64,000 nucleotides of DNA from Antedon mediterranea (taxonomy: Eukaryota; Echinodermata; Crinoidea; Comatulida; Antedonidae): the NCBI RefSeq assembly GCF_964355755.1, contig NC_092674.1, positions 4,035,001 through 4,099,000 of the forward strand, given 5' to 3'. Under the pieces are notes generated by a model, which was given only the letters and a program-made list of their open reading frames with translations, searched no databases and was not told the DNA's origin. The position numbers and the translations under genes are program-made. The first letter of the stretch is position 1, and every line of letters begins with the position of its first letter. Positions 1-64,000 of this stretch are shown in pieces.

Positions 1-639
1 TTGAACTGGTGGTTATGCAATTATTATGTATGGATCGCATTTTGGATATAACTTTATCATCATCATTATTAATTTTGGCATCACCATTAAATATCCTATC
101 CATATCCAATTTTTGGAATAAAATTAATTGAAAATAATCATTCTAGTACAAAATAATATAATAATATAGAATTGGAGTTGGAAACAGATGCTGGAAATAT
201 TGTGTAATATTAAAGCATTATTATGTTATTGGTAATATCATTTATCAAGTAAATCATTTCTAAAAAATTACTTGATAAGTCTGTAATTGATTAACAATTC
301 TCTAATTCCAAATCTTTAAAATGGTACAATGTCTTCCTAATTTCTCTGTATGTACAGGATATGATTTTGATTGGTATTGGTTTTAATATTACGAGGTAAA
401 CAAATGATTTTTGATGTAAGGCTTAAAGGATGTAGATATAATAAGCCTACACACAGTATAATGGTGATCCTATATACTGTTGTACATGTTAAAGTGAAAC
501 ACTGTATATGTGTATGTGCGCTGTGTATTGCTGTACACAATTGTATGTCTGTGCAATCTAGTTTTGACTACTATTGGGCAACTATGTACATTATTGTACT
601 GGTTTTTTTATACTGAAGTGCACTATTTTATGTGGACTA

Positions 640-810
640 AAGCTCTGTCTACACTATCAAACTTTATTTAAAAAAATGTGATGTGCACATATATGGACAT
701 GATGATGTCATATCACTACCATATTCAGGCATATCAATACCATGTTTGGGAACACACACTTTTTTTGTCAAACTAGTTTTGTCAAGCTAGTTTGAGTGTA
801 GACAGAGCTT
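640..810. mobile_element. TA-flanked MITE, copy 1
   Basis: A 171-bp element with terminal inverted repeats AAGCTCTGTCTACA at the left and TGTAGACAGAGCTT at the right, directly flanked by TA on both sides (638-639 and 811-812). The interior contains repeated TATCACTACCATAT-like words and the dyad TTTTGTCAAACTAGTTT. The TA duplication and short TIR fit a non-autonomous Tc1/mariner-type element; that class assignment is inference. At least seven relatives lie elsewhere in the window. Confidence 0.75.
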
Positions 811-1271
811 TATAGGATGTCTCCATGTGGCCCTGAACAACTCTTATATACCATAGCAACTCTACGTGTTGTCTAGTATACGTATTCAACTCCATCGATG
901 TCAAGTACAGTATATCTATATCAAAGACAAAAAGCTATTAGATTTCCTGGAATACTGTACACTATAATTGTGTTAAGTAGTGAGTGTGTGACATTAACAG
1001 AATTTCCACTTAAGACATGTCATTTACTAGGGTGTGTACTAAGTGACTGGTTAAGTGATTTTAAGTGAGTTAATTAATGTCACTTGTATGGAATAGAAGG
1101 TAAGGTGCTTGCCTATCAATTCCAGTGCACTGGTTCAATCCTGTCTTTTTTTCTCCCAAGGTTATAGCTCATATTATTAGTAGTTAACTTAAGTAATTCC
1201 AACTTATATTATGATTCGATTTTTCTACTCAATCGTGTTTCCCATTTTCGGAATCCATGTGTCCATCTCTA

Positions 1272-1384
1272 AAGTTTGACAAAAATAATGTGATGTCCAA
1301 ACATGGTAGTATTATGACATCATCCATATATGGCATATTACATTTTTTTTGTCACATAACGTTTGATAGTATAGACAGAGTTTT
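1272..1384. mobile_element. TA-flanked MITE, truncated copy 2
   Basis: A partial copy of the 640-810 element. It starts inside the left arm (AAAGTTTGAC) and ends at ATAGACAGAG, keeping the right terminus and the internal ATATATGG block. The left terminus is missing or strongly diverged. Confidence 0.55.
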
Positions 1385-3017
1385 AAACCTCAATGGATGT
1401 GTATCAAATATTACATGGTAATTGCTCAGTATATTTCCACTTATGTATTAACTGCAAAAGTATTAGTTGTAGTGTAGAATTTAAATAAGATTAATATTTT
1501 AATAAAAACACCCAATTCACAATCAATTGACTGAATTACATATACAATTTAGTTACTCATCTAAAAATAGAAAAATTGATGTAGCTGGCTTAGTAGACAC
1601 TAATAAATTTATTGTAAATTATGTAAATTATAGTAAGACTTTAATGGTATCTTTATTCAGCTCTTAAAATTCTAGGCCAAAGTTCAACACATTAATGGAA
1701 TAAATTGTAAAAGATAACTTTTTTTTCATCATACCACCATCTTGCATTTAAGTCTGTTTCCTTCCCACATGTTCTTTCTTCATCTAACTGCAAGAGGCTC
1801 CTACAAGAACAGAACATGATTTATTTATTTTTTCATACATGAGATCCACAAATGATATCGGACGCACTGAGTGAAATTTTCCAATTCATGTTTCTAAAAA
1901 ACATTGATTAAAAGCACAGTGGTGTCTAACTCGTGTTCCAATCAATAGACCACAGCAATAGACATTAGCAATAGACAGTCAATAATAATTGTGTTTACAT
2001 CGACTACACACTATATGTATCGGGTAACTAATCATTACAGATAAATATGTACATTCATTTCATTTATAGATTAAAATGTTTATGGTAACTCATGACAAAA
2101 TTAGCACTGACTTTAGCTTCCAATTAAATTTCCTAAAAAAAGATATTACAATGTTATAAATATCTAACCGAGATTAAAACTCATACTACCATAATACTTA
2201 TTATGATTAAATATTATTTTCGTTGTGGTATGATGAAACATCAAAAAAAAATTTTAAAAATTGTGTATAAACAAACATAAAATGCCATTTTATCAAAACA
2301 CCTCTATTCAAGGGACATGGAAACTTTGTTAGATCCTGAAGGTGTCCCCTTTATGGGGTTTTCCTGTACAATATAACTAATCAGTGGTGGATCCCAGATT
2401 TTTAAATAAGGTGTGGTGGGGGGGGGGGTGGGGAACCCAGGGCCTAAAAATAGTTAAATAAAGGAATAAAGGCCTGAGCCTAATTTTAATGTCCTATATT
2501 TTTCTCCTGCTAATAAAATAATATGCATCAGGTTTTTGATTTTGCAGGTTTTTTTTAGTTGTCTATAAATGTATTAATAGATAATAATTCACTGATAGTC
2601 TATATGCTACACAAATGCAATAGAAGTAGAAAATAGCTACCCTACTTTAATAATTAAATGTTCTATTTAATTACTCAGAAATGTATTTTGATTTATGTTA
2701 TTATTTTGTCATTATTAAGATGAGTTCTACAGAATCATTAATGTATTATTTTTAGTGGAATTTGTCTAAAAAATGTTTCTTAATATTTTTAGTTTTCCTT
2801 CTACGATATTTAGTGATTTTTTATATTTATTCTGTTGGTTATTAGTTGATCTGTACAATAAAGGTATATATTCTAAATGAAATTATAATTGTTTCATACT
2901 TTTAGTCAAGAGACTAATAATAAATTGTGAAAAATAAAACATGAAAAATGTCTGGAATATTTTTTTTATGTGAGTTGACAGAGGAAGATTCAGTTGAGGG
3001 GAGAAAGGCTAGCCTTA

Positions 3018-3174
3018 AGCTCTGTCTACACTATAAAACTTTATGTGACAAAATCATGTGATGTGCCCATATATGGACATGATATCATTTCACCATATTT
3101 AAGCATATCACTACTATATTTGGGCACATTACACTTTTTTTTGTCAAACTAGTTTGACAATGTATACAGAGCTT
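3018..3174. mobile_element. TA-flanked MITE, copy 3
   Basis: Full-length relative of the 640-810 element (157 bp) with left end AGCTCTGTCTACACTATA and right end TATACAGAGCTT. It is flanked by TA at 3016-3017 and 3175-3176. Confidence 0.7.
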
Positions 3175-3442
3175 TAGGTGGTGAGGGGAGGGGTGTTCTA
3201 GGGGAATTCACCTCATTTTTTGACAGCTAAATAAATTAATCTATGATCTACTTTTTTATATCTATTATTTAAGCGCGCAGCTACCCTTATTTCAAATTCC
3301 TGGATGTGCGTCATGTGAGATCTTTGCGTCGATATGTTGCAGTTTAAAGTCTCCTAAAGATTCAACCAATCAGAACACAGATTAGTTTTTTCAGCCACAC
3401 TCTCCTTCCGCGCGGCGGCAAAAAGCAGACGACACATACAGC

Positions 3443-5197
3443 AGGCCCGTATCCAGGGGGGGTGCGTTGGGTGCAGACGCACCCCCCCCAAGTCCCAAAA
3501 GGTCCACTATTTCCTCGGTTGGTATTTTTTCTTGTCTTGTTTAACTAAAGACAATATCATTATATATATACAAAATTTACATTATCAATGGTATACAAAC
3601 AAAAATATGCTAATATAAAATGAAAAAATACCGGTAATTACAAACTCGATGTAAAACATGCGCAGTCGATCATGTGACGACAAGCAATAGCTTAGCGCTT
3701 CATGTACGCGGTACGCGGTAAAGTGTTTGCTGGAGAAATACAACTTAACGTCAGGGAACACGTGTACTTTTTGTCGGGGAATATAATATACAGTAAAAAG
3801 CGTTCGCGTTCACTTCGTAGCTAGCTTCAGCGCCTAGAAAACCGCGACGTTTCATTGACCGTGAGAGTACGTCAGAGTGATATGTATTATGCACTTTATA
3901 TGCATTCATTATTGCCAGCGATCTAACTTACTACTAAACAATAGCTAGGTACGCACTTGTCTGGCGGTATCCCTTTGTACGAATCGTTCAACGTTGGGTC
4001 GAGACGCGTGATATCAAGTTTCATCCAGGGACCAAAATGTGTAATGTGTTATTTTCCAGGCGAAGTTTACCGACGGTTACGTCGTGTACTGCGTCGACGT
4101 ACGCTACACTACAGCAAAAACGAATTATGTTAATTGTTCGTTTGTTCACCAATTTTTTAATTTACAAGTAACCTTCTGTACCGTGGGGCACCTAAAATAA
4201 ATTTTTCATCCATTACTAAACAAAAAAACATGCCATTTTCGCTTAGCCAACATTATAGCTATAGTTATTACATTTTCAATATCCTGTATGTCATGAATTT
4301 CTCACCACTCGGAAGTCCAGATGGTACGCATGCATACACCTGGGAGGAATAAACTTTTTTCCCCGACTGAAAAAGGTCTACGCTTGCGTTTTTTAAGCCT
4401 CTAGGCCTGATGTTTCCAAAGTATAAAATGCAATTTTTTGAAGACCTGCAGCTCTAGTTTTAAACATTTTCTTAGCTCAGCCCCAACAATAAAGCTGGTC
4501 ATATTTCGAAGAACAAGAAGTACATTTTCCGGGACCTAACATCTCTATTTTTCAAGCATTTCTTAGCTCAGTCACAACCCATGATAGGGACTTATATATT
4601 TTTTTTCATGTTTTGAAGTATAATAAGTCCAATTTCCGGGACCTCCAACTCTATTTTTCTAAATTTTCTTTGAACTTTTATTTTTTAAATTGAAAAATAT
4701 GGATTGAAACAGTCATCGCGCATCGTTTTTTTGCACGCAGTATTTTATTTATGCATTATAAAAAATGGAAAAAATGGCTACCCTAAATCTGATTAAAAAG
4801 ACCTCAAATGACGCTAGAACGCGTTGCTTCCGGGGGCTTCGCCCCCTGGACCCACCGGGGGCCCTTGGCGGCCCCTGGCCCTCAGCCTAGTGATGCTCGC
4901 TTCGCTCGCATAGCCCCCTCGTCGGGGAATGTAGCCCCCGCGTCGGGAAGATCCTGGCGCCACCCCTGCTGAGTTGGCCTCATCATGAAAGCGTTAAGTT
5001 CTGGTGTCCATCGTTCAACTAGCCCAAGCCACAACAGAGAGTCTTACATCAGTCTTTAGAACGTCAAATAACGCAAATTTTTCCAGGGCCTTCGGCCCCT
5101 GGACCCTGACCGGGGGCCCTTGGCGGCCCCCTGGCCCCCAGCCATTGTTGCTCGCTTCGCTCGCACCCCCCCATTATAAATGCTGCATACGGGCCTG
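3443..5197. mobile_element. hAT-like non-autonomous DNA transposon (composite)
   Basis: The ends are imperfect inverted repeats: CAGGCCCGTATCCAGG at the left and CATACGGGCCTG at the right. The pentamer TACAG directly abuts both ends (3438-3442 and 5198-5202), so it may be the target-site duplication or part of a decayed 8-bp one. GC-rich blocks near 4830-4900 and 5085-5165 are near copies of each other (GGCTTCG, GGGGGCCCTTGGCGGCCCC, TGCTCGCTTCGCTCGCA). A second terminus-like sequence, GATCCTGGCGCCACCCCTG near 4950-4970, suggests a nested or merged element. The stretch around 3955-4060 matches the elements at 39.76 and 46.31 kb. No transposase frame is seen. Confidence 0.6.
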
Positions 5198-5202
5198 TAC
5201 AG

Positions 5203-7770
5203 TGTGAGTAAGTACAACAAGTAAAGTACAAACGCAGATGAAAACTATTTATTCCCAGTTTATTTGAGGAAAATATTGCTTATGGAATGTTACTACAAAA
5301 TGTAAAGATCACTACCAGGCAGTCAATTACTGCAAACCTGGGAGCAGAAGCCGGTATGTTCATAATGAAAATTTAGGCCTGGCTATTGGGGTCTGACTGA
5401 GAATGAAGGAGACTTGGCTTGCTTGTTTGGAGGCTGGTGATGTACTAACTAGACATCTTTGCTCCAATTGCATTATAGGCCTAGATAGTAGTCCTATATG
5501 AGTAGGATAACATTAAGTAGCTTGGTCTATGTTCTAAGTCCATTGTCTTTATAAAAGCCTCAGAAGTTGTACATTTTATCAAAACAAATCTATGTATGCA
5601 TATGCTAGGCCTAGTAGGCCTACTAGGCCTAATTCATAAAATATCAATCAATCTTGCAGCTTACTTCAGCAGCCATAACTTATTTATGATTTTTGTTATT
5701 TTATAGGCATGTCATAACATTCACATTTTTTCTTACTATTTCTACTCTAATATGAGTTTCTAAGCCATTGCAATATAACATCCTTTCACATGAACATAAT
5801 GTTAACACAGGTTTAGATCAAAATAATGTTATAAATGTCATAGTGTGTGGGGATATTGCATGCATAGCCCCAAGAGACAGTATTAGGGTCAAATAAAGTA
5901 AAACACAGTGAGGTACAGTATTAAATATAGTAACAGCCTTATGAAATCTTGTTCAGAAAATATTCTTGATTATCATCACAATACTCAATTGCTCTTGATG
6001 CAAAACCAACTTCAAAGTAGTTAAATTAAATTATTATCCTGATCTCGAGAAGTTACATGTATAGGCTAAACCAAACAAAAACCTCTATCAGATCAGAAGT
6101 CTTATTCAAATCATTTCCACACTGAATACAAATTCATCTTCTCCAGCACGATATTTATATCTTAATTTTTTCCACCACAACATTTACATCTCCGCATCTC
6201 ATTACACGTGCGTCTTGTATACATAAAACAGACGGGGCACCCTAGATCTCCTCTTCTCATAAATGACATCATTTCTTTATGTTATAAATATTATGTTAAG
6301 TATTGTACATTATTATTATAGCAATTTCAGTATGTTATAAAACATTTTATATCGTAAACCATTATATGAGTATGTATATGACATCATTTCAAACAGACAT
6401 ACATGAATAATAAAATGTTGGAATCATTTTATACATTTTTAATAACATTTTATAATTATATAACATATAGTACATTTTATAATAGTATAACAATGTTATA
6501 ATTAGGAAAAAAAAAATGTGGCAGTCTAAAACAAAAAATTTGTGAAAATTGAGACATCAACAGTGTGCATCAATATACTGTAGAATATTTTATGTTATAT
6601 AACACCTAAATAAATTCCTGTCATTTGATTGGACGATTGTGGGTCACATGCCGTGCAATAGTATGCACTATTAAACGATGATTATTTGTATATTAGTTCA
6701 TCTTAAAATTGGAAATCTTTAAATAGTTTGTGTCACATTTTAAAATTTATTTCCATAGTTGAATTGTAAAGAATAAATCATTAAGAGTTATTTAGGACAA
6801 ATTCATTTCCTTAAGAAACATTTATAACATTTATAGACACAATAATAATGGACTGTAATAAGGTACTGAAAAGGCAATTATTATAACTTTAATATAACCC
6901 TAAAAAACATATTTTAATATTTAATATTACAAATGGTATTTTTGTATAAAATTTAATTTTCAACAATAAAAACAAAACACAGTCAAGAGAATTGATTTTA
7001 AAAAACGTTTAGATTTCAAGTATTCATAACATGTAAAGAAAACAATTATTACATTTTAATCAAAACTTGCCATACATCCTCGGGGGATTTCTTTTATTAA
7101 AATCGTTAAAACATTGTATTATTGCTAATAAAATATTACTTTCTACTAAACACAATAATAAATCCTATGAGAAATGTCTTTATTGAAATCATTAAAACAT
7201 TACAAAGGCTATGATGAAAATTGATAAATTCCCTACATACATAAAATACGCATTTTCTACTAAAGAAAAATCATTATTCTATACCTCTAGCTATACCAGA
7301 ACATTCAGGTGAGAGAGAGAGAGAAGTTAACGCTTTATTTCTCTCACATTTTCTAAATTTGGATGCGTCCAACACTTTTCATAATCGTAAAAGCATTACA
7401 AGATATTACCATGAGGAAAATTAATGAACCAACAATTCAATCTCTATATCAATGTTTACGTTATTGGATATTACAGTATGCATAATATACAGTATCTTTG
7501 CTAATAATCTTACTTACAGAACTTAAGATAAACATGAAATGAAAATAATATGTTCTGTTTTTGTTTAATGTAATCATCAAGGATTCCGTAGAATCTTATA
7601 CTTTCGTTAGGCTGTTTATTATAGATGATGTAAACAATCTTTAACAATTTATTTTTAAACCTATCACAATAAATGTCACATTTTTGTTTAACATATAAAC
7701 AGATTTATAGTGATTAGTGGCACAAGCTGCCTTCTGGTTACTAATAATAACATCAGTAAAGATTCATATT
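5203..7770. other. AT-rich stretch, no recognisable gene
   Basis: Very AT-rich sequence with poly-A/T runs and repeated ACATTTTATAA-like words near 6300-6500. Apart from the short Cys-rich frame at 6162-6272 (listed separately) nothing here resembles a known protein. The missing 3' exon of the LHFPL gene was looked for in this range on the minus strand and not found. Confidence 0.5.
6162..6272 (-). CDS. Tiny Cys-rich open frame, unrecognised
   Basis: A 36-codon minus-strand frame starting with two methionines (MMSFMRRGDLGCPVC at the N end, RRCKCCGGKN at the C end). It has five cysteines in about 25 residues (one CxxC, one CxCC), many arginines, and a stop at 6164-6162. The Cys spacing resembles a zinc-knuckle remnant, for example the C-terminal part of a transposase, but I do not recognise a family. 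It could equally be chance in noncoding DNA. No promoter or splice context was identified. Confidence 0.15.
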   Translation of the reverse strand: MMSFMRRGDLGCPVCFMYTRRTCNEMRRCKCCGGKN

Positions 7771-7782
7771 GACTAAACATTC

Positions 7783-9040
7783 ATTTTTTAAATTTAAATA
7801 AACTGTTTACAAAAATTATACGAAAATAATTTTCTGATCAGTCTCATTATTGTACATCTCAAAGGTGTTTCCACGTAAAGTTTTTTTAGCAAGTTCATAT
7901 TGACTAGGATTCATTTTTAAAATTTAAATAAACTGTATAAAAAACAATTTTCTAATCCTTTGTGATGATTATATCATCTCTCTTCTTTAATTGGTGCTCT
8001 TGTTAAGGCTTTTGGTGGAGATGGTCCTTTCCTTTCTATATAATTGTGATAGACTTTAGAGTAGCTGCTGTTAATTCTTTAGTTTCATCACCTACAATTT
8101 TAGGCTCAAGCTTCCAGTACGCTTTCTCGAAATTTGCTTTAATTTTCCTAATCAATCTTATTATTGTACATCTCAAAGGTGTTTCCACATAAAGTTTTTT
8201 TAGCAAGTTCATATTGACTAAGATTCATTTTTAAAATTTAAATAAACTGTATAAAAAACAATTTTCTAATCAATCTCATTATTGTACATCTCAAAGGTGT
8301 TTCCACATGAAGTATTTTTAGCAAGTTCTCAACGTTTCTAGAGGTAATTACATTTATTAGCTTAAGGCCTGGCCATTTTTTCATAGTATTTCGAGAATAT
8401 CATGTATATAACAGGTATTAAAAGCCTATATTATTAAATAACAGCATAAAATGCAACCTGAACTTGTATTATTACAAATTAAATTTTAATATGCGGAGAC
8501 AGGGAAACAATTTTGCTTAAATGTCATGGGGTATAAATTCACAATTTTAAAAACAAAATGCTGCACAGTCTACAATATTTTTTTACATTTGAAACTATAC
8601 TATAGAAACCCAAATGTCATGATTTTCAGCAAAATATTATATATCTAGCAATATTTTTAGCAAGTTCTCAACGTTTCTAGAGGTAATTACATTTTTTTAG
8701 CTTAAGGCCTGGCCATTTTTTCATAGTATTTCGAGAAGATTGTGTTTGTGATGACCATTGCGATTGATAGAGCCTTGTATACCACACCATGGAGGAAAAG
8801 ATAATTTTTGTCATCCATGATCACACCCATAATTATTTCTACTGATTTTCATGATCTGGGATACAGTAGAAAAGGGATTATTTACTACTTGCATTGTAGA
8901 TTTGGATACTTTTTTCTGATATCGTCAATTTTCTGGCGAAAAATTGTCAGTCAGTAAATTGTAATATTGTATTCAATATTTTTTATGTTCATTTACTAAG
9001 ATTCATTTTTTAAATTTAAATAAACTGTAAAAAACTATTA
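7783..9040 (-). pseudogene. Cluster of duplicated fragments with coding-like minus-strand frames
   Basis: A block of partial tandem duplications. An AT-rich motif ending in TTTAAATAAACTGTA recurs at about 7785, 7910, 8221 and 9000. A 50-bp motif containing CATCTCAAAGGTGTTTCCAC recurs at about 7855, 8166 and 8287. On the minus strand several short frames read like protein, for example KANFEKAYWKLEPKIV, DETKELTAATLKS, RKGPSPPKALTRAP and YKALSIAMVITNTIFSKYY, but stops and frame changes separate them. This is what a decayed, internally duplicated gene or transposon looks like. The family is not recognised, and AT-rich DNA can mimic such frames by chance. Confidence 0.25.
8312..8737. repeat. Direct repeat pair of about 78 bp flanking a 250-bp block
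   Basis: The segment that begins GCAAGTTCTCAACGTTTCTA and ends TAGTATTTCGAGAA occurs at 8312-8390 and again at about 8657-8737 with only a few differences. The 250-bp block between them (about 8405-8652) recurs at 10098-10348. The arrangement fits insertion or segmental duplication of the block with a copied flank. Confidence 0.7.
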
Positions 9041-10097
9041 AAAAAATAGTATTTCTTTTTCTGATATCATCAATTTTCTGGGGAAAAATTAGAGTTAAGA
9101 TATAGTTATGACTACATACATGACACTACTTGTTTTATAGCACGTAGAAAATAATAATTTCATTGAAATTTTCCATCGTAGGCTCTGCATAACATCATGC
9201 GTCAAATTCTATCAGTATGAATGCTGTTGGATTAAATCTTCAACACTCTATCATAATTAATTCACACTTTACACATTCAAGATTAAATGCATTTATTTTG
9301 ATCTCAACTATACTAACCATGTACAGCATACATAACATACTATGGTATATTTTATAATATAGATACAACTATTGATTATAGTTTTTTACAATATTCAATA
9401 AAAAAATTGTACATTATTAAAAGTAACTAACAACATAAGAATAACTGTTCAGAATAAATACAATAAATTAATGTTCTGATTTATAATTTTAATTATAGAC
9501 AATTTACAATTAAAATACCATTTACATTATTTATTTAAAAAATGGGAAGAACATTTAAAAATACTGTATAGGTTTAATATCATATCCACTATAATAACTA
9601 CATGCATTTTCTTCTTTCTTTCTTTCTCTCTTTTTATTTACCCATAAATATAAATTATAAATATTATAACATACGAAAAGAATAAGTATATCAAGGGCTA
9701 AAAAATAGTTAAAACTAACAAAGTTCAGTCCTAAACTCTTCCTCATCTCTCCCTCTCCCCCACATAGTACAGTAAACCTCTAAGATGCAAACTACTTTTA
9801 ATGAATGACTAGGTACAGGAAAAATAAAATAAGGAGTTTTTTTTTTTTGGCAAACTATACATATATCAAAATATTAAAACATGTATTCGATATAAAATGC
9901 AATATTAATTAAAGTAAGTAAAAAGAACATTCATAAACTTGGCAAGTTTTAATAATTACATTATTTTACAGCAAAACTTAATTTGTAAAAAAAAATAATC
10001 TAGAGTTCCTAAAATACTAGGTAATTTAATAATAAATAGAAATGATTTAGCTAAATTGTATAAAATTACAAAATATAGAATAATAGGTAATCACTGA

Positions 10098-10348
10098 GTA
10101 TATAACAGAGGTATTAAAAGTCTATATTATTAAATAACAGCATAAAATACAACCTGAACTTGTATTATTACAAATTAAATTTTAATATGTGGAGACAGGG
10201 AAACAATTTTGCTTAAATGTCATGGGGTATAAATTCACAATTTTTAAAACAAAATGCTGCAGTCTACAATATTTGTTTACATTTGAAACTATACTATAGA
10301 AACCCAAATGTCACGATTTTCAGCAAAATATTATATATCTAGCAATAA
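10098..10348. repeat. Second copy of a 250-bp dispersed repeat
   Basis: A near-identical copy of 8405-8652. Both begin TATATAACAG(AG)GTATTAAAAG, pass through CGGAGACAGGG or TGGAGACAGGG, and end GCAAAATATTATATATCTAG. Only a few substitutions and small indels separate the copies 1.7 kb apart. No terminal repeats or coding frame are obvious, so the mechanism is unknown. Confidence 0.7.
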
Positions 10349-12190
10349 CCATTTGTTGAAATCACAACCATGAATTTATATTTACAGTACTAAACATTCA
10401 TATAGGGGATTTGGCCATGTCACTTTATACTGTAGTATAAACGGTATTTTAGGCTTAAAAAGGGCCTTAAGTACGTCATTACAATACACTCTTGGGAATC
10501 ATACTGGACCTCACAACTATGTTTTTTTTGTTGCATTATATATCCTACTGTATGTGATCAACTACACATGGTTTAATACTGAGGGTTTAATTTGGGTCAA
10601 AACACTATTATACACTACATTATAGTAGCAGTAGGATATAAACTATCCGTCTATATGCATTAAAGTAGTTAGCCCTACAGCAGAATGATATATGATCTAT
10701 ACACTAATGTAAATTATCGATTATTTTGACTTCATTTATGACAGAAAGTCACAGAAAGTCTTTCATTTGGGCTTGAATATTTTGTTTTAATTTCAATCTT
10801 TTGTGTGTGTAAGTTTGGGAAATTGGTGACTTGGGAGGTCTTTTGAAATATTTGATGGGTTGAATTTGTTAATTTGTTTGTCATGATTCTGCCTTATTAT
10901 TTTATCATTGCAGGAATATAAGACATATTTTAAAATTAGTGTTGCTATTGATATTCCCCTTTGACCTTAAAATAAGAATAAGATTATATCAATAGTTCCA
11001 TAATCTACATCCATACCCTATAAATCGGGTTTTCATATTCTCCATACTGTATCAAACATCAGTGTACTAAATTTGTTCATTGGAACCCCCGAGCTCTACT
11101 ATATTAATTAAATTATTATAGTGTGAATCTGAATTATTCATGAGTCAATAGAGTTTTATGATCTAGTTTCCCTGTTGTGTTGTGATAAAAACCCTTGCAA
11201 CATTTGCTGTACAAATTTTTTCATAAGGTAGTTTTTATCCCTGGAGAAATTAGATGATGATTCACCCTGCTTTATTTAATGCGTATGGGTTGTTTTATAG
11301 CCATTCCTCATAGAGAGATTTCTAAAAATGGCACATTTGATGTTAATCGTAAACAAATGTAATTGGAAAGATATACTGTAGAAGTGTTTTGCATACCTTT
11401 TTTTGGATTTGGGCCTGCGGAACCCAAACTCTAAATTTGGCACCATATTATGTTTTGAAAATTCAAAATTTTAAATTCTTTAATCATCCTACACGGGGCA
11501 ATTCAAATTACTACAAATTGTTCCAAACTGTATATTTGTCACCCAAACTGTACATTTGTCACCAAAACTGTACATTTGTCACCAAGACCCTACATTTGTC
11601 ACCCAAGACCCAACATTTGTCCACCCAAGTGATTTTCACAAGGTTGTCATAGCTTGTACCCCCTTGCATCAATTTGTCACAAGGTCGTAGTAGCCTGACC
11701 CCCTTGCTGTGTGTGTCATAAGGCATACGTTGTGTAGTGTCCTGTTTTTGTTTTTCCTGCTTTGTATGACAGTGCTGAGCAAATGAAAGTGACGCCGCAT
11801 CCGGCCATTGTCACGTAGTAAGCCCAATCAATACTGCATGTTCCTAAAAAATAAATTTATATACAGTACATGTAGGTAATGTATCGGTACTGTATCTAAA
11901 TTTGTCCAGTATCAGGCAAATTCTGCGATACAGCATTACATATTATGATAGACCCTAACATTACCCAAACATTCCATGATACAGGCACCAAATGTGATAC
12001 ACATGAGTACCTGTATTATGGAATTCGCCTATGACAGTGGACAAATGGAGATACAGCACTGTCTATGATAATAATAATTATAATTGACCAATATCTTTAT
12101 CTCTTTTTCAGAGGAATGTAAACGGCATGTGTTTTGTCCAGGACAGAAGCAATCAAAGTAGGTACTTATAAATTTGTTAAATAATTTAAT
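10349..12190. other. AT-rich stretch without recognised gene
   Basis: No exon resembling a known protein was found. It holds the minisatellite at 11.5 kb. A plus-strand segment at 12111-12160 has an acceptor-like TTTTTCAG and a donor-like GTAGGT around a 46-bp open frame, which is too short to call. Confidence 0.5.
11527..11632. repeat. Minisatellite, about 20-22-bp unit
   Basis: About five tandem copies of a unit close to CTGTACATTTGTCACCAAAA, degenerating toward the right (ACCCAACATTTGTCCACCCA). The array is short and noncoding. Confidence 0.8.
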
Positions 12191-12194
12191 TTAC

Positions 12195-12317
12195 CTAATG
12201 AGTATTCCTCAGAGGTAAAGCCACAGGCGGCTTTGACGTGCCGATGACTCCAGCCATTTGGATAGATGCCACAACCAGTTGCAATAAACAAAGCTGTAAA
12301 TTAAAATATAAAACTTC

Positions 12318-12368
<51 letters not shown>

Positions 12369-13229
12369 TTTAGGTATTTGTATAGCGCCAGAATCAACTA
12401 AACCAAAGTAAAAATCAAAGGCGCTTATATTGGATGTTAAAAAGATGCGTTTTAAGTTCTTTTTTAAAAATAGCAATAGAAGTTGAATGAGTAACAGTTA
12501 GTTTTAAAAAAGCTATTGAGTGTCATATGACTAGAACCAAGACATTTGGTTATCAACTCTTCATATGGACAATTCCACATTTATCAAACTACAATACAAT
12601 ACTACAGTACAAAAAAATATTAACTTAAATGAGATAGAACATATTAATAAGGATTATCATTTCAATATTTTTTTTTTATTGCAATGAGTTGGTTTCAATT
12701 TAAAGTTTGAGTCAGTTACTGACTACCCAATAATGCATGCTAATTGCATGTTACCAAGTAGAGAAAATGTAGTGTACTGCAGTAATTGCAGTTGAATCAT
12801 TTTTACATGATCCTTACCTGCAAAGAATTGGATGAGACCAGTGAAACGACCAATCCTCTTGGATAAAATGTCTTTAATAAGACAAGCAAACAATCCAATG
12901 AACGAAACCAGCATTGCCAACCCACAACCAACACCGACAGTTATCGTACAAACACGCCACGAGTTACTAGGAATATCGGAAAACATTAAGTATCTACCGC
13001 ATTCTTCAATAAACATTCCGTTTGACGGGTAGTTGCATCTACGAAAGATGCCAAAGTTCACTGTATAGTTTTGTTGGTTGAATGTCATCTGACCTCTGAT
13101 CCAATATGGCATGTAGAAGCCAATGCATGCGAGGCACATACCGCAGAATGATAGCAGTGACCAGATGACCCCGCTGCAGGTCAAGCTCCCAGTAACCATG
13201 TTGCTCTTTTTATCTTGATAGTCTCTCAT
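12195..13229 (-). CDS. LHFPL2-like tetraspan membrane protein, 5' two coding exons
   Basis: LHFPL proteins are four-pass membrane proteins of the claudin/PMP22 superfamily; LHFPL2 itself has no firmly known reaction. Exon 1 spans 13229-12818: ATG, a first membrane segment near GVIWSLLSFCGMCLACIGFY, then the extracellular loop with NFGIFRRC and EECGRY, and two further hydrophobic segments ending at LIQFFA before donor GTAAGG. Exon 2 spans 12293-12195: acceptor TTTACAG, then ALFIATGCGIYPNGW and KAACGFTSEEYSLG, donor GTAAAT. The phase-1 junction and the YPxGW plus Cys-Gly pattern match the fourth-segment region of the LHFPL2 subgroup as I know it. The start is the in-frame ATG at 13229, since upstream in-frame codons are not ATG. 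The C-terminal exon was not found and may lie outside the window or be diverged. Confidence 0.75.
12318..12425 (-). mobile_element. (AAT)n microsatellite plus retroelement 3' tail, in LHFPL intron
   Basis: About 16 AAT units (12318-12367) are followed by TTTAGGTATTTGTATAGCGCC. Read on the minus strand this is a GGCGCTATACAAATACC tail followed by ATT repeats. That is the usual 3' end of CR1/L2-like LINEs and their SINE partners, and it resembles the tail at 16.6 kb. It begins about 25 bp upstream of the LHFPL exon 2 acceptor and covers part of that intron. Confidence 0.55.
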
Positions 13230-13239
13230 CAGTGACAAA

Positions 13240-15050
13240 GGTTATTACTTCTAGACTCATGTAATCAATTCTTAAACTGAAATCACAAGTGATAGGTCGC
13301 ACTCGGTAACAGACACGCAACAATTTTTAACCTGTAAAATGAAAAAATCAATATTTAGGTTATGTATAGTACATAGCTTGCTCATTCTAATAGTCCATTT
13401 CATTTGGAATCTTAAAAACGCTGTAGTAGTAGGCCTACCAAAGAATGTTATAAACCACTCTACCTTTATTTGGTTCTATTTATTTAATTATTGTACAATA
13501 ACCTCATTGTTATGTTTTTTCTATTTTGTTAGTGGTCTCTGCTTAAAGTCTATTTCTAGACTTATTTTGACCACCATCCACATTTATATATATATACTTA
13601 ATGAGTTATAAAGAAATATATGTATTATTTGTGGAAAATCACTAAACAACAAGAGGTCTAACTATACCAAGCAGAAATAGTTTAAGTTCGAGACATGTTT
13701 TTGCCACATACTTCTCTCACTTATCTTAAAATACATCATATTTCACATTATGATTATCTGATGGTCAAGACACAGAACACAAGTGCAAAAAATGACATTT
13801 TCCCATTGCTAGTAGCATACTATGGCCTAATTATTTAAAAAAAATTATTCCACTTCTACGTACTATGCCCTAAATTTTTTAGATCTATTTTAAGATCACA
13901 AACTATATTTAATGTAAAAATAATACTATATGGTCTATTGCGATAAATTTTTCATCTTTAAATAATGGTTAAAAATGTGAAAAATAAGTCGATTCTAATA
14001 ATTATAGCGGCCCGCTATAAATCTCAAAATGCATAGGGCGCGGATTGATATTTCTGCTTTTCTTCTGTAATTAACCCACTTTTTGATCGATCGCGAGGCC
14101 AAAACAAATGGAAGACTCCTAACTTTTCAGCGAAAATACCAGGTTTTCCCCAATTTGTATCAACGGAGTCTGGCAAAAATAGAAAGACAATTAATGCAGC
14201 AACTATACAACGTCAGGCTAGGTATATAGCTAGCGTACGATGTTCGTACGTTACCGATGTTTACCAGCTAGGCCTACAAAACTAAGCCTAGCTAGGCTAG
14301 GCCTAAAGACCGTCCACGAGACGTCAGTCGCCGCGAGCTACTTAGGTAGTGCATTGTTTCTCACTTTTTATCATAATTTACCATAAAACGTACATTTAAG
14401 ACAAGGAATGACCTGGTTTAATGTTTTGAAAGTAATGCATATGTATTATTTTTACAAAACGTCACAAATTGTAGGGAAGGGGTCCTAAAGCTTTGCATTG
14501 AGTAATACATTTCACGAAGACAAGTACAAATGACAATGAGGTTCAAGAGAAATATTGTGATTCACAAAATTATACTACAGTACATGTTATCGCCTAAATC
14601 ACTACTACTACACAATTACACCATTGTAAATTTCATCGTATTGATATTGAGCTTTACCATCAGATAAAAACATTTATAAACACGTCTTTATCCTCATTGG
14701 TCATCTTGAGTACCTTTCGCAAATGATTGGTCGGTTGAGATTGTGTTTTTCATTTCTCATGGACAGGCACTTAACCTTATGATTCAATATGTGCCTAGCC
14801 AGCCATTTCATGTGCACACACAGTAAATGGCTGTTTATAGATTTTACTTGTTCAAATACAATTGAGCACAAAACAGTACACTTGAGTAAACATGTACAAT
14901 TTGGTCTCTTTTGAGAATAAAACAAACTGTTTTTAGATTTTACAGTCAAACAATGGTTTTATTGATTATTTTGTATTGATGCCAAAAAATAATATTGTAT
15001 GTGTACATTGTTAGTAAGCCACAAAATCACAAAAATATGTCATAGAATAT
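13240..15050. other. Upstream region of the LHFPL gene, one CpG-richer patch
   Basis: No coding exon was recognised. The patch 13990-14340 is richer in CpG than its surroundings (GATCGATCGCGAGGCC, GACGTCAGTCGCCGCGAGC) and holds several AGGCCTA palindromes. It could contain the LHFPL promoter or a 5' untranslated exon on the minus strand. A possible acceptor (TGTGATTTCAG on the minus strand near 13280-13290) lies upstream of the start codon. This is positional inference. Confidence 0.3.
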
Positions 15051-15059
15051 AACATTAAA

Positions 15060-15610
15060 CCTAGACAGTGTTAACAAGGTGTTAACACCAAGTGCACTAT
15101 CAACAATATGGTGTTAAAACCAATATGCATTATAGGTTGTACAAAAATTGCACCACAAATGAATGTTAACACAATAAGTAAGATAGTGTTAACACAATAA
15201 ATACAATGTTAACACAATAAGATAGTGTTTAACACAATAAATAAGATAGTGTTAACACAATAAGTAAGATAGTGTTTTTAAACACAATAAGTAATTAGAT
15301 AGCTATTAACACAGTAAGTAGGAATAGGATAGCTATTAACACAATAAGTAAGATACAGCTATTTAACCCAATATGTTAGGTAGCTTACTTGGGCTCGAAT
15401 TTAACCCCTAGCCATCATCGCAAGCTCGGTATGAACGCCAGGCTAGTGATCTGGAGGTCGTGGGTTTGAGTCCCACACGAGAATTACTTGCATATTTTTT
15501 TTCGCAAGTATTCTCAATGTACTTTTTGAAGTACAATTTACGTCAGAGTAGGGCAAAACATCTGACCAAGTAAGATAGCTATTTAACCTAATAAGTAAGA
15601 TACTGTAGTC
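15060..15610. repeat. Degenerate minisatellite of about 22 bp, interrupted by a SINE
   Basis: About a dozen irregular copies of GTTAACACAATAAGTAAGATA run from roughly 15060 to 15370 and grade into AGCTATTTAACCCAATA units. The repeat unit resumes at 15568-15605 (AAGTAAGATAGCTATTTAACC) after the tRNA-like segment, so a mobile element inserted into an older array. Confidence 0.75.
15412..15567 (+). mobile_element. tRNA-derived SINE inserted in a minisatellite
   Basis: The 5' part looks like a tRNA: GCTCGGTATGAACGCCAGG, an anticodon-like middle, and the internal promoter B box GGGTTTGAGTCCC with its pairing partner CACGAG. An unrelated AT-rich body follows to about 15567. The array unit continues on both sides. 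Confidence 0.55.
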
Positions 15611-16046
15611 TTAAATTATTAACATACAGTACTGTACCACTATCACTGGAATTGACAGGAATAATTTGTTCAACCTTCAATATGGTCTATTTATCTAAAT
15701 ACTTGACCATCTGACCTGTAAGAATAAGTTGGCATGTTCAAGTCCAATCATGTTGCTTTTGAAAAGAAGAGACATGATTGACACTGAGTTAGTATCATTG
15801 ATTCCAAATACAATTACAAGTGTTACTACCTTTTATTGATTTCATCACAATCTACTCGTACTGTTTAAATTATTTAAATGTACTTGAATTTGTCCTCACG
15901 ATGTAAATTTATTTCTAAATTCTAAAAGGTTAGAGGAATGTTGCAGCGCCCATGTGGCGGCTCTATATTGCTCTGTGCATAACAACTTCGTATCTGTTTG
16001 CAGATGGTTTTTTTCATCAAATAAGTTTTACTGGATGCTGGAATAG

Positions 16047-16655
16047 CAAATTGGTCGTATTCGCGGTAATCTTAACAAGAAAACAGCTGAATTGATTGTA
16101 CACTCATTTGTCACTTCTAAAATTGACATTGGTAATGCCTTGTTGTTTGGCATACCAAAATCTCAAATACAACGTTTGCAGCGCTTGCAAAATATGGCAG
16201 CTAGAATTGTAACTTATACAAAATCAAACGCTCACATAACTCCTGTCCTGATGGATTTGCATTGGTTGCCTGTTCAACAACGTATTAAGTACAAACTTGC
16301 GTTGTTTGTATTCAAGATCCTAAATGACAGTGCTCCTGCTTATTTATCTGACCTTGTGGATCGTTACGAATCATCCCGCAGAGGCCTACGATCATTGTCA
16401 CAAAACCTTCTTCAAGAGCGTAGAGCGAAAAATCAGTGGGGTCAGAGATCTTTTTACGTTGCGGCCGCAAGTGTATGGAACAGCTTACCAGCAACAGTTA
16501 AATGCTCAACTAGTCTAAACAGTTTCAAGACCAACCTAAAGACGTCGCTATTCGCTGATGTTCTCGCACGTTGTTAATGCACAAAGCGCCATGAGCGCCA
16601 CATGGGTGGAGGATACCGGCGCTATATAAGTTTTCATTTATTATTATAAATTATA
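16047..16655 (+). pseudogene. CR1/L2-like LINE 3' fragment (reverse transcriptase C-terminus)
   Basis: After a stop at 16044-16046 the frame is open to TAA at 16575-16577. It encodes the C-terminal part of a non-LTR retrotransposon ORF2, with the typical pattern RLQRLQNMAARIV, then HITPVLMDLHWLPVQQRI, VFKILNDSAPAYLSDL, an SxRxLRS-like stretch, WGQRSFYVAAASVWNSLP and FKTNLKTSLF. The 3' untranslated tail ends CGGCGCTATATAAG followed by TTTATTATT. The polymerase core and endonuclease are missing, so this is a 5'-truncated dead copy. A short inverted copy of the tail lies just upstream, near 15930-15990. Confidence 0.85.
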
Positions 16656-17354
16656 CCAAAGTCAAGGAAATTACAACAAACAAATACAATTTTTTTTCTG
16701 GTATTTTGAAATTTTCCAAGCACTAAAGCATAATTTAATAAAAAGATTATAATAAACTATAATAATCTACTAAAATTGTACATATCCAAACTTGAAAACA
16801 GAAAACAAAACATGTTGATTAAACAAACAGAAATAGTTATTGGTTGTTTTTAAGTGCTGTCGGAGACAGCTGTACATAGAGTTTTTAAAATGCTAATTAT
16901 CAATTATTATTTTCTTATTGAACGTGTGGTTTCTAAAAATACATTTGAAATTAATTGATTGTAAATTACAGAAAAGCACTTAGAGACATTCTCTGATTAT
17001 AAATGAAATAAATTTTAAATGTAAATATGTTATATAATATTAAATTTTTGATTTTTCATTGATAAAATAAAAAAAAACTATTAGTATTATATAACATGAT
17101 TTGGTTTTGGGTCAAAGTCAAAGTAATGTCAGAGTAACATGTCTGTATGTATGTCTAGGCATTTTTTATATCAATGAAAGACTAATGCACCTTTAGGCCT
17201 TTTTTTAAATTTTAGAAAAATAAACAATTAATAATTATTCAACCCAACCTGTAATGATTTAGGTATGAGACTGGGTAAAAAATTAGGGTTGAATTGGGAT
17301 GGTATACTGTATAGCACTGTGGATTTACCAAAGTCTTATAATTAGCCTTAGCCT

Positions 17355-17415
17355 TATCATATTTAAGCATATGGGCACATGACACTTTTTTTGTCAAAAT
17401 AGTTTGATAGTGTAG
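17355..17415. mobile_element. MITE fragment, right half
   Basis: The right half of the TA-flanked MITE family: ATGGGCACATGACAC, then TTTTTTTGTCAAAATAGTTT and GATAGTGTAGA. Both termini are incomplete. Confidence 0.55.
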
Positions 17416-18080
17416 ATTATACTCAGATTAGTGTATTCAGTGGTGTTCAAATTAGACTATTATTACTTATTAGGGGATTTTTTGGATTATACTAAATCAA
17501 GTGATTATCTTGGTCATAGAATTAGTAATAGATATTAATAATATAAAATAATAATAATTATAATAATATAATTTGAAATACAAATTTTGTATTCAGTATA
17601 ACTATAATTTGATATATATCTTATGTTAGCTATCTTTATATATCAACACTGAAAAGGAATTGTCAGTCAGTAATTGGTCGAAAAAATACATGTGACCAAA
17701 TGGCGCCTGTAGCTGGGATCATGGAGGTAGCACAAACAAAAACAGCTGCCTACAGTAGTACAACACTAACAAACGCTCCGTAGGAATCACCACGGGTATC
17801 TACCAACAAAAATGCAACAACCAAACTATCTCAACTTCGACCTTGCGAGAGTAATACTAATAATTGAAATATACAGTGTTTGGTTTACCATTGCGGTTTC
17901 ATCGGTAATAGATATTTAAAATAATTGTATTTCTTGAATAAAATTGATAAATAACCTATAACCTTATAACATATAATAAATTCTTTCTGTTTTAATATGA
18001 CTCCCATTTTTTCAATTGTACTATGTAAAGTACAAACTCCATGTTTTTATACCAACCAAATCACCACTAACGAAGTATAC

Positions 18081-18358
18081 TAATGGCTCTTTGGCCATAA
18101 CAAAAATAAGAATAAGACTGACATTTGCTGGACACTGTCTTCGCAATAAAGAAGAGATCATTGCAGATGTTCTGCTGTGGCAGCCAAAACATGGGCTTGC
18201 AAAACAAGGACGACCAGCACTCGCATACATTGATGTACTAGCTAGATGTGGATACTGGTATGCAAAGAGATGGACTGGCTGTCACAATAGCAGATAGGAT
18301 AGGAGGTATGGATGAATCTAGTCAAGTTTGAGTATGTCCCGGACTAAGTAAGTAAGTA
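18081..18358 (+). pseudogene. Second LINE 3' fragment (endonuclease-reverse transcriptase type)
   Basis: The frame reads RIRLTFAGHCLRNKEE, then VLLWQPKHG, QGRPALAYIDVLAR. After a one-base frameshift it continues DTGMQRDGLAVTIADR and ends with the stop in the tail. The RLxFAGHCxR and GRPxxxYxD pattern is typical of the C-terminus of apurinic-endonuclease LINEs whose tails carry short tandem repeats; here the tail is TAAGTAAGTAAGTAA. It is a truncated, frameshifted remnant. Confidence 0.7.
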
Positions 18359-18359
18359 A

Positions 18360-20590
18360 ATCACCACCACTGATTGAAGAAGGGAGTAATGAGGATTCTA
18401 TTCCAAAATTCATTTTGGCATTTTAAAACAATAAGATTTAAGAAAATACTTAAATCAGGGAGTTATCATACCTCCCTACTTCTTATACAGTATGCCTATT
18501 TATTATAGTAGACGTACTATTATTAAATTAATAAAATACCTCACAAAGACCGCGTGGAGTTTGTGATATAACTGACATAACGTAATTTAGACATATACAG
18601 ATTTAAACTGAATAGAAAATATACTAAAATGTAGTAGTTTTGCAATAATATCATGACATTATGCAACCTTGACATTCGCGGGTACATGAATATTAGGATC
18701 GGAGGGGTGTTTACGCTGGATCACGATTCGGCCCTGCCTCAATTTATTTTGTTGGGTCGGTTACCCATCTCAACCAGTATCGCACACGTTGCAAAATGTA
18801 TGCCAGTTTAAAACTGTTGCCATGAACATGATACAGAATATAAATTAGTTTATAACCTAGCTATTTAACTTACTCATGTTGTCTTCATGTTTATTTTTCA
18901 AATCGTTGTTGTCAATTCACATCACGGAATTTTTAAAGAGGAAGGCCGCCGCCGAGGAGGATCACATTCACATAGTGTGAACTTAGCCTCGCATGATAGT
19001 TGAGGGCAGTATTTAATTCTATAAACTTTGGGTTTAAACGAAATTGTGAAAACCGAAAAGTCGCGATTTTCAGGACCTTTGAATTTATTTGTATAACTCA
19101 TCTTCTGCCTCTGACAAATTTCATAACTCTTTTTTCACCCAGCATTTTAAAATCTTTCTCTAAACCTTGTTTACCGTATCGTTTACCTTTGACAGATTCT
19201 CTTTCATTTTTAGAAAATATTTTGTATGACAGGATCCTTTTTCAAATTTAAATGTCAGTGAATCAATCTAGGAATAGACCAAATTATATAAAATAATAAT
19301 TAACTGATCAACATTGCCATCACAAAGTTGATAATGATTATGTTTATTATTATGATTTAGATAATTTATTAATGCTGCAAGGAGTGTTGCATGATCGTAC
19401 CCCTTTTAAATGTCAAAATAATTAGGCCTTTTCAAAATAAAATTACATTTATAGATAGACCTAAACACTCGTATTGACTAGAGGCCGGCGAGAACGGAGA
19501 AACAGTGATAATGCGCTAATTGTTGCAGCATTGGAATATACGTTTATAAAATTGATAAGACATTGATTTCTCAGTAAAGTACTCGGTATCATCAGCGTTC
19601 GATCCTGAATCTTTGTTTTTCTTTTAATAATATTAGCAATGATATTGCATATTGTGCACTAGTAGCCTATATCTGAAGTGTAATCAATTGTAGCTGTGCA
19701 TTACGGTGGCCTTGAGCTGCCTTCTCTAATTATTACAGTATTTTTGAAAAATGGTCGCCATAACACGGCTCAGAAATACATACAAAGACATACCCAATAT
19801 TTTATTAAGTAATAAATTAAATGAATTCTCGCCACCACCGCGGCCAAGATCTGGCGTGTTAAATTTGTGTGGGATTCTGGGGACACGCGACTTTCGTTGT
19901 ACAGTAGGCCTACCGTATTAGAGAAAGTTGAAACTGTATCAAATGGTGAAGATATAGGCTATATACAGATATTTCCGTCCCCCAAACCCATTTCACCCGT
20001 GTGTATCCGGCCCAGGCGTCTATTAATGGTAATTGCCTGATAGCAGAAAAGTTATTGAAATATAAGCTATGATCATAATTTTAATAATTATAATCGAACA
20101 AAATTATAGAATAATACAAAGAAACAAACAAAATGAGATATTCCAACTGAGAGCTGTTTATTAAATACTAATGAGATATCGAATAATATATGCTTAACGA
20201 ACTTCCGTTTTGAAAGAAATAATTATGTGATAATTGCCGGAATTCTTCACTAAAATCCAATAACGCTCTGCTAGTAGAATTCCTCAATCCTCTAGATTAA
20301 CATAACAATAGCAAATAAGATAATGACAGTGATAATAAAATGACAGCGAGTTATCTCTTATAATCTTGCTTGTTTTAGAGACAGAATTTTCCTGAACAGA
20401 GCAATCGGTTCTCTAACCTCGCTTTCATCTCCATCCAAAGTGCAAATTACGACATCACATCAACCATTCACATTTATATTAAAATTAATCATGATAAATA
20501 ATCATGTTTAGGCCAAGGGATGATGAAACGCCCACCTGAATTAAATGTCAACCGCTGCTGTCATTCCGAAACCGACTCATTTAAGATGCG
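18360..20590. other. Intergenic stretch without recognised gene
   Basis: No exon with a known protein pattern was found on either strand. The longest open frame (plus strand, near 19000-19250) has no recognisable motif. Composition is AT-rich with isolated CpG-containing words. Confidence 0.5.
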
Positions 20591-20598
20591 AAATTCCT

Positions 20599-21312
20599 TT
20601 TATTTGCACACATTTTAAAACTAATGTTTCAATCAACATTTACCGTATTTATAATTTAGTTGATTGCAGATATGTGACCATATTCACTAAAACAAATAAA
20701 CGCCTCCATCGAATACTATAGGCCTAATACTGTACTAATTAAAAAGCCTCCCGAACAATAATCGCCCCGGTGTGGTTATTCGAATAAATACGGTATTTAT
20801 TTCTAATCAATATTCATATATCAAATCATAAATGTATATATTGAATTCATATTTACTGTTTTCAGAAGGTTTGATGTAGGGGCTATCTTACGAATAACGA
20901 GGCATCGCTAAAAGTGAAAGACTTTGATATCATCAAAGTTATCTTGGTCTCATGAGCACCGGTCTTTTATGTGCACATATTTTAAAACTAATCATCAACA
21001 ATTAACATTTACCGTATTTATAATTTATTTGATTATACATGTTATGTTACCATATTCACAAACAAAAAACGCCTCCCTTGAATAATATAGGCCTAAACTC
21101 CCCTTAAAAACCCTCCCGCCGAACAATAATAATACAGTAATACAATAAATACAGTATTTATATAGTAAATATTTCTATTTATTTATCAATGTATATTGAA
21201 CTCACACATTGCTGTTATCATGTTTGATGTAGGGGCTATTCATGAATAAAAACCCTACCTCGCTAAAAGCGAAAGATTGTATCACCAAAGTTATCTTGGT
21301 CTCATGAGAACC
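20599..21312. repeat. Tandem duplication, about 355-bp unit, two copies
   Basis: Copy A (about 20599-20962) and copy B (about 20963-21312) share their order of words: GCACA-ATTTTAAAACTAAT, AACATTTACCGTATTTATAA, AAACGCCTCC, ATAGGCCTAA, GTTTGATGTAGGGGCTAT, AGTTATCTTGGTCTCATGAG. The copies differ by substitutions and small indels, so the duplication is not recent. It lies downstream of the FAM43-like gene. Confidence 0.75.
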
Positions 21313-21773
21313 TCAAATATATACAATCAAAATAAACATCGATAACAAGCAATAATACAACCACACTTCTTCTTCCAGCAGCTCGCATACGATAGGCCTA
21401 CTGAGTTTAGTTCAACCAATGAGGAAATAGTATATATTTGCTCCATGGTTCAACATTATTTAGAACGATTCAAGTATGTAATAAAACACAGATTGTTCAT
21501 TTCTTTAGTCACATTGAGGGGGCGTATTGTTTATTTCAAATTTATATATTTTTTTGTAAACTGTAAAACATTAATGTTAAGCGTGGATTGCAGTTTACGA
21601 CGTCAATATTAACATGTAAATGACAACATATTGTACACTATATAACCCAAGAAGATTGTCATACATAAAAATCGAAATAATAAAAAATTGTCAGAAATAT
21701 TTACATATTAATGTTGTTTGTCGACGTACAAATTATATCATTTTGATCGTAAAAACGTTTGTTCATTGAAAAT

Positions 21774-22523
21774 TCATAAAATGTCTTTATTTTCTTCGTC
21801 TAAACTTCCAAAGATTCCAAAATCTAGTTTTGGATCATCTTGACCTGAAGTGTCCGAGCCAGAGTCATTAGTATCAATGTTATTTTCTAATTCTTCCTCC
21901 TCTTCGCATAAAGAGTCAAGTTTCGGGGCGTTTCGAGTCTTTTCAATCGGTGGTAAAAAATGCGAGCGCGTATTTAAGCGCCGTCTTAAAGGTACGGACG
22001 GGAGGTATGACGTAATGCTACTGTTGATTTGTTCCGTTATCCGTTCTTGGTCGCGTTTTTCACGTTTATAATCTGCAAATGACGAGTTACAATTTTGGTT
22101 GACAACGTTATATATCTCCTGCGCTTGTTCTGGTTTGCTGCACACAGCTGCGTGTACTCGTAGCTCCACCTGTTTGTGTTTGCGTTCGTGACGATACACC
22201 CAACAAAATATTACCTTACGGTTTAAATCAACGCATCTAAAAGGTATTCTATTGATTTGGTATAGTTGCGTCATTGGTTTTCGGTCTCTATTTAACCCTT
22301 GTAGTTTCAATCCCGTTGTAGAAATTGTTAATTTTATCTTCGCTGAGTTCTTACCTTGGTTTGTTTTCTTCCATAGTTTTTGTACTTCGTTCTCAGTGCA
22401 GCCCTCGCCTTTTCCTAACAATGTCCGTACGTTACCAAGATAACGTATATTGTACGTTGGATCAGCCGGTGTTACGGTAAACTGTTGTTTTTTACGTTTG
22501 AACACATTCACCATCACTTCCAT
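21774..22523 (-). CDS. FAM43-like PTB/PID-domain protein
   Basis: A single-exon gene of 249 aa. The N-terminal half is a phosphotyrosine-binding fold: a basic stretch (FKRKKQQFTV), then DPTYNIRYLGN, the acidic-glycine loop KGEGCTENEV, the LWKK helix, KIKLTISTTGLKLQG, RIPFRCVD, VIFCWVYRHERKHKQVELRVHAAVCSKP as consecutive strands, and the C-terminal helix. These are the diagnostic stretches of FAM43A/B, whose precise function is not well known; PTB domains bind NPxY-type peptides. The C-terminal half keeps the LPPIEKTRNAPKLDSL segment and an acidic EEEEE run. The vertebrate proteins are longer at both ends. The ATG at 22523 is chosen because the upstream in-frame extension is hydrophobic and unlike the family. 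Confidence 0.85.
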   Translation of the reverse strand: MEVMVNVFKRKKQQFTVTPADPTYNIRYLGNVRTLLGKGEGCTENEVQKLWKKTNQGKNSAKIKLTISTTGLKLQGLNRDRKPMTQLYQINRIPFRCVDLNRKVIFCWVYRHERKHKQVELRVHAAVCSKPEQAQEIYNVVNQNCNSSFADYKREKRDQERITEQINSSITSYLPSVPLRRRLNTRSHFLPPIEKTRNAPKLDSLCEEEEELENNIDTNDSGSDTSGQDDPKLDFGIFGSLDEENKDIL

Positions 22524-22840
22524 ATTAATCGAACAAATAGGCTTATTATAGAAGTGAAAGATCGAGAAACCGGTTGTTAAGATATGAGTAGCTAAAATTG
22601 AAATCAACACACTACGTTCAATACGCTAATTGGAAAGCACTCACGAATGCAAATAAATTGTGTCGTGTGTGTTGCTTTGCGTGCTCGAATGCGGCTAATT
22701 TAAGCAACCATTCTTTTTAATACTAGCATACATGACGTAGGTAGTTGAAATTAGAAATGAGCACCATGCTGGCGGGCTTCCGAGAAAGTATGCACAGCAG
22801 GAGCAGACAGCCGACTACGTGACATCACAACCAAGAAAAG

Positions 22841-22848
22841 TATTTATA
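22841..22848 (-). promoter_or_regulatory. TATA box of the FAM43-like gene
   Basis: On the minus strand the sequence reads GTTGTTATAAATACTTTTC, a good TATA element about 320 bp upstream of the ATG. About 20 bp downstream on that strand a GATGTCACGTAG word resembles a CRE/E-box. The implied 5' leader carries short upstream open frames, one starting ATGGTGCTCATTTC. Confidence 0.45.
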
Positions 22849-22899
22849 ACAACGCCTATTTCTATACAACCACTACCAGTATGTTTTACTTCATTATTT

Positions 22900-25500
22900 T
22901 TTGTTTTGATATTTTTAATTCGTGGAATTTTATCAATTTTAGTAAGCATTGAAAACGCAGATTTTAAAATGTCTGGTTTTTTTTAATGATGTTTGTTGTT
23001 AATGTTTGCTGGTAGGTATTCATATTTTACCTGATTTCTCCTGGGACATGACCGCATTTCGAGAGCTCTAAAACAATTAAAACAATTATTAACCAAGTTA
23101 ATTAAATATATAAATATTGGGCATTCATTGTGAACAGAATGGAATACGAGAAAAGAAATACTAAATATAATATTTTTAGATATGCCTTTATTTCGATCAT
23201 ATAATCCGATTTAATAAGGCCTATATTGAATTGAAGGAAGTTCATGTAGATACAACAGTATCTATATGCCTACGTTGGATGGATGCATGGTTTTGGAATC
23301 GGTTAACAAATAAGACATCGGAACCATTCTTATTCATGCTGTATATATTTAAATGTTTTTTTTGGGGGTTTTTTTTTTGCATGGTATGTCTATCTAGTAA
23401 AAACTTGTAATCTGGTAGAAAATACAGTGAAATAAAACAATTAAATTATGCAAAATTTACTTTGATAATTCATAAAATTCTGATTGACTTAAGTAATATT
23501 AGGCATATAGAGCAAAACGATTTCCGAAAATCGTACTGGTTGCCTTTATAAATTCTAACAAGACTAACAAAAAAACTGTAAAAAAGACACTTTCGCATGC
23601 ATGTTTTATTGAAGAAAGCATTCGATCGTGTTAACCGTGACTGAATGGTTTAAATTAGTCTGAGTTCCAGGCGGAGTTTTCATTTAATATTTTGGCGTAT
23701 ATATAGCGTTACATACGTATGCTACATCAGCCTTTATTTTCAGACAGAACATCGAAAAACCTCGAAATAACTACAGATTTTTAGGATATTAAAAGGTCAT
23801 AATTATAGGTTGCCTAATGTTAAATACAGGTGTGGTTAAATTTCAAAATTCTTTATAGATTCAAGATTCAAAATTGTGTTGGTCAACTTTAAAATTAAAT
23901 TTAGTTTGCTTGGCAAAATTAAGACAACAAAAGACAATACAACTACAGGAAAAAGACATCAAATTGCAAAAGTCACTGTTAAAATACTATTTGTAGGCCT
24001 TAAAAACTATTAAAAATGCAGAGATTGCAAAAACGCTATAGGCCATGTAAAATACTGTTAAAACGATTAAAAATAAAAAAATTACAAGTTCGTCGAACTT
24101 TAGAATTATTGTATGCTTTTTACAACAAAGGACTTCCTATCAACAGAGATTGGCTTTTGGTGGTCGTAGTCGTAATGCAAGATCTATAAAAAAAATTGTA
24201 ATGTAACGGATGCGTAGAATCTTTCATAATATTTTCAACTTCAACACTTCTCGTAAATCAGTGATACGTACTTGTGCAATTTTATATGGCTCTGTATATT
24301 TTTCTTAACTTTTTCAGTATAATTACCATAAAAACATCCAATGCTGAAAGATAAAATACTTCAAAAATAATACTTTGATAAAACAGGATAATTTTGTTTA
24401 GTTTTCTGAGAAAGAGTCTGAAATGCTCGAAATCATAAGAGAGTTAGATTCCCAAACTATTATAACCGTCGTATCCATTATCAGACCTCAAATAGATTTA
24501 TTAATGCATTCTGATTAGCCTTATTGCTATACCTCATTACCATGTGTCAATTATTTTGTTGTTATTATTTACAATGAGATTATTATCATTTCTTACATTT
24601 CTTATCTTCAGAAAATGTTACATTGTGTAAAAATGAACTAAAAGGTGGCGTGTAAATATGACACAAAATTGTTCACTTTCATTCGGTAACAACCAATGCC
24701 AATAACTGTGTTGAATTGTAATTTTAGTATAGTAACGGTATATATAAAATAAATACGAAATAATTGTGAATTTTACTTTAGATTACCCGCGGATATGTCG
24801 GTAAAGAATCCTTCCCAGTACAAATTTCAATTCAACAACTTTTAGCTTCATAATGAGAGATATAGGCCTAGTCATATTAATTATGGTTTAACCCGAAACT
24901 GCTCCCAAACCCCTTTCCTGAGATACTTATAATACTTTTAAAATGTCCTACTGGTCAATTTGATGACCAGCTACTACCCCTAGCCCAAACAAAAATCTCC
25001 ACCATCTTCTCAACCCCATTTTGAAATTAGTTTCGAAACTTCCCGGTACAATAGCGGGCATTTTGATACTCCATTATGTATTATAGATGCGTGCAGTAAC
25101 AACATTATTGTATAACGAACAAACAGACAAACGTACCAGCTCTTTCACAGTTGATATATTCCTTTCAGTCAAATGGCTTTGTTGAGCATATAAATTAGAA
25201 TATTGATAAATCGTATCTCAATGGTTGTCGTGAGGCCAAATAATAAAAAATACATGTTTCTTATCGTCTTTTTATTTGTTAATTTATATTGTTTCTTTTG
25301 TATTTATCATCTTCCCACAGTTTTATTTTATTCACCGAAAACGATTAGAAATGTTCGCGTAATAAGAACCCGCTTTGCGCGTTGGTTATAGTAAAGTGTG
25401 CAGTTAAATTGCATTGAAAAGTGGAAAGAGGAGGAGGAGGGGACGAGAAACATTTATTTTTAAACTTGGCCTCATTATAAATGCACTAGAAGGCCTCATT
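22900..25500. other. AT-rich intergenic stretch, nothing recognised
   Basis: Separates the divergently transcribed FAM43-like and NB-ARC/TPR genes. No protein-like exon or clear repeat was seen. A purine-rich GAGGAGGAGGAGGGGACGAG tract (about 25428-25447) lies about 65 bp upstream of the NB-ARC ATG and may belong to its leader. Confidence 0.5.
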
Positions 25501-25513
25501 AACATTAATTGAA

Positions 25514-28500
25514 ATGGCGTCACATGAAGATTCAAGCGGGGAGGAAGGCCTAATCCCCGATTCAAGTTTGAGTATGCCAGAGTGTACCGAGGGTCCATTT
25601 ATTGGCAGGAAAGTTCGACTTAAGCAATTGTATGATTTACTTAAAAAAGGACATGACGATGGAGTGGCGACAATCTACATCAGCGGACTTCCAGGTATGG
25701 GTAAAACCAGGCTAGCAAAGGAAGCATACCGGCAGATGAAGAACCATGAGTTGCTGTTTGTTGACCTCCGGGAGCTGTCATCGACTGAGAGCATTATTAA
25801 CGCAGTTTTGCATAAAATTGGTGTACATTCAACTGCAATTAATATTGATGTCCTGATTTTGAAGTTAAAAGAATACAGACCAGAGAAAGCTGGTACGTAT
25901 ACCTGTAGGTTGTTGAAATTGAACAGAGTAGGCTACTAGCGGCCGTTTTGATATTTCAATTACCCTAGACAAATTCCCTCCCCCACCCAGACAAACCAGT
26001 AATATACTGACTGTTAGGGAATATTATTTATACAATAAAATCAAGTCAAGTCAAAGAAACCACCCCAGGATAACTCAGGAAAGGCCAATCATTACATTAG
26101 GAGATATACTAACTATCTCCCTAGTGAGTAGTTTTCATAGTGGTGGTGGGAGTGGTGGCGGGGTGGGTGATTGTAGTACAGTGGTAGGTCTTAAGGTTAT
26201 CTATATGAGAATCAAATTGTCATGGAATGAACTCTATAAAAGAACCCTTTTTAAAAATAAAAATAATAACTTGAACCTTTTCTTTGAGATCTGTCAAGAC
26301 CATGGAGTTATAAATTATTGTTGTACCTCCATTGTCATAACATACAATGTAGTCCACAATATCAACAAGTTAGTCGTCAGAAATTTCACCTCGAGTGTGA
26401 GTCTTAGTAAAAGGTTTTAATTGTAAGACCCACACGCGTAATGGACGGTAAATCCTATTGGTTTGGTGTTAAAACACACTAATTATTAATTATGTAATGT
26501 TTTTTTAAATATAGGTGGCGCTGTACTTTTATTGGCAAATGCGGATTTCTCTCATCATGTGTACAAGAACTTTGTTAAACTTCTAGAAAGAATTGTCGCA
26601 TGTGGTAACACCTGTCTAAAGGTTGTGATCACAACCACAAAAAGGCTGCCTCGAAAACTTTCACGTTACCAATGCGTAGAGAATATTTCTATAAACGAAC
26701 TTGAGTACAAGGATGCAAGAGATATCCTGCAATATTACGCTGGACAAGCTATATCTGATGAAGAAGCAGAAAGACTTGTACACATTTGTGGGAAGTGTCC
26801 ATTGACGTTGAAACTGACGGGTAGTCTTCTGGCAGACAACATCATCTCACCTAAAAAAATGATTGCGTATTTGGATAAGCGCCCCTATATGATTACCCAG
26901 ATGGAATTTGATGGAGATGTCAAATTAGAAGATTGCTATATTAACATAATTAACAGCTTACCAGACAACCAAAAGTTCCACATGATTCGACTTGCTACTG
27001 TTCCTGGTACTTTTACTAGACGAGCAGCTATGGCAATTCTCAGTATGAAGAAATCAGAGTTGGTTGATGTAATTAAGCAACTTCAGGATCTCAAAGACAG
27101 AAATCTGATTGAAACATCGATAGGTGACCTTCAGCGCTACGGAATGCATCTGCCAATGAGACAATCCCTTCAGAAGATTGGCCAAACAGATGAATCTGTT
27201 AAGTGCCAATATGAAGTTGGGGAGCAAGAGTTCATTGGATACTTTCTGCAGAAGCTTATAAAAATTGGAGAACTAAGTGAGTCAAAATACAAGAAAGCGA
27301 TGAAACGAAGGAACAAAGATACAGCTAACTTTCAAGAGCTGCTCAAACTTCTGCCAAAAAAAGAGAGAAGTGTTACAACTGATGAATGGCGAGTAATATC
27401 GACTACTGTGGAGTTGTTTTTTTCAACTAAAGAAAGATTGAAGTTTTTCAAAGCTCAACGTGAACTTGAGTACACTAGCAAGAATATTCTACAGTTTGTT
27501 GAAATGTCAGCTTATGAAAGTTTGCAAATGTCAAAGATGAACTATCGTTATGAAGAAATTCTACCACTGCTGGAAACAGCTGAAGAGGAACTTCTGAAAA
27601 CCAAGAAGCCAGAAGAAACACTTCCTACGATTCCATCTGTTGCTAAACTTTTCAAATGGAAACCTGAACAATATTTCGCAGCAAAACATGTAAGTTTTCT
27701 CACTGATGCTGAAAAAGAAACATTGATTTTGCTGTACCAACTTTGGGGCAATGTTTGTACCACGTGTTTGAAAGATTTAGATCAAGCTAATGTCAGAATC
27801 GGGGTTGCATATGATCTCTTGAAAGAACTAGATCTGCAGAATACCAATACAGCTCGATTCTACAGCACTATGGCAGATCTGATATTGACCAAATCTCGGC
27901 TTCAGCAAAGTAATGCTTTATGCAAAGAAAGCGAGGTGAAAAAAGCGCTGAATTTGTACCGCAAGGCATACGAATTAAGAGTGGCTCTCACCCAATCAGA
28001 ACATCACCCTGATATTCCAGTTTACCTTGCAAATATTGGTTCATGTTATTATCAGCTGGAAGATAGCAAAAATGCTATTGAATATTACAAAAGGTCCTTA
28101 AATTTAGACAGCCAATTAGAGGATAATATGGATATTGATAATGAAGAGGCCTACCTGAAGACTTTGAGAAATCTAGCACTAGCATATCGAGACGAAAACA
28201 GGTAGCTTAAATCAGTTTTATTTTAATTATGTGATATATAAACAAATTCTCTGTGGGAATTCTGTGGCCGTTTTTACCAATTACTTTAACTGAAATATTT
28301 AATTGGTTTTGCTAATTTTTAATTTTAGGCGTAAGGGTTTCCAAGCAAGCTGAAAATCATATACTGTATTCTTTTTCTGTACAGATTTAAAGAGGCTATT
28401 TACTATGCAGAAAAGTGTGCGAGTAGGCGTCGGAAGTTGCTAGGCATTCATACAGACACAGCACGTACATACTACCTATTAGGTCTGTTCTACTATGAAC

Positions 28501-30368
28501 GCAACCACAGAGGTGATATGCGGAGTGCAGAGGAGAATTTCAATGAGGCACTCAATATTGAAGGGCAGCTGTGGAAGCAGGGCAAGCCTCATTCAGTGGA
28601 TTGGGAAAATTTAAAGAGAAAAATACAAAGTCTCCTTGCAAGAACTGAACAAAAAATGAAATATTCAGAATATAAACTACGCTTCGATGTATGTAGATAT
28701 TTTTCGTCTTGCACAATTTTACAAATCTGTTAAATAAAATGTATATATTCCACGTTAAACTGCTTTTAATTTTATTCATAATTGTTGTTGTTGATATGGA
28801 TTCTTTTATTTTTTAGATAGCGGAGAAAAAATCAACTCAAAAACCTAAAGAAACAGTTATTTCTGACAACAACTCCACGACAGAATCTTCAGGTGAGTGA
28901 TTGGCCTTTTATAAACATAGGTTTGTCAAAGCTGACTGGTTATTCTCGCTGATACTTAATATAGGCTTACATGTCTTATTGTTATGCTAAATGAGCTGCA
29001 CTCATAATTTTATCCGTTACATAACGATACTTTTTATTCGAACATAAACAATTACGGGCAGTATGGTGACATAGTATAGTGTGTAGTAGTGTGTTTTGGA
29101 GTGTAGTTGTCGTTTGGTGGTTATGGTGCTGCTTGGCTACCACTCCACAAGGGTTCAAGTCCCGTCATGTCAGGATTTTTTTAAAGACAAAATTACAACT
29201 CCACTCCAAAAGTCTTGTGTATATGTTTGTCTTGTGAACCTCTGAAGGTCCCTAATGATCAGCAATTGCTGGATTGATCACCCTCATTAATATGGTGTAA
29301 ACAAAAAACCAAACGTCGCCCCGTAAGTTCCATTCGATTCGGTGGATTTTTTATTCACCACTATTGCTGAGTTTAGAGTTTAAAATAAATATTTTGTCTT
29401 TAAAATAATAAAAAAAAACCGTTATATTTCACAGATGAGTCAGTAGATGAGATAAAGAATCCGACATATACACAACATGCTTATAAACAAGAACGTCGTG
29501 ATGTTGTACGTAGAGCATTTTTTCTTCTTACTTTCATTAATTTGACCCTTGACCCAATGTATTACAACTGTTTTTTATTTCACTTCCGAACTGTATGTAA
29601 TACGAAGAAGATTGTATTTTTTTTTAGATAGCGGAGAAACCACTAAAACCGACTAGAACAGTTATTTCTGATGCCGACCCCATAAACGATTCTGTGGGTG
29701 AGTCGTACCTGTAGTATAGCCCTTTTACTGCATATCACAGATGTCTTAATTATATTCTCACATATTTTACATTATTTGCACGATTGCCGAGTAGTGTTTT
29801 GCATTTGAAATAGATAATGAATGCTTAAATATTTTACAGTAGATGAAAGCAAAATGTTGCAAAATATGGAAGACATAAAGAGCAAACATCACAGTAATTC
29901 ATCAGCTTCCGATGAGGGCGACACAAGGTCTGTTGCATCCAGGGACACTGGTATTTCAAGCAATGCTTCTTCTAATAAACTACAAGGTACTTTTCTTTTA
30001 ATTGATTTTCTCATGCGATTCCTCTCCTTCACCAATCCCCTTATCATTCACAAACACTAACTTTTTAAGAAATAGTTAGGAATATTTAGACTATAAGATA
30101 GTAGAGCTTAGGCCTAATGATACTTCATGATGGAAAATTGCTTAAGAAGCAGTAAAGGTTATTTATAATAAGGTTGATGGGGACCTCTTTGTCCAATTGA
30201 ACCTAAAAGCTAGGTAAAAGTTCCTTATCACTAATCAACAAATTATCCAATAATATGTCATTTTTTTTGTCTTTGTATACTTGCTGCGAGATAGTGTCAA
30301 GTAGGCCTACGAGTACAAGAGAGAGCGATGATCAAAGAAAGTCAGATGATACTGGCTATACTCGGTAA
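25514..30368 (+). CDS. NB-ARC (STAND) ATPase with C-terminal TPRs, 935 aa, 8 exons
   Basis: Exons: 25514-25892, 26515-28201, 28385-28688, 28817-28892, 29435-29505, 29628-29697, 29840-29986, 30295-30368. The frame is kept across every GT/AG junction and the total is 936 codons. STAND ATPases of this type are nucleotide-switched signalling hubs, as in APAF1 and plant NLRs. Residues 58-65 are the P-loop GLPGMGKT. Residues 129-137 (AVLLLANAD) sit at Walker B. VVITTTKR (163-170) is the sensor-like RNBS-B strand. GKCPLTLKLTGSLL (219-232) is the GLPL-like helix. Residues about 530-780 form helical TPR repeats, for example VYLANIGSCYYQLEDSKNAI and TLRNLALAYRDENRFKEAI. The last 145 residues are Ser/Asp-rich and low in hydrophobics. 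The first 27 residues are acidic; no death-fold domain is fused. The last exon is the least certain. Confidence 0.8.
28817..29986 (+). repeat. Duplicated exon pair inside the NB-ARC/TPR gene
   Basis: Exon 4 (28817-28892) encodes IAEKKSTQKPKETVISDNN and exon 6 (29628-29697) encodes IAEKPLKPTRTVISDAD. Both start with ATAGCGGAGAAA directly after a T-rich acceptor ending TTTTTAG, and both end in phase 1 before GTGAGT. The following exons 5 and 7 also start alike (DESVDEIK and VDESKMLQ). An exon pair was therefore duplicated in the Ser-rich tail. Confidence 0.65.
29090..29310 (+). mobile_element. tRNA-derived SINE in intron 4 of the NB-ARC/TPR gene
   Basis: Starts with a tRNA-like head (GTTTGGTGGTTATGGTGCTG, then B box GGGTTCAAGTCCC) and continues with a body containing ACAAAATTACAACTCCACTCC and CTTGTGAACCTCTGA-GGTCCCTAATG, ending in an A-rich tail. 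The same element is at 37921-38150 in the first DED unit, so the two copies define the family. Confidence 0.7.
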
Positions 30369-31290
30369 GATATTTATCTTTTGTAAAGACAGACAAACAA
30401 ACAAGCATAAAAAGTATAACAGTATACAGACAATTATTTTAATTTATACCAAGTCAAATATTACAAAATTATATTTTTATATCATATTCTGTAATAATAA
30501 CGACCCTTAATGTTTTATTATAATAAATTCAAGTTTAAAACCATGCAATAAATAGAAAAGTTGAGAAGCAATCGAATGCCAAATAAAAACGGTCACGCCG
30601 GGAAGTGAATTCATTTTACATTTTCTTAATACAGAGAGCGCTCTACATACTCTTTCTGTTATGATGATGGCATTCATTTTGTTTTAAATAAATTAAATTT
30701 ACAATAAAAAGTAAAAAATAAATAACATACATTCATGCTACCATTTATGAAACAGAAAAAAAAAACCAAAACAATTTGCGATCAATTTAAGCGCATGGAC
30801 GTTACAGAATCATATATTCATAAAGCAGTCTACACAAGGTAATGCATGCAACATTAAAATATTATTTAACGTTTTATAGCTTTAATGATAAAGGAACACG
30901 CTAGTAATTAATACGTTAAGGTAATTTACTAATAAGTTACATGAAAACGCTAGCATTATAAACAAGTTCTTTCTAGTTCGGAACTTTGTTGTTAATGTTC
31001 TTTCTTAAGATTATTATTAAGCAATTGTACATTTGCCGGTCCTCATAGTGTGAAATGAAATGTTGCTGTACAACCATCACATTCGGAATTTGATTCCATT
31101 TAACAAGGGAAGCTTGAATTATTTTTGATGTACTGTATAACTTCGGCTTATTGAATTCTATCGAAAATCTGATCGATGGATACTTTCAGAGCTACTGATC
31201 GAAAAAAAGTCTTTTTGTCAAGAGGAACTGAACCAAACGAACCAGTCTACAGTTGTATTTCAACATATAGTTAATCTGATTGGCAGGCTT
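30369..31290. other. Convergent 3' intergenic stretch
   Basis: Lies between the 3' ends of the NB-ARC/TPR gene (plus) and the cholinesterase gene (minus). AATAAA-type signals occur on the plus strand near 30517 and 30546, which would give the NB-ARC/TPR mRNA a 3' UTR of about 200 bases. Nothing else was recognised. Confidence 0.45.
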
Positions 31291-31296
31291 GCCAAT

Positions 31297-33795
31297 CTAT
31301 GAGCCATCGCACGTGGTGACTTTGTTATTAACATAGGTGTCAAACGCAGCCTTCCAGTTGACCATATAAAAGCTTCTCCAATCCTTAAACTCTGCTTTCC
31401 ATTGACTTTCTGCTTCGTCGATGTCACCTAAAAACAAAACAAACAAAAATGTTAATGAGACAACGGTCAGGATCATTGTCCAGTCCATATATATCATATG
31501 ATGTCGAGACATATGATGTCTTTTAACAAGATGGACACTCGCACGGTATGCCTTCAAACGTTCCACAATTTCCTCATTGGAAATCTTGAATGCGCCGATG
31601 GGAAGTGTTGGCATACGTATTAGTTGTCTTTGTATATACACCTTACCTGTCTTTGCTTGTAAGTCCGGCAAGTATTTGTCCCAAAACATACACTGACTGG
31701 CCCTTGGTCCATTCCCCACGACAGTTTTCTGATTGGTAACTAAGGACGCATTTAGTACCAGATACTCAAGATTTTGAGCCGAGTGAAGCGGCCATCTCAG
31801 TTTCTCCATGTCGTCATTTTGCTTGATATTTGGATTTCTAACATAGTATAAATACAATAGATTATTATCAGGATGAAGTTAATGTTGTGGATGCTACTAA
31901 AACCCACCGGATACCACCGGGAAACAACGGACCTACCGGAGCATGAATCTTAATACCAGAGAGCAGCCACCTTCTAATAAAGTAGCGCAAAACGTGTGCC
32001 AGAGCCATGATCTTAACATTGGGGAGGCTGTCATCACGGTGGTACACTTGTAAGCAGATTTGATTGTAAAAGCATAGACATATAAATATAAGGATGATAC
32101 ACGTCGACGGAACTTCTGTACTTCAGATTCTGTGCGTTTCGTTGACATCAATGAAACACTCCAAATACAAAAGTGAAACCAGAATATGCGCACTTACGTC
32201 ATTCGCCGTCATCAATAATTACGTTAGGTTGATGACGTCATATCACCGTAAGGTGTCCGTGAATAGGCTTTAAAGTACTGTAGTACTTACCCGGTTCTTG
32301 CAAAATTAGCGTAGTAAGTCATCATTTGTCGACTCAATTGTTTGTCTTCATCGCTAAACCCGTTCTCTGTGTGAAGAGGAAGTCCAAAGAAGTAGGCAAT
32401 TTCGTCGCCGTGTAAAACTCCCATCCAATCTGGGAATGGGTGGTTCGAGGCACGTTGAGTGAATCTGTAGTAATACACATCTAGCTCGAATTCAGCATAG
32501 GCTTTGGCAAAATGAAAAGTTGGACAGACGAACTTGTTATCGCCGGCAGCCTGGTCAATAGCATCTCGAAAACTAGCGTCGTTGTTTGGTTTTAGCCAAT
32601 CCGTGTATTGGAATTCAATGGCGTCATGAGCAAAGCTGTTCTTATTTGGCCAGCAATATTCAATCGCTTCTCTAAACTGTGACTTGTCTAACAGACTTTC
32701 GGTGTCTTTGCTGTAGCCTGGCACTTCGTAAATTAGAAAAAAATTGGCTTCGTTTGTATTACTCCCGATTATGATCTCGCATGGTTTAAACGCTTTCTTT
32801 TGGAGTGTCGCTTGAGGAGTCTCGACAATAAACAGACCGTCAACTACAGGAACGAAGGCAAAGTTTAAAAATTCAGTCGTTACCCACATACTGTTCAGTA
32901 TTTCCTCTGCATCTTTGGTTTGCAAACATTGTACCATTTCATCGGCGGTAAAAGAACGACCACTGTTACTTTCGGTACACGATAGTTCCTCAGCTAACAA
33001 AGTACCTCTTCTTAGAGCTTCTGGTTTAATGTAATGCGCCCAAGGAGCGTTTGCAGACGCGCTCTGCATAATGGCGCGCTTAAACAGATTACGACTAACA
33101 GGCGACAACAGATGGAAACTTACACTCGCCGAACCTGCACTTTCTGAAAACAGCGTCACCTCATTAGGATTGCCACCAAATAAGGCAATGTTTTCTTGAA
33201 CCCATTGTAGCGCGAGCGCTTGATCGCGCAAACCAGCATTCCCAGGTGCCTCCTCTCCCATTGCTAAGAAACCAAGAGCTCCAAGTCGATAGTTCATTGA
33301 TACCACGATCAGGTTTTCTTCGGCAGCAAGAGTTTTTCCATCGTATACATCAAGCGAAGAAACGCCACTGAAATAGCTTCCACCATATATCCACACCATT
33401 ACTGCCGAATTACGCGGCCGAGGATAAGGTGCCCATACGTTTAAGTTCAAACAATCTTCACTCATGGGCACGTTTGGGTTCCACATCTCCGTGCCTGGAA
33501 ATCCGGGGAAAGTGTCATCTGGTAGCTGCATACAGCCATTACCGTATTCGGTTGCGTTAAACGTTGTCTTCCAATGTTCCTGTGGTACCGGTGGTTTAAA
33601 GCGTCGGTTACCTACCGGCGGTTCTGCATAAGGTATTCCCAGGAACGCGTCAACATCTTTGTTAAACACATTCATGCGTTTACCTCGAACCTTCCCTTGT
33701 ACAACTTTTACAATGATGTCTTCGCTAGCAGATACCACACAGAACATACTGAATGGTATAACCAGCAAAAAACAACAGCGTATAAACTGCATCAT
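31297..33795 (-). CDS. Acetylcholinesterase-like carboxylesterase with T-type tail, 608 aa, 3 exons
   Basis: Cholinesterases hydrolyse acetylcholine outside the cell. Exons: 33795-32291, 31837-31647, 31427-31297; phases fit and the acceptors and donors are clean. Residues 1-24 are a signal peptide (MMQFIRCCFLL... SAS). The catalytic triad is present: Ser219 (in SESAG), Glu349 (SNTNEAN), His462 (VLHGDEI). Trp105 in EMWNPN is the choline-site tryptophan, and ANFART is the exon-1 end seen in the family. The acyl-pocket pair reads Leu310/Phe312 rather than two phenylalanines, as in several invertebrate enzymes. The last exon (DIDEAESQWKAEF ... NWKAAF ... TTC) is a clear tryptophan amphiphilic tetramerisation peptide with a terminal cysteine. 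The oddity is SESAG in place of the near-universal GESAG. The ATG at 33795 follows an acceptor (TTATTTCAG), so a 5' untranslated exon lies upstream. Confidence 0.9.
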
Positions 33796-33859
33796 AGAAA
33801 TAATCCTGAAATAAAAAAAAAACAAAATGACAAAAATGTTATACTGTATAGCGATTTTT

Positions 33860-35240
33860 CTTTGTCCCGTAAAATAGTAAGGTCGTTAAGGAACAGCGCA
33901 TAGCTAACCTATTGTCATTGACAACCGTATAAAATAATAAGTTGGTATTTATATAGAATTATGTCTCTGCAAACACGGTATACTTTCAACTGACGTTTCT
34001 AAAATTCTGAGATTGGCATACTGTGCACTGGATGTCCATTCTTTTCGTAAATACTGTTATCTAGACTATAGTATAAGAAATGGTAGTAAAGGCAAAATCC
34101 CGGGCAAAATATTGGGAACTTACGTAATACCAGGAGTGGAGAAACCCACGCAACTTATACCACCTACCGACCTACCTGGTAATTATAGATAGGCCTTATA
34201 AAGACACTTTCCGTTGCTGTTGTAGCTGACACCAAACTGCAAGTGCCAGCTCTTACGTTTCCAATAGCATACCATTACAATCGATGATAAGGACGCGTTC
34301 CCAGCAACATTACCTCTAGAAGAACTTACAATAAGACTTGCTTCATTACATTCTGAATCGACTTATCGAAATTGTTCGTAGCCTGGACTGTGTACGGCCT
34401 ATGTAGCAGAGACCATACAAGAAGAATCCGACCCCACGATGCAGCGATGCATGGACTTGACGTGTGAATCAATAGTGTCTAATGACATGCTTCAATGACC
34501 TCGTATAGAATAATGCTTAATGTTCATTGTTTGTCGGGACGATATCGATGATCAATTTAATTTAGATTACGTGTGGCTAGATATCGATACGGAACAGAAA
34601 TTGTCAATAGCGCCATCAAGGATACTCAATCTTGTAGTGTATTATCTAGAATCGATTAAATGCTAAAATGATCACCTACTATTTTACGAATATGTACAGT
34701 TGTCAGAAGTTTAGAATAACAGGGGTGGGGGGGGGGAGGGTTAGCTATTTTTCTGTTCCAGTTGGTTGAAGTTCGGTTCCCACGCATACGCAACGCAAAC
34801 GACATGAAACAACGTGGTTAGTTGACCAATCACAAGCGACAGAATCGTACCGTGAATACCTGCCATGAAGGATGATGTCATCTCCGCCAGGGCCGCAATA
34901 AACAACTAAAAATACCTGCCCTAAAGAAAGGGAGAATGGCAAATAATAAATGTCCTATTTCATCCGTCAGCGCAGGTAAACGGCTATGTACAGTGTGGAA
35001 TACAATACATGCAAATATTTGGTACACTTTAATTTCATGTGAAAATTAAATTAGCCTATAAAAAAATAGCTGTGGGATGGTCTGGGAAAGTGATACTGTA
35101 TAATAATAATACATTATACGTATAATATATGTGTGTGTAATAAATACTACATGGCCGGACCGCAAGTAAAATGCGATACATATGATGACGTAGTAGATAT
35201 CTAGGCATGGGTAGAAATCCCGGATTGGAGTAGAGGTTTA
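33860..35240. other. Upstream region of the cholinesterase gene
   Basis: It should contain the untranslated first exon and promoter of the minus-strand cholinesterase gene. A minus-strand CCAAT-type word (GTGATTGGTCAACTAACC, read from about 34830) and a poly-G tract at 34722-34740 are the only notable signals. No second gene was recognised. Confidence 0.35.
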
Positions 35241-36298
35241 GATCTTTGAACTTTGCGGTTTGGCGTTTCATAGTATGCTTGATCTTCTCCATTGTCTCAT
35301 CGCTGTTGTTCACAATAGAATGAAAGCGGTCTTAAATTAACAAGGTTTTGGTGTGCTTATACAGGTGGTGGTATGGTACGTACTTTGTTTTACTAATAGA
35401 TTAATATTCAGGGACATATCGAAATCAAGTGAAGTTATTAGATTAAACAATTGTTTCAGTATACGTTTAAGTTACATGATACAGCATATATCTCTATGCA
35501 TACAGACAGTAAGTGGTTATTATACGGTATTACGCAGGCCTGTATTATACATGGTATTATACTATAGGCCTACTAAAAGCAAAGGCCTATACAGTATAAC
35601 AGAAACCTAAAATCATATTGTAAGCCTATAATAAGGCGGCCGTCAAGGCTATCCAGCCCAATTTTAATGCCAAAATATGTATGGATGGGCCTTTAACTGT
35701 ATGTACTGTATATAGAATAGGACATAACATGCAGTACCGAATATACGCTGCTCTTTTTCAATACCTAAAATAACGTCTATGGATTTTCCATACTGTGAAT
35801 CATCAACAATGGGTGTTGTGACTGATAACCATAACCTACAACCACTACAATAAATAATAGGCTTATTTGCACAGTTACTGTGGGAAAATAACGCGTTATA
35901 AAGAACCAAGGTGATGGATGTCTCTTCGTCTTATTTTTTTATGCAGGAAAAACAATGCATCTGCCCACAAAATACTCTAGAAAGTTACATTTAAAACACT
36001 CTGTTGCTTTACTATTACAGTAACACTAGTCGGTCGTAATTTGAACAGTTAATGTTTTTTTCTATATTTAATCTCGAATTTCCCTGCAAGAATACGTTTT
36101 CCCTATCTAATTATTCACAACGTAACAAATTAAAGTATTGTAAATATTCTTACCAAAATAAAAATTAGGCATATGCTGTAGGCAATGTCAATACACTGTT
36201 AGGTCTATAGTGTTATTATGTAGAGTATAACAATAACATTAGTGTTTTATGTAGATATTGGTGCCTTATTATGCAATTCATTCTTCTTCAGCCTCGAA

Positions 36299-38814
36299 AT
36301 GGCAAGTCGAGAAGACAAACTCAGTGATTTACTACTCGACTTTTCTAAACTTTATTGTGGAGGTGGTAAATACAAATGGTTAAAGTGTCTATTATTCAAT
36401 GCACTATCAGTTTCCACGTTGACAGATAGCACATCATCATTGGAATTGTTGCGAAATCTGAGAGAAGGTAGTAATATCTCATTTAATAATGTGGAGATTT
36501 TGTTAGAGATAGCTAACTTGACAGGGCTGGATGCTGCCATAAAGCTGGTTGAAAAATATAAGCAAAACACCACTGGATATAACGCCATTAGTGGTAAAAG
36601 GGTAATAATACTGTATCGCAGAAAACTGTTTGAGTGTCTTAGAGATGTTGGAGGATCCGAGTTACCTAGAATAGCTGCATTTTATACTGAAGATTCGAGT
36701 GATTATAAAGATATCTGGGATTTTGTGTTCTTTTTGGAGGTAGAGAAACGATTGGATAGTACACCAGAGAAAAGTAAAAGATTTGCTAAATTACTCAACC
36801 AGACAGCTGCATATAAATTAACAAAAGGTAAAATTGTACTACAATAATATGTTTTAAAAAAATTTTTAAAAAGCACTCATGTACATATTGTAGGCCTAAT
36901 TTTGTGGACTTTACAAATTAAATTCAAATTCATCATTAGGCCTAAGTTCAAAATGACAAATATGCACCTTTTTTTTCAAAACTCGGACATTAATATATAT
37001 AATTGCTATACAATCTTGATGGTATTACATTTACCATATCACTGCATTACAAGTATAATGTTTCATATGTGTAAAACGTTTATAAACAAAATCTTACATT
37101 GTGTTATAACCCACAGAATACGCAGATACTTTACCAGTGACTGCTGAGCCACAGAACATTTCATCGCCTTCAATACGAGGTATATACCAGACTCTTTTAT
37201 CTGTTAAGGCACTGAACAACATTCTCAAAAGGGATTTCACATTTAGTACTTTAGTGCCCTGTTTGACGACAAATACATGCTAGCGCTATGTTTGCCGTCA
37301 TAGATAGGCCTACCATTGTGTATCTTCATGAAACATCACATTTATCCTATAAAGAATATTATTAATATTTTTTAATTTTCAGAGGTTCTTCCCGGCACTG
37401 CAGCAGTCAAAAAGGAGCAATCAATATCAGCAGTAGTAAAGAAACCTACCGGTAAACTATTTTTCTGAATATTTTATAGATTGTTGTATGGTTGATTAAG
37501 TAGGCCTATGTAGGCCTAATCTTAAAATATAAAATCGTATGCGTTGTATTTAATCAACAGCATCAATTGATTTAAGCGTATAAAAATATTTAAAATGTTT
37601 TATTTACAGTTCCTTCAAGTACTGGCAACAGAAATTCAAAACCATGGACATCATCTGGAATCGGTATGTTTGGTTATTGCATTTGAATGCATTGAGAAAC
37701 CTTTATAAGATTTGCGACGACTTACAGTAGGACCTGAATTAGTTACGTCATGTGCATACATTGTGAGCATGCGTAGGACATTTGAATGTGTGGGTAGGTT
37801 TTGTAGGTCGTCGCAAATCGGAAGCTCCCATTGTCTATGGTTGGATTTGACGTAGATTTCTTCGAATAACAAACGGTAACATTACTTGGACATGAGTGCT
37901 GAACATTCTATAATATTGAAATGAAAGTGGAGTTGTGGCTTGGTGGTTATGATAACTTGGCTACCACTCCAAGGGTCCTGGGTTTAAGTCCCGTCACATG
38001 TAAGGATTTTTTCTGTGGACAAAATTACAACTCCACTCCCAAAGACTTTGTTTATGTAGAGCATCTTTTGTATGATTGTCTTGTGAACCTCTGAGGGTCC
38101 CTAATGATCAGCAATTGTTGGATGGATCACCCTCATTAAATATGGTAAAAAAAAATGTAATAATGTTACAGCATTAATTAAAAGTCATGTCACATTTTCA
38201 GTGTATAAGTAGACATATATCATTACTACAATCGGTTGTGCTATCATAAATATGCTGCTATATCTTTCTTCATTAAAGCACTACCCGAGAGCGACTATCT
38301 ACGACTACTTGTGAACGTGTCATCGTGGTGGACAAAACACAATAAAATAAATTTACTGAAATTTATCCTTTTAAAGTTCAAAAAGGACGTTGCTCTAACA
38401 GACATAGAGAAAACTGATGATCCGTTCGATTTGTTTGAGTTGCTTACAGCTCCTGGAATAATTGGCCCATCAAATGTTGATGTTTTGATGGAAGCCGTTG
38501 TAATCGGAAGGATGAAAGGTGTGGACGAGGAGAAGATCACAAAATTGATACCGACCTTTCCTGGATTCACTAACATAACAGTCCCAGCATCCTGGGATAA
38601 GCGACAAAAGTTGATCAGATTTGGGCTCAGGATAGGTAAAGCTGAACAAACCCGCATTGGACAGTTGTGTGGTGTGATGGTTAACAAGTTACCAGATGTT
38701 TGGGCGTTGATGTTTAAACTAGAGAATAAAGAATTATTCGATAGAAAAGTCACAGAATTAATTCAAAGATTAAATGACACTGGTATGGATAAGCTTGCAG
38801 CATTATTGGAATAG
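36299..38814 (+). CDS. Four-DED protein, copy 1 (416 aa, 5 exons), no caspase domain
   Basis: Exons: 36299-36827, 37117-37179, 37383-37451, 37610-37663, 38279-38814, all with phase-1 junctions. Death effector domains are six-helix modules that assemble caspase-8-type cell-death and NF-kB complexes. Exon 1 holds two: residues about 6-90 (WLKCLLFNALS, SSLELLRNL, NNVEILLEIANLTGLDAAI) and about 105-170 (YRRKLFECLRDVGGSEL, DIWDFVFFLEVEKR). The second pair of patterns closely parallels the tandem DEDs of caspase-8/FLIP. Exons 2-4 form a 62-residue Ser/Thr/Pro linker. Exon 5 holds two more: about 244-325 (INLLKFILLKF, DPFDLFELL, NVDVLMEAVVIG) and about 342-415 (RQKLIRFGLRIG, DVWALMFKLENKELF). No protease, membrane or signal segment is seen. 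TTCTTCAG just before the ATG suggests a 5' untranslated exon. The first DED call is the firmest and the fourth the weakest. Confidence 0.75.
37921..38150 (+). mobile_element. tRNA-derived SINE present only in DED unit 1
   Basis: Same family as the element at 29090-29310: head GTGGCTTGGTGGTTATGATAA, B box GGGTTTAAGTCCC, body ACAAAATTACAACTCCACTCC, tail ending in A9. Unit 2 reads ATTGAAATGTAATGTC uninterrupted at about 44706-44721, so it is the empty site. Insertion came after the unit duplication. It sits in intron 4, about 130 bp upstream of exon 5. Confidence 0.75.
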
Positions 38815-39755
38815 AAACTATGGAGAGACAAATAAATAATTTCATGCAATATATCATTATTTTACCAAAATTGTACTTAAATTTTGCTTTTATTATGCTA
38901 CACTCATCACGCAAAATAGCAAAATTCATGAACGTAAACGTGGAGTTTTATTGAAAACCGGGGCCATTCATTTTTAAAGATTAGTAGTTAGATTTAGTCA
39001 AAAGCGTTTTACCAACAAAGTTAATCTTGTAAAAAATAAAGCATTTAAGAAGTGCGTTTTTAAGAATATTGTTGTGTAAATAACATACATACTGAATTAA
39101 CATGTTTTATTATAATGATCAGTTCAAAGAAGGGAAAAGGGAAATAATGCGTTTGAAAGCTACATGAGTTCTACCGTTATGTGTTTGTATGTGTGTACGA
39201 ATATTTTCTTGTTGAAGAAATGTAAGTTCCCACACAAGACTAGAAAAAAGAAAGACGTGTGTTGCATGTCATCAACAGCGGCAAACACGTACATGACATG
39301 ATAGGCAAGGAGTTGTTTTACAAAATAAGAAACAATATGACTTTCGTAGAATTACGCATGCAGATAAACTTTTTATACCTCGATAATGAGACAGAGCATG
39401 CTCAATAGTAACTCAAGATTCGGAAATAATTTATGACTAAAAAAAGTAAGCCTACTATTCCGTATGTTTGTTTCCATTATAAGATGTTTATGTGTACCAA
39501 AATTGTCGCCTGTTATTCATTGTTTTTCTTTTTCACTTCACTTTTTATGCTTTCATGCTAGCTAAGAATAACTTTATTCCATGACGTATGTGAAGAAACT
39601 ATTTCAATTTCAATCTATTACTTGTATATACTTATAATAAAAACATGAAAACAATATACATTTTTCGTGTCCTTTTTTCTAAGCATTTTCACTTTCTTTG
39701 TCAGAATGAATTTCGGTAGCCTACATATGATGATATTATAAAAAGTAGGCCTAAA
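38815..39755 (+). other. 3' flank of DED copy 1, shared with unit 2
   Basis: An AATAAA signal lies about 18 bp after the stop (38832) and another near 39035. From about 38930 onward the sequence is nearly identical to the flank of copy 2 (45490-46310). No gene was seen; a short minus-strand frame near 39618-39845 runs into the hAT-like element terminus and is not convincing. Confidence 0.5.
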
Positions 39756-41508
39756 CACGGGCGCGGATTTAGGCAGCACCCATCCCCCCCCCCCACCACT
39801 AAATTTCAACAGACTTGCCTTTTTTAGATAATGACTTATCTGCAACCCGACGGATCGTTTTTATCATTTATATAATATACCCCGACGCTACACACACAGT
39901 GATGGCGCCTTCTTCGGGGAGTATTGAGTAATTTGACCATATTTGTCGGGGAGAAAAATAAGATTATTTATTTTCTAGTAAAAAAAACATATTAAGTGTA
40001 CTACTCTATATTTTAAGTAGGCCTAACTGCGGCATTCCATTTTTGACGTACGTTCGAAGGGGGTGTCACGAAACCTAAGACCACGAAAGCTAAGAACCCC
40101 TAAGACCTAAGATCACGAAAGCTAAGACCCAAGACCTAAGATTACAAATATTTATCTTTCGCACCTGCCTTGTATTTTAACTCCCAACATTTATTCTGAA
40201 TACCACACCTTAGAATTGGCACTTTCATGAAAAAGAATCACATAAAAAGTAACAAATACATTTTTAAATTGATGATTTTACAGACGTTTTTCTCGCACAC
40301 AAAATGACTAGCCTACAGCACACTAGAACTAGGCCTACCCCATGTTATGATAAGTTTTTTTGTTTCGTTTTCTTTCTGTTTTTATACTTGTACTATTATT
40401 GTTGCTCTTTTGGCGCTCCATAGAAACAAAAAATATTGAGCATGGGGAGCTCGAGGAGTTACATTACAGTATAAAAAGAAACACGTCTGTAAAATCATCA
40501 ATTTAAAGGATTTATTTATTTGTTATTATGTGTTTCTCCTTCTGAAAGTACTTATAAGTCCTAATTTTAAAGTGTGGTATTCAGGATAAAGTTAGTCAAC
40601 AAATTTGGAGTCAAAATACAAGAAAGGCAGGTGCGTAAGAAAAACATCCTCTGAACCAACACATTGGAGTAAATATATACCAACAAACAACCCGTCAAGT
40701 TTGTTTGTTGTAAAGAAAAAATATACATTTACTCAACGGGCGAAAATAATGTGAGTTTATCTATGTTTTGCGGTAGTATTAAATTATATTTATGGTAATA
40801 AATGAAACCTACTGTGTTTAAAATTATGTATGGATAAACAAGTATTGTTTTTAAGCTGTATAGTATATCTTAGAATTTGTAATCTTAGGTCTTGGGTCTT
40901 AGCTTTCGTGATCTTAGGTCTTAGGGGGTCTTAGCTTTCGTGGTCTTAGGTTTCGTGACACCCCGTTCGAAGGCTATACACTTTATGCATGCTGACTGTT
41001 AGCGAAGTAAACAGTATGTGGTACGCATTTGTCTGGCGGTGTCTCTTTGTACGAATCATTCATGACCCGGCCGGTTCACTGACTGCGGTATACTCGTGGA
41101 CATATCTGGGCTGTATCATATTACATCCAGGGACCAAAATGTGTATTTTCCAGATTCCAGGTGAAAATCGGAAATTCATTTGCAAATACACATCAACGTA
41201 CGTTCATACAGGGAAAGGTACGAGTTATGTTCTCACGGTTGAGTTTACGAATTGTTTCAATTTACGAATAACCATGTGTACGGCGTATATGTTCGCTGTC
41301 GAGGGGTTTGGGTGGGGGTTCGAGTGGGGGAAAGGAAGCGGTTGGCCCGAACCATAAAACACGGTCTGGTCACGTTTCTTTTTCGCGCATAAAGATATAA
41401 AGTAAAATAAAATTATCCTTAAATGTCTAATATCGTCGTAACTGTTAAAATTTGCAGGGGCTTCGCCCTCGTACCAAAAGCTAATTTATAATGCTGGATC
41501 CGCCCCTG
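39756..41508. mobile_element. hAT-like non-autonomous element in unit 1 (with nested foldback element)
   Basis: Left end CACGGGCGCGGATTTAGGC followed by poly-C, and right end GCTGGATCCGCCCCTG, form imperfect inverted repeats of the CAGxGGCGGATCC type common in hAT elements. The middle contains TGTCTGGCGGTGTCTCTTTG and CATCCAGGGACCAAAATGTG, shared with the 3443-5197 element. The same insertion is at 46310-47204 in unit 2, so it predates the unit duplication. A 905-bp element is nested at 40060. Confidence 0.6.
40060..40964. mobile_element. 905-bp foldback transposon with 8-bp target duplication
   Basis: Nearly perfect terminal inverted repeats of about 95 bp begin GGGGTGTCACGAAACCTAAG. Within them the words CTAAGACC and ACGAAAGCTAAG are repeated. 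A second, inner inverted repeat pairs about 40190-40300 with 40490-40600 (for example TTGATGATTTTACAGACG). GTTCGAAG directly flanks both ends (40052-40059 and 40965-40972). Unit 2 has the unoccupied site (GTACGTTCGAGGGCTATAC near 46612-46630). There is no coding capacity. The 8-bp duplication fits hAT, P, Merlin or some Mutator-like elements; the class is not settled. Confidence 0.85.
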
Positions 41509-41867
41509 TGTACAGTGTTTACGAGCTCTGAAATCCCGACTAGACATTGCTGATTTGATGATGCTTGAATATGTCTAGGCCTAAGGTTTATGTTTAACCC
41601 TTCGTAAATGTGAATAATGTTGCGTTTAAACCACCTCATTTTAATACACCACATTGTGAGGTTATTTGTATCTCATCTCGCATCGCATAATATAATCGAT
41701 CGAATATTATATAATTATTCTTTACTTATTATTATATTTTGTTGTTATTGTGGTAGCACTGTAATGCTTTATTTATTTATTATATCTTCTCAGTTTCGAT
41801 TCGCAACGTATAAAAATCGATGTGCCTTGGCGTGTCATACGTTAGTATAATTGAACTTTCCGGAAAT

Positions 41868-42080
41868 CGTTTGGCGTTTCATAGTAAGCTTGATCGTCTC
41901 GATTGTCTCTTGGCTGTTTTTCACAATAGAATGAAAGCGGCACAGTATATAGGTTTTGGCATGGTTTTGGTGCTGGGACAGGTGGTTGCATGTTACGTAC
42001 CTCGACGTTTTGCTAATAGATTGAAATACAGGGACATATCAAGATCAAGTGAAATTTATTCGATTATTATAGTTTTCTAA
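41868..42080. other. Conserved block at the start of each DED unit
   Basis: This block (unit 2) matches 35260-35450 in unit 1 and, more weakly, about 47495-47540 in unit 3. On the minus strand all copies contain ATGAAACG and a related peptide (IKHTMKRQTAKF in unit 1, IKLTMKRQT in unit 2, IKEMKRHKSKF in unit 3). On the plus strand only unit 2 has an open 49-codon frame with one hydrophobic segment (MKAAQYIGFGMVLVLGQVV). It may be a promoter or untranslated exon of the DED genes, a bidirectional start region, or a small gene. Confidence 0.35.
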
Positions 42081-42752
42081 GTTTGTAAGTTTTTAGATTA
42101 GAAACCTAATTACGGATATACTACAAATAGGCTAAAGTAGGAAAATCAAGTTAGCTTACATAAAATTGTCCAAGTTCAAGCTTACTTTACTTACTACACT
42201 GTAATATCCACACCCTAAATAGCCTATAGGCCTTTTATATGCCAAAATACATGCAAATTCCGTGCGTTTTTACTATTATAGGCCTAATACAAGCTCAATG
42301 ATTTTATGTGAACTGTTTATTTATGGCTATATATGGGGCTAGGCCAATGTATTCAAGTGATTAATTCCATTGATCGTTCCGAATGTGCCTACCTAAAATA
42401 AGGTCGTTGGACTTTCCATACGTGAATCATCTGGTGGGCAGACGATAAAAATAATATGATGATAATCACAGAGTCGATAAACGTGATGTGATGTTGTTTG
42501 TCTTCGTATTTTAAAAGCTGGAACAAATCCTTCTATTATTTTCACCATAGACAAACAAAACACTCCAGTAACGTACAATTTGACAGCATGATTGCGAGTG
42601 ATATAAATTGTGTTTTTTTAAACATAATATGCAACTTGTTTTACTCCAGCACATTATCGGTCGTGTAATTCGAACATTTCGTTTTTTTAAATAGGCTTCG
42701 AGTATTTTGCCTCAAATTTCCCTGCGAGACATTTTCCATAGGCCTATCATAT

Positions 42753-42927
42753 ACCCCTTTCACACCAAAACACCGGGGTGTCCCCGCAGTTCGCTCTCCG
42801 GAGAATGTTTAGCTGTTGAACCCCGCAGTTTTAAACTCCGGAGTTGCTTGATTTTACCTTTCACACCAAAACACCGGGGCGTCAACTCCGGAGTGTCTCC
42901 GGAGTTTTGCTTTTGGTGTGAAAGGGG
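42753..42927. mobile_element. TA-flanked MITE with CCCCTTTCACACC ends, only in unit 2
   Basis: Left end CCCCTTTCACACCAAAA and right end TTTTGGTGTGAAAGGGG are perfect 17-bp inverted repeats, flanked by TA on both sides. The interior repeats the CTCCGGAG palindrome, CACCGGGG and the left-end word itself. At the matching place in unit 1 (about 36090-36120) the sequence runs CCCTATCTAATTATTCAC without the element, so it inserted after the duplication. Confidence 0.8.
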
Positions 42928-43072
42928 TACTATTAATTCACATACAGTGACAATAATTGTTAATTTTGATTGTTACGTTAACGTAACAAAATTGATGTTA
43001 AACAAACTGTTTAATATCCCGAGATATTGTAGGTCTATTTATGTATGCACTTGTTATTCTTCAGTCTCTAAA

Positions 43073-45354
43073 ATGGCGAGTCAAGAAGATAGATTCGAGG
43101 ATTTACTAGACGAATTTAGTAGACATTTTTCTGGAGGCAAATGCAAATGGTTAAGGTGTCTTTTATACAATACACTAAGTGTTTCCACGTTGACAAAAAG
43201 CACAACAGCATTACAATTACTTTCAAAATTGCACAGTCAAGTTAAAGGTCATATCTCCTCTAATAATGTGGAAATTTTGTTAGAGATAGCTGAATTGACA
43301 GGGCTGGATGCTGCCATAAGGCTGGTTGAAAAATATAAGCGAAATACCGCTGGATATAACGCCACCAGAGGTCAAAGGTTAACACTGTATCGTCAAAAAC
43401 TGTTTGAGTCACTTAGAGAAGTTGGAGGACCAGAGTTACCTAGAATTGCTGCATTTTATAGTGAAGATTCCAGTGATCATATTGATATTTGGGATTTTGT
43501 GTTCTTTCTGGAGGTAGGAAAGCGATTGGATAGTACACCAGAGAAAACTAAAAGATTTGCTAAATTACTCAACCCGACAGCTGCACACATATTAACAGAA
43601 GGTAAAATTGTTCTTCAATATTATTTAAAAATGTTTTTAAAAAAATACTAACATTCATGGCTTTTATATAATGTCTGTATAACCTACATATAATTTTGTG
43701 GGCTTTACAAATTAGTTTAAAATGACGAATATGCACTTTTTTTTTCAAAACTCGGACATTAATATAATTGCTATACAATCTTGATGATATTACGTTTATC
43801 ATATCATTGCATTACAAGTATAATGTTGCATATGTGTAAAACGTTTATAAACAAAATCTTACATTGTGTTATATCCCACAGAATATGCAAATACTTTACC
43901 AGAGACTGGTGAGCCACAGAACATTCCATCATCTTCTATACAAGGTATATACCAGATACTCTTTTATCTGTTAAGGCACTGAACAACATTCTCAAAAGGG
44001 ATTTCATATTTAGTACTTTAGTGCCCTGTTTGACGACAAAGACATGCTAGCGCTATGTTCGTCGTCATAGATAGGCCTACCATTGTGTATCTTCATGAAA
44101 CATCACATTTATCCTATAAAGAATATTATTAATATTTTTTAATTTTCAGAGGTTCTTCCCGGCACTGCAGCAGTCAAAAAGGAGCAATCAACATCAGCAG
44201 TAGTAAGGAAACCTACAGGTAAACTATTTTTCTGAATATTTTATAGATTGTTATATGGTTGATTATGTAGGCCTAATCTTAAAATATAAAATCGTATGCG
44301 TTGTATTTAATCAACAGCATCAATTGATTTAAGCGTATAAAAATATTTAAAATGTTTTATTTACAGTTCCTTCAAGTACTGGCAACAGAAATTCAAAACC
44401 ATGGACATCATCTGGTATCGGTATGTTTGGTTATTGTATTTTGAATGCATTGAGAAACCTTTATAAGATTTGCGACGACTTACAGTAGGACCTGAATTAG
44501 TTACGTCATGTAAATTCATTGTGAGCATGCGTAGGACATTTGAATGTGCTTCCTCTATTCTTCGACACCATTTGGGGGGGGGGGGGGAAGGTTTTCTAGG
44601 TCGTCGCAAATCGAAAGCTCCCATTGTCTCTGGTGAGGATTTGACGTAGATTTCTTCGAATAAAAAACGGTAACATTACTTTGACAGTGCTGAACATTCA
44701 ATACTATTGAAATGTAATGTCAAATCACATTTGCAATGTGTACTTAGGCATAGACACAATTTCTGATCATAGATAAAATATTTTGTTCCTATAACATGTT
44801 TTTTCTTCCTTACAGCACTATCCAAGAGTGACTATCGAAAACTACTTGTGGAAGTAGCATCGTGGTGGGAAGAACACGAAAAAATACATTTACTAAAATT
44901 TATCATTTTCAAGTTTAAGTGCGTTGCTCTAACAGACATAGAGAACACTGATGATGCATTCGAACTCCTTGAGTTGCTTACAGCTCCTGGAATAATTAGT
45001 CCATCAAATGTTGATGTTTTGATGGAAGCCGTTGTAATCGGAGAAATGGGAGGTGTGGACGAGGAAAGGATAACAAAATTGATACCGACCTTTCCTGGAT
45101 TCAGTAACATAACAGTCCCTGCACGCCGCTGGGATAAACGACAAAAGTTGATCAAATTTGGGCGTGGGATAAGTAAAGATGAACAATCCGAAATTGCAAA
45201 ATTATATGGACTGAAGACTAAGAAGTTAAACGATGTCTGGGATTTCATGTTAAAACTAGAAAAGAAAGAATTATTCGATGGAGAAATTATAGAATTCGTT
45301 CAAACACTTAAGGACAATAAAATGAAAAAACATGCAACTACATTATTGGGATAG
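43073..45354 (+). CDS. Four-DED protein, copy 2 (417 aa, 5 exons)
   Basis: Exons: 43073-43601, 43882-43944, 44150-44218, 44367-44420, 44816-45354. The first four have exactly the lengths of copy 1; the last is 3 bp longer. Domain order is the same: DED1 (WLRCLLYNTLS, NNVEILLEIAELTGLDAAI), DED2 (YRQKLFESLREVGGPEL, DIWDFVFFLEVGKR), linker (VLPGTAAVKKEQST), DED3 (IHLLKFIIFKF, LLELLTAPGIIS), DED4 (RQKLIKFGRGISKDEQ, DVWDFMLKLEKKELF). It differs from copy 1 mostly at charged and polar surface-type positions, while predicted core residues are kept. Both copies look functional: no stops, conserved splice sites, TTATTCTTCAG just before the ATG region. Cytoplasmic location is inferred from the absence of signal and membrane segments. 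Confidence 0.75.
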
Positions 45355-46309
45355 AAACTGAAGAACAAAAATGAAGGAATAGTGTTGTAAAGAAACCCTT
45401 ATCACACTTCTGCAATATTTAAGGATTTTACTAAAATTTTTAATATTAATGATTTTATTATGCTACACTCATCACAAAAATAGCAAAATTCATGAACGTA
45501 AACGTGGAGTTTTATTGAAAACCGGGGGCCATTCATTTTTAAAGATTAGTTAGATAAGATTTATTCAAAAGCGTTTTACCAACAAAGTTAACTTTGTCAA
45601 AAATAAAGCATTTAAGAAGTGCGTTTTTAAGAATGTTGTTGTGTAAATAACATACATACTGAATTAACATGTTTATTATAATGATCAGTTCAAAGAAGGG
45701 AAAAGGGAAATAATGCGTTTGAAAGCTACATGAGTTCTACCGTTATGTGTTTGTATGTGTGTACGAATATTTTCTTGTTGAAGAAATGAAAGTTCCCACA
45801 CAAGACTAGAAAAAAGAAAGACGTGTGTTGCATGTCATCAACACACGTCCAACAGCGACAAACACATGACGTAAAAAGATAAGAAACAATATGACTTTCG
45901 TAGAATTACACATGCAGATAAACTTTGTATACCTCCATAATGAGACAAATCATGCTCAATACGAACTCAAGATTCGAAAATAATTTATGACTAAAAAAAG
46001 TAGGCCTACTATTCCGTATGTTTGTTTCCATTATAAGATGTTTATGTGTACCAAAATTGTCGCCTGTTATTCATTGTTTTTCTTTTTCACTTCACTTTTT
46101 ATGCTTTCATGCTAGCTAAGAATAACTTTATTCCATGACGTATGTGAAGAAACTATTTCAATTTCAATCTATTACTTGTATATACTTATAATAAAAACAT
46201 GAAAACAATATACATTTTTTGTGTCCTTTTTTCTAAGCATTTTTACTTTCTTTATCAGAATGAATTGCGGTAGCCTACATATGATGATATTATAAAAAGT
46301 AGGCCTAAA
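45355..46309 (+). other. 3' flank of DED copy 2, near-identical to unit 1
   Basis: From about 45490 on it matches 38930-39755 with roughly 3% difference by eye (for example AACGTGGAGTTTTATTGAAA and AAGAAGGGAAAAGGGAAATA are unchanged). No gene was recognised. Confidence 0.6.
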
Positions 46310-47204
46310 CACGGGCGCGGATTTAGGCAGCACCCATCTCCCCCCCCCCCCCCAACCACTAAATTTCAACAGACTTGCCTTTTTTAGATAATGACTTATC
46401 TGCAACCCGACGGATCGTTTTTATCATTTATATAATATTTACCCCGACCCTACACACACAGTGATGGCGCCTTCCTCGGGGAGTATTGAGTAATTTGACC
46501 ATATTTGTCGGGGAGAAAAATAAGATCATTTATTTTCTAGTAAAAAAAAAACAAATTAAGTGTACTACTCTTTATTTTAAGTAGGCCTAACTGCGGCATT
46601 CCATTTTTGACGTACGTTCGAGGGCTATACACTTTATGCATGCTGACTGTCAGCGAAGTAAACAGTATGTGGTACGCATTTGTCTGGCGGTGGTGTCTCT
46701 TTGTACGAATCATTCATGACCCGGCCGGTTCACTGCGGTATACTCGTCGACATATCTGGGCTGTATCATATTACATCCAGGGACCAAAATGTGTATTTTC
46801 CAGATTCCAGGCGAAAATCGGAAATCCATTTGCAACTACACATCAACGTACGTTCATACAGGGAAAGGTACGAGTTATGTTCTCACGGTTGAGTTTACGA
46901 ATTGTTTCAATTTACGAATAACCATTTGTGTACGGCGTATATGTTCGCTGTCGAGGGGTTTGGGTGGGGGTTCGAGTGGGGGAAAGGAAGCGGTTGGCAC
47001 GAACCATAAAACACGGTCTGGTCACGTTTCTTTTTCGGGCATAAAGATATAAAAATAAATAAATAAAAGTAAAATAAAATTATCCTTAAATGTCTAATAT
47101 CGTCGTAACTGTCAAAATTTGTAGGGGCTTCGCCCTCGTACCAATCTCGACTTCCCTCCCCCCCCCCCCCCCACACCTAATTTATAATGCTGGATCCGCC
47201 CCTG
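46310..47204. mobile_element. hAT-like element in unit 2 (no nested insertion)
   Basis: The duplicate of 39756-41508 with the same ends (ACGGGCGCGGATTTAGGC plus poly-C; GCTGGATCCGCCCCTG). It lacks the 905-bp foldback insertion, so it shows the ancestral state of the site. A longer poly-C tract lies near the right end. Confidence 0.6.
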
Positions 47205-47493
47205 TGTACAGTGTTTACGAGCTCTGAAATCCCGAGTAGACCTCTTGCTGATGTGATGATGCTTGAATATGTTTGCCTAGGTTTATGTTTAACCCTCCGT
47301 AGTGTGAATAATGTTGCGTTTAAACCACCTCATTTTAATACACCACATTGTGGGGTTATTTTGTATCTCAGCTCATAGATCGCCAACGGAGGTTGCATAA
47401 CAAATATGTGTATACGACCTCTCACTTTTTTATAGTAGGTCTACATTCCAATATTATTTTCAGTTTCGATTCTATATAATCTATTTGCGTTCC

Positions 47494-49176
47494 ATTGAAC
47501 TTTGACTTGTGACGTTTCATCTCCTTTATGACTACTACTGTAGTATTGTTTATAATCCACTGCTACCAATAATAAGCTGCATGTCTGGTTGGATGATTTT
47601 GTTCGGTGTGCCAATGCTAGTACCTATCTATAGGCCTACCTCCAGTGCGTTTTCTGTGAATGAAATTGATTTTTTGTGAAAGTACATTTCAATTATTATT
47701 AGTAAGTCGTTTATTTTCATTTTCTTATATATGAGCACAATACATTAAGATATACTGTTGTAGTGTATGTTTTGGGCAGGCTAAGAAAGTTAGTGGAATT
47801 AGTGGCCTATTCTATGTTGTATACATGATAGCCTAATGATGGGAGGGGCAGTCCGGGCCGGGGCAGTCGGATCACAATGCATTATTATTAATTTCCAAAA
47901 AATATTATCATGAATTATTTTAATATGTTGGCATAGTGATTATAATTCTGATTTATTTAATTTGTACAACATTTTTCAAAATTAATTTTAGCATTTCAGT
48001 TTTCCCGAAATCCTATTTTACCTTAATTTTCTGCCGGAGGCATCGATGGCGTTCCATACTGACTACTGTACTTTAATTGTGCGAGGAGCTTTCGAATTTG
48101 TTGCGGACTTCTTTAATTGTGCGAGGAGCTTTCGAATTCGTTGCGGACTTCTTTAATTGTGCGAGGAGCTTTCGAATTTGTTGCGGACTTCTTTAATTGT
48201 GCTTAGCTCTTCTTTAATTGCGCGTTTCTTTTTTATTTGTGCATTTCGTTTTATATTTTCATGCTTTCTTTTGTTTATATGCGATTTCTTCTTTAATTGT
48301 GCGATTTCTTCTTTAATTGTGTGATTTCTTCTTTAATTGTGTAATTCCTTCTTTAATTGTGTGATTCTGTGTTATAGTGTGCGTGACAGTTGTGGGCCAC
48401 CGTAAAAATCAGTATGGCATATACAACAAAATATAACTGTTTTCACTGCTGAGGATAATAAATAATATATTGAATTTTAACGCCTAGATACTTCCAGTGC
48501 GAATACAAAATAATAATAATGTACAGTATTAGTATGTATTTTCAAATGCTGCAAGACATGAGACCCGAAATAGGCTAGGCCTAGGTGGCAGCGCACGTGC
48601 ATACCTAGCTAGAGCTAGGGTGTGTGGGAAGTGTAGCTAGTGTGCTGGGTTGTGTACATCTCCACGATGCCTCACGGTGGTACGATGAAGGAGGCGGGGA
48701 AGGAGGATATGGAGGCCTGATAAAAAGTGATCGTAGCGGGGATCGTAGGTAGGCCTACTACTCTAAATCCTAGCTCATCTAAGCCAAATGGGTCAAATAA
48801 AAAACTATATTTAATCTGCTTCTTTGTTATCAGGAACAATATCGGAATTATGGAAAACATTTTGTAAAATCATCATCGCGCAATCAAGAAGCAGAGAGAA
48901 AACATTTCTTTTGCATAATATGCATGAGACTCTGTGACGACACGCTTTAACGTGACGTCATTTTACTTTAGCTGCATGCGAAGAAGTAGTCACCGTTGTG
49001 AACTCCTCATCTTCTATAATATTGTATAAAGTGATCTTTTAATACGCCTATAATAATATTCTATTTTTTTATTAATGATATCCTCATTTTGTCAATTAAT
49101 AGGAATAATTTAATATGGCAGATAATAGTTTTCATAAAATAGACTCTTTTGTTCTCCCAGAATTGACATACAATCA
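47494..49176 (+). other. 5' part of degenerate unit 3
   Basis: Weakly similar to the upstream parts of units 1 and 2 at its start, then unrelated or diverged. It contains the composite tandem repeat at 48.07 kb. A minus-strand frame near 48672-48860 has no recognisable feature. TTGTTCTCCCAG at about 49149-49160 matches the acceptor position upstream of the ATG in the intact copies. Confidence 0.4.
48071..48370. repeat. Composite tandem repeat (40-bp and 20-bp units)
   Basis: Three near-perfect 40-bp units start CTTTAATTGTGCGAGGAGCT and end TTGCGGACTT (48071-48190). After a transition zone come about four 20-bp units CTTTAATTGTGCGATTTCTT (to about 48370). Both unit types share the head CTTTAATTGTG, so one probably arose from the other. 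Confidence 0.85.
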
Positions 49177-50946
49177 ATGGCAGCGAATAACTCGGGGAAT
49201 AACTATACACTCAACATCTTACTTAAAGAACTTAATAAAGACTTTTCTAGTAGTACCAAATACAATTGGTTGAGGTGTATTTTACACGATAGCCTAACAG
49301 TTGATGAGTTATCACCGGAAAAACAAATCAGCATCGCAGTTATTTCTTCCACTCGGTGATACAAAAGGTGTTATCTCCGAGACAGATGTGGAGATTTTGC
49401 TGGAAATTGCCAAGTTAATAGAGCACTAATCGGCAATAACACGTATAGAAGAGTATAAGGAAAACACCAAGAGATATAATGGCAAAAGCGTAGAAAGAAT
49501 AACACCCTTTCGTAAAGCGCTTTTTAAAGCTTTAAAAAATGTCGGACGTAAAGAATTAGCCGACATAACCGCCTTCTACTCTAAAGAATCCGGAGACTTT
49601 GCGACAATATGGGATTTTGTGTTCTACCTCGAAACACATGAAGACATATTATTGGACAGCACACGTGAGAAAACTGAAAGATTTGCTAAACTTCTTAACG
49701 GAATAGCAAAGAGTAAATTGCAAGGTAATAGTTGAGGCCTCCTCCTCTATCAAAGCATATGGTACTATTAAAGAAGAATTAACCCACATTTATCTATTAG
49801 CCTACCCTGATGTTTTATGGGGGAACTGATTAGGTATTTTAGATATATATTCATTGGCAAATACATTTGGAATTAGGCCTACTGTTATGTGGTTCATTGA
49901 ATTCAATATTCGATATTTGACTATTAGGGGTCTACAGGTGGAATCTTTGTGATACAATGATAATAATTGTTTTATTTGCTTTTACCTATAGAACTTCAGC
50001 ACACTGGTCTGACTTCGGGTCAGTGTGATAAAATATATTTATAGTAATAGCGTTTATTTCAATTCAGTCATTTTCACTTCATTTTTTAAATATTTGCAGT
50101 TTATATAGATACACTACAACTGGTGAAGGCTACAGACGGGCGACCTACACCAGAAGGAGAGCCGTCTTCAACCATGGAGGAATCCGCGCGTGCTTCAACA
50201 AGGACATAAATCTGGTAACAGGATATCTATTTTTGTCCACACTGTCTCAGCACAAACCTCTGTATATAATTCACTGTACTATAAAATATTTCCCACGAAC
50301 GAATAATAAGCGTGATGTCCATATATGGAACATAGTTGTTTTCTACGATTCTCAGATGAATTCAACTCTTTTTCGAAAATTACATTTTCATGTTAGTTAG
50401 GCTTACATGTTTTCATGATTAAGTAGTCTTATCTTCCAAATCATTTTGTATTTGTTTTTTCCAATGTTCAATGTCATAGAGATGGCATTATGGTTGGAAA
50501 ATTGGGAAAATTAATTAACTAAAAGTAATAGGCCTAAGGCATTTAATTAAAAACTGATCTTTCAGAAAAATAGAAAAATAAACATACAGGGTACTTTGAA
50601 TTTCACTCTTCCCTGATTTGAATCAAGCTCTCTGATGTTCTCATTTTAGGTGATTGGAGAGATGGAAGGTTTGGCCGAGTAAATGATGAATGGCTGCCTA
50701 CCTTCCCTGAGTTCCGTAAATACCCCGGTATGCATTCCAAACTGAGAAGTGGCGAAAGTTAGTCGAGTTCCGTCACGACTTCGGTAAGAAAAAGAAAAAC
50801 CCTATTTTGATAGACTGTGGACTGAAGAGCCAGAAGATGTTACTACTTCAACTAGAGAAGAAAATACGTCCATCGGAAAGTTGGAAAAAACCATAACTAC
50901 CTACTATAAAGACAATGAAATGAACAACTTGATGCTGCAATTCATT
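49177..50946 (+). pseudogene. Four-DED gene copy 3, decayed
   Basis: Exon 1 (49177-49724) starts MAANNSGNNYTLN and has a DED1 (YNWLRCILHDSLTV). Then a frameshift between about 49325 and 49345 gives a stop at 49357, and a further in-frame stop TAA at 49427-49429 sits where the intact copies have the LDAAI helix. DED2 downstream is still readable (FRKALFKALKNVGRKEL, TIWDFVFYLETHED). A linker exon at about 50100-50214 (YIDTLQLVKATDGRP) ends in a stop at TAA just before donor GTAACA. Remnants of DED3/4 at 50650-50946 (WLPTFPEFRKYPG, KWRKLVEFRHDFGKK, KMLLLQLEKK) are in shifting frames. It cannot make the full protein; a short DED1 or a DED2-only product is conceivable. Confidence 0.8.
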
Positions 50947-50999
50947 ATGATTCCTTTGCAAGTTGTTTGAGAATATACATATATTAAAAAAAAAACAAT

Positions 51000-53780
51000 A
51001 TATTAGGCCTACCAAATAGATATACCTGAAACTCTATGTTTCTCAAGAAATCGTTTTTTTTTTTTTAAATTGTATCAGTTGTGTCTCTTTTTTTGTGTGT
51101 ATAGTTCTTGAATCATGTAGGCCTACTAAATGATAACTTGTATAAATAGTTTTATAGTAAGTAACGGCCTTGTGAAAAACACCAATATGGTGATTCAATT
51201 AAGTGTTGCATTCGTTTTTAAATAGGGCCTAAAGTTGTTATTATTATTAGTATATAGGCCTAATATTATTTCGACTTATCTGTCTAGATTATTGGCCCAC
51301 TCTTCAAAATAATGATTATGTAACATTCCTTTTAGTGCCGTTATTTTAAAAAGGTCACAGGTTACATCAAATGTTTGTAAGGATCAGATTGTGTATAACA
51401 CGACACCAATAACGATTGTTGTCTATTCATCAACAAAAAGCGCGGATTATCAGGAAGAGTAAATTAAATTAAAAAGGCGGGAAAATAAATTGTAATTTTA
51501 CTCTTCCTTGATTATCATCTTATCTTAATTATATATGTTGGAATAGAAAGCAAATTGGATGTGTCACGAACTTACTGGAGAACAATTGTTAGGCCTACGA
51601 TTGAACTAACTTTTGGGCAGAAGTTTTTTTTACCATTACCAGAGGCCGGAGATGATCTAGTAGTGTTTACCTTTTTTATTTTTTATTCTCATTGTAACCA
51701 AATTGCCAAGGATAACCACAAATGAATTCATTCACTATTCTTGTCAAATGGCAATTCTGTTCACAAGACAATAGTTGTCAATGTCCGTTGTTGTGTTATT
51801 ATTTTAATCGTATTTTAAAACTAAATTCCGTATTGATGGTTTATACATAATCACAACATCCTTTCTCTTTAAATGTTCGTTGTGTACTGTTTGAACCTTA
51901 TGACTTTCGCTTTCCATTTTATTTATGCACTTTTGTATACGCTTTTACTTTTAATTGTAGACCTCGCCTATTTTTATTGATCCCGACTCTCATTGGATTT
52001 CGAGCGATTTTTGCACAAGATTTTAATAAAGCATGCAAGCACAACATGAAAATAAAGTTTTAAAAATAATCAAACTTTTGATAGGCCATTTTGTAGTTTT
52101 AATAAAGTCATTCACTTTTGACAACAAAGTTGAATTGAATAATAAGACATCAGTTAGGCCTATACTCAGAGATTGGGTGGTTTAGACTTCCATCCCGGCT
52201 GATTGACAGACTATTTCTCAGGTAATTATTTTAATGATAATAATATCTTTGAGTATTATTAACGTCGGAATATGAGGCTAGGGCTACATCGTAGGGAAAA
52301 TCACATTAGCATAAAGTGTGAGAGACCGGATTGCGCGGAAAATCCGAGAATCGCGCGCATAAAAAATAATTATACGTCCACAAAAACTATAGAGGGCGTG
52401 AATTAATGACATATGAATGAATTTTTAGGGAGGCAAGGCAGCAGAGCAGCAGACTATCGTTAGTTGGTTTTGTTGACGTTATGGACAGGGTTGTCTCTAA
52501 TACTTAAATTATTCAAAGACATATTTATCAGGTAAATTTTAATAATTTGTTATATCAATCATTAGTGAATCAATTAGCAGATTTATGAGCATATAAATTG
52601 ACATTAATACAAGGGAATTCCAACTGTTTGCCTGTGTATACATGACACGGTTGATGGTCGCTACCGTCGCATCTGATTAGCAGCAAGAAACAGGAACACC
52701 GAAGCAGCTTGGCTTGGTTGTCATTTTATCCAGGGAGGTGTGTACTGTTGGTTGTTGTTTATAAAACAAGTTTGTAGCTAGCTAGCTCATCAATGCATTA
52801 TGATAATGTAATAAAGATTTGTTTTGTTATTTAAAATGTATGTGCCATATTAAGGTTAAATTTAGGCTTATTTATTGTTAATTAATATCCTGTTGGTGTT
52901 TTTGCTATTTTTATAGGCCTAATAATAATAATATTGATACTGTCAGCATGTTTTATTATTTGTTTGCACAGCCTAGCCTACCTTTCTCTACTACTAGAAA
53001 ATATAATTACAAAGCAAGATTTGTTGGGTCTGACCCAATGAGGTCAGAGAAACCGGATACGAGTATTATTCCTGCTTGACTCCAAACAAATCTGTTATTT
53101 TAATTTTTTTTTCTACAATTTGCAGTTATCAACAGACTGAGATCAAATCAAAATCTAGCATCATCATTATTATCATCATCAGCATCATCTTCCTTTCCTT
53201 TACTGTGTATCCTTGTTTGAATATATCGGCCAACATGTGCTGTGCGTCCCTTGCGCAGTTAGACACACTCAAAAGAAACTCGGATACAGTGTCCAATAGT
53301 TAAAATTCTGCAAACGTTGGCAGTATGTTTTGATTAAATACGAAGTCAGCATAACAGCTAATTTTCAATTATTGTCGCATCATTGTTATTCTAATTAAAC
53401 TATTAAATTAGGCTATTAAGTAGATCAGTTGCAATAAGTAATTTAGTATCCCCAAGATACAATACATCTTGCATTAGTGCGTTATAAAATATACTCCCTA
53501 CAGACTAGATTGCGTCCATCTATGGACTTTTATTTCTGTCAAAGAGCAACTCCATGTTTAAATCATCTAAACTTTAGTTATACAATCAATTTTCCATATT
53601 GACCAATTATTATCCCATGCATGCAAGTATAATCCCACCCCCAAATTTAGCCTTAATAAGGTGTACTATTATATGACGTACTGCACACTACTGTGAAATA
53701 GGAGTGTACAGACTGTACACATAGGTTGTATCAGTAATTAGAGGGTGTACGGTGAGTTAGAGGAGGGTATACAGTTCTAC
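51000..53780. other. Gene-poor stretch with a possible transcription start region
   Basis: No protein-like exon was recognised. A CpG-richer patch near 52320-52360 (TTGCGCGGAAAATCCGAGAATCG split across words) is followed by a purine-rich segment and ATTTATCAG|GTAAAT at about 52520-52540. A second candidate ends TCCAGGGAG|GTGTGT at about 52737. These could be untranslated exons of a gene running right, but that is speculative. Confidence 0.3.
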
Positions 53781-53789
53781 AATACATTA

Positions 53790-53948
53790 AGCTCTACACT
53801 ATCAAACTAGTTTGACAAAAAAAGTGTGATGTGCCCAAATATGGCAGTGATATGCTCAAATATGGTAGTGATATGACATGATCATCATGTCCATATGTGC
53901 ACATCACATTTTTTTGTCACATAAAGTTTGATAGTGTAGACAGAGCCT
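53790..53948. mobile_element. TA-flanked MITE, copy 5
   Basis: Left end AGCTCTACACTATCAAAC (lacking the GTCT of the consensus) and right end GATAGTGTAGACAGAGCCT, with internal TATGGTAGTGATATG repeats in inverted order relative to copy 1. TA lies next to the left end. Confidence 0.65.
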
Positions 53949-54333
53949 AATAGATAGAGGAAGAGATTGTTAAAATAATATAGGGTGTACAGAAGAAAAC
54001 AATTTGTTTCCTTTTAATAATTACAGTATTTATAGATTATCTGTGCTGAATGATTTTCTTCCTGTTATTAGTGTTATCATGGAGGTATAAAATATATAAC
54101 GTATACAAATTTGTTATACCTCCATGGTGTTATTCAACTTTTCCCTCTATGATCTACCTTCATATCAAAAGCCAATTAGCATTAATTATCATATCTAGAT
54201 AATATGAAGTCTGCTGATTGTTTTGTTGTTTATGTAATCCTCTAAGTCATCTTCACCTACAGTGAGTTTATTGTGTGATATCACTGTCTGCAGTAGGAGC
54301 AACCTAATACAATGTGTCTCTCATGATACCTAA

Positions 54334-55047
54334 GGGCCTGTTCGTAGGGGTTGAAAATACCAGCTTATTCCCGATTTCCGTTCGCGTGATCCAATTAACT
54401 TTTGCCTCAGGCTACAAAAAATTCGAGGTAAAATGTTCACCAAATTTGCAGGTTATTTCAGCGATAATCCAATTATACTCGGCCTTCGAGGATAATAAAT
54501 CTCCGATAGAGGCAATGTGTCAAATTTTGACAAACGTTCGCTGCCTAGGCCCGTCATTTCTCCTACGAAGCTCTTCCATACACGCTTCGAGAGCGATCGT
54601 CAGCTGGTGCTGTCCTTGTTGGTGTAGACCGCTTAGTAGGCCTCTGGTCGGGGAGCCGCTGGTCGGTGGTGTTTCCGTCGTGTAACATTGGGCTCAAATT
54701 CTTCGTCAATGAGTAAAATAATGGTCGTCAGGAGAAGGCATATTTCGGCAGGATTATCGGCGTTAAGAGGCATAAGGTTTGTCGCAAGGATAAGCAGTGT
54801 AAAAGGTAGCAAGTAATTGTTATTGTAAAGAAAGAGCGCGAAAATATACAACACGAAACTAGTGTGCGAAATAAATGGGGTCGTAGGTTGTAAAGACAAC
54901 TGACCTTAAAACGTAATTTCCGGTTTGTGATTCGTCGATTAAGCATTTATAAGCGGTTAAATATTTCAAGTACGAACAACGCTCAATTTATAACCTGAGG
55001 CATGGGTGAAATTAAGCGCTTATTTTAACCACCGTACGAACACGACC
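54334..55047. mobile_element. DNA-transposon relic with about 75-bp imperfect inverted ends
   Basis: The left end GGGCCTGTTCGTAGGGGTTG, continuing AAAATACCAGCTTATT and GCCTCAGGCTACAAA, is matched in inverted orientation by the right end around 54970-55047 (GTTCGTACGGTGGTTAAAAT, AGCGCTTAATTTC, GCCTCAGGTTATAAA). Open frames occur on both strands. One minus-strand stretch, LLLTTIILLIDEEFEPNV followed by RRKHHR, vaguely recalls the N-terminus of PIF/Harbinger transposases, but stops follow. The target duplication is unclear. The plus-strand 123-codon frame is probably not a gene. Confidence 0.5.
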
Positions 55048-55337
55048 ATAGATATTTATTCATAATTATGCAGTTTTTCTGTCGTACCTAAATTATCTAA
55101 TTTACAAAACCTTGTCTTGTGTTGATTATTGATTTTTTTTTAAATTAATTTAAAATTGAAAAATCAGTATTAAATTTCATCTTTACATTATAAAAAAAAC
55201 TGTACTGCATATGTAATTCAAAATTATAATTAAATTTGATATTAAAATATGACAAATTGTATAATAAAATTCATTAAAATATATTTTTAATCATCGTCAT
55301 CATGTCTTATTTTATAGTCTGTAATATCAAACATTTG

Positions 55338-56366
55338 ATCATCATATCATCATCATATCATCATCATCATTGTCATCATATCATCATCATTCATCATCTC
55401 ATCATCATATCATCATCATATCATCATCATATCATCATCATCATCATATCATCATATCATCATCATCTCATCATTCATCATCTCATCATCATACCATCAT
55501 CATCATATCATCATCATCATATCATCATCATCATATCATCATCATCATCTCATCATATCATCATCATATCATCATCATATCATCATCATCATCTCATCAT
55601 ATCATCATCATCATCATATCATCATCATTCATAATCTCATCATCATATCATCATCATCATCATATCATCATCTCATCATCATATCATCATCATATCATCA
55701 TCTCATCATCATCATTGTCAACATCATCATCATCTCATCATCGTCATCATCAACATCATCATCATATCATCATCATCATCATCATATCATCGTCATCATT
55801 CATCATCTCATCATCATCATCGTCATCATTAACATCATCATCTTCTCATCATCATCTTCTCATCATCATCTCCTTATCATCATCTCCTTATCATCATCTT
55901 ATTTTATAGTCTGTAATATCAAACATTTGATCATCATATCATCATCATCATATCATCATCATCATCATATCATCATCATATCATCGTCATCATTCATATC
56001 ATCGTTATCATTCATCATATCATCGTTATCATTCATCTCATCATCATCATTGTCATCATCATCATCATCATCTCATCATCATCATCAACATCATCATCAT
56101 ATCATCATCTCATCATCTTCTTATCATCATCTAATCATCATCATCTCATCATCATCATCATCATCATTATCATCTCATCATCATCGTCATTATCAACATC
56201 ATTATCATCGTCATCATTAACATCATCATCTCCTTATCATCATCTCCTTATCATCTAATCATCGTCATCATCAACATCATCATCATATCATCATCTTATC
56301 ATTATCTCCTTATCATCATCTAATCATCATCATCATTATCATTATCTCATCATCATCATCATCATC
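55338..56366. repeat. Kilobase-scale TCA/ATC microsatellite
   Basis: About 1.03 kb of imperfect (ATC)n broken mainly by single-unit variants (ATCATATC, CATTC, CTCATC, CGTC). The unique preface TTTTATAGTCTGTAATATCA with its ATTTGATCATCAT junction occurs twice (about 55310 and 55902), so the array was duplicated together with about 590 bp. Long His/Ser/Ile frames across it are artefacts of the repeat. Confidence 0.95.
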
Positions 56367-56399
56367 AATATTCTTGTAAAGTGTAATTATTATATATAA

Positions 56400-57900
56400 T
56401 CTGAAAACACTGATGATATATCAATTTCCAAAATCAATTCTAACATCATAGAGGTTGTACAGTTTAAGTATGTTTGTTTAATGTTATGTAGTTATTATAT
56501 TCAAAGAGTGTAATATCCTTTAGTTTCTATTTACAGGGATTTTTGATACATTTTGGCAATCCTACGCATGTGATGTATTAATATCTTGATTATATTCCTT
56601 CTAATTTTAACTCTAAAATATATAAAAATTGAAAGGTAAATTATGACTGATTTATGAGGTAATGAAATTGATTATGACAGATTTGTGATTTAAGAACGTC
56701 ATTTGGATTTGGAAATTAATCAATTTACAATTTTATATAATATGTTTTTCTATATTTTCATCTCGTAATTTGTTCATAATATTGCTGGATACTGCTCAAT
56801 GACGCAAGTCATGTTTGTTATGTATGATATGAATAAGTAAATTAGATATTTAGCTGTTGTATTAATAAATCCATTAATAATAAATATAAAAATAAATTTG
56901 ATTGTTTGTTTACAGGATTAGATCATGTAATTATGTAATAAGCATTATAAATCCACCTGACTCGCAGTATAAAAGGTCAATAATTATAAGTATCAAGTAC
57001 AATAGTTAAGAGGTTACTTGATTCACTGAAACAAGTTAGTAGAGTCAAACTGCTAGAGGATAAATATTTTAAGGTAAGCGAAATGATGGTGGTACCATGG
57101 GACGTGCTCGACGGATTAGAGAACTTTTAACTTTTCGTATAATAGCCCTCTCTCTGACGAGCACAGACTTGCTTTAGTGCTACAGTACGACTCGAAGACT
57201 AAAACTCGTAGACAAGGCCCAACAATGTTTTGACTCGTCGGTGCTTTCTGAGTTAAATACCGACAATACGAGTCGTCTTGCGATAGCGTGGTAGTTTTTA
57301 GGTCGTTGCGAGAACTTTTAACACGACTAGTCTGAGTTTACCTTAAGAGGCACACGTTACAGACTACTGTACTAAAGCCACTGATTTGGTTTAATGTTTT
57401 TATTGTATTGAATGTTTGTACAGTATATACATCTTGAGTACAGTACTGTACACACTGACTGTATATCAACAAAGTGTCCACTTGCAAAATGTATTACGAT
57501 ATACTGTAGTTATCGGACAAATTTATCAACTTAAAGGGATTTAACTGAAATTCTTTATATTTTATAATCTTTGAATTAATATTTAATTTTTAACTAAAAG
57601 ACTGTACTGTACAGCTAGCATAATTTTATGGTTTCCTGGTTTTCATGTCAAAGGATATTATTGAAGTTCATAAGGAAAGGTGTGTATGAATTCAAGGAAC
57701 ACTTGGAAATAAGTTTAGTACTGTAAACTTAATATTTTACAACCACTTACTGTATACTATTACTGTATGAAATAGACTTCTTCCAGTTAACAATAACAAA
57801 CATCCTAATTGTTCAATTGAAGATCTTTACTACTGTAGTTTACCAACATTGAAAGGCATATTAATAACTAACTGGTAAACGAAAGCTACAAAATTTGCTT
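56400..57900. other. Stretch with a TATA-type promoter candidate
   Basis: Mostly AT-rich and noncoding. The section 57085-57350 is more balanced in composition and contains frames such as DEHRLALVLQYDSKTKTRR that are interrupted by stops. No known family was recognised. Confidence 0.35.
56968..56976 (+). promoter_or_regulatory. Candidate TATA box with a following exon-like leader
   Basis: TATAAAAGG is a canonical TATA match. About 30 bp downstream begins a possible leader that ends ATATTTTAAG|GTAAGC at 57073, a good donor. The next plus-strand exon candidate with a start codon is at 62278-62396. Linking the two is inference. Confidence 0.3.
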
Positions 57901-57909
57901 TTGCACCTA

Positions 57910-58066
57910 AAGCTCTGTCTACACTATCAAACTTTATGTCGACCAAAAAATGTGATGTGCCCATATATGGACATGATGATGTCATATCACTACCATATTT
58001 GGGCATATCACTACCATAAATGGGCACATCACAATTATTTTGTCAAACTACTTTTAGACAGAACTT
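57910..58066. mobile_element. TA-flanked MITE, copy 6
   Basis: Left end AAGCTCTGTCTACACTATCA and right end TTTTAGACAGAACTT, flanked by TA on both sides. The interior ATATATGGACATGATGATGT is shared with copy 1. Confidence 0.7.
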
Positions 58067-58260
58067 TACAGAGGTTTGTGTAGCCTTACTGTACCTGAAT
58101 AAATCAACGTAGGCCTTTTTTCCTTTGAGGGAACAAAAATCGAAATATAATCCAAACCTTAGCATCCTCCAAGATAGTGGTACCATGAGCCATGCGTTTA
58201 GGTAGGTGACACATCTTATCCTTCTTTTTTGCGATGTCAAAATGTGAACATCTTTCTTCT

Positions 58261-58585
58261 TGTGAGTGAGTGAGTGGCCGAGCGGTTAAGACAGTGGAAC
58301 CGTAATTACGTAGCCATAACATCGGCAAGGGTTCGAGGCTCACTCACTCCATGGTTCTGGTGGTAGAACGAGTCTTCTCGGATAAGGACTATAAACCGTA
58401 GGTCCAGTGTACACAACTAGCTCGTGTGCACTTTAAAGAACCTAGTACATCTTTCGAGACGACAAGGGGGTTACCCCGGTGTATTAGTACATCACAGTCA
58501 CTGATCACCAACTGGGTCCTCTGGGAGATCAGTCTTTGACTGAAGAGGTTACCCAGTATAAAAATGAACAAACAAACAAACAAAC
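58261..58585 (+). mobile_element. Complete tRNA-derived SINE, about 320 bp
   Basis: The head looks like a tRNA with a long variable arm (Leu or Ser type): A box GTGGCCGAGCGGTTAAGAC, and B box GGGTTCGAGGCTCACTCAC with matching 5' GTGAGTGAGTGAG. The body contains GGGGGTTACCCCGG and the tail is (AACA)n at 58566-58585. The preserved promoter boxes suggest recent activity. Confidence 0.75.
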
Positions 58586-58589
58586 TTCA

Positions 58590-60050
58590 ATTTGGGTTGT
58601 GCCTCAAACTCAAGTCCAGAGCATGAGGTTGTTGACAATCATCAGTACCATTTTAAATTCCAATTTTTGTTTGTTTATCAATGTGTTTTCAATCAGATAT
58701 TGTATGTGTGATGCAGCCACATCAACACAATTTGGCAGATTTACTACTACTGTACTGTCCTTAATTCTTGGTCATAAAATTCAAACTCATTAAAATTTAA
58801 TTGTAAACATTATTCAGAAATGCTGCCAAAATTGGACTAATGGGCTTTCTGTATATGTAATATGTAATATCAACCATCTTCAAACTACTACTACTAGTAT
58901 CAGTATGAGATGCCAGACTATACTACTGTAATAACTACTGTAGTGTATAAATGTGTGCCTAAAAATGTACTTTTTGCAAGAATTTTTAATAAAAAATTTG
59001 ATAGCAATAATTACTGCTAATCAATTATAATTTTGAGTAGGAAAGTTTTGTATTTCCATTTTTCACTATACCATTTGATAAATGTTTGATATGTCTGTTA
59101 ATTTTATTTAAAAAATCATAATTTGTTGTGTACTACTACTGCACAGCATTTTGGCTATATGCTACAACGGCAAACATGTTCAGTATGTACTTTTCATAAT
59201 GTCTCTGATATTCAAAGCAAATGACCTTACCATATTAAATAGTGTGTAGTACTCGCCATTAGCCTAATGAAAGCTAATAGGAATATGGAATTTGAAGCTA
59301 AAAAATATGAAAGGCATTAAAATAGGTTAAAGGTCACGTAGATGCAAGGTCAATACTCTATTCAATTCACATCATGGTTGTGACTTGTTCAGACTATAAA
59401 TACAGTACAATTATATAGATGATGATAATATTATAATGTCGTACTTTGATTTTCAGAAAGAAAAAAAATAATGTTGTAAATACTATTATTTTATGGAAGA
59501 CTTTGGATCAGTTACTTTTATTTATTTAAAGGATTTATTTTGCATTAAAAAGGAACGAAACACAAAACACATTTAAAATGAATACAAAATTACAAATGAA
59601 AGAAAAATGAATTGAATTCCTTTATAACCCAATTACAGAAAGCCTGGTTTATAACCAGAAATACTTCCAATTGAATCCAGAAGTCAGAGGAATTATTGAA
59701 TTATTATAGATAGTGAATATATACTGTAGTATGATCAAATAATTGAAAAACCTGTGATAGATAAAATGATTAATATAAATAATGTATTAGTATTACTTTA
59801 ATAATATTCAATTAGTGCAGTAGCATTTAGTAGCAACTTACAATACCTGGATTTAATCTACCATCTATACAGTTATTCTACACCTTATTTTTGATCTCAA
59901 TAAAATTAAATTATTTTAGGTATACACTACAGTACTACAAAGTTAGCTTAATAGTAATGGCTCTAACAGACACTTTTGTGGATACCGTAATCTGTTTTTG
60001 AGATTTGTTTCTGCCTGCTTCAATATAATAATAATAATAGTTCATAAGCA
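58590..60050. other. AT-rich stretch, nothing recognised
   Basis: No exon, RNA gene or repeat with clear ends was seen. It contains many ACTACTACTG and TACTGTA-type words. Confidence 0.5.
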
Positions 60051-60059
60051 AGCTCTCAG

Positions 60060-60330
60060 TGCACATCATTACCCCGGTCATTTTGGATCAAACACGTATG
60101 GAAACATACTCCCATAATAATGCAGCTACAGTAGTAATCAGCGCAAGGTTGTGTCTTGATCTAACTGGGTACCCATTTTATACACCTGGGTGGAGAGAGC
60201 CAAATGATTGTAAGTAAAAGTGTCTTGCCTAAAAGGATACAAGCAATGCATACATCAATTACTCTCTGGGTGACCCCTGGTGACCCTACTACAAAAAGTC
60301 TAGTGAAACCTATTGTACATGTTCTTGAAA
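60060..60330 (+). mobile_element. Old retroelement remnant
   Basis: Contains the succession ACCCCGGTCATTTTGG, AACTGGGTACCCATTTTATA, CACCTGGGTGGAGAGAGCCA, AAGTGTCTTGCCTAAAAGGA and GGGTGACCCCTGGTGACCC. This is a familiar interspersed-repeat tail in marine invertebrate genomes as I remember it; no name is assigned. It is diverged and lacks clear ends. Confidence 0.45.
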
Positions 60331-61297
60331 GTATAGCTTCACTCACTGTAATTGGTTTACACCTTATTATTTATAAAGCAGGATTTGATCAAGCTTGTTA
60401 GAGGTATTAAAACAGTGTTACCATTTTATAAGTTTTATTATCTGCCAAAACTTGCCGTTTAAATGCTGCGCAATATATTGACATTTCTACTGAAGCTAAC
60501 ATAGAATGATATTAAACTGTGTAGGAGTTTCCATATTTTTGCCAAGTAATGTAAACAGTTCCTGTCAATGGCAATTAGCAGTGTACAGTAGATCTGTAAA
60601 AGAGGCTATTCGATTTAGTGAACATTCAAATTCTAATATTCGCTATTAAGTTTAGTTGTTTTTTTGAAAACGGTCCAAAATTTGTCACTAACCATTTTTC
60701 TAATTTTTTTATCAACCAATTATTTAAGATGTAAAAAAGTTTTCTTATTTATTGAAAAATAAATTTCTAATTTAATTAATATCTCGGTTGATGGAGTTAC
60801 GTCTTGCTTTATCATCAAGTTGTGCCATGTCAGGTCGTTAACATTTTAATGGCTTCATAAAAATAGGTCAAAATACAATTCGTATCGTAGAACATGTCAA
60901 TTATATATTTTTAGCTGCGATATTATTTAGTATATTTATTTTTAATTAATAGGCACAGTTAAATTTGCTTCATTAATACTATAGTACATGCAACCAAATT
61001 TAATATTTACCATTTTTTTTCTCTCTTGGGAAATATTCCATGTCACACATGAGTGCACATGTCATGCAAGAATGCACATGTTACGCATGAGTAGTCACAC
61101 CAATTCACTTTACTCTGCTCTAAGTTGGCATCAAAATGAGATATCATTTGAAATGGCTTTCTATCACGTACTGTATATCAGTGTACCAATTTAAATTGTT
61201 TCTATTATAATTTTTCATACATGTACTGTACATTTTAAATTTTTTTTCCTTTAACCTCCTTATACTGTACAGTATATTTAAATTCTCATTGTAAAAA

Positions 61298-61386
61298 GGG
61301 ACAGATAACAGGGGACACAGGGACAGATAACAGGGGACACAGGGACAGATAACAGGGGACACAGGGACAGATAACAGGGGACACAA
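61298..61386. repeat. Minisatellite, 22-bp unit, four copies
   Basis: Four nearly perfect copies of GGGACAGATAACAGGGGACA (plus CA) in tandem. Confidence 0.95.
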
Positions 61387-61529
61387 GAACTGTCAATATA
61401 AATATCTATACAATGATTTCTTAGATAAAACATCTTTTTTCTATGGATTTATTACTTGTCATCATGGTGTTCCGAAATATAAAGATAAATGAATGAATAC
61501 AACTAGCCTGCACTGTACAGTAGCGATAA

Positions 61530-61633
61530 AATAATAATAATAATAATAATAATATTTATTCGGTCATCAATGTAAAAATAACCAGGAATGAGAATAGGCT
61601 AAAGCCCAAACAGATTCTGCACTCACTCCATAC
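61530..61633 (-). mobile_element. Retroelement 3' tail with (ATT)n end, copy A
   Basis: Read on the minus strand: GGAGTGAGTGCAGAATCTGT, GGGCTTTAGCCTATTCTCAT, CCTGGTTATTTTTACATTGA, GACCGAATAAATATT then ATT repeats. The AATAAA plus simple-repeat tail is typical of LINE or SINE 3' ends. A second copy is 1.2 kb away. Confidence 0.65.
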
Positions 61634-62103
61634 AATACAAATCAGTTAAGAATAAGATAAAAGCATCTGCCATCTTGCCATTTTACTACTCAGCATCCAA
61701 CATGTTAGCCTTTTCTTTTCTTTCAGAATGCAATATTAAAATGATTACATCTTGTCCAAGTACAATTTCAAATGATCTGTCTATTTCTGTGTTTGAATAC
61801 ATTTATTGATTTAAATAGCTTTAAAGTGTGTTTAAATTTATTGTTTCTCTTTCAACCAGATGTTTTTAGCAAAGCTGCTATATTTGTCATGTATTACTTT
61901 AGGTACCAGATGAATTAAATTTACTTTATAGTCAAATATTTAATAACGCAATATTGATAGTTTCAATTGAAATTATTTCAATTACTATACAACATTCATG
62001 TTTTAGAATGATGGCCAAATATGACTGATGAAGAAAAACCAAAAACAATTGTTTATACTTTACACAGTTCAACATGAAATACAATGTTCACTGCACATTG
62101 ATA

Positions 62104-62237
62104 AAGTCTACACTATCAAACGTTACAGTGTGACATGATGTCTTATGACATCATTACCATATTTGGGCATATCACTACCATATTTGGCCACATCACACTT
62201 TTTTTGTCAAATTAGTTTGATAGTGTAGGCAGAGATT
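62104..62237. mobile_element. TA-flanked MITE, copy 7
   Basis: Left arm AAAGTCTACACTATCAAACG and right arm TTGATAGTGTAGGCAGAG with the internal ATTTGGGCATATCACTACCA. Both termini are slightly eroded. Confidence 0.6.
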
Positions 62238-62277
62238 ATAAAGACAATTTTAATTCAATGTTTGCTTTTCTTTTTAG

Positions 62278-62396
62278 AATCAGCAAGCATCACAGAAGAC
62301 AAGAAGGTAAAAACAAATTATTAGTTTGAAAGAGATGGATAAAGAAAACCAGGATAAAAACGGTGCTGATCCACAATCTAAAAAACCGGGAACAAG
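62278..62396 (+). CDS. Candidate first coding exon of a gene leaving the window
   Basis: A strong acceptor (CTTTTCTTTTTAG) precedes 62278. The ATG at 62335 opens a frame MDKENQDKNGADPQSKKPG, and a donor (AACAAG|GTGAGA) follows at 62397. The exon would have 57 untranslated and 62 coding bases. The peptide is hydrophilic and low complexity, as many N-termini are. No downstream exon was recognised before the window ends, so the product is unknown. Confidence 0.35.
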
Positions 62397-62754
62397 GTGA
62401 GATTTCAAATACTACAGTAGCTCCTCAAAATTGAATTCTCTGAAAATAAAATAGATATCAAAAAGAGTTGCATAGGCAGAGTAGATCAAGTTTAACTGCC
62501 TCAATATAAATATAGTAACATAACATGTTTCGGCCTAGCCCATCATCAGTTGAAGAGAATTTTAATAACAAAGGATAACAATAAAATATATCAGTAAAAA
62601 AATTACATAATACAACAAATCAGCCAATCAGATCAGCCAATCAAACTTGATTTTCTATGAAAACAGATGTTTTTTATGAACTTATTTGTTGTTTGTTTAC
62701 TAAAAATAGAAATTGTTTTTTAATTTCTTTTTGTTCGGGTATCCATTGTTTACT

Positions 62755-62855
62755 TTAATAATAATAATAATAATATTTATTCGGTCATCAATGTAAAAAA
62801 TAACCAGGAATGAGAATAGGCTAAAGCCCAAACAGATTCTGCACTCAGTCCATAC
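62755..62855 (-). mobile_element. Retroelement 3' tail with (ATT)n end, copy B
   Basis: Almost identical to 61530-61633, same orientation, with an equivalent (AAT)n start and the same ATTCGGTCATCAATGTAAAA core. Both are truncated at about the same point, suggesting a short SINE-like unit or two similar truncations. Confidence 0.65.
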
Positions 62856-63214
62856 TTTACAGCATCTAATGAAATCATTCGCATTAGTTGAGTGGAAACG
62901 AGTATTTAGATGACCAGTTTGTTTATTATTTTATTATTTAGTTAATTATCTAACAATGTAATCCTTTCTCTGCTTTGTTTATAGTTTACAATATCATGCT
63001 CAAATAAAATTAGTTTGAAATAAGTAAACACGAAGAGAGGAATCTGTACATTATGTATTCTGTATAATGTCATTATCAATCAATCATGGAATGTTTATTT
63101 TTTGTTGATTTGGAATGACATCATCAAAATAATTAACACTAACAGCTTCTTTAACACCTTTTTTTAAATTTTTATTTTTATTCAAAATATAAAACGATAG
63201 AACTATTATTATTA

Positions 63215-63343
63215 GAATATGCTTTACATATACTGTATATATACTGTACATATACTATACATATACTGTACATATACTGTACATATACTGTACATATACT
63301 GTACATATACTGTACATACTGTATATATACTGTATATATACTG
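63215..63343. repeat. TATACTGTACAT minisatellite (12-bp unit)
   Basis: About nine to ten copies of TATACTGTACAT with TATATATACTGTA variants at both ends. Each unit contains a TACTGTA-type near-palindrome. Confidence 0.9.
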
Positions 63344-63430
63344 GACGAAGGAGACGATAATTTAACAGACTGTGATGGTTGTACAGTAGGACGTTCCATT
63401 TGCCACATAAAATGAATGCTTTTATTATTA

Positions 63431-63564
63431 ACAGTCTACACTCTCAAACTTTATTTGACAAAAAAATGTGATTTGCCCATAAATGGACATAATGATGTCA
63501 TACACCATATTTAGGCACATCACAATTTTTTTGTCAAACTTGTTTAATAGTGTAGACAGAGCTT
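63431..63564. mobile_element. TA-flanked MITE, copy 8
   Basis: Left end ACAGTCTACACTCTCAAACT and right end ATAGTGTAGACAGAGCTT, flanked by TA on both sides (63429-63430 and 63565-63566). Confidence 0.7.
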
Positions 63565-63566
63565 TA

Positions 63567-64000
63567 GATCCAAATATATTACATACACTCAGTTCATCAC
63601 CTGCACAATATATTTTCAAGTTGTGTAATATTCAAAAACCTTGGAAACGTACAAAACACAGTATGTTAATGAGAGCAATTTAATGTTGACTTATTAACAT
63701 ACGTAGTAGTAACACGGATTGTATTTATGCACAAAATATGTTGCTAAGTATATAATACATTGGCTACTTGAACGCAACAAAGATATTGTAGAGCATTAAC
63801 ATAACAGTGACAGTTGTATGTTCTGTACATTTAGTTTTGTGCAATAATTTGTGTGTGTGAAATACGTATTCTTATTTCCAAAAAATACTGACCAACTTCC
63901 ACAACACATCTCATGGCCAAATTGCATATAGAGTATCACGGTGTGACGTCACAAGGATAGAGGGCGCTGCATGGTTGCTAATGCTAGCCAACCAAAAAAT
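63567..64000. other. Window end, nothing recognised
   Basis: No coding exon was seen. The last 70 bases become less AT-rich (GTGTGACGTCACAAGG, a CRE-like TGACGTCA at about 63943-63950), which could mark a regulatory region continuing beyond the window. Confidence 0.3.

What the first reader, a model, noticed from the sequence alone, without database searches (positions are those of the whole stretch)
36299..46300. Exons of the two DED genes diverged far more than their introns and flanks
By eye, the first 105 bases of exon 5 differ at about 20 positions between copies, mostly changing residues. The neighbouring intron 2 differs at about 5 of 200 and the 3' flank by about 3%. This inverts the normal pattern. 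It points to strong diversifying selection on the DED surfaces after a recent duplication, or to replacement of exons by conversion from a distant paralogue. Such patterns are typical of host-pathogen or self/non-self recognition genes.
Basis: seen in the sequence. Interest (0 to 1): 0.85.

Follow-up and report, generated by a model that had tools for sequence, protein, structure and literature searches.

The report
Conversion mosaic in twin DED genes
Two neighbouring cell-death-signalling-type genes in an invertebrate look as if their protein-coding parts evolved faster than their introns, but the silent sites show that the exons are simply old while the introns and downstream DNA were recently copied from one gene to the other, much as in the primate red/green colour-vision genes.

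Summary
The two units are intact five-exon genes, each encoding two caspase-8-like tandem-DED modules (exons 1 and 5). Exons 1 and 5 differ by 17-18%, introns 2-3 by 0.7-2%, and the 3' flank beyond about 75 bp by 2.6%. Diversifying selection after a recent duplication is not the cause. Silent sites are just as diverged (dS 0.29 and 0.28; dN/dS 0.64 and 0.74), 53/226 against 5/351 in introns 2-3 (p about 3e-18). The excess also runs into noncoding DNA beside both exons. The best reading is an old tandem duplication (dS about 0.28) with two tracts (36959-37908 and 38888-41679) recently homogenised by gene conversion between copies. Exon 1 supports this: it pairs A with one chromosome-C1 copy and B with another (41 sites, none pairing A with B), so A and B split before the introns became alike. 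Replacement of exons from a distant paralogue is not needed, though exon 1 carries a short interchromosomal mosaic. Selection may still matter: both DED exons were spared, a second pair of loci shows the same pattern, and exon 5 shows a modest site-level signal. The closest precedent is the primate L/M opsins.

The parts
36299..36827 (+). gene A exon 1, tandem-DED module 1 (divergent block)
   Evidence: ORF and splice sites; DED match in Pfam (below the curated cut-off); 16.8% from B
36828..36958 (+). first 131 bp of gene A intron 1: noncoding but as diverged as or more diverged than the exon (24-34% by alignment)
36959..37908 (+). homogenised tract 1 in A (intron 1 3' part, exons 2-4, introns 2-3, 5' part of intron 4); partner in B is 43728-44699
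   Evidence: two-state HMM, 4.0% overall, about 1% in introns 2-3
37117..37179 (+). gene A exon 2
37383..37451 (+). gene A exon 3
37610..37663 (+). gene A exon 4
38279..38814 (+). gene A exon 5, tandem-DED module 2 (divergent block)
   Evidence: caspase-8/cFLIP tandem-DED fold
38815..38887 (+). first 73 bp after gene A stop: noncoding, 27/72 differences from B, belongs to the divergent block
38888..41679 (+). homogenised tract 2, 3' flank of A (partner B 45453-47374), mostly 2-3% apart (the last 200 bp somewhat more), interrupted by an insertion in A at about 40061-40963
43073..43601 (+). gene B exon 1, tandem-DED module 1
43882..43944 (+). gene B exon 2
44150..44218 (+). gene B exon 3
44367..44420 (+). 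gene B exon 4
44816..45354 (+). gene B exon 5, tandem-DED module 2
49138..49735 (+). exon-1-like relic (gene C), frameshift plus an in-frame TAA, no exon 5 found

Best explanation
A and B are an old tandem duplicate (silent divergence about 0.28) of a gene with two caspase-8-like tandem-DED modules. More recently, gene conversion between the two copies overwrote two noncoding-rich tracts (36959-37908 and 38888-41679), resetting them to 1-4% divergence. The two large DED exons and a short margin around each were not overwritten and keep the old divergence. Shown: the tract structure, the equal silent age of the two DED exons, and a gene tree in exon 1 that contradicts the intron similarity. Inferred: that the young tracts arose by conversion rather than another copying event, and that conversions into the DED exons were removed because keeping two different DED surfaces is useful (about 45% likely; otherwise the sparing is chance, or exon divergence blocked strand exchange).
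For: dS is .286 (exon 1) and .279 (exon 5), against .007-.02 in introns 2-3; silent exon sites 53/226 vs intron 5/351, Fisher p 2.6e-18. The HMM finds sharp switches inside intron 1 and 73 bp after the stop; longest identical run 216 bp vs permutation maximum 138. Noncoding DNA inside the divergent blocks is at least as diverged as the exons, so the usual exon/intron order returns once tracts are separated. Exon 1: 41 sites support A+L073 | B+L074, none A+B, while the A-B match runs on through intron 1 and the A-L073 match stops at the exon end. Exon 5: A and B are sisters, C4 copies equidistant. The intron 2-4 tract was found only in A and B. Second case: L075/L077 3' flank about 0.3-1% apart, exon 6.7% with dS .093.
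Against: No outgroup copy of introns 2-4 was found in the genome, so the old state of those introns is not seen directly. Tract 1 is not uniform (about 5% at its edges, about 1% in the middle), so several events or partial tracts are needed. The 5' flank aligns only in short blocks (about 0.15-0.17 in the alignable ones), so the old age there is rough. Random placement of an island covering exon 5 has probability .04-.12, so the sparing of exons is not strongly significant.
Confidence: 0.8

Rival explanations
1. Recent (about 2%) tandem duplication followed by replacement of exons 1 and 5 in one copy by conversion from dispersed paralogues.
For: Exon 1 has closer relatives on C1 than its tandem partner (A-L073 8.5%, B-L074 about 11%); matches to A stop at the exon's splice sites; a short mosaic segment inside exon 1 at alignment positions 278-397 (permutation p .0045) shows interchromosomal exchange.
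Against: The C1 relatives are .10 and .16 away at silent sites, older than the .02 intron divergence, so neither is a recent donor. Exon 5 has no closer relative than its partner. The 5' flank and intron-1 start would also need replacing.
Confidence: 0.13
2. Strong diversifying selection on the DED surfaces after a recent duplication, with introns at the neutral level.
For: dN/dS of .64-.74 is high for a signalling domain; M2a over M1a in exon 5 with A, B and the three C4 copies (2dl 14.7; 1 of 147 null simulations reached it, and the largest simulated value, 9515, is a numerical failure).
Against: Synonymous sites are equally diverged; adjacent noncoding DNA too. The exon 5 signal weakens with four sequences (p .06.02.15) and is absent in exon 1.
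Confidence: 0.04
3. The introns and 3' flank are functionally constrained (regulatory or RNA) and the exons evolve at the neutral rate.
For: Low divergence over several kilobases.
Against: Abrupt switches inside intron 1 and just after the stop; large insertions within the conserved stretch in A only (about 40061-40963, and in intron 4, with a similar copy at 29100).
Confidence: 0.03

Closest known systems
Primate L/M (red/green) opsin tandem genes (PMC3213168; PMC3924837, citing Teshima and Innan 2008)
   Same: Tandem duplicates with exons more diverged than introns, silent divergence high in exons, tracts of conversion mainly in introns, and different gene trees for exons and introns.
   Different: There the function of the differing residues and multi-species data show selection against exon conversion; here both are missing. 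Divergence here is larger (dS .28 vs about .06) and the genes are DED proteins.
GOT1p1/GOT1p2 of Tigriopus californicus (PMC3728101)
   Same: Islands of divergence among regions kept alike by conversion.
   Different: The islands there lie within one intronless coding sequence.
Caspase-8 / cFLIP tandem DED
   Same: Each large exon encodes a 176-178 aa module; for exon 5 the best fold matches are caspase-8/cFLIP tandem DEDs (Z up to 9.4 over 154 residues), and the only profile matches of the four modules are caspase-8 (E .05-.24).
   Different: No caspase domain found; two tandem-DED modules joined by a short linker from three small exons; only 9-17% identity to caspase-8/cFLIP in the fold alignments.
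Expanded death-fold families of amphioxus (PMC2575513)
   Same: DED-bearing hybrid genes and domain shuffling in an invertebrate innate immune network.
   Different: Species not identified here; the GFP test for amphioxus gave no hit but is weak.

Membership tests
Tandem duplicates shaped by intron-biased interlocus gene conversion (opsin type) | Exon silent divergence well above intron divergence | tested here: met
   53/226 vs 5/351, p 2.6e-18
Tandem duplicates shaped by intron-biased interlocus gene conversion (opsin type) | Exon tree conflicts with intron similarity | tested here: met
   41:0:5 sites in exon 1, A with L073 and B with L074; introns 2-4 shared only by A and B
Tandem duplicates shaped by intron-biased interlocus gene conversion (opsin type) | Selection removes conversions in the functional exons | tested here: inconclusive
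   Island placement p .04-.12; site model modest and not robust; no polymorphism data
Genes under strong diversifying selection | dN/dS above 1 over the domain exons | tested here: not met
   .64 (95% .41-1.08) exon 1.74 (.46-1.20) exon 5
Tandem-DED (caspase-8/FLIP-like) proteins | Two DED folds in tandem, exon 5 module | tested here: met
   Profile match colinear with caspase-8 tandem DED, model with mean pLDDT 61, fold alignment over residues 4-171
Tandem-DED (caspase-8/FLIP-like) proteins | Two DED folds in tandem, exon 1 module | tested here: inconclusive
   Model is poor (pLDDT 52) and its fold search uninformative; Pfam DED over residues 9-89 of B and 24-25% identity to the exon 5 module along its whole length
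Tandem-DED (caspase-8/FLIP-like) proteins | Assembly into filaments with FADD/caspase-8 | not testable with these tools
   needs protein

The most novel reading that the evidence does not exclude
DED modules in this animal form a family of different binding surfaces, and selection repeatedly protects the DED exons from being homogenised while flanking DNA is freely exchanged, so that divergence peaks mark a recognition code in death-fold genes.
Probability: 0.3. Interest if true: 0.65.

Novelty: new member of a known kind. Interest (0 to 1): 0.42.

Why it matters
It corrects a tempting reading: high exon and low intron divergence between duplicates is not by itself a sign of fast protein evolution, and the synonymous sites decide. 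It also gives a clean case, outside opsins, where divergence peaks sit on interaction-domain exons amid conversion. If selection is the cause, such peaks would point to DED surfaces that must differ between copies, and that can be tested by binding assays.

Tried and rejected
Whole-unit 5' alignment: unreliable outside short blocks. GENECONV-style triplet test on A/B introns: not possible, no third copy of introns 2-4 found. Donor search for exon 5: nothing closer than 77% beyond its partner. An apparent divergent patch at 39290-39324 is an alignment effect of an indel. The first codon alignment of L074 was out of frame and was redone. The A/B row used wrong start coordinates and is ignored. 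GFP search to test for amphioxus: no hit but no positive control. No retrieved paper was seen to describe conversion in DED genes.

Full report
WHAT IS THERE. The window lies in a 354-Mb, 18-contig genome with at least 90 DED matches among its best-scored candidates. Units A and B are intact five-exon genes of 416 and 417 aa with matching splice sites. Exons 1 and 5 each encode a DED-containing module of about 177 aa. A profile of the four modules finds caspase-8 tandem DEDs as its only PDB matches, weakly (E .05-.24). The model of the exon 5 module (mean pLDDT 61) aligns best with caspase-8/cFLIP tandem DEDs (Z 9.4 over 154 residues); the exon 1 model is too poor to use. A third, broken exon-1-like copy lies at 49138-49735.

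20 of 102 bases differ at the start of exon 5, 4 of 203 in intron 2, and 2.6% in the 3' flank. Exons 1 and 5 differ by 17-18%, introns 2 and 3 by 2.0% and 0.7%.

IT IS NOT FASTER PROTEIN EVOLUTION. Synonymous sites are even more diverged than nonsynonymous ones: dS .286 in exon 1 and .279 in exon 5, with dN .182 and .207. Pooled silent exon sites differ at 53 of 226 against 5 of 351 intron sites (p 2.6e-18). Selection on the protein does not raise silent divergence more than tenfold.

THE CONTRAST IS BETWEEN TRACTS. A two-state HMM divides the aligned unit into divergent 36299-36958, homogeneous 36959-37908, divergent 37909-38887 (including an insertion in intron 4 of A) and homogeneous from 38888 on, apart from one indel artefact. 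The blocks ignore exon borders: intron 1's first 131 bp differ at 24-34% depending on alignment, and the first 73 bp after the stop at 27 of 72. Within divergent blocks the noncoding DNA is at least as diverged as the exon, which is the normal order. The longest run of identity, 216 bp, exceeds all 5000 permutations.

WHICH PART IS ANOMALOUS? Exon 1, exon 5 and the intron-1 start all give a silent age near .28. The simplest reading is an old duplication in which introns and 3' flank were later homogenised. Exon 1 gives an independent check. Two loci on contig C1 carry exon-1 copies. Of 46 informative sites, 41 join A with L073 and B with L074, 5 join A with L074, and none join A with B. The silent distances (A-L073 .098, B-L074 .164, A-B .277) place the A/B split before both, and long before the .01-.02 of the introns. 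For exon 5, A and B are sisters relative to three copies on C4 (dS .295 vs .46-.55), and at A/B differences the C4 majority matches A 45 times and B 46 times. No young donor for either exon was found.

EXCHANGE BETWEEN CHROMOSOMES. The A-L073 match ends at the exon 1 splice sites, and four of the five conflicting sites cluster at positions 278-397 (permutation p .0045). So exon 1 has probably also exchanged sequence with C1, in unknown direction. Because only the exon and part of the 5' flank are alike between the loci, such exchange is naturally confined there.

IS SELECTION SPARING THE DED EXONS? In favour: both large exons escaped; a second pair, L075/L077 on C4, shows a 3' flank about 0.3-1% apart with an exon 6.7% apart (dS .093), while a third copy is about equally far in the exon; and M2a beats M1a for exon 5 (2dl 14.7; reached in 1 of 147 null simulations, with a numerical failure as the largest value). 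Against: the signal drops to p .02-.15 with four sequences, is absent in exon 1, recombination can mimic it, the code is self-written with fixed branch lengths, and chance placement of the exon 5 island has probability .04-.12. I hold this at about 45%.

COMPARED WITH WHAT IS KNOWN. Primate L/M opsins show the same signature: exon divergence above introns, conversions mainly in introns, and conflicting trees (PMC3213168, PMC3924837). The phenomenon is known; I saw no report of it in tandem-DED genes in the papers searched, which leave out most subscription journals.

Noticed in passing
G000 C3, C4, C9: L010-L017: Four dispersed loci, over 3 kb long and about 97-99.8% identical, carry two adjacent DED ORFs beside a long opposite-strand ORF; possibly a mobile or recently amplified unit carrying DEDs.
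   Followed up: partly
G000 C3: L040-L047: Eight copies of an exon-5-like DED module followed by roughly 107-bp-spaced repeated alignments, with similarity often starting about 40 bp before the exon.
   Followed up: partly
L074 (C1:2505400-2515300; exon-1 copy at C1:2510098-2510622, minus strand): Exon-1 copy has GAG where A and B have the start codon, yet keeps an open frame of about 206 aa.
   Followed up: partly
window 25490-28733 +: ORFs with an AAA/NB-ARC-like P-loop domain and TPR repeats (STAND-type gene) near the DED array.
   Followed up: partly
window 40061-40963: Insertion in the A 3' flank with inverted terminal stretches; pieces similar to its ends occur in L073.
   Followed up: no
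window 39926-40058: A stretch of about 130 bp inside the 3' flank is a dispersed repeat, with about 40 scored matches across the genome.
   Followed up: no
window 42755-42931: Short CCGGAGT-rich insertion upstream of gene B, not seen in A.
   Followed up: no
window 31297-33885 -: Acetylcholinesterase-type gene: carboxylesterase domain plus the tetramerisation domain.
   Followed up: no
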